This document shows positions 1 through 61,466 of a DNA stretch of 61,466 nucleotides, one piece after another. The translations under genes were made by a program, and so were the position numbers. The notes beneath the pieces were generated by a model that had not been told where the DNA came from, did no database searches, and saw only the letters and a list, made by a program, of their open reading frames with translations. The stretch's first letter is position 1. The number at the start of each line of letters is the position of its first letter. Source of the DNA: Gammaproteobacteria bacterium. Lineage in GTDB: Bacteria; Pseudomonadota; Gammaproteobacteria; Thiohalomonadales; Thiohalomonadaceae. Where the stretch lies: positions 1 through 61,466 of the forward strand of contig QKED01000085.1 in assembly GCA_003252455.1 (NCBI GenBank), given 5' to 3'.

Positions 1-820
1 AGCGCCCGAAGGCGTCGCGGATGCGCTCGCGCTGCGCCAGCCCCTGGGCCATCTGGTTGATGCCCAGCGCCACCTCGCCCAGCTCGTCGGCGCGCGGTAC
101 GCGCAGCGGTTGGTGGTAGACGCCGCCGCGCACCTGCTCCAGCCCGGCGATGATCTGCGCCGTGTCCTCGCGCAGGGTCTGCCCCCAGTACCAGGCCACC
201 GCCTGGGCGATGCCCATGAAGAAGAGCGTGAGGAAGAGCAGCTCGAAGACCACGCCGCCGCTGACGTAGCCCTCGTGGTGCATGCGCAGCACCATCAGGG
301 TGAGGGCCAGACCGGGGATCAGGGTGAAGAGGGTGAAGCTCTCCAGCAGGCGCCGCGTGAGGCGCTCGCGACGGTCGGCGGCGAGCACCTCCTCGCGGCG
401 CAGGCGCCGCTCCAGGTGGGCGTACTCCAGGTAGGCGAGTAGGCCGCCGCCGAGCCCCAGGTAGCCCACCAACAGCTTGAGGTGGCTGCCGAGGGGGAAG
501 TCGGGGTAGAGCTGGCTGTGGGTGAGCAGGCCGACGAGCCCGGCGGCGCCCCAGGTGAGCAGGGCGATGTGGTAGCCGTGGCGCGCCGGGTTGGAGTGGC
601 TGCCGGGGGGCTGCCAGTAGCGGTAGGCCAGCTCGCGCAGGGCGATCTGCACCAGTGCGACGAACAGCAGACCGCCGAGCAGTGGCCCCCAGCGTAGGCC
701 GTCGATGAAGGGGCAGACCAGGCGCCCGTAGATGGCCAGAAAGAGTCCGGCGATGAGCGCCAGGGCATGGAGTTGCAGGCGGGCGGTGAGGTCGACCCGG
801 GTGGCGAGGGGGGTGGACAT
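1..820 (-). CDS. Membrane HAMP protein, probable class III adenylate cyclase, 5' part only
   Basis: This gene runs off the left edge; 273 codons are visible, reading leftward from ATG at 820, with a GGAGA ribosome site just before it. The translation begins MSTPLATRVDLTARLQLHAL and shows about six hydrophobic segments, then a HAMP-like stretch (PRADELGEVALGINQMAQGL). It ends in RERIRDAFGR at the window edge. That last motif is what normally joins a HAMP linker to the catalytic domain of class III adenylate/guanylate cyclases, so cAMP synthesis at the inner membrane is inferred. The catalytic domain itself lies outside the window. A different HAMP-linked output domain cannot be excluded. Confidence 0.68.
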   Translation of the reverse strand, partial: MSTPLATRVDLTARLQLHALALIAGLFLAIYGRLVCPFIDGLRWGPLLGGLLFVALVQIALRELAYRYWQPPGSHSNPARHGYHIALLTWGAAGLVGLLTHSQLYPDFPLGSHLKLLVGYLGLGGGLLAYLEYAHLERRLRREEVLAADRRERLTRRLLESFTLFTLIPGLALTLMVLRMHHEGYVSGGVVFELLFLTLFFMGIAQAVAWYWGQTLREDTAQIIAGLEQVRGGVYHQPLRVPRADELGEVALGINQMAQGLAQRERIRDAFGR

Positions 821-952
821 GGGGATCTCCCGTCGATGGCTGTGCGGCAAACAGTGTAAGCCCCCTGGCGGCGGCCTGCGCGCCTGTGCGCCAGTTCAGG
901 GTGGGCGTCGGCACGGCTGGAACCGCGAACCACGCCTGTCGTAAGGGGGGCC

Positions 953-993
953 AAAACGCACGACGCCGCCCTGGCGGACCAGGGCGGCGTCGT
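953..993 (-). terminator. Intrinsic terminator of the repeat lipoprotein gene
   Basis: A perfect 15-bp inverted repeat (960-974 and 979-993) with a 4-nt loop lies just beyond the stop codon of the minus-strand lipoprotein gene. On the minus strand the hairpin is followed within a few bases by TTTT (953-956 on the plus strand reads aaaa). This is the expected form of a Rho-independent terminator, and it separates the lipoprotein gene from the cyclase-like gene. Confidence 0.8.
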
Positions 994-1014
994 GGTCGGG
1001 GCCGATCGCGGGGA

Positions 1015-4000
1015 TCAGCGGGTCAGGTAACGGCCCACCGCGTCGAGCGGGAAGCGCTCCAGGTCGAAGCTCGCCGGGAGGGGGTCGTGCAGGTCACGGC
1101 TGGAGATCAGCGTCTGGTAGTCGAGCCCCTTCACCGCCACCTCTTCGAGGCCGAGGATGAAGCTGCTCTTGCTCAGGTGGTCGACGCTCAGACCGGCGGG
1201 GCGGCTCGGCAGGGTGAGGCCGTCGGCACCGGCGGGCAGGTGCAGGGTCCAGAGCGGGACGTTGGCACTCAGGGCGCTGACGTAGGTGACCAGCTCGACG
1301 TCGAGGTAGCCGCCGTGGCTGCCCTGGGAGACCAGGCGCAGCGGGGTCCAGCTCAGCTGCGGGTTGGCGTCGGCCAGGCCCTTCTGGCTGCTGAAGGCGG
1401 GCCCGAAGAGCACGCTGGAGGTGAAGTTGGCGTCGATCAGGTCACTGCCGCCCTCCAGCATGAGTGGGTGCTGTACCTCCCAGCCGGAGGAGGTGGTGTA
1501 GTTGTTGCCGTTGATGATGGTCACCCCGGTGACGGAGAAGAGGCCGTCGAGGCTGCTGGGCAGGGAGGCGTAGTTACGCCCCTGGCTGCTCTCGTAGACC
1601 ACCGGTAGCGGCAGCAGACCGCCCAGGTCGAGGGCCAGGCCGCCCTGGTAGCCCTCCGGGCGGATCAGCTGGGTGGAGCTGCTCAGCCAGACGGGCTCGG
1701 GGTTGGTGGCGGCGAAGTTGATGTCGACCGCCGTGCGCGTGGTGCTGCCGCTCGCCTCGGTGGTGAAGGTCTGCGCCGTACCGCCCACCAACACGCCGTC
1801 GAAGACCTTGTAGGTGCTGCCGTACCAGGCCACCTCGAAGGCCCACAGGTTGCCGGTCACCTGAGTACCGGCGGCCACCGGCAGGGTCAGGTCGACGGTG
1901 CTGCTGTACAGGAGGATATCCTTGTTGCGTGCCAGCTCGTTGCCCTGGGCGTCGAGCAGGCGCAGCTCGACGATGTTGCTCGAATCGAGGTTGGTGGTGT
2001 TGAGGGTCAGCTTGATCTGCGAGGTGGTGGCCGGGGTGGCGGTGCTGTTGAGCTGGCCCTGGATCACCAGGCCGTTGGCCGGTTCGACGCAGTAGAAGCT
2101 CTCCCAGCTGTAGCCATCCTTGAACAGGTGCAGGTCGTGGCCGCCGGTGAGACCGCTGAACTCGGCGAAGCCGCTGGCGTCGGTGGTGGCGGTGGCGCCG
2201 GACTGGTCGAGCTGGGCGGTGACCCCGGCGAGGGCGGCCCCCTCCTGGTCCACGACCAGCACGCCGATCACCCCGCTGGCGCTGGCGTTGGCGGTGCAAC
2301 CACCCAGGGTACTGCCGGTGTTGTAGGCGGTCTGGGCGGCGTCGAACGCGACCGGCCGCTCGTAGGTGATGCTCTGCACCAGGTCGTCGGCACTGAACCA
2401 GATCGCGTCGGCACCGATACCGTTGTAGTAGGTGGTACGGGTGCGGGTGCCGCTGGCATCGTAGGTGAAGGCCGAGTAGCCCGTGTAGTCGTCGAGCGTA
2501 CCCCACAGGCCGTCCGTGCCGCTGCTGTAGGCGGTGGCGGCGACCAGCAGGCGACCGCCGGCCTCGTACTCGTAGTGCTCGGTGCTGCTGATGGGGTCGT
2601 CGGCGGTGAACCAGAGGCCGTCCTCACCCGCCAGGTAGTAGGTGGTGCGCCCGCTCAGATTGCCGTTGCCGTCCACCGTGTTGTAGCTGTAGCTGGAGAC
2701 CTCGTCGTCGGCGGTGAACCAGACGCCGTCCGTGCCGGGAGCACCGTAGTAGACGAAGTTGTAGCTGCCGTAGGCGTCGGTGGGGATCGCCTTGCCGTAG
2801 CTGGCGAGCTGGTCGTCTTCGGTGTCCCACAGGCCGTCGGGGCCGGTGCCGTCGTAGGTGTAGTTCTCCAGTTGTACGCCTGCCGCCGTGCTGTTGACCA
2901 CGCGGATATAGCCGCTGCGCGGGTCGTCGGCGGTGAACCAGGTGCCGTCGGGGCCGGGGCTGCCGGTGGCGTAGATCGAGCCGCCCTCGCGGGGGATGGC
3001 CAGCTGGTAGGGGGATTGGTCGTCGGCGGTGAAGGGGATGCCGTCGGCGCCCATGTCGTAGATGTAGACGGTGGCCGTGGTATTCCCGTTGGCATCGAAC
3101 TGGCGCACGGTGTACTGACTGGCGGTGTCGTCGGCGGTAAAGACCTGACCGTCGGCGCCGGCGCCGTTGTAGTAGACCTGCTGGAGCATGTTGCCGCTGG
3201 CGTCGTAGAGACGGGTCCAGAAGTTGTAGGTGTTGGGCACGTCGTCGGCGGTGAGCCACTTGCCGTCGGCACCGGCGGCGTTGAAGCTGACGCTACGCAC
3301 CTGGTGCCCGGCGTCGTCGTACTCCATGTAGCTGTAGCCGTAGGTGCTCTCGTCGCCGGTGAGCCAGATGCCGTCGGCGCCCATGCCGGTGAGGGTCACC
3401 GTCAGCTGGGTGCGCCCGTCGGCGTCCTTCACGTTGACCAGGGCGCTGGCGCTGTCGTCGGCGGTGAACCAGGTGCCGTCGGCGCCCTTGTAGGTGTGGG
3501 TGGCGAGCAGCAGCAGGTTACCGTCGGCGTCGTAGCCGTAGTAGCTGTAGGCGCTGACGACGTCGTCGGCGGTGAACCAGGTGCCGTCGCTACCCTTGTT
3601 GTTGAAGGTGGCGGCGTAGTTCGGCCGGTAGTTGGCGTCGAGGGTGTTGACGATGTAGAGCTGCACCGTGTCGTCGGCGGTGAACCAGGTGTTGTCCGTG
3701 CCCTTGGCGTTGTAGGTGGTGGTCTGCAGCAGGTTACCACCGGCGTCGAAGCTGGCCAGGCTGTAGAGCTTGGGGGTGTCGTCGGCGGTGAACCAGAGGC
3801 CGTCGCTGCCCGCGCTGGTGTAGGTGACCACCTCGCCACGGTGCCCCGCGCCGTCGATCAGTACCAACTGGTAGCCGTAGCTGTTGGGCTGGTCGTCGGC
3901 GGTGAAGGGCAGGCCGTCGTCGCCCGGCTCCAGCGAGGTGATGATGAGGATCGCCCCCTGGGTGCCGTTGAACTCGTAGGCGACGCCGCTGGGGATGTAG

Positions 4001-6213
4001 ACGGCGTCGCCGTAGTAGTCGGAGCCACCGACGTCGTCTTCGGTGAACCAGACGCCATCGACGCCGGGGTGGTTGAAGCCGAAGATGACACCGTTGGTGC
4101 CGTTCGGTGCCACGGCGTAGCTCACCAACTGGTCGTCGCCGGTCAGCGGCAGGCCATCGGGCCCGAAGCGCAGATTGAGTTGGCGGGTCCACTCGTCGGT
4201 GCCGCCGACGCTCTCGGTCAGCGCGTAGTCACCATCGACCATATACACACTGCTCGCCACGCGACGCGTGAGGTTGGCCGGTGCCGGGCCGAAGATGCGT
4301 GCGCGCTCGTTGGCCACGAACTCGGCGTAGAGGGCGGCGATCTTGTCACTGGGGTTGACCGCGCTGGCCGCCGGGGCCGTCGGGGTGATGTTCGGCAGGC
4401 TCGGGGTGAAGGAGTAGCCGCTCAGGTCGAAGCGCACCGGGGCCAGCGGGGGCTTCTCGGCGCAGGTGATGGTCACCGTGACGTTGGCCCCGGCAACGGT
4501 GCCGCTGGCGTTGCCCAGGGTGCAGGTGTGGTCGCTCGGCTGGCTGTTGAGGGTCAGCTGATAGTGGCTGCCGTCGGCCACCGAGGCGGCGGCCTGGAAG
4601 GTGCCGTTGCCGCTGCCGCCATCGTTGTTGAAGGTGCTCTCGACCCACAGCTCCCAGGTGACGCTGCCGCTCACCAGGCCGGTGACGCTGCCCTTGATGG
4701 CGTAGTAGTTGAGGGTAGTGGGGGTGACGGTCACGGTGGCGGTCGCGGTGGCGCTGTTACCCGCCGCGTCGCTGACGCTGAAGGTGACGGTGGTGACGCC
4801 CACGGGGAAGCTGGTGGGGGCGTTGTGGGTCACGCTCTGACTCAGGTCGCCGTCGCGGTCGTCGCTGGCGCTGGCCGCGGCGAGGAAGGCGGCGATGGCG
4901 CTGTCGCTGGCGGCCACACTGGTGGCGCCGGGGGCGGCGGCGACGACGATGTTGGTCGGCGCGCTGACCACCGGGGCGACCAGGTCGAGATCGGTCCACT
5001 GGGTCACGGTGATGGTGCTGCTGGCGCTCACCTCGGGGTCGAGCGGCGCGCCGCTGGCGTCGTTGAGGCGCGCGGTGAGGGTGTGTTGACCGGCGCTCAG
5101 GGTGGTACCGATGTTGCCGATCAGGGTGTTGAAGGTCTCGTTCGGCTGGCCGTCGATGAACAGTTGCCAGCTACGCCCGTCGATCAGGCGGTAGTTGCTC
5201 AGGGCGACGCTCAGGGTCAGGTTGACCGCGCCCTGCTCGGTGGCCTGGGCCAGGGTGGCGCCGTTGACCGGGGTGACCAGTACGATGCCTGCCGGGGGCG
5301 GGGTGACCAGGTCGCCAGGGAGGGTGCCGACGTCGGTGCCGGTAAGGTTGGTGACGCTGGCGATGAAGCTGTTGGTCTGGGTGATGAGGGCGCCGAGGCC
5401 GCCGTTGTCCAGGGCGGGCAGGTTGATGTTGCCGCCAGTGCTGGAGAAGAGGGTGATGGGGTTGCCGTCGATACCGAGGCCGTCGAGTACGCCGTCGGCC
5501 ATGTCTTGGGCCAGGGCCAGCGCCAGCTCCAGGCGTGAGGCGGCCGTGGTGGCGTGGTTGGTGATGGCGTCGTCGCCCAGGCGCGAGATACCGCCGAGCA
5601 GGGCGGCGTAGCGGCGCTCGGCGTCGCTGGCGTTGGCGGGGACGTTGTTCGGGTCCGGCGGCACCGTGGTGGTGGGGTCGAAGCCGAAGGTGTTGGTGGC
5701 GTTGCTGATCACCTGGCCCACCGCGTCGCCGAGGGCCACACCGCCGCTCTGCACCATGTGCATGGCACTACGGGTGAGGGCGTGGGAGTAGGGGGTCACC
5801 GCGGCGCTGATGGGGGTGCCGGGGTTGTTCTGCACCATGGAGCTGAGCTCTTCGCCGATGGCGAGGGAGACCACGCTGCCGGTCGCCTCGTCGGTGTAAC
5901 TGCCGCCGGTGGCGACCACCTCGAACGGGCCCACCGCGCTGCTCGGTACGCGACCGCTCCAGCGCCCGGTGCTGTCGCTGGTGAATGGACCGGCCACGCG
6001 GCTGCCGCGGCTGCCGTCGCTGTTGAGGCTATAGATGTTGATCTCGGCGTTGCCGATGGCCCCCTTGGTAACGGAGCCGGAGATGCTTACGCCGGTGGGC
6101 GGTGTGGTGGTGCCACCCCCGCCGCCCCCGCCCCCGCCACATCCGACCGTCAGGCCGAGGGTGAGCAGGAGCAGTGAGGCGGCACGTGTGAGCCGAATAG
6201 TCGTAGGACACAT
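1015..6213 (-). CDS. Giant surface or periplasmic lipoprotein with 17 tandem DG-x-WFTADD repeats and an HYR-like domain
   Basis: The frame is open to 6393, but the likely start is ATG 6213 (1732 aa), since it opens with a lipoprotein signal ending LTVGC (Cys25) and has a GGGAG ribosome site. Cys25 is followed by nine glycines. Residues about 35-90 look like a carboxypeptidase-regulatory-type beta domain. Residues about 408-500 resemble an HYR/Ig-like domain (APVVSAPTNIVV through AGNSATATATVTV). Residues about 680-1280 carry 17 copies of a motif close to GADGxWFTADD, spaced about 35-36 residues apart, with YDAxGN-like segments between them. A second regulatory-like domain follows near 1305-1365. 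The acidic D/G motifs suggest calcium binding and an adhesin or matrix role, which is inference. No catalytic motif is seen. Confidence 0.85.
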   Translation of the reverse strand: MCPTTIRLTRAASLLLLTLGLTVGCGGGGGGGGGTTTPPTGVSISGSVTKGAIGNAEINIYSLNSDGSRGSRVAGPFTSDSTGRWSGRVPSSAVGPFEVVATGGSYTDEATGSVVSLAIGEELSSMVQNNPGTPISAAVTPYSHALTRSAMHMVQSGGVALGDAVGQVISNATNTFGFDPTTTVPPDPNNVPANASDAERRYAALLGGISRLGDDAITNHATTAASRLELALALAQDMADGVLDGLGIDGNPITLFSSTGGNINLPALDNGGLGALITQTNSFIASVTNLTGTDVGTLPGDLVTPPPAGIVLVTPVNGATLAQATEQGAVNLTLSVALSNYRLIDGRSWQLFIDGQPNETFNTLIGNIGTTLSAGQHTLTARLNDASGAPLDPEVSASSTITVTQWTDLDLVAPVVSAPTNIVVAAAPGATSVAASDSAIAAFLAAASASDDRDGDLSQSVTHNAPTSFPVGVTTVTFSVSDAAGNSATATATVTVTPTTLNYYAIKGSVTGLVSGSVTWELWVESTFNNDGGSGNGTFQAAASVADGSHYQLTLNSQPSDHTCTLGNASGTVAGANVTVTITCAEKPPLAPVRFDLSGYSFTPSLPNITPTAPAASAVNPSDKIAALYAEFVANERARIFGPAPANLTRRVASSVYMVDGDYALTESVGGTDEWTRQLNLRFGPDGLPLTGDDQLVSYAVAPNGTNGVIFGFNHPGVDGVWFTEDDVGGSDYYGDAVYIPSGVAYEFNGTQGAILIITSLEPGDDGLPFTADDQPNSYGYQLVLIDGAGHRGEVVTYTSAGSDGLWFTADDTPKLYSLASFDAGGNLLQTTTYNAKGTDNTWFTADDTVQLYIVNTLDANYRPNYAATFNNKGSDGTWFTADDVVSAYSYYGYDADGNLLLLATHTYKGADGTWFTADDSASALVNVKDADGRTQLTVTLTGMGADGIWLTGDESTYGYSYMEYDDAGHQVRSVSFNAAGADGKWLTADDVPNTYNFWTRLYDASGNMLQQVYYNGAGADGQVFTADDTASQYTVRQFDANGNTTATVYIYDMGADGIPFTADDQSPYQLAIPREGGSIYATGSPGPDGTWFTADDPRSGYIRVVNSTAAGVQLENYTYDGTGPDGLWDTEDDQLASYGKAIPTDAYGSYNFVYYGAPGTDGVWFTADDEVSSYSYNTVDGNGNLSGRTTYYLAGEDGLWFTADDPISSTEHYEYEAGGRLLVAATAYSSGTDGLWGTLDDYTGYSAFTYDASGTRTRTTYYNGIGADAIWFSADDLVQSITYERPVAFDAAQTAYNTGSTLGGCTANASASGVIGVLVVDQEGAALAGVTAQLDQSGATATTDASGFAEFSGLTGGHDLHLFKDGYSWESFYCVEPANGLVIQGQLNSTATPATTSQIKLTLNTTNLDSSNIVELRLLDAQGNELARNKDILLYSSTVDLTLPVAAGTQVTGNLWAFEVAWYGSTYKVFDGVLVGGTAQTFTTEASGSTTRTAVDINFAATNPEPVWLSSSTQLIRPEGYQGGLALDLGGLLPLPVVYESSQGRNYASLPSSLDGLFSVTGVTIINGNNYTTSSGWEVQHPLMLEGGSDLIDANFTSSVLFGPAFSSQKGLADANPQLSWTPLRLVSQGSHGGYLDVELVTYVSALSANVPLWTLHLPAGADGLTLPSRPAGLSVDHLSKSSFILGLEEVAVKGLDYQTLISSRDLHDPLPASFDLERFPLDAVGRYLTR
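2376..4180 (-). repeat. Coding tandem repeat array, about 108-bp unit, 17 motif copies
   Basis: Inside the lipoprotein gene the sequence gtcgtcggcggtgaaccag, or close variants, recurs about every 105-110 bp (for example near 3455, 3565, 3673 and 3780). It encodes the minus-strand motif WFTADD. Neighbouring units are similar but not identical, which points to an old array kept under selection rather than a recent expansion. Recombination between units could change copy number. Confidence 0.85.
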
Positions 6214-6245
6214 GATGTAGGACTCCCTGCGGATCGTTTTTCTGA

Positions 6246-6300
6246 CTGTGGAAAATATGTGACCCAAAGAGCATTTTTCACAACCCCCTGTTTGAGGGGG
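6246..6300 (-). promoter_or_regulatory. Candidate promoter of the lipoprotein gene, with a hairpin just upstream
   Basis: On the minus strand TTGTGA (6278-6283) lies 18 bp from CATATT (6254-6259), matching sigma-70 boxes at four of six positions each. It sits about 40 bp before the start codon. Directly upstream, CCCCCT-GTTTG-AGGGGG (6284-6300) forms a short hairpin that may end transcripts of the preceding GGDEF-EAL gene. Boxes were found by eye only. Confidence 0.4.
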
Positions 6301-6383
6301 GCGGAGCCCTTGGTGTGACTTTTCACCCCGCCAATCGGCGTGCGACGGGACGTGCTGGCGGCGGCGTTTGTGCGGGTCGCGCC

Positions 6384-9191
6384 TCAGCCCCACTGTGCCA
6401 GCAGTGCCTCGGCGCTCAGGGGGTGGGCGTAGAGGTAGCCCTGCACCTCGTCACAGCCGGCCTGGCGCAGGAAGTCGCGCTGTGCCGGGGTCTCCACCCC
6501 CTCGGCGAGGACATGCAGCTGCAGGCTGTGACCGAGGGCGATGACCGCCTGGATGATGGCCATATCGTTCTGGTCGCTCGGTACGTCGCGCACGAAGGAT
6601 TGGTCCACCTTGAGGCGCGAGATGGGCAGCTGCTTGAGGTAGGCGAGGGAGGAGTGGCCGGTGCCGAAGTCGTCGATGGCCAGCTCGATGCCCTGGCTGC
6701 GCAGCGACTGCATGATGGGGATGGAGTGCGCCGGGCTGTTCATGACGAAGCTCTCGGTGATCTCCAGCTCCAGCCACTCGGGGCGGCAGCCGGTCTCGCT
6801 CAGGGTCTGGGTGACGGTGTCGAGCAGGTCGCTCTGCTGCAACTGGCGCCCGGAGAGGTTGACCGCCATGCGCCCGGGGTGGAACCCCTGGGCGTGCCAG
6901 CGCACCATCTGGGTGCACGCCTCGCGCAGGATCCAGGCGCCGAGGGGCTCGATCAGGCCGCTCTCCTCGGCCAGGGGGATGAAGCGCCCGGGGGGGATCA
7001 TGCCCAGCTCGGGGTGTCGCCAGCGCACCAGCGCCTCGACGCCGTTGAGGCGCTCGTCGTGCAGGGTGAGCTGTGGTTGGTAGTGCAGGGTGAACTCGCC
7101 GTTGCGCAGCCCCTGGCGGATGCGCGACTCCATCTCGATGCGCTCGCGTGCCAGGTCGGTCAGCTCCTGGGTGTAGAAGCGGAAGCGGTCGCGCCCCTCC
7201 GCCTTGGCGCGGAACATGGCGGCGTCGGCGTTGCGCAGCAGGGTATCCACCTCGGCGCCATCCTCCGGGTAGAGGCTGATGCCGATGCTGGTGGTGAGGT
7301 AGAGCTCCTGCCCCTGGTGCAGCAGCGGGGTCTGCAGTGACTGCAGCACCCGCTGCGCCATCTGTGCCGCGTAGCGCGGCTCGTCCAGCTCGTTGACGAT
7401 GATGATGAACTCGTCGCCCCCCAGGCGCGATACCGAGTCCTCGGCGCGCACCGCCACGGTCAGGCGCTGGGCCACCTCGCGCAGCACCCGGTCGCCCACC
7501 TCGTGCCCCAGGCTGTCGTTGATCTGCTTGAACTGGTCGAGGTCGACGAACAGCACCGCTACGCGCTGCCCGGTGCGTTCGGCGCTGCGCAGCGCACGCG
7601 CCAGGCGGTCGCGGAACAGCAGGCGGTTGGAGAGGCCGGTGAGGGAGTCGTAGTGGGCCAGGTAGTCGAGGTGGCGCTGCTTCTCCTCCAGTAGGCGCTG
7701 GGCCAGGTAGCGCTCGGTGACGTCCTGCACCGTGCCGAAGGAGTGGCGTGCGTGGCCGTGGCCGTCGAACTCACTCTCGCACTGCTCCTCCAGGTATTTC
7801 ACCCGGCCACCGGGGAGCAGGATGCGGTGCTCGATGTGGTAGGGGGTGCGCTGGATGAGCGAGTCGCGGTAGGCGCGGTCGACGCGCAGGCGGTCCTCCG
7901 GGTGGACCAGGTCGAGGAACTCCTCGTAGGTGAGGCTCGGGTGGTCGTGCAGCTCGAAGATGCGGTACGCCTCATCGCTCCAGACCACCTCGTTGCTCTC
8001 CAGGTCGAGGCTCCAGGAGCCGATGTGGGCGATGCGCTGCGCCTGCTCCAGCTGGCTCTGGCTCTGGCGGATGCGCTCCTCGGCGCGCTTGCGCTCGGTG
8101 ATGTCGCGGCTCACGCCGAGTACGCCGAGGGACTCGTCGTGCGGCCCGTAGTAGGGGAGTTTGATGGTCTCCAGCAGTACCTCGTGGCCATCGGGGTAGG
8201 TGACCCACTCCTCGTTGCGCCGGGCGATGCCCGACTGCAGCATCATGCGGTCGTGCAGGCGGAAGTTGTCGGCTATCGGTTGGGGGAAGAGGTCGTAGTC
8301 GTCTTGGCCGATGAGCGTCTCGCGCTCGATGCCGACGAAGCGGGTGAAGGCGTCGTTGCAGCCCTGGTAGTGACCCTGGCTATCTTTGAAGAAGATGAGG
8401 TCGGGGGTGGCGTCGAGGATCGAGCGCAGCAGCGCGTGGTTGTCCGCCAGCGCCTTCTCGCGCTGGCGCAGCTCACTGAGCATGTGGCTGAAGGCCTCGG
8501 CCAGCTCGCCCAACTCGTCGTGGCGCTGCAGCTCGACGGGCTGCGGGTCCTGCCCCTCGCGTGCGCGGTGCGCCTGCTCCACCAACTGGCGCAGCCCCTG
8601 GCTCAGCCCCAGGGCCATGAGCCAGGCGAACAGCAGACCGACACTGATCGCCACCAGGGTGTAGAGGAGCCCTTGTTGCGTCACCAGCCCCAGGTTGTCG
8701 CTGATGGCGCTGTGATCGAAGCCGACCCGCGCCCAGCCCAGGTGGGTCCCCTCCAGCAGGATCGGTACGGCCACGTCGAGCTGCTGCTCGCTCTCGAACA
8801 GACGTTGACGCTGGAGCGGGGCGTCGAGGAGCTGCAGGCTCACCGGGTCGCGCAGGTAGCGCCCCACCTGGGTGCGGTCGGTGTAGCCGAGCACCTGCCC
8901 CTCCGGGTCGACCAGCAGGGCGTACTGTAGGCCGCTGAAACTGTGCTGCGAGGTGATCAGCTCCTCGATGCCCACGTAGTCGCTGGCGAGTACCCAGGAG
9001 GTGGCGTTGGTGGCCAACACCTGGGCCATGCTGAAGGCCTGCTCGTTGCTCTGGGCGTGCAGAAAGGCGCGTTCACGCGAGACCAGGTCGAAGACGAAGA
9101 TGGTCATCAGCACGGCGTGCACCAGGGCGATGCCGAGCATCAGTTGGCGGGTGATGGAGCGGGTCCAGAAGCGGTGCAGGGGACGCAGCAT
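6384..9191 (-). CDS. Membrane PAS-GGDEF-EAL c-di-GMP enzyme
   Basis: This 935-aa protein should make and/or break down cyclic di-GMP at the inner membrane. It has a TM near residues 16-36, a periplasmic sensor region, a second TM near 170-195, a HAMP region (HDELGELAEAFSHMLSEL), and two PAS domains (about 250-500). The GGDEF domain (RLGGDEF near 588) and EAL domain (EALVRW near 718) follow. The GGDEF signature is intact. The EAL metal and catalytic residues I can check are present: VNLSG, LELEITES, DDFGTG, LKVDQ and AEGVET. Both activities are therefore possible, and which dominates cannot be read from sequence. It lies 20 bp downstream of a PhnD-like binding lipoprotein gene on the same strand, so the two probably work as a sensor pair. 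Confidence 0.93.
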   Translation of the reverse strand: MLRPLHRFWTRSITRQLMLGIALVHAVLMTIFVFDLVSRERAFLHAQSNEQAFSMAQVLATNATSWVLASDYVGIEELITSQHSFSGLQYALLVDPEGQVLGYTDRTQVGRYLRDPVSLQLLDAPLQRQRLFESEQQLDVAVPILLEGTHLGWARVGFDHSAISDNLGLVTQQGLLYTLVAISVGLLFAWLMALGLSQGLRQLVEQAHRAREGQDPQPVELQRHDELGELAEAFSHMLSELRQREKALADNHALLRSILDATPDLIFFKDSQGHYQGCNDAFTRFVGIERETLIGQDDYDLFPQPIADNFRLHDRMMLQSGIARRNEEWVTYPDGHEVLLETIKLPYYGPHDESLGVLGVSRDITERKRAEERIRQSQSQLEQAQRIAHIGSWSLDLESNEVVWSDEAYRIFELHDHPSLTYEEFLDLVHPEDRLRVDRAYRDSLIQRTPYHIEHRILLPGGRVKYLEEQCESEFDGHGHARHSFGTVQDVTERYLAQRLLEEKQRHLDYLAHYDSLTGLSNRLLFRDRLARALRSAERTGQRVAVLFVDLDQFKQINDSLGHEVGDRVLREVAQRLTVAVRAEDSVSRLGGDEFIIIVNELDEPRYAAQMAQRVLQSLQTPLLHQGQELYLTTSIGISLYPEDGAEVDTLLRNADAAMFRAKAEGRDRFRFYTQELTDLARERIEMESRIRQGLRNGEFTLHYQPQLTLHDERLNGVEALVRWRHPELGMIPPGRFIPLAEESGLIEPLGAWILREACTQMVRWHAQGFHPGRMAVNLSGRQLQQSDLLDTVTQTLSETGCRPEWLELEITESFVMNSPAHSIPIMQSLRSQGIELAIDDFGTGHSSLAYLKQLPISRLKVDQSFVRDVPSDQNDMAIIQAVIALGHSLQLHVLAEGVETPAQRDFLRQAGCDEVQGYLYAHPLSAEALLAQWG

Positions 9192-9211
9192 GGGCGGCTA
9201 CTCGGGCAGGG

Positions 9212-10135
9212 TTATTCGTTGAGGGGACGCACTTCGCGGGCGAAGCGTTCGATGAACTGCCGTACCGGGCGGTAGGTCTCGCTGTCGGCGGCCTCGAAGC
9301 GTGACAGCTCCATACGCTCCAGGATCGCCCGCCCCTCCTCGCTCTCGTGCAGGCCGAGCAGTAGGTCGCGCACCCGCGCCACTACCCACTCGGGCACCTC
9401 GGGTAACACCACCAGGCCGTTGTTGGGCAGCGACTCGGTCTGCCAGCGTACCTCCAGCGCCTCGGCCAGCTCCGGGCGTTCGCGGCTGAGGGCACGCCAG
9501 GGGGGCGGCCAGGTCGCCCCGGCGGCCACCTGGCCGTGGTAGACATTCATGATCGACGACTCCTGCGAGCCGACGTAGCGATTCTCCAGCTCGCTCTGCA
9601 CCTGGATCCCGTGGCTCTGCAGGTAGTACTGCGGCAGCATGGTGGCGGCCAAGGCGGTGGGGGCGGGGTAGCTCACCGCCTGACCGCGCAGCTGCTCCAG
9701 CCGCTCGATGCCACTGTCCTTGCGCACCAGGAGGATGCCGCGAAAGTTCTCGTCGTCGCCCATCTTGGCGAAGATGCGGTAACCGCGGTCTTCGGCGTTG
9801 ATGGTCTGGTAGGGGTTGGGCAGGGCGAAGTGCAGGCGTCCGGCGTTGAGCTTCTCGTCGAAGGCCGCGTAGTTGCGTGACGCCTCCAGGCGAAAGCGCA
9901 CGCCGGGGATCTGCTCGCTCAGGTAGCGCGTGAGCGGTCCGAACACCTCGAACAGCCGCTGCGGGTTGTGCAGCGGGTGGACGCCGAAGAGGTAGAGTGC
10001 CTCGGGGTGCGGCGAGGTGTCACTGAACTGCGGTGCATAGCGCTCCGTTGGCGGCTTCGAGCAGCCATACAGGAGCAGGAGCACCAATCCGCCGAGGGCC
10101 AGGCGCCACACTCTGCGGATGGGGGGAGCGGACAT
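9212..10135 (-). CDS. PhnD-like periplasmic binding lipoprotein
   Basis: The 307-aa product starts at ATG 10135 (GAGGAG ribosome site); longer in-frame starts would mask the lipoprotein signal, which ends LLLLYGC. The rest resembles the phosphate/phosphonate-type substrate-binding family: FGVHPLHNPQRLFEVFGPLTRYLSEQ, FALPNPYQTI and GQAVSYPAPTALAATMLPQYYL are typical stretches. No permease or ATPase gene is nearby. It is instead followed by a GGDEF-EAL gene 20 bp downstream. In such pairs the binding protein usually presents a ligand to the membrane sensor, but the ligand here is unknown. Confidence 0.87.
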   Translation of the reverse strand: MSAPPIRRVWRLALGGLVLLLLYGCSKPPTERYAPQFSDTSPHPEALYLFGVHPLHNPQRLFEVFGPLTRYLSEQIPGVRFRLEASRNYAAFDEKLNAGRLHFALPNPYQTINAEDRGYRIFAKMGDDENFRGILLVRKDSGIERLEQLRGQAVSYPAPTALAATMLPQYYLQSHGIQVQSELENRYVGSQESSIMNVYHGQVAAGATWPPPWRALSRERPELAEALEVRWQTESLPNNGLVVLPEVPEWVVARVRDLLLGLHESEEGRAILERMELSRFEAADSETYRPVRQFIERFAREVRPLNE

Positions 10136-10416
10136 GGGGACTCCTCGGGTGGCCATGGCAGACCTCGCCAGGGGGGGCGATGGCACATCTTCGTGGCCGC
10201 CGAACGCTGGTGGTTGGGTTGTGTAGTGGAGTAACGCGCCAGCTCCCGCAGAGAGACCCTGTGTAAGAGAACGACTACGTACCTGACCCAAGCATAGGCA
10301 AGGGTGGGTGACTAGGCCACTCGACATAAGCGTGCTACCTGCACCTCTCGTCGCGCTGCGTGTGCCTCGGGGCGAGCGCCCCTCGGTGAGGCACCCGCAA
10401 GCCACCTGTGGCGGCT

Positions 10417-10432
10417 ATTTTACTAATAAAAT
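10417..10432. promoter_or_regulatory. AT-rich palindrome upstream of the FNR box, candidate regulator site
   Basis: ATTTTA-CTAA-TAAAAT is a perfect 6-bp inverted repeat in an otherwise GC-rich region. Its centre is 50 bp from the centre of the FNR box, close to five helical turns. It could bind a nitric-oxide or redox regulator, for example of the NsrR type, although it does not match that consensus well. Confidence 0.35.
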
Positions 10433-10467
10433 CAGGGTTTTTTCTGCCGGTTTTCGGTCGCTGGCGC

Positions 10468-10481
10468 TTGATGGAGATCAA
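10468..10481 (+). promoter_or_regulatory. FNR/Anr box of the hcp promoter
   Basis: TTGATGGAGATCAA is a perfect match to the FNR/Anr consensus TTGAT-N4-ATCAA. A GATAAG -10-like box lies at 10502-10507. This predicts a start near 10515 and places the site centre at about -41, the class II activator position. Hcp is made under anaerobic nitrate/nitrite conditions in several bacteria, so activation by oxygen limitation is well supported. Confidence 0.85.
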
Positions 10482-10551
10482 TCACAAACCGGGGGCGTCG
10501 GGATAAGGTGCGCGCACTTTCAGCCCATCCCCGACCCAGGAGACCCCCCGC

Positions 10552-12219
10552 ATGTTCTGCTACCAGTGTGAACAGACCTCACGTACCGACACCGGCGCCG
10601 GTTGCGCCTCTGCCCGTGGCGCCTGCGGCAAGGACGCTACCACCTCCGACCTCCAGGACCTCTTCATCCACGAACTCAAGGGCATGGCCGAGTACGCCCG
10701 CCGCCTGCGCGACCTGGGCCAGGGCGACAACGAGGCCGCGCGCTTCATGCTCTACGGTCTCTTCACCACCCTGACCAACGTCAACTTCAACCCGGCGCGC
10801 TTCACCCAGATGCTGCAGCAGGCCAACGGCCACCGCGAGCGCCTGAAGGGCGCCTACGAGGCCGCCTGCGCCGCCCAGGGTGTCGCCGCCGAGACCCTCG
10901 GTGGCCCCGCCACCTACGTGCCCGCCGCCAACCTGCAACAGCTCCTCTGCGACGCCCCCATCGCCTCCATCCAGGCCGGGCTCGACGCTGTGGGCGAGGA
11001 TGTGGTCGGCCTGCGCGCGCTCATCCTCTACGGCCTCAAGGGCGTCGCCGCCTACGCCTACCACGCGTTGATGCTTGGTCAGGAGAGCGATGAGGTGTTC
11101 GCCGGGGTCGAGCAGAAGCTCGACCTCCTCGCCTCCGAGCCTTCAGATGTCGGCGCCCTGCTCGGCGCGGCCCTGGAGACCGGCAGCCTCAACCTCAAGG
11201 TGATGGAGCTGCTCGACGCCGGTAACACCGGCAACTACGGCACCCCGGCCCCCACCCGCGTGCGCGTCACCCCAGTGGCGGGTAAGGCGATCCTCATCAG
11301 CGGCCACGACATGGTCGACCTGGCGCACCTCCTTGAGGCGACCAAGGACCAGGGCATCAATGTCTACACCCACGGCGAGATGCTCCCCGCCCACAGCTAC
11401 CCCGAGCTGAAGAAGTACCCCCACCTGGTGGGCAACTACGGCGGCGCCTGGCAGGACCAGCAGAGCGAGTTCGCCGCCTTCCCCGGCCCCATCGTGATGA
11501 CCTCCAACTGCATCATCGAGCCGCAGCCGAGCTACCGTCAGCGCATCTTTACCGCTGGCCCGGTGGGCTGGCCCGGCGTACGCCACATCGAGAACCACGA
11601 CTACTCCGCCGTGGTTGCCGCCGCCAAGGCGCTGCCCGGCTTCGACGCGGACGCCGAGGCGCAGGAGATCACCATCGGCTTTGGCCGTGACGCCGTACTC
11701 GGCGTGGCCGACACCGTGATCGACGCGGTCAAGGGCGGGGCGATCAAGCACTTCTTCCTCGTCGGCGGTTGCGACGGTGCTGCCAGCGGGCGCGACTACT
11801 ACACCGACTTCGTCACCCAGACCCCCAAGGACACCGTCATCCTCACCCTGGGCTGCGCCAAGTACCGCTTCAACAAGCTTGACCACGGCGACATCGGCGG
11901 CATCCCGCGCCTGCTCGACATGGGCCAGTGCAACGACAGCTACTCCGCCATCAAGGTCGCCGCCGCCCTGGCCGAGGCGTTTAACTGCGAACTCAACGAG
12001 CTGCCGCTCTCGCTGGTCATCTCCTGGTTCGAGCAGAAGGCCGCCGCCGTGCTGCTGACCCTGCTTGCCCTCGGCGTGCGCAACATCCGCCTCGGGCCGA
12101 CGCTGCCCGCCTTCATCACCCCGCCGGTGCTGGAGAAGCTGGTGGAGGCGTTCCACATCCAGCCCATCACCACCGCCGAGGCCGACCTGGCCGCCATCCT
12201 GGGCGATCAGGCCGCATGA
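10552..12219 (+). CDS. hcp: Hybrid cluster protein (Hcp), NO reductase / hydroxylamine reductase
   Basis: The 555-aa product matches Hcp along its full length. The N-terminal cysteines are Cys3, Cys6, Cys18 and Cys25 (C-x2-C-x11-C-x6-C), the spacing of the E. coli-type class with a [2Fe-2S] cluster. Later motifs such as [14 protein letters not shown] and [12 protein letters not shown] fit ligands of the hybrid Fe-S-O cluster. Hcp reduces nitric oxide to N2O with electrons from its partner reductase and also reduces hydroxylamine; it protects against nitrosative stress in the cytoplasm. AGGAGA precedes the ATG. The stop overlaps the start of the next gene (ATGA), so the pair is translationally coupled, and the FNR box upstream fits anaerobic expression. 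Confidence 0.97.
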
Positions 12220-13277
12220 GCAGCCGTGACGCTGGTGCGAAACATCGGGTCAGCCTGACCACCCGCGACGGGCAGCAGGTGGGCTTCGACTGTGCCGAGG
12301 GGGAGAGCCTGCTCGACGCCGCCGCGCGCGCCGGGCTCCACCTCCCGGCGCAGTGCCGCTCCGGCAGCTGCGGCGCCTGCCGTGGCCGCTGCACCTCGGG
12401 GGAGATCGAACTGGGCGAGCACACGGAGCAGGCCCTCTCCGCCGCCGATCAGGCGCGCGGCGAGACCCTGCTCTGCTCCAGCTTCCCACGCAGCGATGTG
12501 GCCATCAGCGTGGAGCAAGACCTCGCGGTGATTCAGGCCCCTGGCCCGGTGGAGCGCAGCGGCGAGGTGGTGGTGGTCGAGCCCATGGGCGGCGGCGTCA
12601 TGCGCCTGCTGCTCAAGCTCGGCCCGGCCCCGGACGGCAGCACCGGGGCCGACTTCATCCCCGGTCAGTTCTGTGAGCTGACCCTGCCCGACGGTGCCGC
12701 CACCCGCGCCTACTCCATCGCCAATACGCCCAACTGGGATGGGCTGCTGGAGTTCTGGGTGCGCCTACAGCCGAACGGCAAGTTCTCCACCTGGCTGCAA
12801 GGCGCGCAGGCGGGCGAGCAGCTCAAGGTGAAGGGGCCGAGTGGCGGCTTCACCCTGGACGAGTCGAGCTACGCCCCGCGCTGGTTCGTCGCCGGTGGCA
12901 CCGGCCTCGCCCCCATCGCCGCGATGCTGCGCTGGATGGGCGAGATGAGTGCCATGCAGCCCGCGCGGCTCTGGTTCGGCCTCAACCGCGAGGCGGACCT
13001 CTTCGCGCAGGCCGAATTGGAGGCGCTGCAGGGGGGGCTTTTCGCGGGCCTGGAGGTGAACGTCTGCCTCTGGCAGCCCAGCACCGCCTGGAGCGGCTGT
13101 CGTGGTACCCCGTTGGCGGGGCTGCGTCCGGCGCTGGCCCAGGCCCTGGTGGACGCCAACCCGCCGACCCTCTACGTGTGTGGGCCAGCGGCGCTGGTCG
13201 AGGCGGTGGTGGCCCTCGCCGCCGAGCTGGGACTCGACCCGGGCCAGGTGGTGAGCGAGCGCTTCCTGCCGGGTTGA
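12216..13277 (+). CDS. Hcp partner reductase: ferredoxin-FAD-NAD(P) oxidoreductase
   Basis: This 353-aa flavoprotein should pass electrons from NAD(P)H to Hcp. An N-terminal plant-type [2Fe-2S] domain (CRSGSCGAC plus a later LLCSSF cysteine) is followed by an FAD-binding domain (RAYSIAN near the expected flavin motif) and a nucleotide-binding domain ([17 protein letters not shown]). The start codon overlaps the hcp stop by 4 bp. In E. coli Hcr the ferredoxin domain is at the C-terminus, so this is an analogue with the domain order seen in oxygenase reductases such as MmoC or BenC. I therefore do not give the hcr symbol, although the role is probably the same. Confidence 0.9.
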
Positions 13278-13328
13278 GACCGACCGGCCTCACCCCGGCT
13301 TTTATCCGCACGACCCCGGTGGTGGGGG

Positions 13329-14501
13329 TCAGGCAGGGGCGGCGGTGAGGGTGGCCATGAAGCGCTGCAGGGCGAGCAGCTCGGCCTCGGCGTCGTAGAG
13401 GGGCAGGGTCACGGTGAGTTGGGTGTGACGCTCGTCGAGCACCTGCATGGTGATATCGCCCCTCTGGGTCTGCGCGCAGAGCCGGGCGGAGTAGGTGCCG
13501 AGGCCGGTGCCATCGCTCTTGCCGGCGGTGACGTACTTACTAAAGAAGGTGGGGCGGATCGCCTCGGGGATCGCCCCGGGGTTGGTGATGCGCACCGCCA
13601 CGCACCCCGCGCCACGCTCGATGTCGATGTGGAGGGTGGCCTCGTGCGGCGCCGCCTCCAGGGCGTTCTTGATCAGGTTTTCGAACATGGAGAAGGCGAG
13701 CATCGACTCGCCCTTGGCCAGGCACTGGCTGTCGTTGCCGATCGGTACCCCCTGCAGGCGGATCTCGGCGCGTTGCCCCTTGTCGGCGTAGGCGAGCAGG
13801 GCGTCCTGGGTGATGCCGCGCAGCAGCGGGACCAGGTCCATCGGCTCGGCATTCAGGCTGTAGGTGCCGGTCTCCATCTTATAGAGGTCGAGGGAGCGGT
13901 TGATCATCTTCAGGATGCGGTGACCCGCCTGCTCGATCTGGTTGAGCACCTGGCGATCGGCGTCCTGCAGGGCACAGCGCTCGGCGAGCAGGGCGGGGCC
14001 GGAGATGACGATATTGAGTGGCGCCTTGAGGTCGTGCTGGGTGATGCGCTCCACGTCGTCGCGCAGGCGGGCGGTCTCCTCCAGGGCCTGATTCTTCTCC
14101 TCCAGCTCCCGCTGCATCTGGCGGATATGCAGGTGGGTGGCGACGCGGGCACGGACGATGGAGGGGCGGATCGGTTTGGTGATGTAGTCCACCGCGCCGA
14201 GGGCGAGGCCGTGTGCCTCGTCCTCGTCGTCGTCGCGCGCGGTGATGAAGAGCACCGGGATATCCGCCGTCTCGGCGTCGGCCTTGAGCCGCTGACACAC
14301 CTCGTAGCCGTCCAGCTCCGGCATCACCACATCGAGCAGGATGAGGTCCGGCGGTGGCGACTGGCGTGCCAGCTCCAGGCCGCGCAGGCCGTTGGGGGCG
14401 GCCTTGATCTTGTACTGTTCGCGCAGGATGCCGTTGAGCACCGAGATGATCTCGGTGGAGTCGTCGACGATCAGTAGGGTGGGTTGTTGGACGGTGGACA
14501 T
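13329..14501 (-). CDS. Response regulator fused to a histidine-kinase-like module
   Basis: The 390-aa protein has an N-terminal receiver domain (VDD at 12-14, phospho-acceptor Asp57 in LILLDVVMPELDGYEVC, Lys109 in YITKP). A short coiled segment precedes a kinase core with the H-box ITQHDLKAPL (His156) and an ATP-binding domain (FENLIKNALEAAP, GTGLGTYSARL). No membrane segment is present, so it acts in the cytoplasm. It begins 9 bp after the hybrid kinase gene, on the same strand, and is probably its phosphorelay partner. There is no DNA-binding or cyclase output, so the signal must leave through another protein. Confidence 0.9.
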   Translation of the reverse strand: MSTVQQPTLLIVDDSTEIISVLNGILREQYKIKAAPNGLRGLELARQSPPPDLILLDVVMPELDGYEVCQRLKADAETADIPVLFITARDDDEDEAHGLALGAVDYITKPIRPSIVRARVATHLHIRQMQRELEEKNQALEETARLRDDVERITQHDLKAPLNIVISGPALLAERCALQDADRQVLNQIEQAGHRILKMINRSLDLYKMETGTYSLNAEPMDLVPLLRGITQDALLAYADKGQRAEIRLQGVPIGNDSQCLAKGESMLAFSMFENLIKNALEAAPHEATLHIDIERGAGCVAVRITNPGAIPEAIRPTFFSKYVTAGKSDGTGLGTYSARLCAQTQRGDITMQVLDERHTQLTVTLPLYDAEAELLALQRFMATLTAAPA

Positions 14502-14510
14502 GGCGCGCTC

Positions 14511-17681
<3,171 letters not shown>

Positions 17682-18063
17682 GGGGGCGTCCGAGCTGGGT
17701 CGCCCGCTACCGTCGCGCGGTGGGTAGGGGCGGACTTGGGTCTAACAAGCAGCACGAGTGTCAGGGAACCGGCATCCCGTGCCGCGGGGGTATGCCGGTC
17801 GCCGCGTGAGGCAGCGATTACACCGGGTCGCTTATTCCTTATATTCAATAGGAGAATCATACCAATAGGGCGCCGCAGAGCGCCATTGGGGCGGTTTTTC
17901 TGCACCAAAACGTCACGATTCGGGCGTGTCGGGTGGGGCCGGGGCGCCACGCTTCGAACGCTGCATCTGTCCGCTGGCCCGCAGGCCACCCCCGTGCCGC
18001 CCCTTGGCCGGGGGGGCGCAATTCGTCACACTGAGGGGCCGATCCCGATGCTATGGAGCGTGT
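17682..18063. other. 382-bp divergent intergenic region with a hairpin and an AT-rich tract
   Basis: No gene is supported here. Two divergent transcripts should start in it. An inverted repeat (accggcat 17768-17775 / atgccggt 17792-17799, with an inner cccg/cggg pairing) forms a long hairpin. An AT-rich tract at 17831-17865 (ttattccttatattcaata) is the best promoter candidate. No known operator was recognised. Confidence 0.5.
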
Positions 18064-18765
18064 GTGGTGCAGATCCCCGAACGATACCAACCCCAAGCCC
18101 TGAGCGATGAGGCCCGCGAGGGGTGGTTCGCCTGGTCGCTCGACTTCTTCACCGAGCCGGAGGTACTCCAGGTGCCCTATGTGGACCTCACCCTGCAGTT
18201 GGAGGTAGGGGCGGCCTACGCGCGCTATCTGCGCCAGGAGGCCCCGGGGGGGAGCTTCTTCGCCTACCTCATCTGGCACTTCGTGCAGGGCTTCAAGTCA
18301 CACCCCTCGTTTCTGCTGCGTCAGGTCGATGGGGTGTGGTGGCTGCTGCGCAACCCGCCGGTGATCGTGCCCATCGCGGTGGCGGGGCCGCACCGCTTTC
18401 GCGAGTTGGTGTTGGAGGATGTGGCGCTGCTCGACTACCCCGCCTTCTGTGTCCACTACCGCGAGCAGTTGGCGCGGGCACGTGCCGGGGTGGCCGAACG
18501 CCCCGCCCCGGAACTCTTCTACCTCGGCCACTTCTTCGGCAACCTGCCCAATCTGCCGTTCAGCGGCCTGACCCTGCACTACCGCCGCGAATCCATCGCC
18601 GGGCAAAGCCTCTTCTACTTCGGTAAGCGCTACCGCCTAGAGGGGCGGTTGCACATCCCGTTGGCGGCGAAGTTGCACCACGCCTGCACCGACCCCCATG
18701 TGCTCGACCTGCTGCTGGCCGATGTGCAGCGCGCCATGCGTGGTGGGGGCGTGCACGGTGGTTGA
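18064..18765 (+). CDS. Chloramphenicol-acetyltransferase-like acyltransferase superfamily protein
   Basis: The frame is open from 17926, but GTG 18064 (or GTG 18067) has a GGAG site at the right distance and gives 233 aa. The product resembles the CAT fold: SFFAYLIWHFVQGFKSHPSFLLR in the first half, and near the C-terminus IPLAAKLHHACTDPHVLDLL. That segment matches the catalytic HHAVCDG region with the key His and Asp retained. CAT enzymes move acetyl from acetyl-CoA to small hydroxyl compounds. The substrate here is unknown, and drug resistance should not be assumed. The stop overlaps the next gene by 8 bp, suggesting an operon with the binding protein and the c-di-GMP sensor. Confidence 0.7.
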   Translation: MVQIPERYQPQALSDEAREGWFAWSLDFFTEPEVLQVPYVDLTLQLEVGAAYARYLRQEAPGGSFFAYLIWHFVQGFKSHPSFLLRQVDGVWWLLRNPPVIVPIAVAGPHRFRELVLEDVALLDYPAFCVHYREQLARARAGVAERPAPELFYLGHFFGNLPNLPFSGLTLHYRRESIAGQSLFYFGKRYRLEGRLHIPLAAKLHHACTDPHVLDLLLADVQRAMRGGGVHGG

Positions 18766-19717
18766 GCGTCTACGGCGTCGGCTGCTCGCCGCGCTGGCGT
18801 TCACCCCCGCCCTGGCGCTGGGCGGCTGTACACGTGCGGCGCCCCTGCGCTTGGGTCTGCACCCCTGGATCGGGTATGACTCCCTGCCCATCGCCGAGGC
18901 GCTGGGCTGGCTCCCCCCCGAGGTGACCCTGCACAGCGGGGCGGCGGCCAGCGACAGCCTGGCGGGGCTGCGCGCGGGCACTCTGGACGCGGCTTGCGTG
19001 ACCCTCGACGAGGTGCTCCAACTGCGCGCCGCCGGGGTGTCGATGACCCTGGTGGCGGTGATGGACATCTCCGCCGGGGCCGATGTGCTGCTCACCCGCG
19101 CCGAGGTCGGTGACCTGACCGAACTTGCCGGTCGGCGTCTCGCGCTGGAGTTCTCTGCCCTCGGCGAGCTGATGCTGGTGGAGGTGTTGGAGCGCGCCGG
19201 GCTCAGCCGAGAGCAGGTGCGCCTGGTCAATCTGCCGCCGGACCAACATCTGGGCGCCTGGCAGGCGGGGCGTATCGACGCCTCGATCTGCTACGAGCCG
19301 GTGGCCAGTCGCCTGCAGCGGCTGGGGGCGGTGCGACGCTTCGACAGTCGCGAGGCACCCGAGCTGATCTTCGACGTGTTGGCGGTCCGCAGCGAGCGCC
19401 TGGCGCCCTGCGCCGAGGCGCTGCGGGGGGCCTTGATGGCGCACTTTCGCGGCCTCGATCACCTGCGCGAGAACCGCCAGGATGCCCTGCTGCGTATCGC
19501 TACCCTGCACCGTATGCACCACGACGAGGTGCGCGAGGCGCTCGCGGGTCTGGTCTTTCCCAGCCTGCGCGCCAACTACAACTACCTGCAGCCGCAGTCA
19601 CGCCTCTATCGGGTGGCCGAGCACCTCAATGCGATCCTCTTGCAGCATCAGGTGATCGCCAAGGCGGCACCGCTCGATGGCCTCTGCAGCGCGGCCTACC
19701 TGCCGCAGGAGGGCTGA
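18758..19717 (+). CDS. NMT1/SsuA-like periplasmic binding lipoprotein
   Basis: The best start is GTG 18758, inside the end of the previous gene, giving 319 aa and a lipoprotein signal ending ALALGGC. The mature part is like nitrate/sulfonate/thiamine-precursor binding proteins: LRLGLHPWIGYDSLPIAEALGWL, AGTLDAACVTLDEVLQLRAAG, AGRIDASICYEPVASRLQ. No ABC permease or ATPase lies nearby. The stop TGA is directly followed by the ATG of a sensor that also carries its own PhnD-like domain. The likely role is ligand sensing for c-di-GMP signalling rather than uptake. The ligand is unknown. Confidence 0.85.
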   Translation: MVERLRRRLLAALAFTPALALGGCTRAAPLRLGLHPWIGYDSLPIAEALGWLPPEVTLHSGAAASDSLAGLRAGTLDAACVTLDEVLQLRAAGVSMTLVAVMDISAGADVLLTRAEVGDLTELAGRRLALEFSALGELMLVEVLERAGLSREQVRLVNLPPDQHLGAWQAGRIDASICYEPVASRLQRLGAVRRFDSREAPELIFDVLAVRSERLAPCAEALRGALMAHFRGLDHLRENRQDALLRIATLHRMHHDEVREALAGLVFPSLRANYNYLQPQSRLYRVAEHLNAILLQHQVIAKAAPLDGLCSAAYLPQEG

Positions 19718-22700
19718 ATGCGCCGCCTGCTCCTTATTTTGTGCTTGCTCTGCGGCACCGGCGCGCAGGCGCAGCAGCACCTCACCCTGGGGGTCCTCGC
19801 CTATCGTCCCAAGCCGATCATGGTGCAGCGCTATCAGCCCCTGGTGGACTACCTCAATACCCGTCTGCCGGAGGTGCACATCGAGCTGGCGGTGCTCGAT
19901 CAACCGGCGATCGACCAGGCCGTGGCGCGCAATCAGCTCGATCTGGTCTTCACCAACCCCAGCCACTACATCCGCCTGCGCAGCGAAAACTCCCTCGCCA
20001 GCCTGCTCGGGACCCTCAGCCGCCCAGGCCTTGGTGGTGGCCTGAGCGCCCTTGGCGGGGTGATCCTCACGCGCGCCGAAAACAGTCAGATCACCACACT
20101 CGAAGCGCTCCGTGGTGCGCGCATTGCCATCCCCGGGGTGCACTTCCTCGGCGGCTATCAGACCCAGGCGCTGGAGCTGCTGGAGGTGGGTATCCGCCTG
20201 CCCGAGGAGGCCCAGCTCATCACCGTGGGGAGCCACGATGCGGTGATCGAGGCGCTGCTCAGTGGGCGCGCCGAGGTGGGCTTCGTGCGTAGCGGGGTGG
20301 TCGAGCAGCTCGGTGCCGAGGGGCGGATCGACCCCGCGCGCCTGCGCGTGATCCACCCCCAGAGCCTCTACGGCTTCCCCTGGCGCCTCTCCACCCGACT
20401 CTACCCCGAGTGGCCGCTGCTCGCCCTGCCGCAGGTGGACGAGGAGGTGGTGCGCCACCTCACCGCGGCCCTGCTGCTGCTGGAGGAGGGGGACCCCGCC
20501 TGCCGTGCGGCGGGGATCCGCGGCTTCATCCCGCCGCTCGACTACCACCCGGTGGATGAGCTGGCGCGGCGCCTGCATCTCCCCCCCTACTCGGGCGAGG
20601 TGCCGGTGGGCTGGGTCGAATTCTGGCGTCAGCACCGCCTGGCCATCACCCTGCTCTGTGTGAGCGCGCTGCTGGTGCTGCTCCTCTCCTTGCTGTTGGC
20701 GCGGCGCAATCGCCTATTGAGCTACGCCCTACAGGGGCGCCACGCCGCCGAGCAGGCGCACCGGCGCAGTGAAGAGCGGTTCGAGTTGGCCATGCGCGGG
20801 GCCAACGACGGCCTCTGGGACTGGGACCTGGTGAGCAACCAGATCTACTTCTCACCGCGCTGGAAGGAGATGCTCGGCTACGCCCCCGGGGAGCTGGCCA
20901 ACCAGCTCTCCAGCTGGGAGGCGCTGGTGGAGCAGGGCGATCGCATGCACGCCCTGGCCCGGCTCAATGACTACCTGCAGGGGCAGGTGGGGGAGTACAA
21001 GGTGGAGTACCGCATGCGGCACAAAGAGGGGCACTGGGTGCACATCCTCTCGCGTGCGCAACTGGTGCGCGACGCCGCAGGGAACCCAGTGCGCCTGGTC
21101 GGTACGCACGTGGACATCACCCAGATGAGGGCGGTGGCGGCGCGTCTGGAGGAGGAGCGTAACCGCGCCGAGCAGTACCTCAAGGTGGCACGGGTGATGC
21201 TGGTAGCGCTCGATCGCGAGGCGCGGGTGAGCATGATCAACCCGCGCGGCTGCGAGATCCTCGGCCTGTCGGCAGAGGCGATCGTCGGTCGCCACTGGCT
21301 CGACGAGTTCATCCCCGAGGCGGCGCGCGCCGCGGTCACCGGCTACTACTACGCCCTGATGGCGGGTGAGGACACGCTGGTCGAATTCGTCGAGAACCCG
21401 GTCCTCGACGCCCAGGGGCGCATCCACCTCATCGCCTGGCACAACAGCGTGGTGCGCGATGCCAAGGGGGAGATCGTCGGTGCCCTCTCCTCTGGCGAGG
21501 ACATCACCGAGCAGCGCCGTATGCAGCGCTCCCTGGAGCAGGCGCTGGCGTTTCGCGACGGCATGCTCAAGACCCTCCCCGACCTGGTCTGGCTCAAGGA
21601 CCGCGAGGGGCACTACCTGGCCTGCAATCGCCTGTTCGAGCGCTTCTTCGGTGCCGAGGAGGCTGCGATCATCGGCAAGACCGACTTCGACTTCGTCGAG
21701 GGCGCCCTGGCCGAGACCTTCCGTGCCTACGACCTGGCGGTGCTCGACGGCGGCGTGCCGATCAGCAACGAGGAGTGGGTGACGTTCGCCGACGACGGCC
21801 GCCGCGCCCTGCTGCTGACCACCAAGACCCCCATGTACAACGCCGCCGGTGAGCTGCTCGGGGTGCTCGGTGTGGGGCGTGACATCACCCGCCAGCGCGA
21901 ATACGAGCAGCAGCTCGAACAGGTGGCGCACTTCGACGCCCTCACCCACCTGCCCAACCGCGTCCTGCTCGCCGATCGACTGCAGCAAGATATGGAGCAC
22001 GTGCGTCGGGGCGATGGCCTGCTGGCCATCGGTTACCTCGACCTGGATGGCTTCAAACCGATCAACGACGCATACGGCCACACGGTCGGCGACCAGGTGC
22101 TCTACCGCTTGGCCCAGGCGCTCAAGCAGACGCTGCGGGCCGGCGACACGGTGGCGCGCCTGGGCGGTGACGAGTTCGTGCTGGTGCTCTCCGGTCTGCT
22201 CACCACACGCGACGCCCTGCCGCTGCTGCGCCGCATCCTCAAGACCTGCGCCGAGCCGATGCAGCTGGAGGGGCTCCGCCTGAGCGTCTCCGCCAGCCTC
22301 GGGATCACCTTCTATCCGCAACAGGAGGAGGTGACGGCGGAGCAGTTGTTACGTCAGGCGGACCAGGCGATGTACCGCGCCAAGCTGCTCGGCAAGAACC
22401 GCTACCAGCTCTTCGATGAGGGCGAAGATAGCCAGTTGCGCACCCTCAACGAGGAGTTGGAGCGCTTCCGCCGTGCCCTGCGCGCGGGCGAGCTGCGCCT
22501 CTTCTACCAGCCCAAGGTCAACCTGCGGCTGGGTCGGGTGGTCGGGGTCGAGGCGCTGGTGCGCTGGCAGTGCCCGGGGCGTGGGCTGCTCGGCCCGGGC
22601 GAGTTTCTACCGCTTATCGAGGGGCACGAGCTGATCCTGGCGCTGGGCGATTGGGTACTGGAGCAGGCGCTGACACAGATGGAGGCGTGGCTCGACCAGG

Positions 22701-23593
22701 GCATCGAGATGCCGGTGAGCATCAATGTCGCGGCGCGCCAGCTGGAGCAGCCGGGCTTCATCGGCTGGCTCAAGGGGCGCCTGCAGGGCCACCCTCGGGT
22801 CGCGCCGCGCCTGCTGGAGCTGGAGGTGCTGGAGACCAGTGCACTCAACGAGTTGCAGCGCATCTCCGAGATCCTCCACGCCTGTCGCGACCTAGGTGTG
22901 GGCTTCGCGCTGGACGACTTCGGGACCGGCTACTCCTCCCTCGCCTATCTCAAGCGGCTGCCGGTGACGCGCCTGAAGATCGACCAGGGCTTTATCCGCG
23001 ACCTGCTCGAAGACCCGGAGGACTTCGCCATCCTCGATGCCGTGCTCGGTCTGGCCAACGCCTTCCGCCTGCAGGTGATCGCCGAGGGGGTGGAGAGCCG
23101 TGAACACGGCGTGCTGCTGTTGCAGTTCGGCTGTGAGGAGGCTCAGGGCTTCCACCTGGCGCGACCGATGCCGCCCGAGGCGTTCCTCCCGTGGCTCCAG
23201 GCGTGGCGCCCCGACCCGGTGTGGGCCGAGACGCGCAGGGTAAGCCGCGACGACCTCTCGGCGCTCTACGCCTTTGTCGAGCACAAGGCGTGGGTCGCGC
23301 GGGTGATCCGCTACCTGCATGGGGAGGAGGTGAAGCTGCCGGAGCTGGACCACCGCCTGTGTCGCTTCTCGCGCTGGCTGGAGGCGGCCCCCAAGCACTT
23401 CAATGCGCCTGAGGCGCTCGCCGAGATCGCCCGTCAACACCAGCATATCCACCAGTTGGCCGACCAGGCGTTGGCGCGTCAGGCCCATTGGGACTTCAAC
23501 GAGCAGGCCGAACAGTTGGCGGCGCTACGTGCCCAACGCGACCGCCTGCTAGAGCAGTTGCGCGAGTTGGTCGACTTCACCCTGCCGGGGTGA
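19718..23593 (+). CDS. PhnD-PAS-PAS-PAS-GGDEF-EAL-CZB c-di-GMP sensor
   Basis: The 1291-aa protein has a signal peptide (1-19), a PhnD-like periplasmic domain (about 20-290), and a TM near 308-332. Three PAS domains (about 350-735), GGDEF (RLGGDEF near 815) and EAL (EALVRW near 944) follow. The C-terminal domain fits a CZB zinc sensor: His1189, Cys1215, His1241 and His1245 with spacing H-x25-C-x25-H-x3-H and the typical C-x3-R/K-W pattern. EAL residues DDFGTG, LKIDQ and AEGVES are intact. In DgcZ a CZB domain lets zinc inhibit diguanylate cyclase activity, so zinc control is inferred. The ATG follows the upstream stop directly, so translation is coupled to the binding lipoprotein. Confidence 0.93.
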   Translation: MRRLLLILCLLCGTGAQAQQHLTLGVLAYRPKPIMVQRYQPLVDYLNTRLPEVHIELAVLDQPAIDQAVARNQLDLVFTNPSHYIRLRSENSLASLLGTLSRPGLGGGLSALGGVILTRAENSQITTLEALRGARIAIPGVHFLGGYQTQALELLEVGIRLPEEAQLITVGSHDAVIEALLSGRAEVGFVRSGVVEQLGAEGRIDPARLRVIHPQSLYGFPWRLSTRLYPEWPLLALPQVDEEVVRHLTAALLLLEEGDPACRAAGIRGFIPPLDYHPVDELARRLHLPPYSGEVPVGWVEFWRQHRLAITLLCVSALLVLLLSLLLARRNRLLSYALQGRHAAEQAHRRSEERFELAMRGANDGLWDWDLVSNQIYFSPRWKEMLGYAPGELANQLSSWEALVEQGDRMHALARLNDYLQGQVGEYKVEYRMRHKEGHWVHILSRAQLVRDAAGNPVRLVGTHVDITQMRAVAARLEEERNRAEQYLKVARVMLVALDREARVSMINPRGCEILGLSAEAIVGRHWLDEFIPEAARAAVTGYYYALMAGEDTLVEFVENPVLDAQGRIHLIAWHNSVVRDAKGEIVGALSSGEDITEQRRMQRSLEQALAFRDGMLKTLPDLVWLKDREGHYLACNRLFERFFGAEEAAIIGKTDFDFVEGALAETFRAYDLAVLDGGVPISNEEWVTFADDGRRALLLTTKTPMYNAAGELLGVLGVGRDITRQREYEQQLEQVAHFDALTHLPNRVLLADRLQQDMEHVRRGDGLLAIGYLDLDGFKPINDAYGHTVGDQVLYRLAQALKQTLRAGDTVARLGGDEFVLVLSGLLTTRDALPLLRRILKTCAEPMQLEGLRLSVSASLGITFYPQQEEVTAEQLLRQADQAMYRAKLLGKNRYQLFDEGEDSQLRTLNEELERFRRALRAGELRLFYQPKVNLRLGRVVGVEALVRWQCPGRGLLGPGEFLPLIEGHELILALGDWVLEQALTQMEAWLDQGIEMPVSINVAARQLEQPGFIGWLKGRLQGHPRVAPRLLELEVLETSALNELQRISEILHACRDLGVGFALDDFGTGYSSLAYLKRLPVTRLKIDQGFIRDLLEDPEDFAILDAVLGLANAFRLQVIAEGVESREHGVLLLQFGCEEAQGFHLARPMPPEAFLPWLQAWRPDPVWAETRRVSRDDLSALYAFVEHKAWVARVIRYLHGEEVKLPELDHRLCRFSRWLEAAPKHFNAPEALAEIARQHQHIHQLADQALARQAHWDFNEQAEQLAALRAQRDRLLEQLRELVDFTLPG

Positions 23594-23600
23594 ACGGCGC

Positions 23601-24617
23601 TCACATACTGAACAGGTAGCTGCCGCGCACCGCCCAGGTGATGAGGAAGATGCCGCTCACCAGCAGCAGCGGGAAGCCGAACAGTGCCCAGCGGTCGAGC
23701 TGCTGGATACTCCAGGCGAGGTTTTGTGCCTCCTCGCTCTCCCCCTCAAGCCGCTCCAGGCGCCCCTGCAGGCGCGAGGTCCAGATGGCCACCAGCAGCA
23801 CCAGAAAGGTGATCAGGTAGCAGAAGTTGAACACGTGGTCGAGCAGCAGCAGCATGCCGACGCTGGGCAACGGGGCGACGAAGCTCAGGTAGAGGAACAC
23901 CTCGGTGAGCAGGGCGCCGATGGGGGTGCCGATGCGCAGGTCGATGTAGCTCGGGTCGACCAGGAAGATGACGATGCAGCTGAGCAGCACGATGAGGATC
24001 GGCGGGATGATCTTGAACAGGTAGAAACTCATGGGGCGCTCGATCTTGAGGCCGAAGCGGTAGCGCGAGTACTCCTGCCCACCCGCCTCGTCGAGGCCGA
24101 AGGCGCCCGGGTAGCGCACCCCCCTCTCCTCGTTGTAGAACTCTAGGATGCGCCAACCGGGGATGCGCAGGTCGGGGTTCATGGCGCTCTGCTCGGTGTC
24201 GGGCACGAAGCGCACCTGCTCGCGTTCGAGGCCGCGTAGCTCCAACTCCACCAGCACCTTCTGCCAGTCCAGCGGGAAGGTGCCGAGCCAAAATTTGTGG
24301 AAGAACTTCGCCTCGATGTAGTAGCGCTGGTAGTGGCTGCCGTCCGCCAGGGTCAGCGGCTCCGGGTAGTAGGGGTCGAGGGTGAGGGCCCAGGCGTCGT
24401 TGAGGTTGAGCCAGTTGAGGTGGGCGGTGGGGTCGATCTGGCCGCGCCAGCGTAGCCAGAGATAGGCGTTGACGTAGTAGGTGTTGCTCGCCAGGTCGAT
24501 GCTCTCGACGTTGTTCAGGTAGGCGCCGACGCGCACCTCCTCGGCCGCCTGCAGTGGGCCCAGCAGGGCGAACCACAGGCCGAGGAGGAGGGCAGCGAGG
24601 GGGACGGGGCGATGCAT
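23601..24617 (-). CDS. Bacterial pentameric ligand-gated ion channel (Cys-loop receptor family)
   Basis: Start ATG 24617 (338 aa) gives a clear signal peptide ending PLQAAEE. The extracellular beta domain has FPLDWQKVLVELEL, which matches the conserved region of the family, and has no cysteines, as usual for prokaryotic members. The pore part is typical: pre-M1/M1 ERPMSFYLFKIIPPILIVLL, M2 RIGTPIGALLTEVFLYLSF ending near PLPSVG, M3 LLDHVFNFCYLITFLVLL, and M4 WALFGFPLLLVSGIFLITW. GLIC and ELIC are the studied models (proton- and amine-gated). The ligand and ion choice here are unknown. It lies 71 bp downstream of a glycosyltransferase gene on the same strand. Confidence 0.9.
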   Translation of the reverse strand: MHRPVPLAALLLGLWFALLGPLQAAEEVRVGAYLNNVESIDLASNTYYVNAYLWLRWRGQIDPTAHLNWLNLNDAWALTLDPYYPEPLTLADGSHYQRYYIEAKFFHKFWLGTFPLDWQKVLVELELRGLEREQVRFVPDTEQSAMNPDLRIPGWRILEFYNEERGVRYPGAFGLDEAGGQEYSRYRFGLKIERPMSFYLFKIIPPILIVLLSCIVIFLVDPSYIDLRIGTPIGALLTEVFLYLSFVAPLPSVGMLLLLDHVFNFCYLITFLVLLVAIWTSRLQGRLERLEGESEEAQNLAWSIQQLDRWALFGFPLLLVSGIFLITWAVRGSYLFSM

Positions 24618-24688
24618 GGGGCGTTCCTGCTGGGTATGGGTCCGGGGCCATGATGCCCGCTCGGGGTGCCACTGCCTAGCCGTGTGCC

Positions 24689-25531
24689 TCAATCGCTGCG
24701 CCCGCTCTGGTCACGCAGCCAGCGTCCGCGCAGCCCGAGCCGCCGCCAGAGGCGCGCCCCTACTTCGAGCGTCAGGGTGATGGCGAGGTAGATGGGCAGG
24801 CTGACCCAGTTGCCGGGGTCACGCAGCAGCATCAGCAACTGGCCACCGGTGTGGCTGCGGGTGCCGCGTCGGGCCTCGGGGCGGTCGTGCAGGAGTTGTC
24901 GGTTGCCAAAGCGGATTCGCAGCCCCATGCGCAGTAGGTCGATGAGTCGTTTGGGGGGGTAGAAGCGGGCCGTGGCCGCGGCACACAGGCCGCGTTCGTG
25001 CGGGGCGAAGTGGCTGCGTACGAAGGCATCGTCGGCGATCAGGCGGGGAAAGCGCTCGAAGCGTGCCCGCCCCGCCGCGCTGAGGGCGTAGAGGCCGTTG
25101 CCGATGGCCCCCTCACGCAGGTAGGGGAGTTGGGTCCAGATGCGGTAGTAGTGGCGCACCAGGGCGCTGCGCCCCTGGAGCTCGGGCTCGAAGCGGGGCG
25201 AGAGGGCGAGGTGAGGCCCCGCCTGCAGCTGCGCGGCGATGGCGCGGGCCGCCGCCGCGTCGAGGAGGATGTCGGCATCGAGGTAGAGGCGCGGAAAGTG
25301 GCGTGCCGCCGCGTCGCCGAGGTTGAGGGCGTGCCCCTTGCCCCCCTCGGGGGTGTCGATCACCTCCACCCCGGGGAAGGCGCGGGCGCGCTCGACGGTG
25401 CGGTCGCTACAGGCGTTGGCCACTACCAGGGTCTGACACTCGCCCGCGCCCAGCCCGTCGGTGAGCCGGGTCAGGCAGCGGGTGATCACCGCCTCCTCGT
25501 TGTGTGCGGGGATGATGATGGTGAAGGGCAT
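24689..25531 (-). CDS. Family 2 glycosyltransferase
   Basis: The 280-aa protein opens with the GT2 nucleotide-sugar fold: FTIIIPAHNEEAVITRCLTRL, TLVVANACSDRT, and the DxD-like site LYLDADILLD. A hydrophobic stretch near residues 245-265 (NWVSLPIYLAITLTLEVGARL) may anchor it to the inner membrane. It should move a sugar from an NDP-sugar to a lipid or polysaccharide acceptor, which cannot be named. It follows the radical SAM gene by 15 bp and is probably co-transcribed with it. Confidence 0.88.
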   Translation of the reverse strand: MPFTIIIPAHNEEAVITRCLTRLTDGLGAGECQTLVVANACSDRTVERARAFPGVEVIDTPEGGKGHALNLGDAAARHFPRLYLDADILLDAAAARAIAAQLQAGPHLALSPRFEPELQGRSALVRHYYRIWTQLPYLREGAIGNGLYALSAAGRARFERFPRLIADDAFVRSHFAPHERGLCAAATARFYPPKRLIDLLRMGLRIRFGNRQLLHDRPEARRGTRSHTGGQLLMLLRDPGNWVSLPIYLAITLTLEVGARLWRRLGLRGRWLRDQSGRSD

Positions 25532-25546
25532 GGCGTGCGCCCGCCC

Positions 25547-26953
25547 TCAGCGCAGGAAGAAGAGGTTCTTCACCTTGCGCAGCAGACCGCGCCAGTTCTT
25601 CCAGTTGACCCGACCGTCGCGCAGGACCATGGCCACCTGCAGCCAGCGCCCGAGGAGGTAGTTGCGCCGAAAACCGCGCTCGGTGACCCCGGGTAGGTGG
25701 CCGACCGGGTTCCAGTCGTCGTTGGGCACATAGTCCGGCGCGACGATGCCGTGACGCAGGGCGATCTCGAACATCTCCGAGCCCTGTACCGGCAGCGCCG
25801 GTACCCAGGACATGTGTTGCAGATAGCCGCGCCACCAGAGTTTGGCCGCCATGCGCACGGTGGAGAGCACCTCCGCGTCGCTCTCCATCTGCAGTTGGCC
25901 GTCGGGCCCCTCCCAGAACTGGTACATGGTAAAGAAGCCGAAGACATGGATGCCGCCCTCGGAGACCATCCGACACGCCTCTAGGGTCTTCTCCGTGGGC
26001 ATCTTCTTCTTGATGCCGTCGAGTACGCGTTGGCTGGCGCTCTCGATGCCGAAGTGGACCAGCCAGAAGTTGGCCTGCTTCATCCAGTAGACGAACTCCT
26101 CGCTGATGGGCAGCACGCGCAGGTTGACCTGGAAGTAGAGGTCGCGATGGCCGAGCGCGGCCAGCGCCTTGCACACCTCGATACTCCAGGGTAGCGAGAC
26201 GTTGAGCTCGTCGGAGTGCATGTAGATCTCGCGGTAGCCCTGCTGGTAGAGCGCCTCGGCCTCGGCGGCGATGTTGGCCGCTGAGCGCATACGCACGGTG
26301 GGACCGCCCTCTACGCGAAATACCGGATTGGCGCAGAAGACGCAGCGCAGTGGGCAGCCACGGGTGATGATCATCTCGGTGTTGGGCGTCGCCTTGCGCA
26401 GGACGATGCCCACGTAGTCGTCCATGTCGATGAGGTCGCGCGCGGGGAAGGGGATGGTGTCGAGGTCTTCGATGAGTGGGCGCTGGCCGGTGGTGCGTAC
26501 CTCGCCCTGGTCGAGATAGGCGATCCCGGCGATCTGTGCCCGTGCGGCGGGTAGGTCGTCGGCGTGGCGCAGCAGCTCGCAGAAGGTCTCCTCGCCCTCG
26601 CCGAGGACGACGATGTCGGCCCCCCCTTCGAGCAGACACTGGCGGTACTTGGGGGTGGCGTGGGAGCCGCCGGCGAGGATGGTCACCGAGGGGTCCTTTT
26701 GGCGCACCGCGCGCATCAACTCGAACGCCTTGTCGAGGCCGTAGGAGGTGAAGGAGATGGCGTAGAAGCGCGGCTTGTGCCGCTCGACCAGCGCTAGATG
26801 GTGCTCCAGGTCGTACTTCTGCGGGATGTAGTGGAACTGCAGGTCGGGGAGGCGTTCGCGGGCGTACGAGGCGAGGTAGAGCAGGGCGAGATTGGGTGAG
26901 CCCTGGGCCTTGCCGAGGATCGGCCCGTGAGTGTCGGCGAGGATGATCTCCAT
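25547..26953 (-). CDS. B12-binding-domain radical SAM protein
   Basis: ATG 26953 is chosen over the longer frame (to 27019) because AAGGAGG stands 9 bases before it; the product is 468 aa. Residues about 1-150 form a B12-binding-like Rossmann domain (PRFYAISFTSYGLDKAFELM, TILAGGSHATPKY, DIVVLGEGEETF). The radical SAM cluster motif is RGCPLRCVFCANP (C-x3-C-x2-C), followed by a TIM-barrel half with IYMHSDELN and VHFGIESASQ. The usual cobalamin-binding DxHxxG motif is not evident. Family members carry out methylations, ring changes and tailoring of lipids or cofactors. With a glycosyltransferase next to it, envelope or natural-product modification is a reasonable guess. Confidence 0.9.
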   Translation of the reverse strand: MEIILADTHGPILGKAQGSPNLALLYLASYARERLPDLQFHYIPQKYDLEHHLALVERHKPRFYAISFTSYGLDKAFELMRAVRQKDPSVTILAGGSHATPKYRQCLLEGGADIVVLGEGEETFCELLRHADDLPAARAQIAGIAYLDQGEVRTTGQRPLIEDLDTIPFPARDLIDMDDYVGIVLRKATPNTEMIITRGCPLRCVFCANPVFRVEGGPTVRMRSAANIAAEAEALYQQGYREIYMHSDELNVSLPWSIEVCKALAALGHRDLYFQVNLRVLPISEEFVYWMKQANFWLVHFGIESASQRVLDGIKKKMPTEKTLEACRMVSEGGIHVFGFFTMYQFWEGPDGQLQMESDAEVLSTVRMAAKLWWRGYLQHMSWVPALPVQGSEMFEIALRHGIVAPDYVPNDDWNPVGHLPGVTERGFRRNYLLGRWLQVAMVLRDGRVNWKNWRGLLRKVKNLFFLR

Positions 26954-27133
26954 GGTCCAAACCTCCTTGCGGTGCGCCGGGGCGGTGACATCAGCCCCTA
27001 TGACCCTAGCATTCTCCACCCAGCCCGTCGAGTGGTCGGGGTATGATGAGGTGGGTGGTATCCCCTAGGGGCGTGGGCCAGGTGGGGTGCTGTCGGGTGA
27101 CGAGGGCCGAGTGGAGCCGAATGGGAGTGGTGC

Positions 27134-28681
27134 ATGAGTGAACCGGTGGGGCGCGGGCTGATCGCGGGGCTGCGCGAGATCCTGGAGGAGGAGGGCGCGG
27201 TGACCCTGCACGAGACCCATATCTCCTGGGTACTGGTGGGGCAGAAGCGGGTGTGGAAGGTGAAAAAGCCGGTCGACCTCGGCTTTCTCGACTTCTCCAC
27301 CCTGGCGCGACGGCGTGAGGCGTGTGAGCAGGAGTGGCGCCTCAACCGGCGTACCTTCCCCGAGCTCTATCGCGTGGTGCGCCCCGTCTTTGGCAGTGAG
27401 GAGGCCCCCTGTCTCGACCCCTGTAGCGCCGCCCCCATCGACTATCTGCTGGAGATGGAGCGCTTCGATGAGGCCGATCTGCTGCTCAATCGGCTGCTGG
27501 CCGGTCGCCTCGGCGCGCAGGAGATCGACGCCCTGGCCGAGGCCATCGCCAAGCTCCACAACGGCCTCAAGCCGGTCCCCGCCGAGAGTCCGTTCGGCAC
27601 CCCGGCGGCGGTGGCCGCCCCCATGCGCCAGAACTTCGTCCAGATCCGTGCCCGGCTCGACGCGCGTCTGGCCGGGCAGGGGCAGGCCCTCGACGCCCTG
27701 GAGGCGTGGACCGAGGCGCAGCTCGTGCAACACGCCGGACTGCTCGAAGGGCGCAAGTCGGGGGGCCAGATCCGCCCCTGTCACGGTGACCTGCACCTGG
27801 GCAACATCGTCCTCTGGGAGGGGCTGCCGCGGCCCTTCGACTGCATCGAGTTCAACGCCGAACTCTCCACCATCGATACCCTCAGCGAGGTCGCCTTCAC
27901 CCACATGGACCTGCTGCGGCACGGTGCACCGGGGCTCGCGGCGCGCCTGCTCGACCGCTACTTGGAGCGGCGGGGCGACTACAGCGGCGTGGCCCTGTTG
28001 CCGCTCTACGGTGTCTATCGTGCCCTGGTGCGGGCCAAGGTGGCGGCGCTGAGTCTCGATCAGGGCGATCGAACGGCGGCGGTGTGTCAGGCGATCCGTC
28101 TGGCGCAGGCGTTGGCGCGTGTGCGGCGGCCACACCTGTTCATCACCGTGGGGCTCTCCGGCAGTGGCAAGAGTACCCTCTCCCAGCTCATCGTCGAACA
28201 GCATGGGGCGATCCGCCTGCGCGCCGACGTGGTGCGCAAGCGCCTGTTCGGCCTCGAACCCGGGGCGCACAGCGACTCCCCCCTCGGCGGTGGCATCTAC
28301 ACCCCCGAGGCGACCACGCGTACCTACGCCACCCTGGCCCAGCTCAGTGGCCAACTGCTGGCCGACGGTTGCAGCGTGGTGGTCGACGCCACCGCCCTCA
28401 AGCGCGCCCAGCGCGCCCAGTTGGCCGAGGTGGGTAGAGGCCTCGGTGTGCCGGTGCACCTGTTGCACCTCAAGGTCTCCCCCGCCGAGCTGCGTCAACG
28501 TCTGGCACGGCGTGCCGCCCGTGGCCTCGACCCCTCGGAGGCGACGCTTGAGGTGCTGGAGCGGCAGCTCGCCAGCCAGGAGCCACCGCTCAGCGAGGAG
28601 GGCATCACCCTGCACCAGTTCACCGCCGCCCGGGGCGCTGGTGTGGTGGCACGGGTGCAGCGGTTGCTGGACGATGTTTGA
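27134..28681 (+). CDS. Aminoglycoside-phosphotransferase-like / P-loop kinase fusion protein
   Basis: This 515-aa protein joins two kinase-like parts. Residues 1 to about 330 are APH/protein-kinase-like, with WKVKKPVDLGFLDFSTL and the catalytic-loop-like PCHGDLHLGNIVLW followed by FDCIEFN. Residues about 335-515 are a P-loop kinase (TVGLSGSGKSTLSQL near 338, RLRADVVRKRLFG, VVVDATALKRAQR). This fusion (COG2187 plus COG0645) is known across proteobacteria but its substrate is not established; antibiotic resistance is not implied. ATG 27134 is the only well placed start. It overlaps the next gene by 8 bp. Confidence 0.9.
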   Translation: MSEPVGRGLIAGLREILEEEGAVTLHETHISWVLVGQKRVWKVKKPVDLGFLDFSTLARRREACEQEWRLNRRTFPELYRVVRPVFGSEEAPCLDPCSAAPIDYLLEMERFDEADLLLNRLLAGRLGAQEIDALAEAIAKLHNGLKPVPAESPFGTPAAVAAPMRQNFVQIRARLDARLAGQGQALDALEAWTEAQLVQHAGLLEGRKSGGQIRPCHGDLHLGNIVLWEGLPRPFDCIEFNAELSTIDTLSEVAFTHMDLLRHGAPGLAARLLDRYLERRGDYSGVALLPLYGVYRALVRAKVAALSLDQGDRTAAVCQAIRLAQALARVRRPHLFITVGLSGSGKSTLSQLIVEQHGAIRLRADVVRKRLFGLEPGAHSDSPLGGGIYTPEATTRTYATLAQLSGQLLADGCSVVVDATALKRAQRAQLAEVGRGLGVPVHLLHLKVSPAELRQRLARRAARGLDPSEATLEVLERQLASQEPPLSEEGITLHQFTAARGAGVVARVQRLLDDV

Positions 28682-29321
28682 GGCACTGTTCAGCCCGCGA
28701 CTGCTGCTTGCCACCCTGCTGTTCCTGCTCGGCGTGGTGCTGCACGAGTGGCTCACCCGACGCGGGCGCGACTGGTTCGCCGAGGTGCCGCTCAACGCCT
28801 GGTTGTTCGAGCACGTGGGACTGCCCGGTGTGCGTGCCGCGCTGCTGACCCTCTTCGTGCTGCTCGCCTATCCGCTGATCTTCGGTCAGCGCGAGCTGCC
28901 CGCCCTCGACCTGCTGCTCTTCACCGGCAGCGGTCGGGTGAGCCTGCTGGTCTTCGTCGCCCTGGTGTTGTCTCTGCTCCTGCCGCTGCTGCCGGTGGTG
29001 GGGCAGCGCCACGCCCTGGTGCTGCCGTTGCAGGGGATCGCCATCGCCGCGCTGCTGTTCGACTGGCTCGGTGCCCATCTGGGCCTCACCGAGGTGAGCC
29101 TCTGGCCGGGTCTCGACGGGGTGCTGGCGATCCTACTGTTGGCGCTGCTGGCTCCGCGCCTCGCCGGGCGCATCGCTCTGAGGCTGGGGGCGTGGGTGGA
29201 TGCGCGCTTCGAGGTGGAGGAGAGTGCCCCTCTACTGCTCGACGGTGTGCTGCTGCTGATGCAGCTGCCGGTGCTGTTGGTCTACACCCTGACCCTGGGC
29301 GAGCAGCTGACGGCCCCCTGA
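28674..29321 (+). CDS. Integral membrane protein of unknown function
   Basis: Starting at ATG 28674, within the end of the kinase-fusion gene (8-bp overlap), this gives a 215-aa very hydrophobic protein. About five helices are visible: near the N-terminus (LLLATLLFLLGVVLHEWL), AALLTLFVLLAYPLIFG, VSLLVFVALVLSLLLPLL, LVLPLQGIAIAALLF and DGVLAILLLALLAPRLAG, with a last one near VLLLMQLPVLLVYTL. No catalytic motif is recognised. The overlap suggests it works with the kinase fusion or is at least co-expressed with it. Confidence 0.75.
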   Translation: MFEALFSPRLLLATLLFLLGVVLHEWLTRRGRDWFAEVPLNAWLFEHVGLPGVRAALLTLFVLLAYPLIFGQRELPALDLLLFTGSGRVSLLVFVALVLSLLLPLLPVVGQRHALVLPLQGIAIAALLFDWLGAHLGLTEVSLWPGLDGVLAILLLALLAPRLAGRIALRLGAWVDARFEVEESAPLLLDGVLLLMQLPVLLVYTLTLGEQLTAP

Positions 29322-29386
29322 ATCGGGGGTGGCGTGGCCCTAAGGTTGTGGCTAGGCTCGACCAACACCCCCATCGGAGCCCTCGT

Positions 29387-29812
29387 ATGCGTTTACTCCC
29401 TCTCCTGTTCGCCGCCCCTCTGCTCGCCGCGCTCACGCCCTGCTTGGGGGAGGAGGCGGTGCCCGCCAGTACCGAGGAGCTGGCCTGGTTCGCCGGGCGC
29501 TGGGCCACCGCCCCGGCGGACCTGGAGGGTTTCACCACCCTCACCCCGGAGCCGATCGACTGTGCCAAGGCGGTGACCATCACGATCCGCGACGGTGCCC
29601 TCTATCGGGCGGTGACCCTGCGCGACGGGCGGCAGGTGGAGAGTGGCTTCGAGGTGATGCGCTTTGCCGGTAACTACCCCTGGTGGCCGCTCGATGGGGG
29701 TGGCACCGCCGTGGCCAAGCGCCTCGACGCGCAGAGTTTCGTACTCGCCGCTACGTCGATGGGCAAGGCGCAGTGGGCGCAGGGACGCAAGCACATACGT
29801 TGTGCCGAGTAG
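29387..29812 (+). CDS. Small secreted hypothetical protein
   Basis: ATG 29387 has a GGAG site 8 bases upstream and begins a signal peptide (MRLLPLLFAAPLLAALTPCLG) with cleavage near residue 21. The 141-aa product contains STEELAWFAGRWATAP, like small periplasmic proteins with a lipocalin-style opening (W-x-G-R-W), and two cysteines in the mature part that could pair. Function unknown. It follows the membrane protein gene by 65 bp. Confidence 0.7.
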   Translation: MRLLPLLFAAPLLAALTPCLGEEAVPASTEELAWFAGRWATAPADLEGFTTLTPEPIDCAKAVTITIRDGALYRAVTLRDGRQVESGFEVMRFAGNYPWWPLDGGGTAVAKRLDAQSFVLAATSMGKAQWAQGRKHIRCAE

Positions 29813-29966
29813 CGGGCTCGGGCGCGTTCGAGCGTGAGGCTTGTCGGGTGCGTGGGGTGGTGGGGCTCGTGGTCGTCACACCCATGGGGCGCCCCAGTGG
29901 CGAGCGACCTCGGGTAGGCGTGGGCCATGCCCACAAAACACATAGCGCAGGCGCAGCGCGGATGGG

Positions 29967-30263
29967 TCAGCGCCAGAACCAGAATAAGAGGGCCAACTGG
30001 ATCGACCCGCTACCGATGACCGAGCCTCTGGCCAGCCAGGTGTAGAGCCAGTGCGAGGTGTTTCTCGACGCGAGCCAGATATACCCACTCACGACCAGAT
30101 TTCCGGTGCCGACGATCGCGCAATCGAGTGCTATGGCCCACCCCTGCGAGACGCCGTAGGCCTCGGCAACGGCCCAGGCTATCGTTCCGAGCATCATGAA
30201 GATGAAAAATAGCGCTGGCGCTTCGAGCCAGTAGACGCTCGCCAATGGACGGGTGACCTTCAC
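29967..30263 (-). CDS. Small three-helix membrane protein, hypothetical
   Basis: From GTG 30263, three bases after the M23 peptidase stop, the frame encodes 98 aa. Three hydrophobic helices are evident (ALFFIFMMLGTIAWAVA, ALDCAIVGTGNLVVSGYIWLA, GSVIGSGSIQLALLFWFW). Base composition is slightly lower in GC than its neighbours. The ribosome site is weak, so expression would rely on coupling to the peptidase gene; an internal ATG is an alternative start. No family recognised. Confidence 0.5.
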   Translation of the reverse strand: MKVTRPLASVYWLEAPALFFIFMMLGTIAWAVAEAYGVSQGWAIALDCAIVGTGNLVVSGYIWLASRNTSHWLYTWLARGSVIGSGSIQLALLFWFWR

Positions 30264-30266
30264 CCT

Positions 30267-31118
30267 TTACTCGGCGCCGATGCGTTCGAGGTCCGCGACG
30301 CTCAGGAACAGCGTCGGGTCGACCCGGTAGCCGTTGAGGCTGACGCTCCAGTGCAGGTGGGGGCCGGTGGCGCGGCCGGTGGCGCCCACCTCGCCGAGGG
30401 TGTCGCCGGCGGCCAGTTGCTGCCCCTCTTTGACGTCGATCGAGCGCATGTGGCAATACATGGTCACCAGCCCCTGGCCGTGGTCGATCAGCACGGTGTT
30501 GCCGTTGAAGAAGTAGTCGCCGGTGGCCACCACCTTGCCCGCGGCGGGGGCGCGCACCGGCGTACCGGCGGGCGCGGCCAGGTCGAGGCCGCTGTGCGGG
30601 CTGCGTGGCTGGTCGTTGTAGAAGCGCTTGAGCCCAAACGGGCTGCTCATGGGGGCCACCACCGGCAGCTCGAAGTCGGTGGGTGGGGTGGCGTTGTGGC
30701 TAAAGGTGGCATAGGCGGCGCGCTGCCGCTGTAGCTCTTGGGCGATGCGTGCCTCGTCGCGTTTGGGCGGGGTCACCTTCTCCTTGTTCTGGATGGTCAG
30801 GCGCTGCTCGCGATAGGCCTTGTCGGCCACCTGAAAGCCGAGGGTGCCGCTCTGCGTGCCGAAGTGGTAGGTGAGGCGGTGCTCACCGGGCTTGGCCTGC
30901 ATGCCGATCCCCACTACCGCCATCCAGGCACCGTCCGCCTCGACGATCAGCACCGCTTTGTCTTGATACTCGGCGGTGGGGCGCGGGCCGCTGCTGCTGC
31001 CGAGTGGCAGCAGTTTGACCCCACCGGGCACCGCCAGGTCACGCGGTAGGGCGTGCAGCGGCGGGGCCAGCAGGAGCAGGGCGAGGGTGGCGACGAGGGG
31101 GCGAAGGGCGTGGGTCAT
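30267..31118 (-). CDS. M23-family peptidoglycan endopeptidase
   Basis: The 283-aa product has a signal peptide (to about HALP, residue 25), an N-terminal beta domain and a helical linker (ARIAQELQRQRAAYATF). A C-terminal M23/LytM domain follows, with zinc ligands in HSGLDLAAPAG (His, Asp) and GPHLHWSVSLNG (HLH). All ligands are present, so it is likely an active cell-wall hydrolase in the periplasm rather than a degenerate EnvC/NlpD-type activator. Its start is 2 bp after the xseA stop. Confidence 0.93.
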   Translation of the reverse strand: MTHALRPLVATLALLLLAPPLHALPRDLAVPGGVKLLPLGSSSGPRPTAEYQDKAVLIVEADGAWMAVVGIGMQAKPGEHRLTYHFGTQSGTLGFQVADKAYREQRLTIQNKEKVTPPKRDEARIAQELQRQRAAYATFSHNATPPTDFELPVVAPMSSPFGLKRFYNDQPRSPHSGLDLAAPAGTPVRAPAAGKVVATGDYFFNGNTVLIDHGQGLVTMYCHMRSIDVKEGQQLAAGDTLGEVGATGRATGPHLHWSVSLNGYRVDPTLFLSVADLERIGAE

Positions 31119-31120
31119 GG

Positions 31121-32473
31121 TTACTCCTCCTGGGTGGTCTCGACCCTGGCGCGCAGGCGTCCGTGGGCGAGGCGCACGTCGATGGGGTCGTTGGCGTTGA
31201 GGTCGTTGGCGTGGCGTACCACCGCACCCTCGGCATCGGTGACGATGGCATAGCCGCGCGCCACGGTGGCCAACGGGCTCACCGTCTGCAGCGTGTGGCT
31301 GGCGTGGGCCAGGCGGCGTTCGGCCTGGGCGAGGCGCCCCTGTAGGCCACGGACGAGGCGCTGCTCCAGGGTGTCGAGGCGCTGGCGCTGCTGCTGTAGG
31401 CGTGGGCCGGGGGCGAGGCGCGCCAGGCGCGCTTCGAGCTGTTCAAGGCGCTGGCGGGCCGCGTCGAGCAGGCGGCGTTGCTGGCGCAGCAGGCGCAGGC
31501 CCAGCTCGTCGAGGCGCTGGGCGTGCTGCTCCAGGCGACGCCCTGGGTGGGCGCGCTGTAGGCGTCGCTCCAGCTCGTCGAGGTGGCGTCGCTGGCGCCC
31601 GAGGCGGGTCTGTAGCCCCTGGGCCAGGCGCCGCTCCAGCCCCTGTAGGGTGCGCCGCCGCTCGCCTTGATCTTGGCTGATCTGCTCGGCGGCGGCGGAG
31701 GGTGTGGGCGCGCGTAGGTCGGCGACGAAGTCGGCGATGGTGGTGTCGGTCTCGTGGCCCACGGCGCTGACGACCGGTAACGGGCAGGTGGCGATGGCGC
31801 GTGCCACGCGCTCGTCATTAAAGGCCTGTAGGTCTTCGAGCGAGCCGCCGCCACGCGCCACCACCAGCAGGTCGACCTCCTGGCGTGCCCCGGCCAGGGC
31901 CAAGGCGGCGGCGATGCGTGCGGGCGCCTCGGCCCCCTGCACCGGGACCGGATAGATGACGATCGCGATGCCCGGGTCGCGCCGCGCCAGTACGCGGCGT
32001 ATGTCGTGCAGCACCGCCCCGGAGGGGGAGGTGATCAGGCCGACGCGACGGATCGGCAGCGGCAGGGGGATCTTGCGCTCGGCATCGAACAGCCCCTCGG
32101 CCTGGAGCCGCCCCTTCAGCTCCAGAAAGGCGCGCATCAGCTCGCCATCGCCGACGGGCTCCATGTGTTCGGCGATGAGCTGTAGGTCGCCGCGCGGCTG
32201 GTAGAGGGTGACGCGCACCCGGGCGCGCACGCGTTGGCCATTCTCCGGGCGAAAGCGCAGGTGCATGTTGCGTTGGCGGAACATGGCGCAGCGCAGCTGG
32301 GCGTCGACGTCCTTGAGGGTGAAGTAGAGGTGGCCGGAGCCGGGGCGGGAGAGACCGGAGATCTCCCCCTCGACCCACAGCAGCGGCAGCTCCACTTCGA
32401 GCAGGGTCCGGAGGGTGCTGGCGAGGGCGCTGACGCTGTAGACCTCGCGGGGGGGGGCTGGGGGTATCTGCAT
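31121..32473 (-). CDS. xseA: Exodeoxyribonuclease VII large subunit
   Basis: The 450-aa product matches XseA throughout. It opens with an OB-fold nucleic-acid-binding domain (WVEGEISGLSRPGSGHLYFTLKD). The catalytic core has RVGLITSPSGAVLHDI, VARGGGSLEDLQAFNDERVARAI and SAVGHETDTTIADFVADLRAPTPSAAAE, and a long coiled coil follows. Exo VII degrades single-stranded DNA from both ends and needs many XseB small subunits, whose gene is not in this window. The M23 peptidase gene begins 2 bp after its stop. Confidence 0.97.
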   Translation of the reverse strand: MQIPPAPPREVYSVSALASTLRTLLEVELPLLWVEGEISGLSRPGSGHLYFTLKDVDAQLRCAMFRQRNMHLRFRPENGQRVRARVRVTLYQPRGDLQLIAEHMEPVGDGELMRAFLELKGRLQAEGLFDAERKIPLPLPIRRVGLITSPSGAVLHDIRRVLARRDPGIAIVIYPVPVQGAEAPARIAAALALAGARQEVDLLVVARGGGSLEDLQAFNDERVARAIATCPLPVVSAVGHETDTTIADFVADLRAPTPSAAAEQISQDQGERRRTLQGLERRLAQGLQTRLGRQRRHLDELERRLQRAHPGRRLEQHAQRLDELGLRLLRQQRRLLDAARQRLEQLEARLARLAPGPRLQQQRQRLDTLEQRLVRGLQGRLAQAERRLAHASHTLQTVSPLATVARGYAIVTDAEGAVVRHANDLNANDPIDVRLAHGRLRARVETTQEE

Positions 32474-32825
32474 GGGCGGTTATCTTACCCGCTTGGGGGG
32501 GCGGGGCAAGCGGGCGGGGGCGCTCAATCAGGGCGACCGCCCACTACTGCCATCACGACACGCGGGCCTGGGCGGTGCCTATGTGAGCCATTGGCCCCAT
32601 CTCCCTTGAGCAAACAGCGGCTCGTCACTCAGCCGCGGAGCCCTCGCCATCTCCGTTGTGCCTGTGTGGCGGTGCGGGATGAAAAGTTACGCGAAGGTAA
32701 AATATTATTGGAAACTGTATTGTTTCCTAATAGGCCTTATGGTACATGTGGCGCAGGAGAATTTTATGTAATCTCAAAGGACTATAAAAACTCAAGAGAC
32801 ACCACGCTAGAAGAGGAGATGCACC
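32474..32825. other. 352-bp intergenic region with an AT-rich leader and GGAAAC-N6-GTTTCC palindrome
   Basis: It lies between divergent xseA and the Tim44-like gene. From about 32690 the base composition drops sharply to AT-rich. A perfect inverted repeat GGAAAC-TGTATT-GTTTCC (32710-32727) sits there, with TAAAAT-type boxes nearby, so it may be an operator. A strong ribosome site (AGAGGAG) precedes the downstream ATG. No gene is supported. Confidence 0.45.
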
Positions 32826-33569
32826 ATGTGGCACACGCGCACGGCACTGGGCGTCATCGGCATCCTGACCTTGGCCCTGCTCGTCAGCGAGCCGGCACTG
32901 GCCGGGCCGGGGGGCAAGATCGCCTCGGCGCTGTTCGATACCTTCTGGGGACGGGTGCTGATGGTGGCCCTGTCCCTGGTCTTTCTGCCTCTCATCACCT
33001 GGGTCTACCTGCGTGAGCGGGGCGCCGAACGGCGCACGCGCGCCGACCTCGCCTACATCGCCCAGTTCGACCACCGCTTTCACTGGACACGTCTGCAGGA
33101 GCGGGTGTCGGCCTGCTTTCACCGGGTGCACGCCGCCTGGCGCCACGAAGATGCCGCCGAGGCGGCGCAGTTCATGACCGACTGGTACTGGCAGAACCAG
33201 CAGTTGGTCTATCTCGACCAGTGGGCCGAGCAGGGGCTGGTCAACCACTGCCAGGTGAAGAAGGTGACGCGCCTGCGCCCCATGCTCTTCATCCACCGTA
33301 ACGAGCGGGGCATCGCCCACGAGGGGTCGCGTCTGGTGGTCTCCATCACCGCCTATATGCAGGACTATCTGGCCGAGCGGGCGGGGGGTAAGGTGGTGGA
33401 GGGGAGCAAGCGCTTCAAGGAGGTGGAGACGCTCTGGAGCTTTCTCTACGAGGGGGGGCTGTGGCGTGTGGCGCAGATCGATGCGGGGAGCAACACGCTG
33501 AGCTATGTGGAGCAGATCGCCGCGCTGCCACCCATCGAGGAGACGCTGCTGATCAACGGTATGCGTTGA
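32826..33569 (+). CDS. Tim44-like domain membrane protein
   Basis: The 247-aa protein has a signal/anchor segment (residues 8-26) and a second hydrophobic stretch (GRVLMVALSLVFLPLITWVYL, about 40-60). A Tim44/TimA-type NTF2-like domain follows: RVHAAWRHEDAAEAAQFMTDWYWQNQQ, then a beta-rich half ending LWRVAQIDA. Bacterial members are membrane-bound and of uncertain role, with links to envelope assembly. It is convergent with the next gene and shares a bidirectional terminator. Confidence 0.75.
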   Translation: MWHTRTALGVIGILTLALLVSEPALAGPGGKIASALFDTFWGRVLMVALSLVFLPLITWVYLRERGAERRTRADLAYIAQFDHRFHWTRLQERVSACFHRVHAAWRHEDAAEAAQFMTDWYWQNQQLVYLDQWAEQGLVNHCQVKKVTRLRPMLFIHRNERGIAHEGSRLVVSITAYMQDYLAERAGGKVVEGSKRFKEVETLWSFLYEGGLWRVAQIDAGSNTLSYVEQIAALPPIEETLLINGMR

Positions 33570-33599
33570 CGCCGACCCGCGGCGTCGTGCCCGAGTGCA

Positions 33600-33635
33600 A
33601 CGTAAAGAGGGGGCCGAAGGGCCCCCTCTTTACGT
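33600..33635. terminator. Bidirectional intrinsic terminator
   Basis: A perfect 16-bp stem (33600-33615 and 33620-33635) with a GAAG loop lies between two convergent genes. The right arm ends ccctctttacgt and the left starts acgtaaagaggg. Both strands therefore read a GC-rich stem followed by a T-containing tail, although neither tail is a pure T run. Confidence 0.8.
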
Positions 33636-33650
33636 CATGGTGGGACGCGC

Positions 33651-35426
33651 CTACTCGCCGAGGGTGATGCGCTCGATGCGGTAGATGCCGGTGGTGCCGC
33701 TCACCTCGTTGCCCACCAGCAGCAGCGGGTCACCGCTCGGGCTGTCGGCGGCGGAGACCACCTTGAAGCCCTCGGGGCCGAGGTCACCGGCGCCGGCGTT
33801 GTAGACGCCACCGGTCTCGGGGTCGACGCTGAAGTTACGCGGGTTGAGGTACTCGACGAAGGTGCTGGTCTGCGGCTCGGAGATGTCGTAGACCATCACG
33901 CCACCGACGCGCTCCAGGCCGATGAAGGCGTAGGTGCGCCCGGCGAAGGTGGCCAGGGTGAGCGCCTCCGGCTCGGGCCCCTTGTCGTCGGAGCGGGCGT
34001 CGCCGCCGTTCTCGGTGTGGTCGGAGTTGAAGTCGGCGCCCAGGCGCTGGGCGGTGATGCGCTCGAACTCGCTGCCGGAGTCGTAGACCAGTTGGTGGCT
34101 GTCGGCGTCGAAGATGGAGAAGGAGCGGCCACCGAAGGCGTAGAGCCCCTCGTAGACGCAGCTGCTGGAGGGGAGGCCGTCGCCCTGTAGGCAGTTCGCG
34201 TCCTTCAGGCCGAGGTTGGTGATCACCTTGAGGCGGCCGAGGTTCTCGTTCTCGAAGATGTCTTCGATGCCGTCGCCGTCGCTGTCCACGCCGACCCCGG
34301 CGAAGCGTGCGCTGCCGGGGATGTCGATGGTGGCGGCCTGCTCACCGGGGTCGACGATGTCGCGCACGCGGATCTCGTCGATGTAGCCGCTGTAGTCACG
34401 GCTGTCGCCCTCGTTGGCGGTGACCACCAGGGTGCGCCCGGCGTACTGGTAGACGGCGATGGAGTCGGGCATGTAGGTGCCGTAGAGGGGCCAGGTGCGG
34501 ATGTTGATGGCGTCGTCCTTGTTGCTCACATCCAGCTCGTTGCCGATCAGGCCGTGGTCTTTGTAGCCGAGGCCCCAGAGGCTGGTGATGCTGGCGGTGG
34601 CCAGGTCGACCTCGACGATGGCGTTGTTCTCTTGCAGCGAGACCCAGGCGGTGGCGCTGTCGGCACTGACGGCGACGTACTCCGGCTCCAGGTCCTGCGC
34701 CACGCTGGCGCTGTGGGCGGAGATGCGTGTCTTGCTGTCGATCTCGCTGGCGCGGCTGCCACCGCTGTTGAAGGCGCTGAAGCCGACGCTGGTGACGTTG
34801 GCCTGGGTCAGGGCGCCAGCGCCGGGGCTCATGTCGATGACGCTGATGCTGCCCTCGGGGTCGACGCTGTAGTCGCTGTTCGGCTCGCCCTCGTTGGCCA
34901 CCACGATGCGGCTGCCGTCGGGGGTGAAGGTGAGCATGTCGGGCAGGGCACCGACCTGCACGGCGCCGAGGAAGGTGAGGTCGCTGCTCTGGTAGAAGGC
35001 GACATAGCCGGGGTCCTGCTTGGGGTCGGCCTCGATGGCGGCGGCGATGATCCCGCCGTGCACAGAGACGGAGTTGACCGCACCCATGGTCACACCCTTG
35101 GCGTTGTCCACGTCACCCGCCACGTCGAGGCTGCTGACGTAGGTGGGGTTGGCCGGGCTGGTGAGGTCGGCGATGTCGAGCATGCCGGACTCGGCGTTGA
35201 CGATGAAGACGCGGTCGGTGCTCGGGTCGAAGGCGACGATCTCGGCGGCGCTCACGTCGAAGCCGGAGCCGGCCTTGCGGAAGTTGCCTTGGTAGTCGAG
35301 GGCGATGGTGGTGCGCGAGGCGTCTTGGCCGTCGGCGCCGTTACTGCCGTTATCGCCATCCTGGCAACCGGTGGTGGCGAGGGCGATAGCCAAGGCCAGG
35401 GTGGAGAGCGGGGTGATGAGGCGCAT
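33651..35426 (-). CDS. Choice-of-anchor I family lipoprotein (beta-propeller-like)
   Basis: The 591-aa product has a lipoprotein signal ending LATTGC and then a low-complexity linker (NGSNGADGQDAS). Its body has repeated blade-like segments: AFDPSTDRVFIVNAESGMLDIADL, LTFTPDGSRIVVANEGEPN, TLVVTANEGDSRDY and TYAFIGLERVGGVMVYDI. These are typical of the choice-of-anchor I domain, found on many exported proteins, often ones linked to phosphate or metal metabolism. No catalytic residues can be assigned. It is alone on its strand, 141 bp downstream of the parvulin gene. Confidence 0.85.
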   Translation of the reverse strand: MRLITPLSTLALAIALATTGCQDGDNGSNGADGQDASRTTIALDYQGNFRKAGSGFDVSAAEIVAFDPSTDRVFIVNAESGMLDIADLTSPANPTYVSSLDVAGDVDNAKGVTMGAVNSVSVHGGIIAAAIEADPKQDPGYVAFYQSSDLTFLGAVQVGALPDMLTFTPDGSRIVVANEGEPNSDYSVDPEGSISVIDMSPGAGALTQANVTSVGFSAFNSGGSRASEIDSKTRISAHSASVAQDLEPEYVAVSADSATAWVSLQENNAIVEVDLATASITSLWGLGYKDHGLIGNELDVSNKDDAINIRTWPLYGTYMPDSIAVYQYAGRTLVVTANEGDSRDYSGYIDEIRVRDIVDPGEQAATIDIPGSARFAGVGVDSDGDGIEDIFENENLGRLKVITNLGLKDANCLQGDGLPSSSCVYEGLYAFGGRSFSIFDADSHQLVYDSGSEFERITAQRLGADFNSDHTENGGDARSDDKGPEPEALTLATFAGRTYAFIGLERVGGVMVYDISEPQTSTFVEYLNPRNFSVDPETGGVYNAGAGDLGPEGFKVVSAADSPSGDPLLLVGNEVSGTTGIYRIERITLGE

Positions 35427-35527
35427 GGTGGCTCCTGTTCTCGTGGGCGGAGAAAAGGCGCACCTTGGCGTGTGGGTGTGACACCCGCGTGTGGCTTGGG
35501 TGGCGGTTGTGTGACAGGTCGGCGGGC

Positions 35528-35547
35528 GGCCCCGTGATGACGGGGCC
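35528..35547 (-). terminator. Short hairpin after the parvulin gene
   Basis: GGCCCCGT-GATG-ACGGGGCC forms a perfect 8-bp stem about 20 bp past the stop of the minus-strand parvulin gene. No T run follows, so it may only be a weak or Rho-assisted terminator or an RNA-stabilising hairpin. Confidence 0.4.
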
Positions 35548-35567
35548 GGGACCGGGTAGGCGGCGCG

Positions 35568-36395
35568 TTATTCGAGGGTGGCCTTGGCGCGCAACTCGTC
35601 GAGGTGCTTGACCAGCATCTGCTTGCGCAGGTGCTCCTGGATCTTCGGGCGCAGCTCGTCGATGCTCGGTGCGGGGACGGCGCGGACCTCCTCCAGCTTG
35701 ACCACGTGCCAGCCGAACTGGGTCTTCACCGGGACCTTGGAGTACTCACCGGGCTTGAGGCGTTTCACCTCGGCGGTGAACTCGGGGACCATCTGCCCCT
35801 CGCCGAACCAACCCAGGTCACCGCCGTTGGGGCCACTGGGGCCGGTAGAGACCTCCTTGGCCAGTTCGGCGAAGTCGGTGCCGTTGCCCAGTTTGGTGAT
35901 GACGCTGCGGGCATCATCCTCGCTCTTGAGCAGGATGTGGCGCGCCTTGTACTCCTGCTTGGCCAGCTGTGGGGCCTGCTCGTCGTAGAAGGCCTGCACC
36001 TCGGCCTCGGGCACCTGGTGCTCGATGAGGAACTCCTGCATGCGCCCCTTGATGAGCAGGTCGCGGGCCACCTTGGCCAGGGTCGCCTTGTACTCTTCGT
36101 TCTGGTCCAGGCCACGGGCCATGGCCTCCTGGTAGACCAGTTCACGGGCCACCAGCTCGTCGAGCAGCATCTGCTTTTGCGCCTCGGCGGCCCCTTGCAG
36201 GTTGTTGTCGGCGACGAATTTGTCGAAGTCACCCTGGGTGATGGGGGTGCCGTTGACCTTGATCAGCACGCTATCGGCAGCGGGGGCGGCGGGGGCGGCC
36301 GGCGCGGTGGCCGGGGCCTCTTCGGCGTGGAGTAGGGGGGCGGTGGCGCCGAGACCGGCGGCGAACAGGGCGAGGATGAGCGGACGCAGGGTCAT
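35568..36395 (-). CDS. Periplasmic parvulin-type peptidyl-prolyl cis-trans isomerase
   Basis: The 275-aa protein has a signal peptide (to about LLHAEE, residue 25), an Ala/Pro-rich linker, and a SurA-like helical N-domain. A parvulin core follows: YKARHILLKSEDDARSVITKLGNGTDFAELAKEVSTGPSG, GGDLGWFGEGQMVPEF and TQFGWHVVKLEEV. It should help fold or escort outer-membrane and periplasmic proteins. Length and layout resemble PpiC/SurA-type foldases such as PrsA or Cbf2, but the exact orthologue is unclear. Confidence 0.93.
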   Translation of the reverse strand: MTLRPLILALFAAGLGATAPLLHAEEAPATAPAAPAAPAADSVLIKVNGTPITQGDFDKFVADNNLQGAAEAQKQMLLDELVARELVYQEAMARGLDQNEEYKATLAKVARDLLIKGRMQEFLIEHQVPEAEVQAFYDEQAPQLAKQEYKARHILLKSEDDARSVITKLGNGTDFAELAKEVSTGPSGPNGGDLGWFGEGQMVPEFTAEVKRLKPGEYSKVPVKTQFGWHVVKLEEVRAVPAPSIDELRPKIQEHLRKQMLVKHLDELRAKATLE

Positions 36396-36462
36396 GGGAT
36401 CTCCTTTCGGGGTTGTGGGTCCAGGGCGTGTGCGCTGTGCGGCAGCTTAGCACCGCCCCGAC

Positions 36463-36487
36463 GGCCGCTGCACCCGGTGCAGCGGCC
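36463..36487. repeat. 11-bp perfect palindrome upstream of the parvulin gene
   Basis: GGCCGCTGCAC-CCG-GTGCAGCGGCC is a perfect inverted repeat with a 3-nt loop. It lies between the alpha-E gene stop and the parvulin start, both on the minus strand. It could end alpha-E transcription or be a regulator site; it lacks a T run. Confidence 0.45.
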
Positions 36488-36632
36488 TCGTGCGGTAGAG
36501 TCGCGCGGTGGCAAAGAGTTCCGAGGCGCGTTGCATTCTAAGGCCGGACCCGGGTCGTGCGGGTAAGGCGTTGCACGCGGTCGGTTCGATTGCGCCACGC
36601 ACGGTGGGTGGCCGCCATGCGTTGTCCACTGC

Positions 36633-37559
36633 CTATTGGTAGGTGAAGTAGCGCTGGCTGATGGCCTGATGCAGCAGGCCGAGGTCGAGTTGCAGGTCGT
36701 CCACCAGTTGGTGCAGGCCATTGGGGTCGAGCTGCTCCGGGTCGAGTTGACTGATGCGTTCGAGCAGCTCTTCGGCCTGTGCCACCTGCTCCTCGCTGTT
36801 GGGCAGGGCCTGCAGTTCGTAGGCCAGCTCGCTGAGACAGAAGGCGAAGGCGCGCGGGAACTGGCGGTCCTTGAACAGGAACTTGAGCACCGAACTCCAG
36901 CCTACCGCCTGCTGGGTCTGCCGACGGAACATCTGGTAGGCGCCCATGGAGCGCAGCACGCTGATCCACTGCACCCCTTCGTAGGGCTCCCACTCGGTGC
37001 CATCGGGCAGCTGCGAGCCGGAGCGCACGTCGATGATGCGCGTGGTCATGTCGGCCCGCTCCAGGTTGCGCCCGATGCGCAGGCAGGCGTAACCGGCGTC
37101 GTGGGTCATGGTGCCGGAGAAGAGCCCGGTGAGCGCCTGGATGGATTGGATCAGCTGACTGAGATAGGCGTAGCGGCTGCGCTGCATGATGCCCTGATAG
37201 GCGTCGGAGCGGGCGCGGCGGTAGGTCTCGTTGAGCAGCTCCCAGCCGTCACGCGGGAGGAAGTCGCGCATGGTGCGGGCGTTCTCGCGGGCGTACTTGA
37301 GGCTGTTGAGGATCGAGGCGGGGTTGCGCTCGTCGTTGATCAGAAAGCGCACCACGTCGGCCTCGCTGTAGCCGCGATAGTGGTTCTGGTAGAGCTCGTC
37401 GCCGCCGGTGATGGCGATGAGCGGTGTCCAGCCGGGGCGCACCGCCTTGGGCAGGTCGAGCTGCAGGTGGGTCGACACGATGATTAGGCGGGCGGTGTTT
37501 TCGGCGCGCTCCAGGTAGCGGGCGAGCCAGTAGATGTTTTGGGCGACACGCGACAGCAT
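36633..37559 (-). CDS. Alpha-E domain protein of the Anbu locus
   Basis: The 308-aa helical protein starts MLSRVAQNIYWLARYLERAENTARLI, the hallmark of the alpha-E family, and keeps later family motifs such as RENARTMRDFLPRDGWELLN and LRIGRNLERADMTTRIIDVR. Members almost always occur next to a circularly permuted ATP-grasp protein. Here that gene ends 3 bp upstream. The role is unknown but probably supports the ATP-grasp ligase. The conserved Glu/Arg pairs may bind a metal or substrate, which is a guess. Confidence 0.92.
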   Translation of the reverse strand: MLSRVAQNIYWLARYLERAENTARLIIVSTHLQLDLPKAVRPGWTPLIAITGGDELYQNHYRGYSEADVVRFLINDERNPASILNSLKYARENARTMRDFLPRDGWELLNETYRRARSDAYQGIMQRSRYAYLSQLIQSIQALTGLFSGTMTHDAGYACLRIGRNLERADMTTRIIDVRSGSQLPDGTEWEPYEGVQWISVLRSMGAYQMFRRQTQQAVGWSSVLKFLFKDRQFPRAFAFCLSELAYELQALPNSEEQVAQAEELLERISQLDPEQLDPNGLHQLVDDLQLDLGLLHQAISQRYFTYQ

Positions 37560-37562
37560 GGC

Positions 37563-39017
37563 TCAGCCCTCCTCTTCCAGGTCGATGATCCAGGTGTCTT
37601 TACTGCCGCCGCCTTGGGAGGAGTTGACCACGGTGGAGCCCTCGACGAGGGCCACGCGGGTGAGACCGCCCATGGTCACGTAGGCGCTGGGGCCGGAGAG
37701 GATGAAGGGGCGCAGGTCCACATGGCGCGGTTTGGCGTCGTGGCCCACCAGGGTCGGGACGGTGGAGAGGCCGAGCATGGGTTGGGCGATGTAGTTGCGT
37801 GGGTCCGCCGTGATGAGTTGGCGGAACTGTTCGATCTCCGCCGCGCCCGCCTGTGGGCCGATGAGCATGCCGTAGCCGCCGGACTCGTTGGCCGGTTTCA
37901 CCACCAGCTCGGCGAGATGCTCCAACACATACTCGCGCTCCTCGGCGTAGAGGCAGCGGTAGGTGGGCACGTTGGGCAGGATCGGCTCCTCGTTCAGGTA
38001 GTAGCGGATGGCGTCGGGCACATAGGCGTAGACCACCTTGTCGTCGGCCACCCCGGCGCCGGGGGCGTTGGCCAGGGCGACGTTGCCCGCGCGCCAGGCG
38101 CGCAGCAGGCCGGGCACGCCGAGCATGGAGTCGGGGTGGAACGCCTCGGGGTCGAGGAACAGGTCGTCGATGCGCCGGTAGATGACGTCGACCCGCTGCG
38201 GGCCGCCGATGGTGCGCATGTAGACGATGTCTTCGTCGTCGACGAAGAGGTCGGAGCCCTCGACCAGCTCGGCGCCCATCTGCTGCGCCAGGTAGCTGTG
38301 CTCGAAGTAGGCGCTGTTATAGATGCCGGGGGTGAGCACCACCACCTCGGGGAAGTCCACCGGGCGCGGCGAGAGGGCGGCCAGGGTGGCGTAGAGGCGG
38401 GTGGGGTAGTCGTCCACCGGGAGAATGGAGTAGTCCTCGAACATCTCCGGCAACACGCGCTTCATCACCTCGCGATTCTCCAGCATGTAGGAGACGCCGG
38501 AGGGGACGCGCAGGTTGTCTTCGAGCACATAGACGGTGCCGTCGCGGTCGCGCACCAGGTCGGAGCCGCAAATGTGCGCCCAGACGCGGTGTGGCGGGTC
38601 GATGCCGATGCACTCGGGGCGGAAGTTCTTCGAGTCTTTGAGCAGGTCGCCGGGGAAGACGCCATCCTTGACGATGCGCTGCTCGTGGTAGAGGTCGTCG
38701 ATGAACATGTTCAGCGCCTTGACGCGCTGCACGAGCCCGGCCTCGATCTGCCGCCACTCCTTGAGTTCGATGATGCGCGGGATGATGTCGAAGGGCCAGG
38801 CGCGGTCGATGGAGCCCTCCTCCTGGGAGTAGACGGTGAAGGTGATGCCCATGGCGCGGATGGCCATCTCGACCGCCTCGCGCTGTTCGTCGAGCTCCTC
38901 GTCGGCGAGGGATTCGAAGTGACGGCAGAGGGCCTCGGCGGCGGGACGGGGGAGCCCGGATTCGATCAGCTCATCGAACATCCCCGGGGCTTGGTAGTGG
39001 GTCCACTGAATGGTCAT
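37563..39017 (-). CDS. Circularly permuted ATP-grasp protein of the Anbu locus
   Basis: ATG 39017 gives 484 aa; the longer frame to 39188 lacks coding character. Features of the circularly permuted type 2 ATP-grasp family are clear: [50 protein letters not shown], the central [16 protein letters not shown], and [17 protein letters not shown] near the C-terminus. These enzymes are predicted to join an amine to a carboxylate with ATP, so this is probably the ligase of the locus. The alpha-E gene starts 3 bp after its stop. The Anbu/transglutaminase pair diverges from it across a 215-bp gap. Confidence 0.93.
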
Positions 39018-39232
39018 ACTCGGTCCTGATACACATCGGGCCCGAACTGCGGAGATTGTGTGACGCGAAACATCGTCGGTGTCGGGCCGATTTCGAGGTG
39101 GGTGATTGCGCCCACAGCATAGGCCCATGCGGGTGGGCGTGACTAGTCGTTTATAGCAATTGACCCCTCGCGGGTAAGGTGTAAGCATAGCGTCTTGCTA
39201 TCTTGGGCCCGTGTGCCCAGAGGACCTCTCAG
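39018..39232. promoter_or_regulatory. Divergent promoter region between the ATP-grasp and Anbu genes
   Basis: This 215-bp gap must hold start signals for both arms of the locus. On the plus strand TTGACC (39160-39165) is a fair -35 box with a weak TAAGCA (39182-39187) 16 bp further on. No operator was recognised. Confidence 0.35.
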
Positions 39233-40081
39233 ATGACCTACTGTCTCGGCATTAAAGTCAACGACGGCCTTGTGCTCGCCTCCGATTCGCGCACCAACGC
39301 AGGCGTCGATTACGTCAGCGTCTACTCCAAGATGTACCGTTTCGAGCCGGCCCCGGACCGGGTCTTCGTCATCGTCACCTCGGGTAACCTGGCTACCAGT
39401 CAGGCGGTGATGCAGCAGCTCAAGCGAGACATGGAGAGCGTCAATGCCGTGGTCAGTCTGTGCAGCGTCGGCAGCCTGTTCGACGCCGCCACCTATCTCG
39501 GTCAGGTGAGCCAGGGGGTGCAGGGGCAGTACGGCCAGGCGCTCAACAGCAGCGGCATCAATGGCGAGTCCTACTTCATCATCGGCGGGCAGATCGGCGC
39601 CCAGGCGCCCGACCTCTATCTGGTCTATGCCCAAGGCAACTGCATCAGCCCCTCGCCCGAGAACCCCTTCGTGCAGATCGGCGAGACCAAGTACGGCAAG
39701 CCGATCCTCGATCGGGTGATCGGCCCCGAGACCTCCCTCGAAGACGCCTCGCGCTGCGCCCTGGTCTCTATCGACTCGACCATCCGCTCCAACATCACCG
39801 TCGGCCCGCCGGTAGAGCTGGCGGTGATCCGCACCAACGAGTACACCATCGGCCAGTACCTCAAGCTCGACGAGAACGACACCTTCTTCCGCTCCGTGCG
39901 GGAGCGCTGGGGCGAAGGGGTGCGTCAGGCCTTCCTCACCCTGCCACGCTTCCCCTGGGAGCGGGTCAGCCCGGTCTCGCCGCAGAGCGACAATCAGCCT
40001 GTGCAACAGGCCGTCCCGGCCCACCCCGAGGCACCGCAGATGCAGGACCTGGGCGTGGGCTACAGCCCGCAGATGCGCTGA
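39233..40081 (+). CDS. Anbu proteasome-like N-terminal nucleophile peptidase
   Basis: ATG 39233 is chosen (GAGGA upstream), placing Thr directly after the start Met: MTYCLGIKVNDGLVLASDSR. Counting from that Thr as residue 1, Asp17 and a Lys at 32 occupy the catalytic positions seen in proteasome beta subunits and HslV. The rest follows the Anbu (bacterial proteasome homologue) pattern. Anbu subunits assemble into helical open rings rather than closed barrels. The protein is 282 aa, longer than the usual 240-250, because of a Pro/Gln-rich C-terminal tail of about 45 residues. The transglutaminase gene follows 113 bp downstream. Confidence 0.94.
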   Translation: MTYCLGIKVNDGLVLASDSRTNAGVDYVSVYSKMYRFEPAPDRVFVIVTSGNLATSQAVMQQLKRDMESVNAVVSLCSVGSLFDAATYLGQVSQGVQGQYGQALNSSGINGESYFIIGGQIGAQAPDLYLVYAQGNCISPSPENPFVQIGETKYGKPILDRVIGPETSLEDASRCALVSIDSTIRSNITVGPPVELAVIRTNEYTIGQYLKLDENDTFFRSVRERWGEGVRQAFLTLPRFPWERVSPVSPQSDNQPVQQAVPAHPEAPQMQDLGVGYSPQMR

Positions 40082-40194
40082 AGCCCCGCCCCGGCGCGCG
40101 TGCCGCCTAGCGCTCGACAGCACGCCCCATCCCACCTATCGTTTGTGCGGCGCCCCCCGTGGCGCCCCCTCTCCCGCCGCCACACGAGGTCGCC

Positions 40195-43100
40195 ATGAGC
40201 ATCCGCGTCGCTATCGATCACTTCACCCGCTACGAGTACGAGAAGCCGATCCAGCTCACCCCCCACGTGCTGCGCCTGCGTCCGGCGCCCCATGCGCGTA
40301 CCCCGGTGCACCACTACCAGCTCGCCATCACCCCCGAGAAGCACTTCATCAACTGGCAGCAGGACCCGTTCGGCAACTGGCAGGCGCGCGTGGTCTTCCC
40401 CGAGCCGACCCGCGAGTTCGCCGTGCGCGTCGAGCTGGTGGCCGAGATGACGGTGATAAACCCCTTCGACTTCTTCCTCGAAGATTCGGCCCAGCACTAC
40501 CCCTTCGACTACGACGAGCAGTTGAAGCGCGAGCTGGCGCCCTATCTGGAGGTGCGCGAGAAGGGTCCGCTGCTGCTCGATTGGCTCAAGGGCGTGGAGA
40601 AGAAAGATGAGCACGGTCTGGTCGACTTCCTCGTCGCCATCAACCAGCGCCTGTGGGGCGACATCGGCTACACCGTGCGCATGGAGCCCGGCATCCAGGG
40701 CTGCGAGGAGAGCCTGACCAAGCGCACCGGCTCCTGCCGTGACTCCGCCTGGTTGCTGGTGCAGGTGCTGCGCCACTTGGGCCTCGCCGCGCGCTTCTGC
40801 TCCGGCTACCTGGTACAGCTCACCGCCGACGAGAAGTCCCTCGACGGCCCCAGCGGCCCGATCAAAGACTTCACCGATCTGCACGCCTGGGCCGAGGTCT
40901 ACGCCCCCGGCGCGGGCTGGATCGGCCTCGACCCCACCTCTGGCCTGTTCGCTGGTGAGGGGCACATCCCCCTCGCCTGCACGCCAGACCCGGTGAGCGC
41001 CGCCGCCGTCACCGGCTCCTACCTCGGCGAGGCGGTCGACTCCGAGTTCTACTTCCACAACGAGGTGCGTCGCGTCCGCGAGGACCCGCGCGTCACCAAG
41101 CCCTACAGCGAGCAGCAATGGCGCGCCATCGACACCCTCGGTGCGCAGGTCGACAAACAGTTGATGGCCGACGACGTGCGCCTCACCCAGGGCGGCGAGC
41201 CCACCTTCGTCTCCATCGACGACATGGACAGCCCGGAGTGGAACACCGCCGCCCTCGGCGACGACAAGCGCCATCGCGCCTTGGCGCTGTTCCACCGTCT
41301 GCACAAACGCTTCGCCGCCGGTGGCTCGCGCCACTACGGCCAGGGCAAGTGGTACCCCGGCGAGCCGCTGCCGCGCTGGGCCTTCGGACTCTTTTGGCGC
41401 GCCGATGGCCAGGCCGTGTGGCGCGACGACCGCTGGGTCGCCGACCCCGAGCGCGACTACGGTGCCGACGCCGCCAAGGCGCTGCGCTTTGGCCGCCACC
41501 TCGCCCGTCGCCTCGGCCTCGACGAGGGGCAGTTGACGGCCGCCCACGAGGACCATCTCTATTATCTCTGGCGCGAGGGCCAGTTGCCGATCAACGTCAC
41601 CCCCGAGGACGCCCGCCTCAAGGACCCGCTGGAGCGCGCGCGCCTGCGCCGCCTCTTCGAGCAGGGGCTCGGCGCCACCGCCGGTTATGTGCTGCCACTC
41701 GCCTGGGACTACCGCAAACAGGGCTGGCGCACCGGGCGCTGGCCGCTCAAGCGCGAGCGTCTCTACCTGCTCCCCGGCGACTCGCCCATGGGCTATCGCC
41801 TGCCGCTCGAATCCCTGCCCTGGGAGAAGAAGCAGGAGCAGCACCACCCGCGCGACCTGTTCGACCCGCGCCCGCCACTCGGTGACAGCGTCGGCGAGGT
41901 GGCGCGCCACTACGACCGGCTGCTGCCGGAGGAGCCACCACGTCAGGACTTCCACGAACAGGTGGTCAGCGAGGATGGCCTGGTGGTGCGCACCGCCCTC
42001 TGCATTGAGCCGCGCGACGGGCGTCTGCACGTCTTCCTGCCGCCGATGACCGACCTGGAGCACTACCTCAAGCTGGTGGCCGCCGTCGAGGCGAGCGCCG
42101 CCGACGCCGGTATCCCGGTGCTGCTGGAGGGCTACGAGCCGCCCCACGATGAGCGCCTCAAGCGCCTGCTGGTCACCCCCGACCCCGGCGTCATCGAGGT
42201 CAACATCCACCCGGCGCACTCCTGGAGTGAGATCGTCGAGAACACCGAGGCCCTCTACCACGAGGCCAAGCTCTGCCGCCTCGGCACCGAGAAGTTCCTC
42301 ATCGACGGGCGCCACACCGGCACCGGCGGCGGCAACCACGTCACTCTCGGCGGCGCCACCCCGGCCAACAGCCCGCTGCTGCGCCGCCCCGACCTGCTGC
42401 GCAGCCTGATCACCTTCTGGCAGCACCACCCTGGGTTGTCGTACCTCTTCTCTGGCCTCTTCATCGGCCCGACCAGTCAGGCCCCGCGCGTCGACGAGGG
42501 GCGCCACGAGGCGCTCTACGAGCTGGAGATCGCCTTCAGCCAGATGCCCGAGGGCGAGGTGCCCGCCCCCTGGCTGGTCGACCGCCTGCTGCGCAACCTG
42601 CTGGTGGACGTCACCGGCAACACCCACCGCGCCGAGTTCTGCATCGACAAGCTCTTCTCCCCCGACTCGGCCAGCGGCCGCCTCGGCATCCTGGAGCTGC
42701 GCGCCTTCGAGATGCCGCCCCACCCGCGCATGGCGCTGATGCAGGTGCTGCTGCTGCGCACCCTCATCGCGCGCTTCTGGCACAAGCCCTACAGCGGCAA
42801 GCTGGTGCGCTGGGGCACCGGCCTGCACGACCGCTACCTGCTGCCGCACTACGTGGCCAAGGATATCGACGACGTGGTCGCCGACCTGCGCCGCAGCGGC
42901 TACGCCTTCGAGGCCGACTGGATCGCCCCCTTCCTGGAGTTCCGCTTCCCCCACTACGGCACCGTGCAGGCGGGCGACATCCAGCTCGAACTGCGCCAGG
43001 CGATCGAGCCGTGGCACGTCCTCGGCGAAGAGGTGACTGGGCAGGGCACCGCGCGCTTCGTCGACTCCTCGGTCGAGCGCGTGCAGGTGAAGCTCACCGG

Positions 43101-43515
43101 CCTCACCGACAGCCGCCACATCCTCACCTGCAACGGCGTGCGTGTGCCGCTGCGTGCCACCGGCACCGCTGGCGAGTTCGTCGCCGGGGTGCGCTTTCGC
43201 GCCTGGCAGCCGCCCTCGGCGCTGCACCCCACCATCCCCAGCCACGCCCCGCTGCGCTTCGACATCGTCGACACCTGGAGCGGCGAGGCGGTGGGCGGCT
43301 GCACCTACCACGTCGCCCACCCCGGCGGGCGCAACTTCGACGAGAGCCCGGTCAACGCCAACGCCGCCGAGGCGCGGCGTATCGCCCGCTTCTGGGACTT
43401 CGGCTACACCGACAAGGGCAAGCAGGCGCAGTGGCGCGAACCCGCCCAGGCGGCCTGCAACGAGGAGTACCCGGTCACCCTCGATATGCGCCGGGCGGCC
43501 CCGGTGCAGGGCTGA
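40195..43515 (+). CDS. Transglutaminase-like / DUF2126 protein of the Anbu locus
   Basis: ATG 40195 gives 1106 aa (GAGG ribosome site). Residues 1 to about 290 are a transglutaminase-like domain, with an N-terminal beta region ([23 protein letters not shown]) and the triad Cys181 ([11 protein letters not shown]), His230 (DLHAWAEVY) and Asp246 (GLDPTSG). The remaining 800 or so residues match DUF2126, with conserved stretches [21 protein letters not shown] and [18 protein letters not shown]. Family logic predicts forming or cutting amide bonds at Gln/Lys or small-peptide targets. Combined with the ATP-grasp ligase and Anbu, it points to a cycle of peptide tagging and processing. Confidence 0.94.
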
Positions 43516-43661
43516 GGTGCGGCCCCATCGCACCTGAGTCTGTCGAACTGCAGTGGCCAGACCCAGAGGCCTTCTGCAACGGCGCGCCGCCCGGTTGGCA
43601 GGGGGGCGTCATCTCCATCCACGACCACTGGCTGAGCGAGGCGGAGAGTGCCCGGCACTGG

Positions 43662-44003
43662 ATGTCCTTCACCCGGCTCCGTGGCCCGGATGACCCGTAT
43701 TGGGGTGAGTTCCTGCATCATGAACACGCCTTCGTCACGCTCTTCACCCACCTCTGGCATGCGCAGGGCCTCGACCTGTGTGCGCTCGCTACTACCCTGC
43801 ACTCTGTCGACGCGCTGGCGGCGATCGTTCGGCGCAATGTACGCGAGGCGCAATTCGACTGCTTTCGCTCCGGCTCGACGCCGCTCGTGATCCTCGGCAA
43901 CTACGACCTGACCTTTCCGGTGTTTTTACCGCAGAGAACCGGCTGGGGTGTGCTCCGGGGGTGGGTCGAAGCGGTGGGGTTGTCACTGCTGGCCGACGGC
44001 TGA
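43662..44003 (+). CDS. Hypothetical protein with unresolved start, downstream of the transglutaminase gene
   Basis: An ATG at 43662 gives 113 aa with plausible composition (DPYWGEFLHHEHAFVTLFTHL, LVILGNYDLTFPVFLPQRTGW). Coding character clearly continues upstream, back to the transglutaminase stop at 43515 (ESVELQWPDPEAFCNGAPPGW), yet no ATG, GTG or TTG occurs in frame there. The gene may use a rare start such as CTG 43512, be a 5'-truncated remnant, or carry a frameshift. No family recognised. Confidence 0.4.
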   Translation: MSFTRLRGPDDPYWGEFLHHEHAFVTLFTHLWHAQGLDLCALATTLHSVDALAAIVRRNVREAQFDCFRSGSTPLVILGNYDLTFPVFLPQRTGWGVLRGWVEAVGLSLLADG

Positions 44004-44071
44004 GGCGCTGGCGGTGGCCGCGAAGAGCGCCAGTCGAGCGAGTGGGTACGCTGCGCGTCGACAGTGTGCCC

Positions 44072-44920
44072 TCAGGGGCGTGCACGAATACGCAGAAACG
44101 TGGCGAATTTCGGCAAGCCACCGCTGGTCAGACCACGGTATTTGAAGGTCACCAAGGTGCCGAGCGGGGGTGGCTCCCGGCGCTGCTCATCGCTCAACCC
44201 CGAACCGAGCAGCAGACGTCGCGCGCCGTCGATCTCAAGCTCCAGCGCGCCGGTCATGCCGGTATATTTCCCCTTCCCCTCGCGATAGCCCACGACTTCG
44301 CCCTCCATGGTCTCGAACGAGACCACCTTCAGTGACTGGTCGCTATGCCCGGTGGTGTAGGGCGTATCGGGATGGCGTACCACCAGCCCCTCACCGCCCA
44401 TCGCCTCCACGGCCTGGAGGCGCGCTTGCAGATGCTCCGCACCGCGACAGGGGATCTGCTCGATCACCCGCACATGCGCCAGCGGATGCGCTCGCAGGAA
44501 GGTCTGCAACTTATCCAACCTTGCGAGCAGCCCGCCCTCTGCATGGGGCACCTCGAAGATGTTGTAGCTCAGCTCGCGCCACCCCTCGTGGGGTTGGTTG
44601 CGGCTGACGATGGACTGGATACGCTCGAAATCACCCCGTTTGGACCACAGCTCACCGTCCAGCTCGAAGGGCGGCAGCCCCTCGGTGAACCAGCTCGGTG
44701 CAGCGATACGGTTGCCTTGGCGTGTGAGCAGATCACTGCCGCTCCAGTAGGCACGTACGCCGTCGAGCTTCTCGCTCATCAGCCAGCCGGTGACGTCTAC
44801 GTCTGGCGTGTAGCGGTTGAGTAGGAGGAGGTCGGAGGCTTGGAGTGGCTGTGGTGCGAGCCACAGGAGTGCGAGCAGGAGGTAGGTGGAGAGCGAGGCG
44901 GGGTAACGGACGTAGAACAT
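44072..44920 (-). CDS. Periplasmic ATP-dependent DNA ligase, Lig E type
   Basis: The 282-aa protein has a signal peptide (MFYVRYPASLSTYLLLALLW, cleavage near residue 28) followed by a minimal ligase. Nucleotidyltransferase motifs are: I SEKLDGVRAYWSG (the active Lys), III FELDGELWSKRG, IV GGEGLVVRHP and V SLKVVSF. An OB-fold follows (GTLVTFKYRG). Lig E enzymes are exported minimal ligases of Gram-negative bacteria that seal nicks, with proposed roles in DNA uptake or extracellular DNA and biofilm. The gene stands alone, 262 bp beyond the STAND gene stop and on the same strand. Confidence 0.93.
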   Translation of the reverse strand: MFYVRYPASLSTYLLLALLWLAPQPLQASDLLLLNRYTPDVDVTGWLMSEKLDGVRAYWSGSDLLTRQGNRIAAPSWFTEGLPPFELDGELWSKRGDFERIQSIVSRNQPHEGWRELSYNIFEVPHAEGGLLARLDKLQTFLRAHPLAHVRVIEQIPCRGAEHLQARLQAVEAMGGEGLVVRHPDTPYTTGHSDQSLKVVSFETMEGEVVGYREGKGKYTGMTGALELEIDGARRLLLGSGLSDEQRREPPPLGTLVTFKYRGLTSGGLPKFATFLRIRARP

Positions 44921-45182
44921 GAGTATTGCAGCTCCCTTGCTGTGTTTTGCGTCTCTAACACTAACTGTCTTGCTAATCAGAGAAAAGAATCAGGCCGTAT
45001 ATTTTCTAGCGGACACTCGCTCCATCGAACGCATAGCTACCCCACTGAGAGTGGTGCTAGTCAGCTGAGTAACTTGCTCGTGTTACTGCTGCCTTCTGTA
45101 GTCATCCCGAGCAGTCGATGGCAAGTCCGTGAAACGAGGGCATCCGGTCGGTGCCGGGATATCTGGATATCAGCGACGTGAC

Positions 45183-48100
45183 TCACTGCCCTCGACGTAC
45201 ACGCTGTTCGATACCGTGGCGAATGGTGTCGGTGACTTGGTCGGTGCATCCCCGCTGTTCGGCAAGCGCCAATATCTCCAGGGCTGCAGGGTAGTTGCCC
45301 TGGTCGCGCAGGTAGGCCGCCTCGTCGGCAAAAAATGCAGCATCTTTGCTACCTGCCTGGATGAGTGCCTGACGCAGGCGGGAGGCCGCCGGGCCCTGGC
45401 CGTCGTCCTGTAGGACACCGGCCTTGACCGCCCAGAGGTAGTCGTTCATCACACCGGCCCGCTCGGCCTGCTTCAGCACCTTGAGGGCCTCCGCGTAGCG
45501 CCTCTGTTCGCGCAGGTAGACGGCCTCGTCGTTGTAGATGGCGGCATTGCGAGTCTGAAGGCGAATCTGTTCCTGGCGATGGCGTGACGCCTTGTCTCCG
45601 TCACCCATCCCCTCCAGGCAGCGGCTGTAGATGTCGTGCACATAGGGGTCGACCGCCTTCTCACGCACATAGTCGTCGAGGTCGTCCACCAGGGCGACGA
45701 AGCGCTCGGCCCCGCCCTTCTGGTCCAGGAGGCAGCGGCCGATGTTGGCAAGATATTGGGGGAAGGAGGGCAGCAGCTCGTGGGCTTTTAGGTAGTGCTC
45801 CAGGGCCTTATCTGAGCCTCTCCCCTCTTTGTGTTCGATAGTTTCGCCGAAGAATCGGTGCGCCTTGTGGTTGTCCGGGTCGAGTTTGACCAGCAGTTCC
45901 AGCACATAGTAGTTGTTGTCGTCGCCATGTTGATGCAGGCGTTGAGAGATCTGTTCGAGCCGTCCCGGTGTCTCAGGCCCCAGCAGGTTTGCCGAGAGTT
46001 CCTGGAGACGAGAAAACTCCTCTGCCTCCAATAGGTGATGCGCCCCCTCATTGGCCGCGCGAATATTGGGCAGGCTCTCCCGCTTCTTGCCCTTGAGCTG
46101 TTGCAGCCACGCATCGGCGATGCGGGCATGGTCCAGCTGTAGTTCGAATCCGCCCTGGATGCGCTGTTGGGTCAGCTCCGCGAAGAGGGCGTGGAGCTGG
46201 TACTCCTGTTCCTGTTCATGGGGGCTGAGCAGCAGTCGCTGCACCAGCGTGTCGAAGGCGCTTTCGTCTTCCACGCGCAGATTGAGGGCGTCGGCATGAC
46301 CATCGGGGATGGGGCGACGATAGAGGGCACAGAGCCTCAGCATGTGTTGTTGGGGGACGGTCAGCACCTGCTCATAGAGGTCGCTGAAGAGCTTTTCCTC
46401 GAACTTCCTGTAGAACTCCAGGGGATAGCGTTGACCGACCGATACCGGGTCGCTACCGAGGCCGTCGGCGACGCTGGCAAGGAGCGCCATGCCGAGGGGA
46501 TGGGCGCCGGTCTTCTTCTCCTTCCCCCCGAGGTGCAGGTAGAGCCCTTCCGCCTGTTCATCCTCCAGCTCCCAGCCCCTGGGGTCGGTCAACCCGAACG
46601 GATGCCGGAAGTAACGCTGTAGGGCCGCAGTATCCAGCCCCCGAACGCGGGCCTCGTGGCAGAGGCGATCATCGGTGAATAACCTCTGCGGGGGGTGCTT
46701 GATGCTCTCCAGGACGATGCGCCACTGGGGCAGCTTCTCGGCAAGTAATCGGAGCAGGGTTCCCACCTCAATGTCGCGAAAGCCGTGTTCGGTAAAAAGC
46801 TCATTGGCCCGGTGGATGTGGACCACGCAGGGGTCGGCGTCGCGGTACTGTTTCAGTGCCTCGGTATCGATTCGCTTGAGCAGGTCGCGAGGCAGTTTGG
46901 GGTCTTGGTCATGGCAACCCAGCACAGGGGCCAGTTGCCGGAAGAGTTGTTCGGCATCGGTGTTCGGGTCGGCAGTGATGGGGACCGTGGTGGGGCTATC
47001 GGGAAGGGCGCGGCAGACCTCGCGCACCAGCTTGGATTTGCCGACACCGGAGACGCCGTAGATCAATAGAATGGGCTTCTCGTGCAACTTGCGGGCGAGT
47101 GCTGCGATCTCCCCATCACGACCATAGACGCCTCGACCCTCTGCAGACGAAGGGGCTGGGGGCTCGCTCGCGGGGGACACGGCCTCGGCCTCTGTGGGAC
47201 CCACCCAGGCGAGGTCGAGGGGCCAGAGGCCGTCGTTGTTGGTGCGTCCGGGGACCACTCGGGGGATACAACCGATCCCCTCGTCGCTAAAGCGGCGCAG
47301 CCACACCTCGCCTTTGCCCTGTGCCGGGTCCAGGCGTACCAGATTGTAGCCGCTCTCCTGCGGTGTCTCTCCATAACAGGCGCCTGCGGCGATACGGATG
47401 TGCCGGGGCTTCTCTTCCACCCAGGCCTGATGCTCATGGCCATGCAGGAAGAGGTCGAAGCTCTCCTGTAGTTCCGGGTCGAGGGCGGGATTCTCCTGGG
47501 GTACCAGCCAACTCAAGGGGTGGTGGGCCAGGGCGAGGGTGATGTCGCACCCTTGAAGCTGCTTGGCGAGGGTACGCAGCTGCCACTGACCTCCGAGCCA
47601 GAGATTCCCCTTTTTCTCGTCGGGCCCACAGCTCCAGGCGGAGTTGAGACCAGCGATACCGAGGGTGAGGCCGTCCATCTCCACCCGGTGGGCGTAGCAG
47701 AGACGCTCCGGGTCTTGCAGCAGGTGTGGGTAGTGTTCCCGCAGGAATTCCCGGTAGGCCGCCAGGCGCTGGAGTATTATCCGCCACTCACCACCGGCAT
47801 CGCGCAGCAGCTGGTTGACCTGTTGAGTTGAGGTGGCATAGTCACCGGCGGCCAGCCCGTCGAGATACTGGGTCTGGGATGCGAGTACCTCGCCGCGCAC
47901 CACGTCGTGGTTGCCGGGGACGATGAAGACCCGCTCGGCGGGGATGGGGCGAGAGTAGAGGTTGCGTACCTTTTCGAGAAAGAGTGCCACCTCTTCGAAC
48001 TGTGCCTGGATGGAGCGGGCACCCTCACCCAGATGGCCGAAGGCCAAGTCACCCGTGACCAACAGCAGATCTGGGGTCAGGCCGTGCGCCTGTTCCAGCT

Positions 48101-48200
48101 TGAGCAGGTCATCCTTCAGATAGTTGAGGATGCGGTAGGCGTCCCAGCCGGTCATGGGTGAGCAGAGGTGGAGATCGGAGAGGTGTAACCAGGTGGGCAT
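45183..48200 (-). CDS. Metallophosphoesterase - STAND NTPase - helical repeat protein
   Basis: The 1005-aa protein starts with a calcineurin-like phosphoesterase (residues 1 to about 310) with all metal motifs: HLSDLHL, TGDLAFGHLGEG, VPGNHDVVRGE, LAHHPLSWL and LHGHEHQAW. A linker leads to a STAND-type NTPase (about 350-690) with the P-loop IYGVSGVGKSKLVREV near 377-387. About 300 C-terminal residues are TPR-like helices (AEALKVLKQAERAGV, YPAALEILALAEQRG). This effector-switch-sensor layout is that of Avs/STAND conflict proteins, in which the repeats sense an invader and activate the effector. A phage-defence role is inferred, not shown. brnT-brnA lies 56 bp upstream on the same strand. Confidence 0.85.
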   Translation of the reverse strand: MPTWLHLSDLHLCSPMTGWDAYRILNYLKDDLLKLEQAHGLTPDLLLVTGDLAFGHLGEGARSIQAQFEEVALFLEKVRNLYSRPIPAERVFIVPGNHDVVRGEVLASQTQYLDGLAAGDYATSTQQVNQLLRDAGGEWRIILQRLAAYREFLREHYPHLLQDPERLCYAHRVEMDGLTLGIAGLNSAWSCGPDEKKGNLWLGGQWQLRTLAKQLQGCDITLALAHHPLSWLVPQENPALDPELQESFDLFLHGHEHQAWVEEKPRHIRIAAGACYGETPQESGYNLVRLDPAQGKGEVWLRRFSDEGIGCIPRVVPGRTNNDGLWPLDLAWVGPTEAEAVSPASEPPAPSSAEGRGVYGRDGEIAALARKLHEKPILLIYGVSGVGKSKLVREVCRALPDSPTTVPITADPNTDAEQLFRQLAPVLGCHDQDPKLPRDLLKRIDTEALKQYRDADPCVVHIHRANELFTEHGFRDIEVGTLLRLLAEKLPQWRIVLESIKHPPQRLFTDDRLCHEARVRGLDTAALQRYFRHPFGLTDPRGWELEDEQAEGLYLHLGGKEKKTGAHPLGMALLASVADGLGSDPVSVGQRYPLEFYRKFEEKLFSDLYEQVLTVPQQHMLRLCALYRRPIPDGHADALNLRVEDESAFDTLVQRLLLSPHEQEQEYQLHALFAELTQQRIQGGFELQLDHARIADAWLQQLKGKKRESLPNIRAANEGAHHLLEAEEFSRLQELSANLLGPETPGRLEQISQRLHQHGDDNNYYVLELLVKLDPDNHKAHRFFGETIEHKEGRGSDKALEHYLKAHELLPSFPQYLANIGRCLLDQKGGAERFVALVDDLDDYVREKAVDPYVHDIYSRCLEGMGDGDKASRHRQEQIRLQTRNAAIYNDEAVYLREQRRYAEALKVLKQAERAGVMNDYLWAVKAGVLQDDGQGPAASRLRQALIQAGSKDAAFFADEAAYLRDQGNYPAALEILALAEQRGCTDQVTDTIRHGIEQRVRRGQ

Positions 48201-48256
48201 AGGTCCGGTGAAACTCCATTTTCAGATGAGTCGTTGAACCCGAGAGACGGGCGTCG

Positions 48257-48460
48257 TTACCCAGTGACCTCTTGGATAAGAGAGATGTCTCTACGCAACA
48301 GCTCATTGACCAGCTGTTGCGCTGCTACACCCTTGGCCTTGGCCTTCTCTGCGATCCAGGCCTCCACGTCAGGTTCGAGGTAGACCGGGACGTTGAGTTG
48401 GGCATCGGAGCGGTAGAAGCGACCGCGCTCGGCCTTGGAAAAGTCGTATTCGTCTTTCAT
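48257..48460 (-). CDS. brnA: BrnA-family antitoxin
   Basis: The 67-aa protein ends in a ribbon-helix-helix-type DNA-binding region (LNVPVYLEPDVEAWIAEKAKAKG), preceded by DFSKAERGRFYR, the family's usual toxin-contact segment. BrnA binds and neutralises BrnT and, with it, represses the brnTA promoter. It overlaps the brnT stop by 4 bp, and toxin-first order is normal for this family. The STAND gene starts 56 bp beyond its stop with no obvious terminator between, so it could also control that gene. Confidence 0.92.
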   Translation of the reverse strand: MKDEYDFSKAERGRFYRSDAQLNVPVYLEPDVEAWIAEKAKAKGVAAQQLVNELLRRDISLIQEVTG

Positions 48461-48753
48461 TGCGCCTCCTCGTAGTGTCGCTGTTCGTGTCTGGTGGCAC
48501 GCCGTGCGGAGATGATGCGGATGGTGGCCTGATTATCTCGATATTCCACATAGGTGTGGACGACGAGACGAAGCCTTTGATCACTGCACGCGCCCAGCGT
48601 GATCCAGCGCTCTTCCTCTTCACTGTGTCCTGCGTCAGGGATGCTGAGTTGCAGGGGATCGAGGAAGACCTCGGTCGCCTCCTGGAAGCTCACCCCGTGC
48701 TTGCGTAGGTTGGCCTGCGCCTTGGCGGGGTCCCACTCGAAATTGTACTGCAT
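48457..48753 (-). CDS. brnT: BrnT-family ribonuclease toxin
   Basis: ATG 48753 gives 98 aa, the usual family size; the 111-aa frame start is less likely. The product has the BrnT pattern: FEWDPAKAQANLRKHGVSFQEATEVFLDP near the N-terminus, ERWITLGACSDQRLRLVVHTY in the middle, and IRIISARRATRHEQRHYEE at the end. BrnT is a RelE-like mRNA-cutting toxin that slows growth when BrnA is lost. Catalytic-type residues (Arg/His/Glu cluster at the end) are present, so it is probably functional. Confidence 0.92.
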   Translation of the reverse strand: MQYNFEWDPAKAQANLRKHGVSFQEATEVFLDPLQLSIPDAGHSEEEERWITLGACSDQRLRLVVHTYVEYRDNQATIRIISARRATRHEQRHYEEAQ

Positions 48754-48826
48754 GGTCCTGGCGTGCACTCCATCCCTTGGGTGTCGAGGCATGATACGAG
48801 GGCCTAGTCATGTATCAGTAGCTGGT

Positions 48827-48852
48827 GGAGTACAGGTCGAGACCTGTACTCC
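48827..48852. repeat. REP-like palindrome between brnT and ilvD
   Basis: GGAGTACAGGT-CGAG-ACCTGTACTCC is a perfect 11-bp inverted repeat just past the ilvD stop and followed by aag. A second sequence at 51489-51511 ends in the same gtactccaag, so the two may belong to one extragenic palindrome family. Confidence 0.65.
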
Positions 48853-48860
48853 AAGATTGG

Positions 48861-50717
48861 CTACTTCTCAAGCTGGCTGACGTCGCGCACCGCACCACGA
48901 GCAGCAGATGTGGTCATCGCAGCATAGGCCCGCAGCGCCTGGCTGACGACGCGGGCGCGGGGGGCGGTGGGCTTCCAGGCGTCGCGGCCTTTGGCCTCCA
49001 TCTCGGTGCGGCGGGTGGCCAGCTCTTCATCGCTCAGGGCGACACGGATGGTGCGGCCGGGGATGTCGATCTCGATGGTGTCGCCCTCCTGCACCAGGCC
49101 GATGGCGCCGCCTTCGGCGGCCTCGGGGGAGGCGTGGCCGATGGAGAGGCCGGAGGTGCCGCCGGAGAAGCGCCCGTCGGTGAGCAGGGCGCACGCCTTG
49201 CCGAGCCCCTTGGACTTGAGGTAGCTGGTGGGGTAGAGCATCTCCTGCATGCCGGGGCCGCCCTTGGGGCCTTCGTAGCGGATGATCACCACGTCGCCGG
49301 CGACGATCTGGTCGCCGAGGATTGCCTCGACGGCGGCGTCCTGGCTCTCGAAGATGCGCGCGGGGCCGGAGAACTTGAGGATCGACTCGTCGACACCGGC
49401 GGTCTTCACCACGCAGCCGTCTTCGGCGATGTTGCCGTAGAGCACGGCGAGGCCGCCGTCCTTGGAGTAGGCGTGGGCGGCGTCGCGGATGCAGCCGTTT
49501 TCGCGGTCGAGGTCGAGGCTCTCGTAGCGCTTGTTCTGGCTGAAGGCGACGGTGGTCGGCACGCCGCCGGGGGCGGCGCGGTAGAAGTCGAGGCGCTTCT
49601 TGTCCTGGGTCAGGCGCACGTCCCACAGGGCGATCGCCTCGCCCATGTTCTGTGCGTGCACGGTGGCCACGTCGCGGTTGATGAGACCGGCGCGGTCGAG
49701 TTCGCCGAGGATGCCGATGACGCCACCGGCGCGGTGCACGTCCTCCATGTGGTACTTCTGCGTGGCCGGGGCGACCTTGGCCAGGTTGGGCACCTTGCGC
49801 GAGAGGCGGTCGATGTCGTCCATGTTGAAGTCGACCCCGGCCTCCTGCGCGGCGGCGAGCAGGTGGAGGATGGTGTTGGTGGAGCCGCCCATGGCGATGT
49901 CGAGGCACATGGCGTTCTCGAACGCGGCCTTGGTGGCGATGGCGCGCGGCAGCACGGAGGCGTCGTCGCCCTCGTAGTAGCGCTTGGCCAGGGCCACGGC
50001 CATGCGTCCGGCCTCCTTGAACAGGCGCTCGCGGTCGGCGTGGGTGGCGACCAGCGAGCCGTTGCCGGGCAGGCTGAGGCCGAGCGCCTCGGTGAGGCAG
50101 TTCATCGAGTTGGCGGTGAACATGCCGGAGCAGGAGCCGCAGGTGGGGCAGGCGCTGCGCTCGACGGTGGCGACGTCGGCGTCGGACTCGTTGGGGTTGG
50201 CGGCCATGACCATGGCGTCGACCAGGTCGAGGGCGACAGTCTGCTCGTGGACGACCGCCTTGCCCGCCTCCATCGGCCCGCCGGAGACGAAGACCACGGG
50301 GATGTTCAGGCGCAGGGCGGCGTTGAGCATGCCGGGGGTGATCTTGTCGCAGTTGGAGATGCAGACCAGGGCGTCGGCGGTGTGGGCGTTGCACATGTAC
50401 TCGACGGAGTCGGCGATGATCTCGCGGCTCGGCAGTGAGTAGAGCATGCCGTCGTGGCCCATGGCGATGCCGTCGTCGATGGCGATGGTGTTGAACTCCT
50501 TGGCCACGCCGCCCGCCGCCTCGATCTCGCGCGCCACCAGCTGGCCCAGGTCCTTGAGGTGGACGTGGCCGGGGACGAACTGGGTGAAGGAGTTGGCCAC
50601 GGCGATGATCGGCTTGTTGTTGAAGTCTTCGTCCTGCATGCCGGTGGCGCGCCAGAGGGAGCGGGCACCGGCCATGTTGCGGCCCTGGGTGGAGGTGTGC
50701 GAGCGGTACTTGGGCAT
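48861..50717 (-). CDS. ilvD: Dihydroxy-acid dehydratase
   Basis: Start ATG 50717 gives 618 aa, the normal length. The sequence matches IlvD throughout: [40 protein letters not shown] and [23 protein letters not shown] (Fe-S cluster cysteines), and [19 protein letters not shown] near the end. It removes water from 2,3-dihydroxy acids in valine, isoleucine and pantothenate synthesis in the cytoplasm. Nearby genes for a cupin and an IlvE-like aminotransferase on the same strand fit a partial branched-chain amino acid cluster. Confidence 0.98.
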
Positions 50718-50807
50718 TGGGTTGTCTCTCTCGGGGATGTTTGTCGATCGGCGCGGTGCGGGTGCTGCGCGCGGCATTTATGGGAGGAGATGGTAACCGA
50801 TTCGCGG

Positions 50808-51293
50808 TTACTCCTCTCCCTCCCAGTAGTCCACGGCGTCGCTGACGCGGCCAAAGTGGACGAAGGTGGGCTCGTCGGGTGAGCCGGGGGCGCGTCCGGC
50901 GGCGCAGCCGAACTTGCCGGAGTCGGGGTACTCGACCACCTCGGGGTGGCGCATGGTGCTGATGGCCAGGTAGCGCATCGGCTCGTTCCCGGTGTTGCGC
51001 ATGGCGTGGGCGTGGCCCACGGGGCAGGCGACTAGGTCACCGGGGTGGAGTGGGTGCAGCTCTTCGTCGAAACGCAGCTCGCCTTGGCCGGTGAGGATGA
51101 TGAACAGCTCCTCGTTGGCGTGGTGCTTGTGGTAGGGCCACGCCTCCTTGCCGGGGGCCAGCTCCACCAGGCGGTAGCCGAGTTGCTCGGCGCCGATCAG
51201 TGGGGCGATGCTGGCGATGCGTGCGGCAAAGCGCTCGCCGTGGCCGTGCTCCTTGAGGCTCAGGCGGTCGAGGTTGATGACGGGGGTGGGCAT
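50808..51293 (-). CDS. Cupin-domain protein
   Basis: ATG 51293 (AGGAG ribosome site) gives 161 aa. A single cupin barrel is clear: WPYHKHHANEELFIILTGQGELRF holds the metal-binding H-x-H-x-E-type first motif, and PVGHAHAMRNTG the second His. It probably binds a metal ion, with unknown substrate (sugar isomerase or dioxygenase families share this fold). It lies between the aminotransferase and ilvD on the same strand, but a link to amino acid synthesis is not shown. Confidence 0.85.
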   Translation of the reverse strand: MPTPVINLDRLSLKEHGHGERFAARIASIAPLIGAEQLGYRLVELAPGKEAWPYHKHHANEELFIILTGQGELRFDEELHPLHPGDLVACPVGHAHAMRNTGNEPMRYLAISTMRHPEVVEYPDSGKFGCAAGRAPGSPDEPTFVHFGRVSDAVDYWEGEE

Positions 51294-51347
51294 CCGGGTC
51301 TCCTGTTGTCTGTTTGGGTGCACTGTTCAGCGGTGGCTAGGAAGAGT

Positions 51348-51610
51348 TCACCACAGAGGACACAGAGAGCACAGAGGGTGAAGGGGATTCTCGCTCCCAC
51401 GCTCCGCGTCACTGCCGTTAAGTTCAGCCTGGCCGGTCGGGCACTGCGCACCATAAAGGAGGCACATCGGTGGTGCAGGCCGAGGCCGCACACGCCAAGG
51501 CGTGTACTCCAAGTGCCTAGCCGTGGGTTCACCTTACCTTCATGGCCATGACGCGGAGCGTGGGAACGAGATGAAGTTCGTCTCTGTGTCCTCTGTGCTC
51601 TCTGTGGTGA
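51348..51610. repeat. Inverted-repeat intergenic element (REP/MITE-like)
   Basis: The left arm (51348-51411) begins tcaccacagaggacacagag and includes cgctcccacgctccgcgtca. The right arm (51549-51610) reads the same blocks in reverse complement (tgacgcggagcgtgggaacg, then ctctgtgctctctgtggtga). The gaggacaca and gagagcaca blocks are swapped in order between the arms. A small hairpin (acacgcc-aa-ggcgtgt, 51489-51504) sits in the centre. There is no reading frame for a transposase inside, so it may be a non-autonomous element. Confidence 0.75.
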
Positions 51611-51617
51611 GCGGATG

Positions 51618-52487
51618 TTATAGGCCGATCTCCGCCTGAATTGCTGCCTCATAGGCCTCGCCCAGACGCCGGTATAGAGGCCCGGGACAGGGGATGGGGC
51701 GCCCATCCAGCTCGCGCACCGGGATCAGCCGCGCCCCACTGCCGGTGAGAAAACACTCGTCGGCGGTGTAGATATCGTAGGTGGTGAGCTGCGCCTCTGC
51801 CGTAGGGATACCGAGCCCTTCGGCCAAAGAGAGGATCAGCCCACGGGTGATGCCGCCGAGCGCCCCCTCGGAGGTGGGTGGGGTGAGCAGCTGCCCGTCG
51901 CGCACCACGAAGAGGTTCTCCGCCGAGCACTCGGCCACGCGACCCGCCTCGTTGAGCAGCAGCGCCTCGTCGGCCCCGGCCACCTCGGCCTCCATGCGCG
52001 CGAGGATCGAGTGGAGGTAGTTGAGGCTCTTGATGCGTGGGTCGAGGCCGGTGATGGTCGGGCGCCGCGTGGCGGCGGTGATCAGGCGCACCCCCTGGTT
52101 GCGCTTCTCGTCGCTCACCAGCGCCAGGCGGTCGGCGATGAGGATCACGCTCGGGCGTGCGCAGTTGGCCGGGTTGAGCCCCAGGTTGCCGACGCCACGG
52201 GTGACGATGATGCGCAGGTAGCCGCTCTCTTCGGGGAAGTCGGCACAGAGGCCGGTTACCGCCGCACGCAGCTCATCGTCGGAGTAGGGCAGCGCGATAC
52301 GCAGCGCCGCCGCCGAGCGGTGCAGGCGCGCCAGGTGGGCATCGAGGCGGAACGGGCGGCGGCGGTAGAAGCGCAGGCCCTCGAAGATGCCGTCGCCGTA
52401 GAGCAGGCCGTGGTCGTAGACCGAGATGCGGGCGTCTTGGGCGGGCAGGCGCTGGCCGTCGATCCAGCAGAGGCCGGTGGGGGTCAT
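51618..52487 (-). CDS. Class IV aminotransferase, branched-chain type
   Basis: ATG 52487 (GAGAGA ribosome site) is preferred over the longer frame to 52787; the product is 289 aa. The PLP fold-type IV pattern is present: ISVYDHGLLYGDGIFEGLRFY, the PLP lysine in LDPRIKSLNYLHSILARMEA, then DEALLLNEAGRVAECSAENLFVV and ALGGITRGLILSLAE. It should interconvert branched-chain amino acids and their 2-oxo acids (IlvE). D-amino-acid transaminase is a related alternative that sequence alone does not exclude. The ilvD gene nearby supports IlvE. Confidence 0.88.
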   Translation of the reverse strand: MTPTGLCWIDGQRLPAQDARISVYDHGLLYGDGIFEGLRFYRRRPFRLDAHLARLHRSAAALRIALPYSDDELRAAVTGLCADFPEESGYLRIIVTRGVGNLGLNPANCARPSVILIADRLALVSDEKRNQGVRLITAATRRPTITGLDPRIKSLNYLHSILARMEAEVAGADEALLLNEAGRVAECSAENLFVVRDGQLLTPPTSEGALGGITRGLILSLAEGLGIPTAEAQLTTYDIYTADECFLTGSGARLIPVRELDGRPIPCPGPLYRRLGEAYEAAIQAEIGL

Positions 52488-52677
52488 GGCGGGTCTCTCG
52501 TTTGGTGGGTGTGGGGCGTAGAGTAGGCGGCTCTGAGTGTGCGGTACAGATTCAGAAATATGAAATTTAATGCGGTACAGATTCCGGCCCAGGGCCGCCG
52601 CCCACTGTGCGCCTCCCGCTATCGGACAATTTTGCGTATCTTTGCCAGATGTCAGCGAGTTACCAGACGAGAGCAGT

Positions 52678-53394
52678 ATGAGCGAGCAGCAGAGCGCGGC
52701 GCAGCCGACCCCCGCCACAAACGATCTCCCGGTGCCGGTCACGGCCAACCCCCAAGGCGGAGGTTCCGAGGGCTGGATGCGCCGCATGCTGGTCGGCCTG
52801 GCGTTGTTCTTCTTCCTCGCCAGCCTGGTGCAGCTCTACTACCTGCACGCGCGCATCGCCGAGCCGCCGGGGGCGGACCTCAGTGTCACCCTCGACGGGG
52901 CCATGGGTCGGCAGTTGGCGGGGCCGGGGATGAACCCACTCACGCTTTATGCGGCGCTGGAGGCGCAGGCGCTCAACCGCCGCTACCATCAGGGCAACGT
53001 GCTGCTGATGTCGCGCATCTGGGTGAGCTATCTGAGCTTCGTCACGGGGATGATCCTCTGCCTGGTCGGCGCCTCCTTCATCCTCGGGCGCATCCGCGAG
53101 TCCGCCTCGACCGTGGGCGCGGAGAGCAATCTGGTGAAGCTCTCGGTGAGTAGCTCCTCGCCCGGCATCATCCTCGCCTGCCTCGGCACCGTGCTGATCA
53201 TCAGCTCGATCCTCACCAACCACCGCATCGAGATCCAGGACAGCGCCATCTATCTGGGACGCTACGCCGCCGCACCGGGTGAGGCCGCCCCGGCCTTCAT
53301 GCCGCCGAGCATCGAGTCCCCCGTCGTGAGCGACTTCGACTGCGCGCTCGATCCCAATGGGCCTCAGTGCGGTGATAGGTCGCAGAAGAAATGA
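52678..53394 (+). CDS. Three-helix membrane protein, hypothetical
   Basis: ATG 52678 gives 238 aa; upstream frame sequence lacks coding character. Three hydrophobic helices are seen: LVGLALFFFLASLVQLYYL, YLSFVTGMILCLVGASFILGRI and PGIILACLGTVLIISSILTNH. The N-terminal 35 residues are Pro/Ala-rich, and the mature loop between helices 1 and 2 is probably periplasmic. No family recognised. Its stop overlaps the next start by 4 bp, so the two are translationally coupled. Confidence 0.75.
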   Translation: MSEQQSAAQPTPATNDLPVPVTANPQGGGSEGWMRRMLVGLALFFFLASLVQLYYLHARIAEPPGADLSVTLDGAMGRQLAGPGMNPLTLYAALEAQALNRRYHQGNVLLMSRIWVSYLSFVTGMILCLVGASFILGRIRESASTVGAESNLVKLSVSSSSPGIILACLGTVLIISSILTNHRIEIQDSAIYLGRYAAAPGEAAPAFMPPSIESPVVSDFDCALDPNGPQCGDRSQKK

Positions 53395-53690
53395 TTAAGA
53401 AAATCTCCATCGAAGACCCTATTGAAAGTCATGCAAAAATGGCAATAGAGGTTGTCGTTGAGTTGAATGATGGTTCGAAGCGATGGTGTTTCTTTTTCAC
53501 CCCGGTGGGGCTTAGTAATTGCGGTGACTTCGTTGAAGGCACACAGGTTCGGCTGCATCATGGTGCTCAACATATGTTTGTTGTATCTGATATATCAGAG
53601 GGAATAATAGAAACAACACTCAGTCAAATCGAAAAACAGGGAGAGTTAGAACAATACACCCTACCTCTGCCTAATCCTCATTCAACATAA
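53391..53690 (+). CDS. Small AT-rich hypothetical protein
   Basis: The 99-aa product (MIKKISIEDPIESHAKMAIEVVVE) is a mixed alpha/beta cytoplasmic-type protein with no signal or membrane segment. It is far AT-richer than its neighbours and uses different codons, which suggests transfer. Its start overlaps the previous stop (ATGA). It may be an immunity or partner protein for the peptidase gene downstream, which is a guess. Confidence 0.72.
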   Translation: MIKKISIEDPIESHAKMAIEVVVELNDGSKRWCFFFTPVGLSNCGDFVEGTQVRLHHGAQHMFVVSDISEGIIETTLSQIEKQGELEQYTLPLPNPHST

Positions 53691-53761
53691 TACGGCGTTT
53701 CTACCTGTATCAGACTACGACGTAGCCTTCCTCGGCTTGAGCTAAACAGTAAGGTGGAGAA

Positions 53762-55453
53762 ATGCCAATGACGCGGCGCATCTGGGCGCTCATCCTGTTA
53801 CTTCTTGCACCGTTGCAGCTCCCTGCCATGGACCAGCAAATGAGCCTCGACCAGTTGCGCCAGCGCTACGAAGATGGCGCCTGCAAGCACAACCGCGATC
53901 ACATGGTCGAGGCGTTGCGCAGCTACCGTCGTGAGTTGTGGCGCGAGGGTCGGCGCAGTCTGCAAGCGGACTACATGCTCGCCTCCTGCCTCTGCCCCGC
54001 GCCTGGGGCCGACGCCCTGGCCAAACTGCCGACCCGCTATCGTGGCCTGAGCAGCGACGAGAGCGAGGCGATCCAGCACGCCGCGCGCGACTGCCAGGGC
54101 GGCACCCTGGCGCGCTACCTGCCCCCGGGCAGTGGCGTCGCCTTCGTCGGCGGCAAGGGGTCGGAGAGCGAGGAGGTGGTTAAGTTCGACCACTCACAGA
54201 TGTCCCCCGAGGCGGTGCGCCGCTTCGACCAGCGCCTCTTTCCCAAGGGCCAGCGCGACGCCGCCGTGAAGGGGCTGCGTGCACGTGGGTTCCGCCAGCT
54301 CTACGCCGGGGAGAACTTCATCGTCGTCGGCCAGTACGAGCAAACAGAGCTGCGCGAGATCGAGCAGCTGATGGAGCAGGTACTCAAAGCCTTGGCCAAG
54401 CAGTTCGCGTTTCAGGCACCACGCACCCTGATCACCGTCTACCTGCTGCCGAGTCGCGACGTGCTCAAGCGCCACGCCCGCGAGGTGCATGACCTCTCCA
54501 TCTCCAGCGGCACCTGGGCCTACACCTTCCCGCTCGACGCCAGCATCAGCGTCTGGCGCGACGGTGGACGCGGTACCGTCGGCCACGAGGTGATGCACGC
54601 CCTGCTGGAGCAGAACCTGCCCTACGCCCCCGCCTGGCTCAACGAGGGCAGCGCCGCGTTGTTCGAGGAGTTCCGCCTACTCGACGGGCCGCGCATCGAG
54701 GGCACCTTCCGCCGCGACCACTGGCGCATCCCCTATCTCAAGCCGGAGCAGATCCCGCCGCTCAGCGAGCTGGTGGCGATGAGCTGGGGCGAGCTGGACA
54801 ACCCCTATCAATTCCAGGTCAACCACGCCACCGCCAAGCTGCTGGCGCTCTATCTCCAGGAGCGTGGCCAGCTCGATGACCTGCTTGGTGCCTACCAGGG
54901 GCGCGACCTGTTCGAGCTCGGCGATGATGCAGGCGTGCTCGCGCGCGCCAGCGGCATCACGCTCGGCGAACTCGACCGCCGCTTTCGTGACTGGCTCGCG
55001 GGCAAGCTGGGGTGGAGTGAGGCGCAGCGCTCCGCGCGTCCCAGCCACGGGGGGCGTGACGACCCGTCGGTGATGCAGCAAACGCGCAGCGGCGCCGTGC
55101 AGCAGATCCGCCAGACGGCGAGTGAACGAGTCTCACAACCGCGCCTCAGCGACCGTGAGGTGCTCGACCAGCTCAGCCTCACCAACAGCGCCCGCTTCGT
55201 CGGCCAGCGCTCTGGGCGCGACTGGTACGAGTGGACCGCCTATATCGACGGGCCCGAGGCGGCCCAGGGGCGGATCCAGAGCGTGCGCTATCACCTCCAC
55301 GCCTCCTTCTCGCCCGCCGAGCGCCTCGGCGACCCCAAGCGCCCTGGTCACCCCATCAGCACCAGCGGTTGGGGTGTCTTTACCCTGCGTGCGGTGGTTA
55401 CGCTGCAGGGTGGCGAGCACCGAGAGTATGCACACAAGTTGCGTTTTCGCTGA
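53762..55453 (+). CDS. HExxH metallopeptidase with C-terminal prokaryotic YEATS-like domain
   Basis: The 563-aa product has a signal peptide (MPMTRRIWALILLLLAPLQLPA). A gluzincin-type peptidase domain carries the zinc motif HEVMH (275-279) and a downstream Glu near 295 in WLNEGSAALFEE; this matches DUF1570-like peptidases. Residues about 460-563 form a YEATS-like beta domain (YEWTAYIDGPEAAQGRIQSV, HLHASFSP, STSGWGVFTLRAVV). Prokaryotic YEATS domains are often fused to sensors or effectors and are poorly known. An exported peptidase with a YEATS domain could recognise an acylated or otherwise modified protein at the cell surface; this is speculative. Confidence 0.8.
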   Translation: MPMTRRIWALILLLLAPLQLPAMDQQMSLDQLRQRYEDGACKHNRDHMVEALRSYRRELWREGRRSLQADYMLASCLCPAPGADALAKLPTRYRGLSSDESEAIQHAARDCQGGTLARYLPPGSGVAFVGGKGSESEEVVKFDHSQMSPEAVRRFDQRLFPKGQRDAAVKGLRARGFRQLYAGENFIVVGQYEQTELREIEQLMEQVLKALAKQFAFQAPRTLITVYLLPSRDVLKRHAREVHDLSISSGTWAYTFPLDASISVWRDGGRGTVGHEVMHALLEQNLPYAPAWLNEGSAALFEEFRLLDGPRIEGTFRRDHWRIPYLKPEQIPPLSELVAMSWGELDNPYQFQVNHATAKLLALYLQERGQLDDLLGAYQGRDLFELGDDAGVLARASGITLGELDRRFRDWLAGKLGWSEAQRSARPSHGGRDDPSVMQQTRSGAVQQIRQTASERVSQPRLSDREVLDQLSLTNSARFVGQRSGRDWYEWTAYIDGPEAAQGRIQSVRYHLHASFSPAERLGDPKRPGHPISTSGWGVFTLRAVVTLQGGEHREYAHKLRFR

Positions 55454-55617
55454 CGTAGGGCGCAGCCCTGCCCTTCCAAACGGGGGCGAAGGGCGGGCAC
55501 CCCGCGTCCATGCGGCCTGTTGTCTACCCTCTAACAGGGCCCGCGTGCGACTAGAGGGTGAAATCACCCCGAACAGCCCGCATAATCCGACCCACGCAAG
55601 CACAGGAGCCGAGTGAT

Positions 55618-56370
55618 ATGACCCCCGCCGACCCCGACCTCGAAGTGCGCGACGAGGGTAGCTACCGCGCCGCCCTCAACACCCTGGGCGAGGCGCGTCT
55701 CCCCGCCCGCCTGCTGTCGCGTCTGATGAACTCCCTGGAGGGCTACCGTGCCGCGCGTAAGCTCGGCTGGTCGCGCCCCTGGAACAAGTACGGTGTCACC
55801 ACCTTCCTCGCCCTGCGCCTCGACCCCGCCGGGGTCGATCGCGTCTGGCTCGACCCCCTACTCGATGGGCTGGTCTCCCCCAGGGTAGACGGTGAGGCGG
55901 CGCGCTTCTGCACCGACCTGCGCGCCGACCCCCTGCTCATGGGCTTCCTCTTTTTGCAGGAGAACGAGGTCGACGGTATGCCCTGCGAGGGCATCACCCT
56001 GAGCCTCGGGCGCAAGGTGCAGCGGCGCTACCGCGACCGCCTCGACCTGCGCTTCGACCTGCCACGCAACGCCCTCGAAGAGGCCACGGCCCTGCGCTGC
56101 ACCCTCTACGTCGACCCCTGGCGCGATGACGTTACCCCACCACTATTGGAGCGACGCCTCGACCCCGCCCCCGGCCTGGCCGAGGCGTTCGACCGCCTCA
56201 GCGCCCTCGGCTGGCAGTGGCATAGCGACACCAGCCGCATCTGGGACCACTGGACCTCGCGCTACATCGACTACTTCGGCCCGCGCCGCCAGCTGCACAG
56301 CCCCTCGCACCTGCCCATGAGTGGCGGCGAGCGCCTGCCCAGCCTGCAGGGGACACGGGGCGCCGCGTGA
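55618..56370 (+). CDS. Hypothetical protein, cytoplasmic
   Basis: ATG 55618 has a CAGGAG site upstream; the product is 250 aa. It has no signal peptide or membrane segment and no motif I recognise. Notable stretches are GWSRPWNKYGVTTFLALRLDP and GWQWHSDTSRIWDHWTSRYIDYFG, rich in Trp and Arg. Its stop lies 2 bp into the next gene's start, and a UbiB-like kinase follows, so the three may form one operon. Confidence 0.75.
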   Translation: MTPADPDLEVRDEGSYRAALNTLGEARLPARLLSRLMNSLEGYRAARKLGWSRPWNKYGVTTFLALRLDPAGVDRVWLDPLLDGLVSPRVDGEAARFCTDLRADPLLMGFLFLQENEVDGMPCEGITLSLGRKVQRRYRDRLDLRFDLPRNALEEATALRCTLYVDPWRDDVTPPLLERRLDPAPGLAEAFDRLSALGWQWHSDTSRIWDHWTSRYIDYFGPRRQLHSPSHLPMSGGERLPSLQGTRGAA

Positions 56371-56996
56371 TCTTTCCCTCCGCCCTGTGCCACCCCCACC
56401 CCGACCCCGAGGCCCTCGCCCGCTGTCTGGAGGGGCTCGGCTTTCGCCGCACACAATCCGCCAGCCCTGGTCTACTGCTGGAGAACGGCAGCCTCGCGCT
56501 ACGCCTGACCCAGGGCCAGGCAGAGCGCCCGCTGCGGCTGGAGGCGCAGGTGCGCGACCTGTCTAGCGAGGCGCAGGCCCTCGGCGCGCCCTGGCAGGCC
56601 GAGTCGGAGGAGCGCCTCGACCCCCACTGGGCACGCCAACGTCTGCACCACCCGCTCGGCCTCACCCTCACCCTGCTACGCGAATACAGCGAAGACGAAC
56701 TCGACCTGCTGCCGCCACTGCCGACCCACCTCGACTGGCAACCCGAGGCGGTCGCGGCACTGCAACAGGTGCTGCGCCAGGTGCCACTCGACTTCCGCGA
56801 CGCCGCCCGCCGCCGCGCCACCGAGCGCGCCGAGTACCTCTGCGTGGTCGATGGCGGCCTTGCCCCCGAGCCGCACCACGCCCTGCAGGGACTGGTCGAC
56901 GTCACCCCCGCCTTCCAGCACCCGCTGCTGGCCGACGCCATCCGCGCCCTCGGCTACGCGCCAGAGCCGCTCTTCGCCGCGCGCCAACCGGCCTAA
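56367..56996 (+). CDS. Hypothetical protein with a possible PCP-reductase-like segment
   Basis: The start is GTG 56367 (GCGTGATC), overlapping the previous stop; the product is 209 aa. The first 120 residues have no recognised motif. Residues about 124-160 (HLDWQPEAVAALQQVLRQVP with DFRDAARRRATERAEY) resemble the short PCP-reductase helix pair found in several proteobacterial proteins of unknown role. The match is weak and made by eye. Confidence 0.65.
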   Translation: MIFPSALCHPHPDPEALARCLEGLGFRRTQSASPGLLLENGSLALRLTQGQAERPLRLEAQVRDLSSEAQALGAPWQAESEERLDPHWARQRLHHPLGLTLTLLREYSEDELDLLPPLPTHLDWQPEAVAALQQVLRQVPLDFRDAARRRATERAEYLCVVDGGLAPEPHHALQGLVDVTPAFQHPLLADAIRALGYAPEPLFAARQPA

Positions 56997-57013
56997 GCCG
57001 AGTCCTGCTAAGC

Positions 57014-58552
57014 ATGTTCGCCCGCCTGCGCCGTCTCCCGCACCTGCTGCGCCTCGCCTGGGGCGTGCGCCGCCTACGCCGTGCCGCCCAAGGCCCGGAG
57101 AAGGCCCTCGCCCAGGCCGCCCTGGCGCGCGCCCTCGGTGGTGGGCGCGGCATGGCGATGAAGATCGGCCAGGTCTACGCCGACCGCAGCGGCGCCAGCG
57201 CGCTGGACGAGCTGCTCCACGGCATCGAGCCCCTGCCGCTCACCACCCTACTGCCGCTCATCGAACAGGCCCTCGACGCCCCGCCCGAACGCCACTTCGC
57301 CCAGATCGAACCGCACGGCATCGCCGCCTCCCTCGGCCAAGTCCACCGCGCCACCCTGCACAACGGCAGCGCCGTGGCGATCAAGGTGCGCTACCCCGAC
57401 ATCCAGGCGATCCTCGACGGCGAGCTGGCCCTCGCCGGGCTCATCCCCGGCGTCGGCCCCGCCAAGCGTTGGGGCTTCGACCTGGAGGGCTACCGCCAGA
57501 GCCTGCGCGACAACTTCGAGCGTGAGTTGGACTATCTGAGCGAGGCGCGCCGCCAGCAGTGGCTGCGTGAACAGCTGTGCGTCCCCGGTTTGGTGATCCC
57601 CGAGGTGCTCCTGCCACTCTGTCGCGACGGCCTCTTGGTGCAGCGCTGGGAGGCGGGCGAACCGCTGCGCAGTGCCGAGAGCTGGCCCCTGGGCGAGCGC
57701 CTGCAAGTCGCCCGCACCCTGCTGCAGACCCTGTTCCAGTCGCTCTTCACCCTTGGCGAACTGCACGGCGACCCCCACGCCGGAAACCTGCGCGTGCGCC
57801 GGGGCGCGGCGGGTGTCGAGACCCTGCTCTACGATTTCGGCTGCACCCTGAGCCTTGCGCGCGAACGCCGCCTCGGCCTGCTGCGACTCATCCTCGCCCT
57901 GCGCGGCGAGGCCGAACCCATCGAGCCGCTGCAAGGGCTCATCGCCATCGGCTTCGATGTCGAAAAGCTGGCCCACGTCGCCGCCGAGATGCCCGCCCTC
58001 ATGCGCCTACTGCTACGCCCCTTCCTGCTCAACGCCCCCTTCGACCCTGCGGGTTGGGGCCTCAGTGCGGCGTTCGAGGCGCAGCTCGGCGTGCGTCGCT
58101 GGTGGTTTCGCTCCGCAGGCCCGGCGGACGTAGTGCTGCTGCTGCGCATCTTTCAGGGGCTGTTCAACCACCTGGAGAGGCTCGATGCCAAGCTCCCCTG
58201 GTGGCCGCTGCTGGTGCAGGCCGTGGGCGAAGAGACCCTCGCCGAGGCGCGGGCGCTGGTGCTGCCGACACTCCCCGACGGGCTGAGCCTCAGCCCCACT
58301 CAGCCCGCCGCCACCCGCCTGCGCGTCCAGCTCTACGAAGGGGAGAGACTCAAGGTCGACCTGGAACTCCCCGCCGACGCCACCGCCGAGCTGGAGTCGC
58401 TCATCCCTGAAGAGACCCTGGCGCAGATCAACGCCCAACAACCCGGCGTGGTCGCCGAGGCGTGCGCCCGCGCCCAGGCCAGTGGTCTGGTGGCGCAAGG
58501 GCTGTTCGCGTGGGAGGAGGGGGCTCGGCAGGTGCGGGTCTGGTTGGAGTGA
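57014..58552 (+). CDS. UbiB/ADCK-family atypical kinase
   Basis: The 512-aa protein has the family's N-terminal KxGQ motif (MKIGQV, 50-53), the Ala-rich loop AASLGQVHRATL, the lysine in VAIKVRYPD, and LHGDPHAGNLRV in the catalytic loop. LLYDFGCTL provides the metal-binding DFG. UbiB-family members bind ATP with the Ala-rich loop and support ubiquinone and lipid metabolism, often near a membrane. This one is shorter at the N-terminus than UbiB proper and lacks the usual C-terminal membrane anchor, so it may be a paralogue with a different client lipid. Confidence 0.88.
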   Translation: MFARLRRLPHLLRLAWGVRRLRRAAQGPEKALAQAALARALGGGRGMAMKIGQVYADRSGASALDELLHGIEPLPLTTLLPLIEQALDAPPERHFAQIEPHGIAASLGQVHRATLHNGSAVAIKVRYPDIQAILDGELALAGLIPGVGPAKRWGFDLEGYRQSLRDNFERELDYLSEARRQQWLREQLCVPGLVIPEVLLPLCRDGLLVQRWEAGEPLRSAESWPLGERLQVARTLLQTLFQSLFTLGELHGDPHAGNLRVRRGAAGVETLLYDFGCTLSLARERRLGLLRLILALRGEAEPIEPLQGLIAIGFDVEKLAHVAAEMPALMRLLLRPFLLNAPFDPAGWGLSAAFEAQLGVRRWWFRSAGPADVVLLLRIFQGLFNHLERLDAKLPWWPLLVQAVGEETLAEARALVLPTLPDGLSLSPTQPAATRLRVQLYEGERLKVDLELPADATAELESLIPEETLAQINAQQPGVVAEACARAQASGLVAQGLFAWEEGARQVRVWLE

Positions 58553-58559
58553 GGTGCGC

Positions 58560-59015
58560 TCACTCGGCGCGAAAGGCGCGCTCCAGTGCGGCGATGTCGA
58601 GGCGCGTCATCTGCAACATCGCCGTGAAGGTGCGCGCGACCGCCGCCTGATCCTCCGCGCCGAGTAACTCAGGCAACACCCTCGGCACGATCTGCCACGA
58701 CACCCCGAAGCGATCCTTCAACCAACCGCACTGCCCCTCGCTGCCGCCGTCGGCGATCAGCGCCGCCCACAGCCGGTCGGTCTCCGCTTGGTCTTGGGTG
58801 GAGACCACAATCGACGCCGCCTCGGAGTGGGTGAAGTGCGGCCCGCCGTTGAGTGCCTGAAACGGCACCCCGTCGAGGGTGAAGGTGACCATGACCGGGG
58901 TGACGGAGGTGATATGCGAATGGGGGATGAGCGAGGTGTAGAAACGCGCCGCTGCCTCGGCATCCGTGTCGTACCAGAGACAGACCGCGACAGAAGAGGG
59001 CGTGTGCATGGCCAT
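58560..59015 (-). CDS. PhnB-like VOC-family protein
   Basis: Start ATG 59015 (or ATG 59009, which has the better ribosome-site spacing) gives about 151 aa. VCLWYDTDAEAAARFYTSLI, FTLDGVPFQALNGGPHFTHSEAASI and CGWLKDRFGVSWQIVPRVL are typical of the 3-demethylubiquinone-methyltransferase-like/PhnB group of the glyoxalase fold. These small proteins are usually without proven function. It is convergent with the UbiB-like gene. Confidence 0.85.
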   Translation of the reverse strand: MAMHTPSSVAVCLWYDTDAEAAARFYTSLIPHSHITSVTPVMVTFTLDGVPFQALNGGPHFTHSEAASIVVSTQDQAETDRLWAALIADGGSEGQCGWLKDRFGVSWQIVPRVLPELLGAEDQAAVARTFTAMLQMTRLDIAALERAFRAE

Positions 59016-59073
59016 GGGCTCCGATAGGGTCAGCGTGTCGACCGCGTGACGGGGTTGTTGTAGTGGATTGGCG

Positions 59074-59475
59074 CTAACCTTCGACGTGACGCTTGAAGTT
59101 ATCGAGGATCGCCTGCCACCCCTCGCGCTGCTGCTCGGGGGTGTGCGCCTCCTCTGCATCGAACTCGACCGCCACCTCGACACCCTCGTCTACCTGGCTG
59201 AAGGTCACCGTGGCGCAGCGATCGCCAAAGCGGTACTCGATGAGCCGCTCAGGCTCGACCTGGGTGTAGGTGCCCGCAAAGTCGAACCCAAAGCTCCCAT
59301 CCCTCGCCTCCATGCGTGAGAGAAACGCCCCACCCACGCGCAGGTCCACACTCGCCTGCGTGGTGTGCCAATCGTCAGAGGCCGCGTTCCACTGCATGAT
59401 GTCGTCAGGCGTGGTGTAGGCACGCCACACCTCGGCGAGCGGGGCGGCGATGGTGGTGCTCACTTGGATCTTCAT
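59074..59475 (-). CDS. AHSA1/SRPBCC-family protein
   Basis: ATG 59475 (AAGGAA site) gives 133 aa with the SRPBCC fold: STTIAAPLAEVWRAYTTPDDIMQWNAAS, RVGGAFLSRMEARDGSFGFDFAGTY, and a C-terminal GWQAILDNFKRHVEG helix. Such proteins bind hydrophobic ligands or help chaperones; the ligand is unknown. It is 58 bp upstream of the PhnB-like gene on the same strand, and such pairs are common. Confidence 0.9.
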   Translation of the reverse strand: MKIQVSTTIAAPLAEVWRAYTTPDDIMQWNAASDDWHTTQASVDLRVGGAFLSRMEARDGSFGFDFAGTYTQVEPERLIEYRFGDRCATVTFSQVDEGVEVAVEFDAEEAHTPEQQREGWQAILDNFKRHVEG

Positions 59476-59618
59476 TGGCTGTTTCCTTGAAAGAGGGGCT
59501 GAGAGAGGATGCAGATTCAGAATAACCAAGTCCGACAGTTGGTCAAGGGGCGAGATGGAACGGTGCGGTCGCTTGATGGGCAGCAGGGTCAGGGGCGGTA
59601 GGGTCACATGGGCGGAAC

Positions 59619-59672
59619 GGTTAGGTCTTGAAAGGCCGTAAGCGGAAGCTTACGGCTTTTCTAGACCTGACC
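59619..59672. repeat. Long imperfect hairpin containing the tandem-repeat motif
   Basis: The left arm 59619-59643 and right arm 59648-59672 pair at 22 of 25 positions around a GGAA loop. The right arm ends in ctagacctgacc, the same motif that starts the following tandem array. This looks like a REP-type element, of the kind moved by REP-associated transposases. Confidence 0.7.
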
Positions 59673-59772
59673 CCGTTGCGCGGCGGCTTTTCTAGACCTG
59701 ACCCCGTTGCGCGGCTAGTGCTAGACCTGACCCCGTTGCGCGGCTAGTGCTAGACCTGACCCCGTTGCGCGG
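59661..59772 (+). repeat. Tandem array, four copies of a 29-31-bp unit
   Basis: Copies of ctagacctgaccccgttgcg, extended by cgg, start at 59661, 59692, 59721 and 59750. A diverged fifth copy, agacctgaccccgttgcg, lies at 59865-59883 and a partial acccgttgcg at 59851. The gap between conserved cores is only 6-8 bp, so this is not a CRISPR array. Confidence 0.85.
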
Positions 59773-59904
59773 CTAGTGAGGCACCGCCAGACGAAAGGGG
59801 CGGGAACAGATAGGCTGTGGCTACGGTGGGGGGAGGCTGTTCCCTACTCTACCCGTTGCGTGTAAAGACCTGACCCCGTTGCGTGTAGAAGCACTGAAGC
59901 ATGT

Positions 59905-60546
59905 TTATTTGTGGCGCATGTATTGTATGCCGTATAAACGTTTAATCTCTGCTAAAGTGTACTTTCTTAATATCGTCAAAAGTGACCGATCACTATTTTC
60001 TGAAAGAATTTCTTCAAGTAAATCCTCGTCAGATAGGCGAACGTTCGCAGCTTTCGTTACCTTAACGTCTTTTTGTCTGTAGTCAAAATCCGAAGTGCAT
60101 TCGCTGCAATCTACAATAATAAATCCACTAACTACGTCGTTTCTATTAAGAAAGTCAATATGAACTGTTGCAGATTCATGCTCGAAGATTTCTATTGAAA
60201 TTCCATCAGAGCGGATGTCATCGTTTAGTTTTCCTGTCAGGATAGAAGAGCTCTTGCTTGTTGTTATTGTTGGATTTATATTTTCAATTGTTGCATTGCC
60301 TTTGTTTGCAATGGAAAACTTAATCATTCCCAGTGAATTAATTGCTTTCCCCATCATTGATATTTCAATGCTTTTCTCTATGGTTTTGTCGATAGAGAGT
60401 AGTTGCTTCACTTCATATGTTTTAATGGATAATTCTTTGGCATCCCTGTTCGCTAAAGCTGACCTATAACTGAAAAACCCCCCAATTAATGCACCAACAA
60501 TAGCTGATGCAGCACCTATGTAGACTTGAATTTCGGTGCATTCCAT
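59905..60546 (-). CDS. AT-rich hypothetical protein with N-terminal membrane anchor
   Basis: The 213-aa product begins MECTEIQVYIGAASAIVGAL, a single hydrophobic helix (about residues 8-26). A helical segment and a beta-rich domain rich in Ile, Ser and Asn follow, with no cysteines beyond one pair (VDCSECTSD). No family recognised. AT content and codon use differ strongly from the rest of the window, suggesting recent transfer. An N-terminally anchored cytoplasmic protein of this form is common among phage-related and defence-linked unknowns. Confidence 0.7.
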   Translation of the reverse strand: MECTEIQVYIGAASAIVGALIGGFFSYRSALANRDAKELSIKTYEVKQLLSIDKTIEKSIEISMMGKAINSLGMIKFSIANKGNATIENINPTITTSKSSSILTGKLNDDIRSDGISIEIFEHESATVHIDFLNRNDVVSGFIIVDCSECTSDFDYRQKDVKVTKAANVRLSDEDLLEEILSENSDRSLLTILRKYTLAEIKRLYGIQYMRHK

Positions 60547-60851
60547 ACGGGTCTCGCTTATGAGTTATTTGTCAGTTAATGGCGTGATGATAGTGCGTTC
60601 TTTATGTTCGAGTAAACCAATTTATTAGTTTTGTGGCTCGCCCTCCTAAGATATAAAATTGGTATGATTGATGGTGCTGCGGTGTGTTACGCTACGAGTA
60701 TGTGTCGGTGGCAGATGATGGTCATTATTGTGCCATGTCACGGTCAGTAAGACGCCGTTAAATGGTAGGGATAGGTATAAATCGATTGTGTTACAGTGGG
60801 AGTGTTAGTTTCATACCTGACCGTTTGCCGCACCCGTCCAAGGGAGTCACC
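60547..60851. other. 305-bp intergenic region, AT-rich, nothing assigned
   Basis: The region precedes the anchored hypothetical gene on the minus strand. It contains a diverged copy of the repeat core (cctgaccgtttgccgcacc near 60814) and AT-rich segments that may hold a promoter. No gene or hairpin is convincing. Confidence 0.5.
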
Positions 60852-61136
60852 CTATGGTCTGACCATGCCCAGACTCTCAGCCCACGCGGTGACACAGGCA
60901 ATCAGCTGATCGCCCTCGCGTGAATTGTCGGGGACAGCCTTTGCCGTGCATGGGCGAGTGTCCATCAATTTTGGCGGCCATACTTCTAGTGTCAGGACGT
61001 TCTCTCCACTCTCTCCTATCGCAGTAGCTATGGCGATCCAGCTGCCGGTATAGGCATGTGACTCATCTCGAGAAACCCATCTCATTATGGACTCGATTGG
61101 CGGTGGTGGTGGTGGTGGAGTGCTTGTATTTGACAT
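60852..61136 (-). CDS. Small Pro-repeat hypothetical protein
   Basis: The frame is open to 61262, but ATG 61136 has an AAGG site and a more natural N-terminus (MSNTSTPPPPPPPIESIMRW), giving 94 aa. A run of seven prolines is encoded by a (ggt)n-like triplet repeat (plus strand near 61102-61118) that could change length. The rest is a short domain with Trp residues (GSWIAIATAIGESGENVLTLEVW) and two cysteines. No family recognised. Confidence 0.6.
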   Translation of the reverse strand: MSNTSTPPPPPPPIESIMRWVSRDESHAYTGSWIAIATAIGESGENVLTLEVWPPKLMDTRPCTAKAVPDNSREGDQLIACVTAWAESLGMVRP

Positions 61137-61299
61137 GGTTTTACCTTGGAAAGCTAACGTCGAGTTTGATGTGGATACATCCGAAATGGAAGAGGTGTGC
61201 GTGGTATCAGGTTTAGACTCGTAGTCATGGATGTGCGAGTATAAGCTTGACTCTGTAATCATATCGCACCCTACGTGGTGCGTGGCTCCTGTCCTTATA

Positions 61300-61466
61300 T
61301 TACAGATCTTTCATGAATATTTTTGTGTAGTATTTGACGCTCGCAGAATACAATGCCTCATCTGTTATTATCGCTACAGTCGTATCATCTTCTACTGATA
61401 ATTCCGCACCGTATTTTTTCTTAAGCACTATCCTTATTGCATCATCTTTTGGGCCAAAATCTGTCG
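61300..61466 (-). CDS. Hypothetical protein, C-terminal part only
   Basis: Reading the minus strand from the right edge, an open frame of 54 codons ends in TAA at 61300-61302. It translates as DFGPKDDAIRIVLKKKYGAE and then a beta/alpha-like tail ending KIFMKDL. It is AT-rich like its neighbours. The rest lies beyond the window, so no function can be proposed. Confidence 0.55.
   Translation of the reverse strand, partial: TDFGPKDDAIRIVLKKKYGAELSVEDDTTVAIITDEALYSASVKYYTKIFMKDL

Follow-up and report, generated by a model that had tools for sequence, protein, structure and literature searches.

An NMT1-type lipoprotein gene abutting a PhnD-PAS-GGDEF-EAL-CZB sensor gene: a candidate split receptor of two Venus-flytrap modules

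Three adjoining genes in a 61,466-nucleotide contig of a gammaproteobacterium (QKED01000085.1; the whole stretch analysed, hereafter the window) raise the question of what a free solute-binding protein does beside a sensor that carries a binding-protein domain of its own. According to the available part of a 2022 review (PMC8846402), the periplasmic-binding-protein clan comprises 27 families, and SBP_bac_3 is the only one studied in c-di-GMP networks; the available part of a 2022 survey (PMC9602780) puts the characterised cases in which a binding protein activates a sensor kinase at only about ten. A search of the literature for NMT1 or PhnD/Phosphonate-bd proteins with diguanylate cyclases or sensors found no study of this branch, which does not establish its absence from print. 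We favour, with a probability of about two in three, the view that the NMT1 lipoprotein and the 1291-aa protein encoded next to it form one split receptor of two Venus-flytrap modules, of the NspS-MbaA/AioX-AioS kind.

Gene layout and domain composition

The order and tight spacing of the three genes, described in an earlier note made from the letters alone, were borne out by the coordinates (Table 1). The CAT-like (chloramphenicol acetyltransferase-like) gene overlaps the NMT1 gene by 8 bases, and the start codon of the sensor gene abuts the TGA of the NMT1 gene, with AGGAGG just 5' of it. Between 17500 and 23900, one sigma-70-like site was seen against 0.3 expected; it is a possible promoter of the three-gene unit. 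A search of 17000-25000 with Rfam at gathering scores gave no matches.

Table 1. Positions of genes, domains and the candidate promoter in the window
Feature	Position	Strand	Details and basis
Sigma-70-like site, 5' of the CAT-like gene	17817..17845	+	consensus match alone, 9/12
CAT-like gene	18064..18765	+	GTG 18064/18067 to TGA 18765; 232-233 aa
NMT1/SsuA-TauA-type solute-binding protein gene, lipobox (Cys24)	18758..19717	+	GTG 18758 to TGA 19717; 319 aa
PhnD-TM-PAS3-GGDEF-EAL-CZB sensor gene	19718..23593	+	ATG 19718 to TGA 23593; 1291 aa; Pfam
Fused PhnD-like (Phosphonate-bd) periplasmic domain, residues 25-275	19790..20542	+	Pfam 2.6e-44
Hydrophobic segment, presumably transmembrane, about residues 308-332	20639..20713	+	by eye from the sequence
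Three PAS regions, about residues 375-464, 481-606 and 618-728	20840..21901	+	Pfam PAS_3, PAS_4; TIGR00229 in three stretches
GGDEF domain, GGDEF (816) and I-site RxxD (807) intact	21926..22402	+	Pfam 2e-46; motif scan
EAL domain; EAL, NVA, DDFGTG, LKID and AEGVE motifs	22460..23167	+	Pfam 1.7e-68; motif scan
CZB zinc-binding domain, H1189, C1215, H1241, H1245	23282..23473	+	Pfam CZB; DgcZ alignment

The two unlike binding-protein folds that had been reported, one free and one fused to the sensor, were recovered as NMT1 and Phosphonate-bd matches in Pfam. The free protein matched NMT1 (1.9e-10) and NMT1_2 (3.5e-10); its matches are to NMT1 and SsuA-family models, and it is not of the PotD/PotF polyamine type. 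Five structures were predicted for it, of which the best reached a pLDDT of 75.4; the other four were poor (43-51), and only the best was used for fold comparison, with SsuA (2x26, Z 27.1) as its nearest structure. Its lipobox suggests that the protein is probably tethered to the membrane by lipid.

Domain searches of the 1291-aa protein likewise agreed with the earlier note in finding PhnD, three PAS stretches, GGDEF, EAL and CZB. The C-terminal CZB domain scored 37.2 bits (3.9e-9), above the cut-off of 29.4, and the four residues of the pattern that the note had pointed out, three His and one Cys, aligned with the matching pattern of Escherichia coli DgcZ. The GGDEF and EAL motifs have roles in cyclase and phosphodiesterase catalysis. 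With both motif sets intact, the sensor should both make and break c-di-GMP. The ligand motif of PhnD/PtxB phosph(on)ite-binding proteins is STS-H, as named in the available part of PMC5700983. In the alignment, the STS of PtxB corresponded to F143-L144-G145 in the PhnD domain of the sensor, and the His was kept. With STS lost, the domain probably binds something other than phosphonate or phosphite.

The binding protein and its sensor partners across the phylum

To see which genes accompany relatives of the NMT1 lipoprotein, the neighbours of its best 60 relatives from other genomes, drawn from 398 genomes, were surveyed. The relatives were ranked by a profile derived from 13 sensor-linked sequences, with only the best 5 candidates per genome scored; therefore, the border of the family was partly set by the choice of profile. 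Directly 3' of the 50 closest relatives lay a signalling gene in 49 cases and a contig end in one, with an ABC gene in none (0/50). The signalling label was assigned by script for 46 of these genes and by reading for 3 (L124, L143 and L144), and a PAS match sufficed for it, as it did not in the background, where 26 of the 320 other genes of the surveyed loci carried the label. One gene was labelled by its PAS match alone (L142) and two by a receiver match alone (L114 and L125), while L154 received no label. The 50 loci span 17 family codes and 23 genera, with 28 in one family. Among the next 10 relatives, 8 were linked to ABC genes and 2 to sensors. The gap between the NMT1 relative and the sensor was at most 15 bases in 62 of 66 cases; negative gaps rest on the longest open reading frame start, and overlap may thus be overstated. 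One locus (L009) is a two-gene unit with a 4-base overlap. Some sensors were split or frame-broken (L142, L143 and L144); in L142, a HAMP-PAS frame is followed by an overlapping PAS-kinase frame. A separate search of genome contigs for relatives returned one only.

The NMT1-sensor pair is thus a genuine module that recurs across the phylum, and the NMT1 lipoprotein probably reports to the adjoining sensor. In the receptor that we propose, the lipid-anchored SsuA/TauA-fold protein would bind a small solute and dock to the sensor on its periplasmic side, where the PhnD-type flytrap would serve as docking surface or second ligand site. Flytrap closure would be passed through the transmembrane helix and the three PAS domains to the GGDEF-EAL pair and would shift the ratio of c-di-GMP synthesis to degradation; the CZB domain would add a cytoplasmic zinc input, possibly also an oxidant one. 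In this model, docking, lipid attachment, the identity of the ligand, the two enzyme activities and the direction of the response are inferred. The earlier suggestion that a ligand outside the cell and zinc inside jointly set c-di-GMP fits the domains present for each input and the recurrence of the NMT1-sensor link.

A sensor with a PhnD domain was found in nine NMT1-linked loci, with differing outputs (kinase, GGDEF and GGDEF-EAL). The nine NMT1 proteins formed one clade in a quick tree (SH-aLRT 99), and three sister groups matched between the NMT1 and PhnD trees. The Cys was missing at the lipobox in three of the nine (L122, L123 and L133). In the PhnD tree, the linked domains do not form a single clade (4 changes), and that of L122 grouped with three unlinked PhnD domains (support 84/78). 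A single origin is accordingly claimed for the NMT1 proteins of the linked group, which form a clade, but not for the PhnD domains, which do not.

These trees bear on an alternative that we consider unlikely, in which the unit holds two separate sensors: the PhnD flytrap would directly sense a ligand of its own, in the style of RmcA or TtrS, and the NMT1 lipoprotein would scavenge or buffer ligand without docking. Among 43 PhnD places, 30 PhnD-sensor loci were read, and 22 of the 30 had no NMT1 gene visible in the upstream sequence covered, 1.5 kb or less (3 of the 22 are cut by a contig end just upstream). Since such sensors are common, the PhnD domain can act without a partner, and in RmcA it is the fused domain that senses arginine (available part of PMC8846402). 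The shared clade of the nine NMT1 proteins and the matching sister groups speak against separate sensors, as does the presence of NMT1 family members beside sensors without a PhnD domain (58 rows), which indicates that the family is linked with the receptor gene itself.

The split receptor may belong to a wider history, for which we consider the odds to be even. An NMT1/SsuA-type lineage would have left transport and become lipid-anchored sensory co-receptors across the phylum, with exchange of outputs (histidine kinase, diguanylate cyclase and cyclase-phosphodiesterase). One clade would have paired with a receptor that carries a second flytrap, from a different family, to give a split tandem-flytrap receptor; in this genome, that receptor would also have gained a cytoplasmic zinc domain, so that a single protein would set c-di-GMP from zinc and two external signals. 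With its fixed position 5' of the partner gene and its swapped outputs, a lineage of binding proteins used largely for signalling provides ready material for testing how such proteins drive receptors and what they sense.

Transport and the CAT-like gene

That the NMT1 lipoprotein still serves an ABC permease encoded elsewhere, its place by the sensor merely coupling uptake to c-di-GMP, is very improbable. Its predicted SsuA/TauA fold would suit such a role, and W37, S105, G107 and D109 are conserved residues that it shares with ABC-linked relatives. However, the strict lipobox pattern was found in 52 of 67 sensor-linked and 1 of 12 ABC-linked relatives (Fisher p = 8e-6), and none of the 50 closest relatives adjoins an ABC gene. 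The absence of a transporter gene, remarked on earlier, held for the types searched (TauB, TauC and CysT): the references matched no frame of the window at 1e-3, and the only two TauC-type permeases of the genome (1e-5) each lie beside their own ATPase and NMT1-type binding protein. Neither the window nor these TauC-type permeases thus supplied the cognate permease and ATPase that would place the lipoprotein in the NitT/TauT group. The NMT1 lipoprotein seems no longer to serve nutrient uptake.

The CAT assignment of the first gene is weaker than the domain calls of the other two. Its product matched PDB 2i9d at 9.2e-6 and reached 16.2 bits with Pfam CAT (PF00302), under the gathering cut-off of 23.5. 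In alignments, HHACTD corresponds to an HHxxxD-type motif, the His of which is catalytic in chloramphenicol acetyltransferase. Two distant relatives were found on Persicobacter plasmids; in the Persicobacter relative that was aligned, the second His and the Asp of HHACTD are also retained. The conserved triplet of CAT-like, NMT1 and PhnD-GGDEF-EAL genes envisaged in the earlier note did not emerge from the genome survey: relatives of the CAT-like gene were missing from the 276 other related genomes searched, none of 81 homologous loci matched it, and 397 other genomes from the phylum, which overlap with the 276, yielded only four matches, partial and weak. On this distribution, the CAT-like gene was rejected as a functional part of the unit. 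GC content gave no hint of a foreign origin. The gene seems to be a co-transcribed passenger, a bystander of the NMT1-sensor pair. The guess of a small acylated signal gained no support, and a signal-production and sensing unit, in which acylation by the CAT-like enzyme would produce or inactivate the ligand, is very unlikely despite the 8-base overlap and the kept His and Asp positions, given that the gene was not found beside the pair elsewhere and that the listed neighbours of the annotated Persicobacter relative are unrelated and include no binding protein or sensor (the other Persicobacter record is unannotated).

Comparison with known receptors

The proposed two-flytrap receptor would be a variant of known binding-protein/sensor receptors, with a DgcZ-type zinc site. 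In NspS-MbaA of Vibrio cholerae and Sinorhizobium meliloti, a signalling pair, the gene of a free binding protein lies directly 5' of, and overlaps, a transmembrane GGDEF-EAL gene (available part of PMC9993111). The gene order is the same here: the gene of the free protein immediately precedes one for a GGDEF-EAL protein that has a periplasmic part. However, NspS is PotD-like and senses polyamines, whereas the free protein here is an NMT1/SsuA-type lipoprotein, and the sensor here has a PhnD flytrap, three PAS domains and CZB. In AioX-AioS, for arsenite sensing, a free binding protein of the PhnD fold and a sensor are encoded by a single operon and take the first signalling step (available part of PMC5908839). 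In that system it is the free protein that is PhnD-like, and a histidine kinase provides the output; Ser161/Ser163 are kept in AioX, whereas the STS positions are lost in the sensor here.

RmcA of Pseudomonas aeruginosa shares a fused binding-protein domain, several PAS domains, GGDEF and EAL, but has an SBP_bac_3 arginine domain and four PAS domains, and the available part of PMC8846402 mentions neither CZB nor a partner lipoprotein for it. The periplasmic domain of the sensor here is Phosphonate-bd instead of SBP_bac_3. The periplasmic part also matched the model of the tetrathionate kinase TtrS (NF040750) over residues 20-347 at 115.4 bits, far under the curated cut-off of 750 bits, and membership was rejected; the output of the sensor here is not a kinase, and the model found no place above the cut-off in the genome. 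In the tandem-flytrap kinases BvgS and EvgS, two flytraps, both in one chain, feed one receptor; here, the lipoprotein supplies one flytrap as a separate protein, and the two flytraps belong to different Pfam families. A CZB domain with three His and one Cys in a c-di-GMP enzyme is shared with DgcZ (YdeH), as judged from the alignment and the available part of PMC8846402. The domain is N-terminal in DgcZ, whereas in the sensor it is C-terminal, after EAL.

The three-gene unit and its sensor

The three open reading frames recognized in the earlier note, encoding a CAT-like (chloramphenicol acetyltransferase-like) protein, an NMT1 lipoprotein (an SsuA/TauA-type solute-binding protein) and a 1291-aa sensor, were all present, with the overlap and abutment that it described. 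A single sigma-70-like site was detected within 17500–23900, 5' of the CAT-like gene, a position that fits one transcription unit for the three genes and proves nothing.

Features of the unit, of a second binding-protein/sensor pair and of neighboring genes
Feature	Coordinates	Strand	Remarks
CAT-like ORF	GTG 18064 or 18067 to 18765	+	8-base overlap with NMT1 gene
NMT1 lipoprotein gene	18758–19717	+	Pfam NMT1 and NMT1_2, both above cut-off
Sensor gene	ATG 19718 to 23593	+	start codon abuts TGA of NMT1 gene; AGGAGG shortly 5'
Free PhnD protein, second pair	9212–10405 (protein from 9212 to about 10130)	-	lipobox-like LLLYGC (sequence reading)
sCache_3-HAMP-PAS-GGDEF-EAL gene, second pair	6384–9191	-	free PhnD gene 20 bases before
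Pentameric ligand-gated ion channel relative	23601–24692	-	matches 4x5t (GLIC-glycine receptor chimera) at 4.4e-14; nothing in Pfam at 0.01; tail to tail with sensor gene
dCache_3-kinase-receiver-Hpt hybrid	14511–17681	-	divergent from three-gene unit
Receiver-kinase gene	13329–14501	-	comes after the hybrid
1792-aa lipoprotein-like protein	1015–6393	-	many GADGxWFTADD-type repeats

The sensor matched Phosphonate-bd (the PhnD domain), PAS, GGDEF, EAL and CZB of Pfam above cut-off. A motif scan showed that GGDEF with its RxxD I-site, EAL, DDFGTG, LKID and AEGVE were kept. The proposed C-terminal zinc pattern was borne out by alignment, in which H1189, C1215, H1241 and H1245 match the pattern of Escherichia coli DgcZ. 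The nearest relatives of the cytoplasmic half, at 43% and 53% identity, were a pair of GGDEF-EAL proteins whose genes lie together at another site in this genome, and both carry CZB. The sensor looks like a PhnD input fused to a genome-specific PAS-GGDEF-EAL-CZB body. A GGDEF-EAL paralogue at locus L043 (5722–8667) ends in a CZB-like stretch that lacks both the Cys (QSHF) and the final His and thus probably does not bind zinc.

Signaling linkage of the NMT1 family

Relatives of the NMT1 protein were present in 27 of 95 related genomes, and among 20 loci examined the close relatives precede kinases or c-di-GMP enzymes. A profile made of 13 sensor-adjacent sequences, the window's own among them, gave matches at 1e-20 in 140 of 398 phylum genomes (best five candidates per genome scored), and the neighbors of the 60 top-scoring places in other genomes were surveyed. 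At the best 50 (better than 1e-60), which span 17 family codes and 23 genera and are non-independent because 28 belong to one family, a signaling gene lay directly downstream in 49 (46 called by script and three by reading; the remaining one ends at a contig edge) and an ABC gene in none. The next 10 comprised eight ABC-linked and two sensor-linked places. As background, a signaling gene directly followed 26 of 320 other genes at NMT1 loci.

In a tree of 82 NMT1 proteins (67 sensor-linked, 12 ABC-linked and three unclear), two changes were needed for the sensor/ABC labels, and 11 of the 12 ABC-linked plus two unclear sequences formed one group (SH-aLRT 85). Nine sensor-linked proteins fall in that group's half of the drawn tree, which is unrooted, so the sensor-linked proteins are not established as one clade. 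A strict-pattern lipobox was found in 52/67 sensor-linked versus 1/12 ABC-linked proteins (Fisher p 8e-6), and a Cys at the column of the window's Cys24 in 60/67 versus 1/12. The ABC-linked exception carrying this Cys, L063, has one adjoining ABC gene (ATPase) and groups among sensor-linked proteins in the tree. We infer that the NMT1 protein is lipidated.

Of five models predicted for the NMT1 protein, the best (pLDDT 75.4, the other four 43–51; alignment depth of two sequences) came nearest to SsuA 2x26, with Z 27.1 and an rmsd of 2.7 over 280 residues, and to TauA. Among its conserved residues, W37, S105, G107 and D109 also occur in ABC-linked relatives, E131 and D174 less so. The sulfonate subfamily cut-off was passed by two of five ABC-linked relatives scanned, and the window protein fell under the cut-offs of every NCBIfam model matched. 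At a guess, its ligand may be of a kind related to those of the ABC-linked relatives.

The earlier note described the unit as lacking a transporter and named a permease dependent on the NMT1 protein as grounds for refuting its reading. TauB, TauC and CysT references matched no window frame at 1e-3. Two TauC-type permeases were detected in the genome at 1e-5, each adjoined by an ATPase and by a binding protein, an NMT1-type protein (220–888) on contig C116 and one of NMT1_2 type on contig C87. The description held for the types covered, and no such dependent permease was found among the TauC-type permeases.

Gene pairing with a PhnD-carrying sensor

An NMT1 gene is followed by a PhnD-carrying frame at nine loci: the window (PhnD-PAS-GGDEF-EAL-CZB), L009 (PhnD-GGDEF), L122, L123 and L133 (PhnD-kinase-receiver), L141 (PhnD-PAS-GGDEF), L143 (PhnD-PAS, plus a separate kinase-receiver frame), L144 (PhnD sensor, frame broken) and L145 (PhnD-PAS-kinase ATPase domain). 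Their NMT1 proteins formed one clade in a quick tree (SH-aLRT 99), with a PhnD partner in 9/9 cases. The linked PhnD domains did not form one clade (four changes), that of L122 grouping with three unlinked ones (84/78). Together in both trees were the window and L141, L123 and L133, and L145 and L143/L144; L184, cut at its contig start, also lay inside the last group of the PhnD tree. The PhnD sensors of L143 (6385–7722) and L144 (2830–5365), which belong to different genomes and whose NMT1 and PhnD sequences are almost the same, are split into separate frames at different places, possibly as broken genes or assembly errors.

A reverse search found the PhnD domain at 1e-30 in 36 of 398 genomes (43 places). 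Among 30 loci read, NMT1 lay upstream in eight (the window, six others used in the model and an eighth near-identical to a model row) and was missing from 22, three of which (L184, L191 and L195) are cut by contig ends. The PhnD sensor thus occurs without NMT1, whereas the NMT1 clade was paired throughout.

At the STS-H ligand motif, described in PMC5700983, the sensor has F-L-G in place of STS and retains the His; L-G-G-(Y/F)-Q at the STS site is common to all eight aligned linked domains. This suggests a ligand that is neither phosphonate nor phosphite.

Free binding proteins acting on receptors are already known, as in NspS-MbaA (PMC9993111) and AioX-AioS (PMC5908839). Judged from sequence, what differs here is the NMT1/SsuA lineage, a lipobox-bearing, signaling-linked family across the phylum, the gene pairing of one NMT1 clade with a second flytrap inside the presumed receptor, and the additional zinc site of the sensor.

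The CAT-like gene and further pairs

The CAT-like protein scored under the Pfam CAT cut-off. Its alignment to PDB 2i9d (9.2e-6) covers the HHxxxD region. The conserved triplet envisaged in the earlier note was not recovered: a CAT-like match was absent at 81/81 NMT1-homologue loci, and among 277 related genomes the gene was found in its own alone. Weak partial matches (67–92 residues) occurred in four others among the 398 phylum genomes, a set overlapping the 277. Matches were found in three of 72,556 plasmid records, two being from Persicobacter (most of the length, 36–38% identity). The annotated one is labeled CatA-like O-acetyltransferase and the neighbors listed there are unrelated; the other, in an unannotated record, has a stop codon inside its copy. 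Given the absence of the gene from homologous loci and the scarcity of relatives, the grouping of the three genes appears to be local.

Sensors paired with a free PhnD protein were also found in the own genome at L044, L045 and L047 (at L047 the PhnD was recognized by phmmer alone), and L051 holds a second NMT1-kinase pair. The L044 cluster (4392–16169) contains three GGDEF-EAL genes, two with CZB at the end, and one GGDEF-EAL gene there is preceded by a free PhnD gene with a 4-base overlap.
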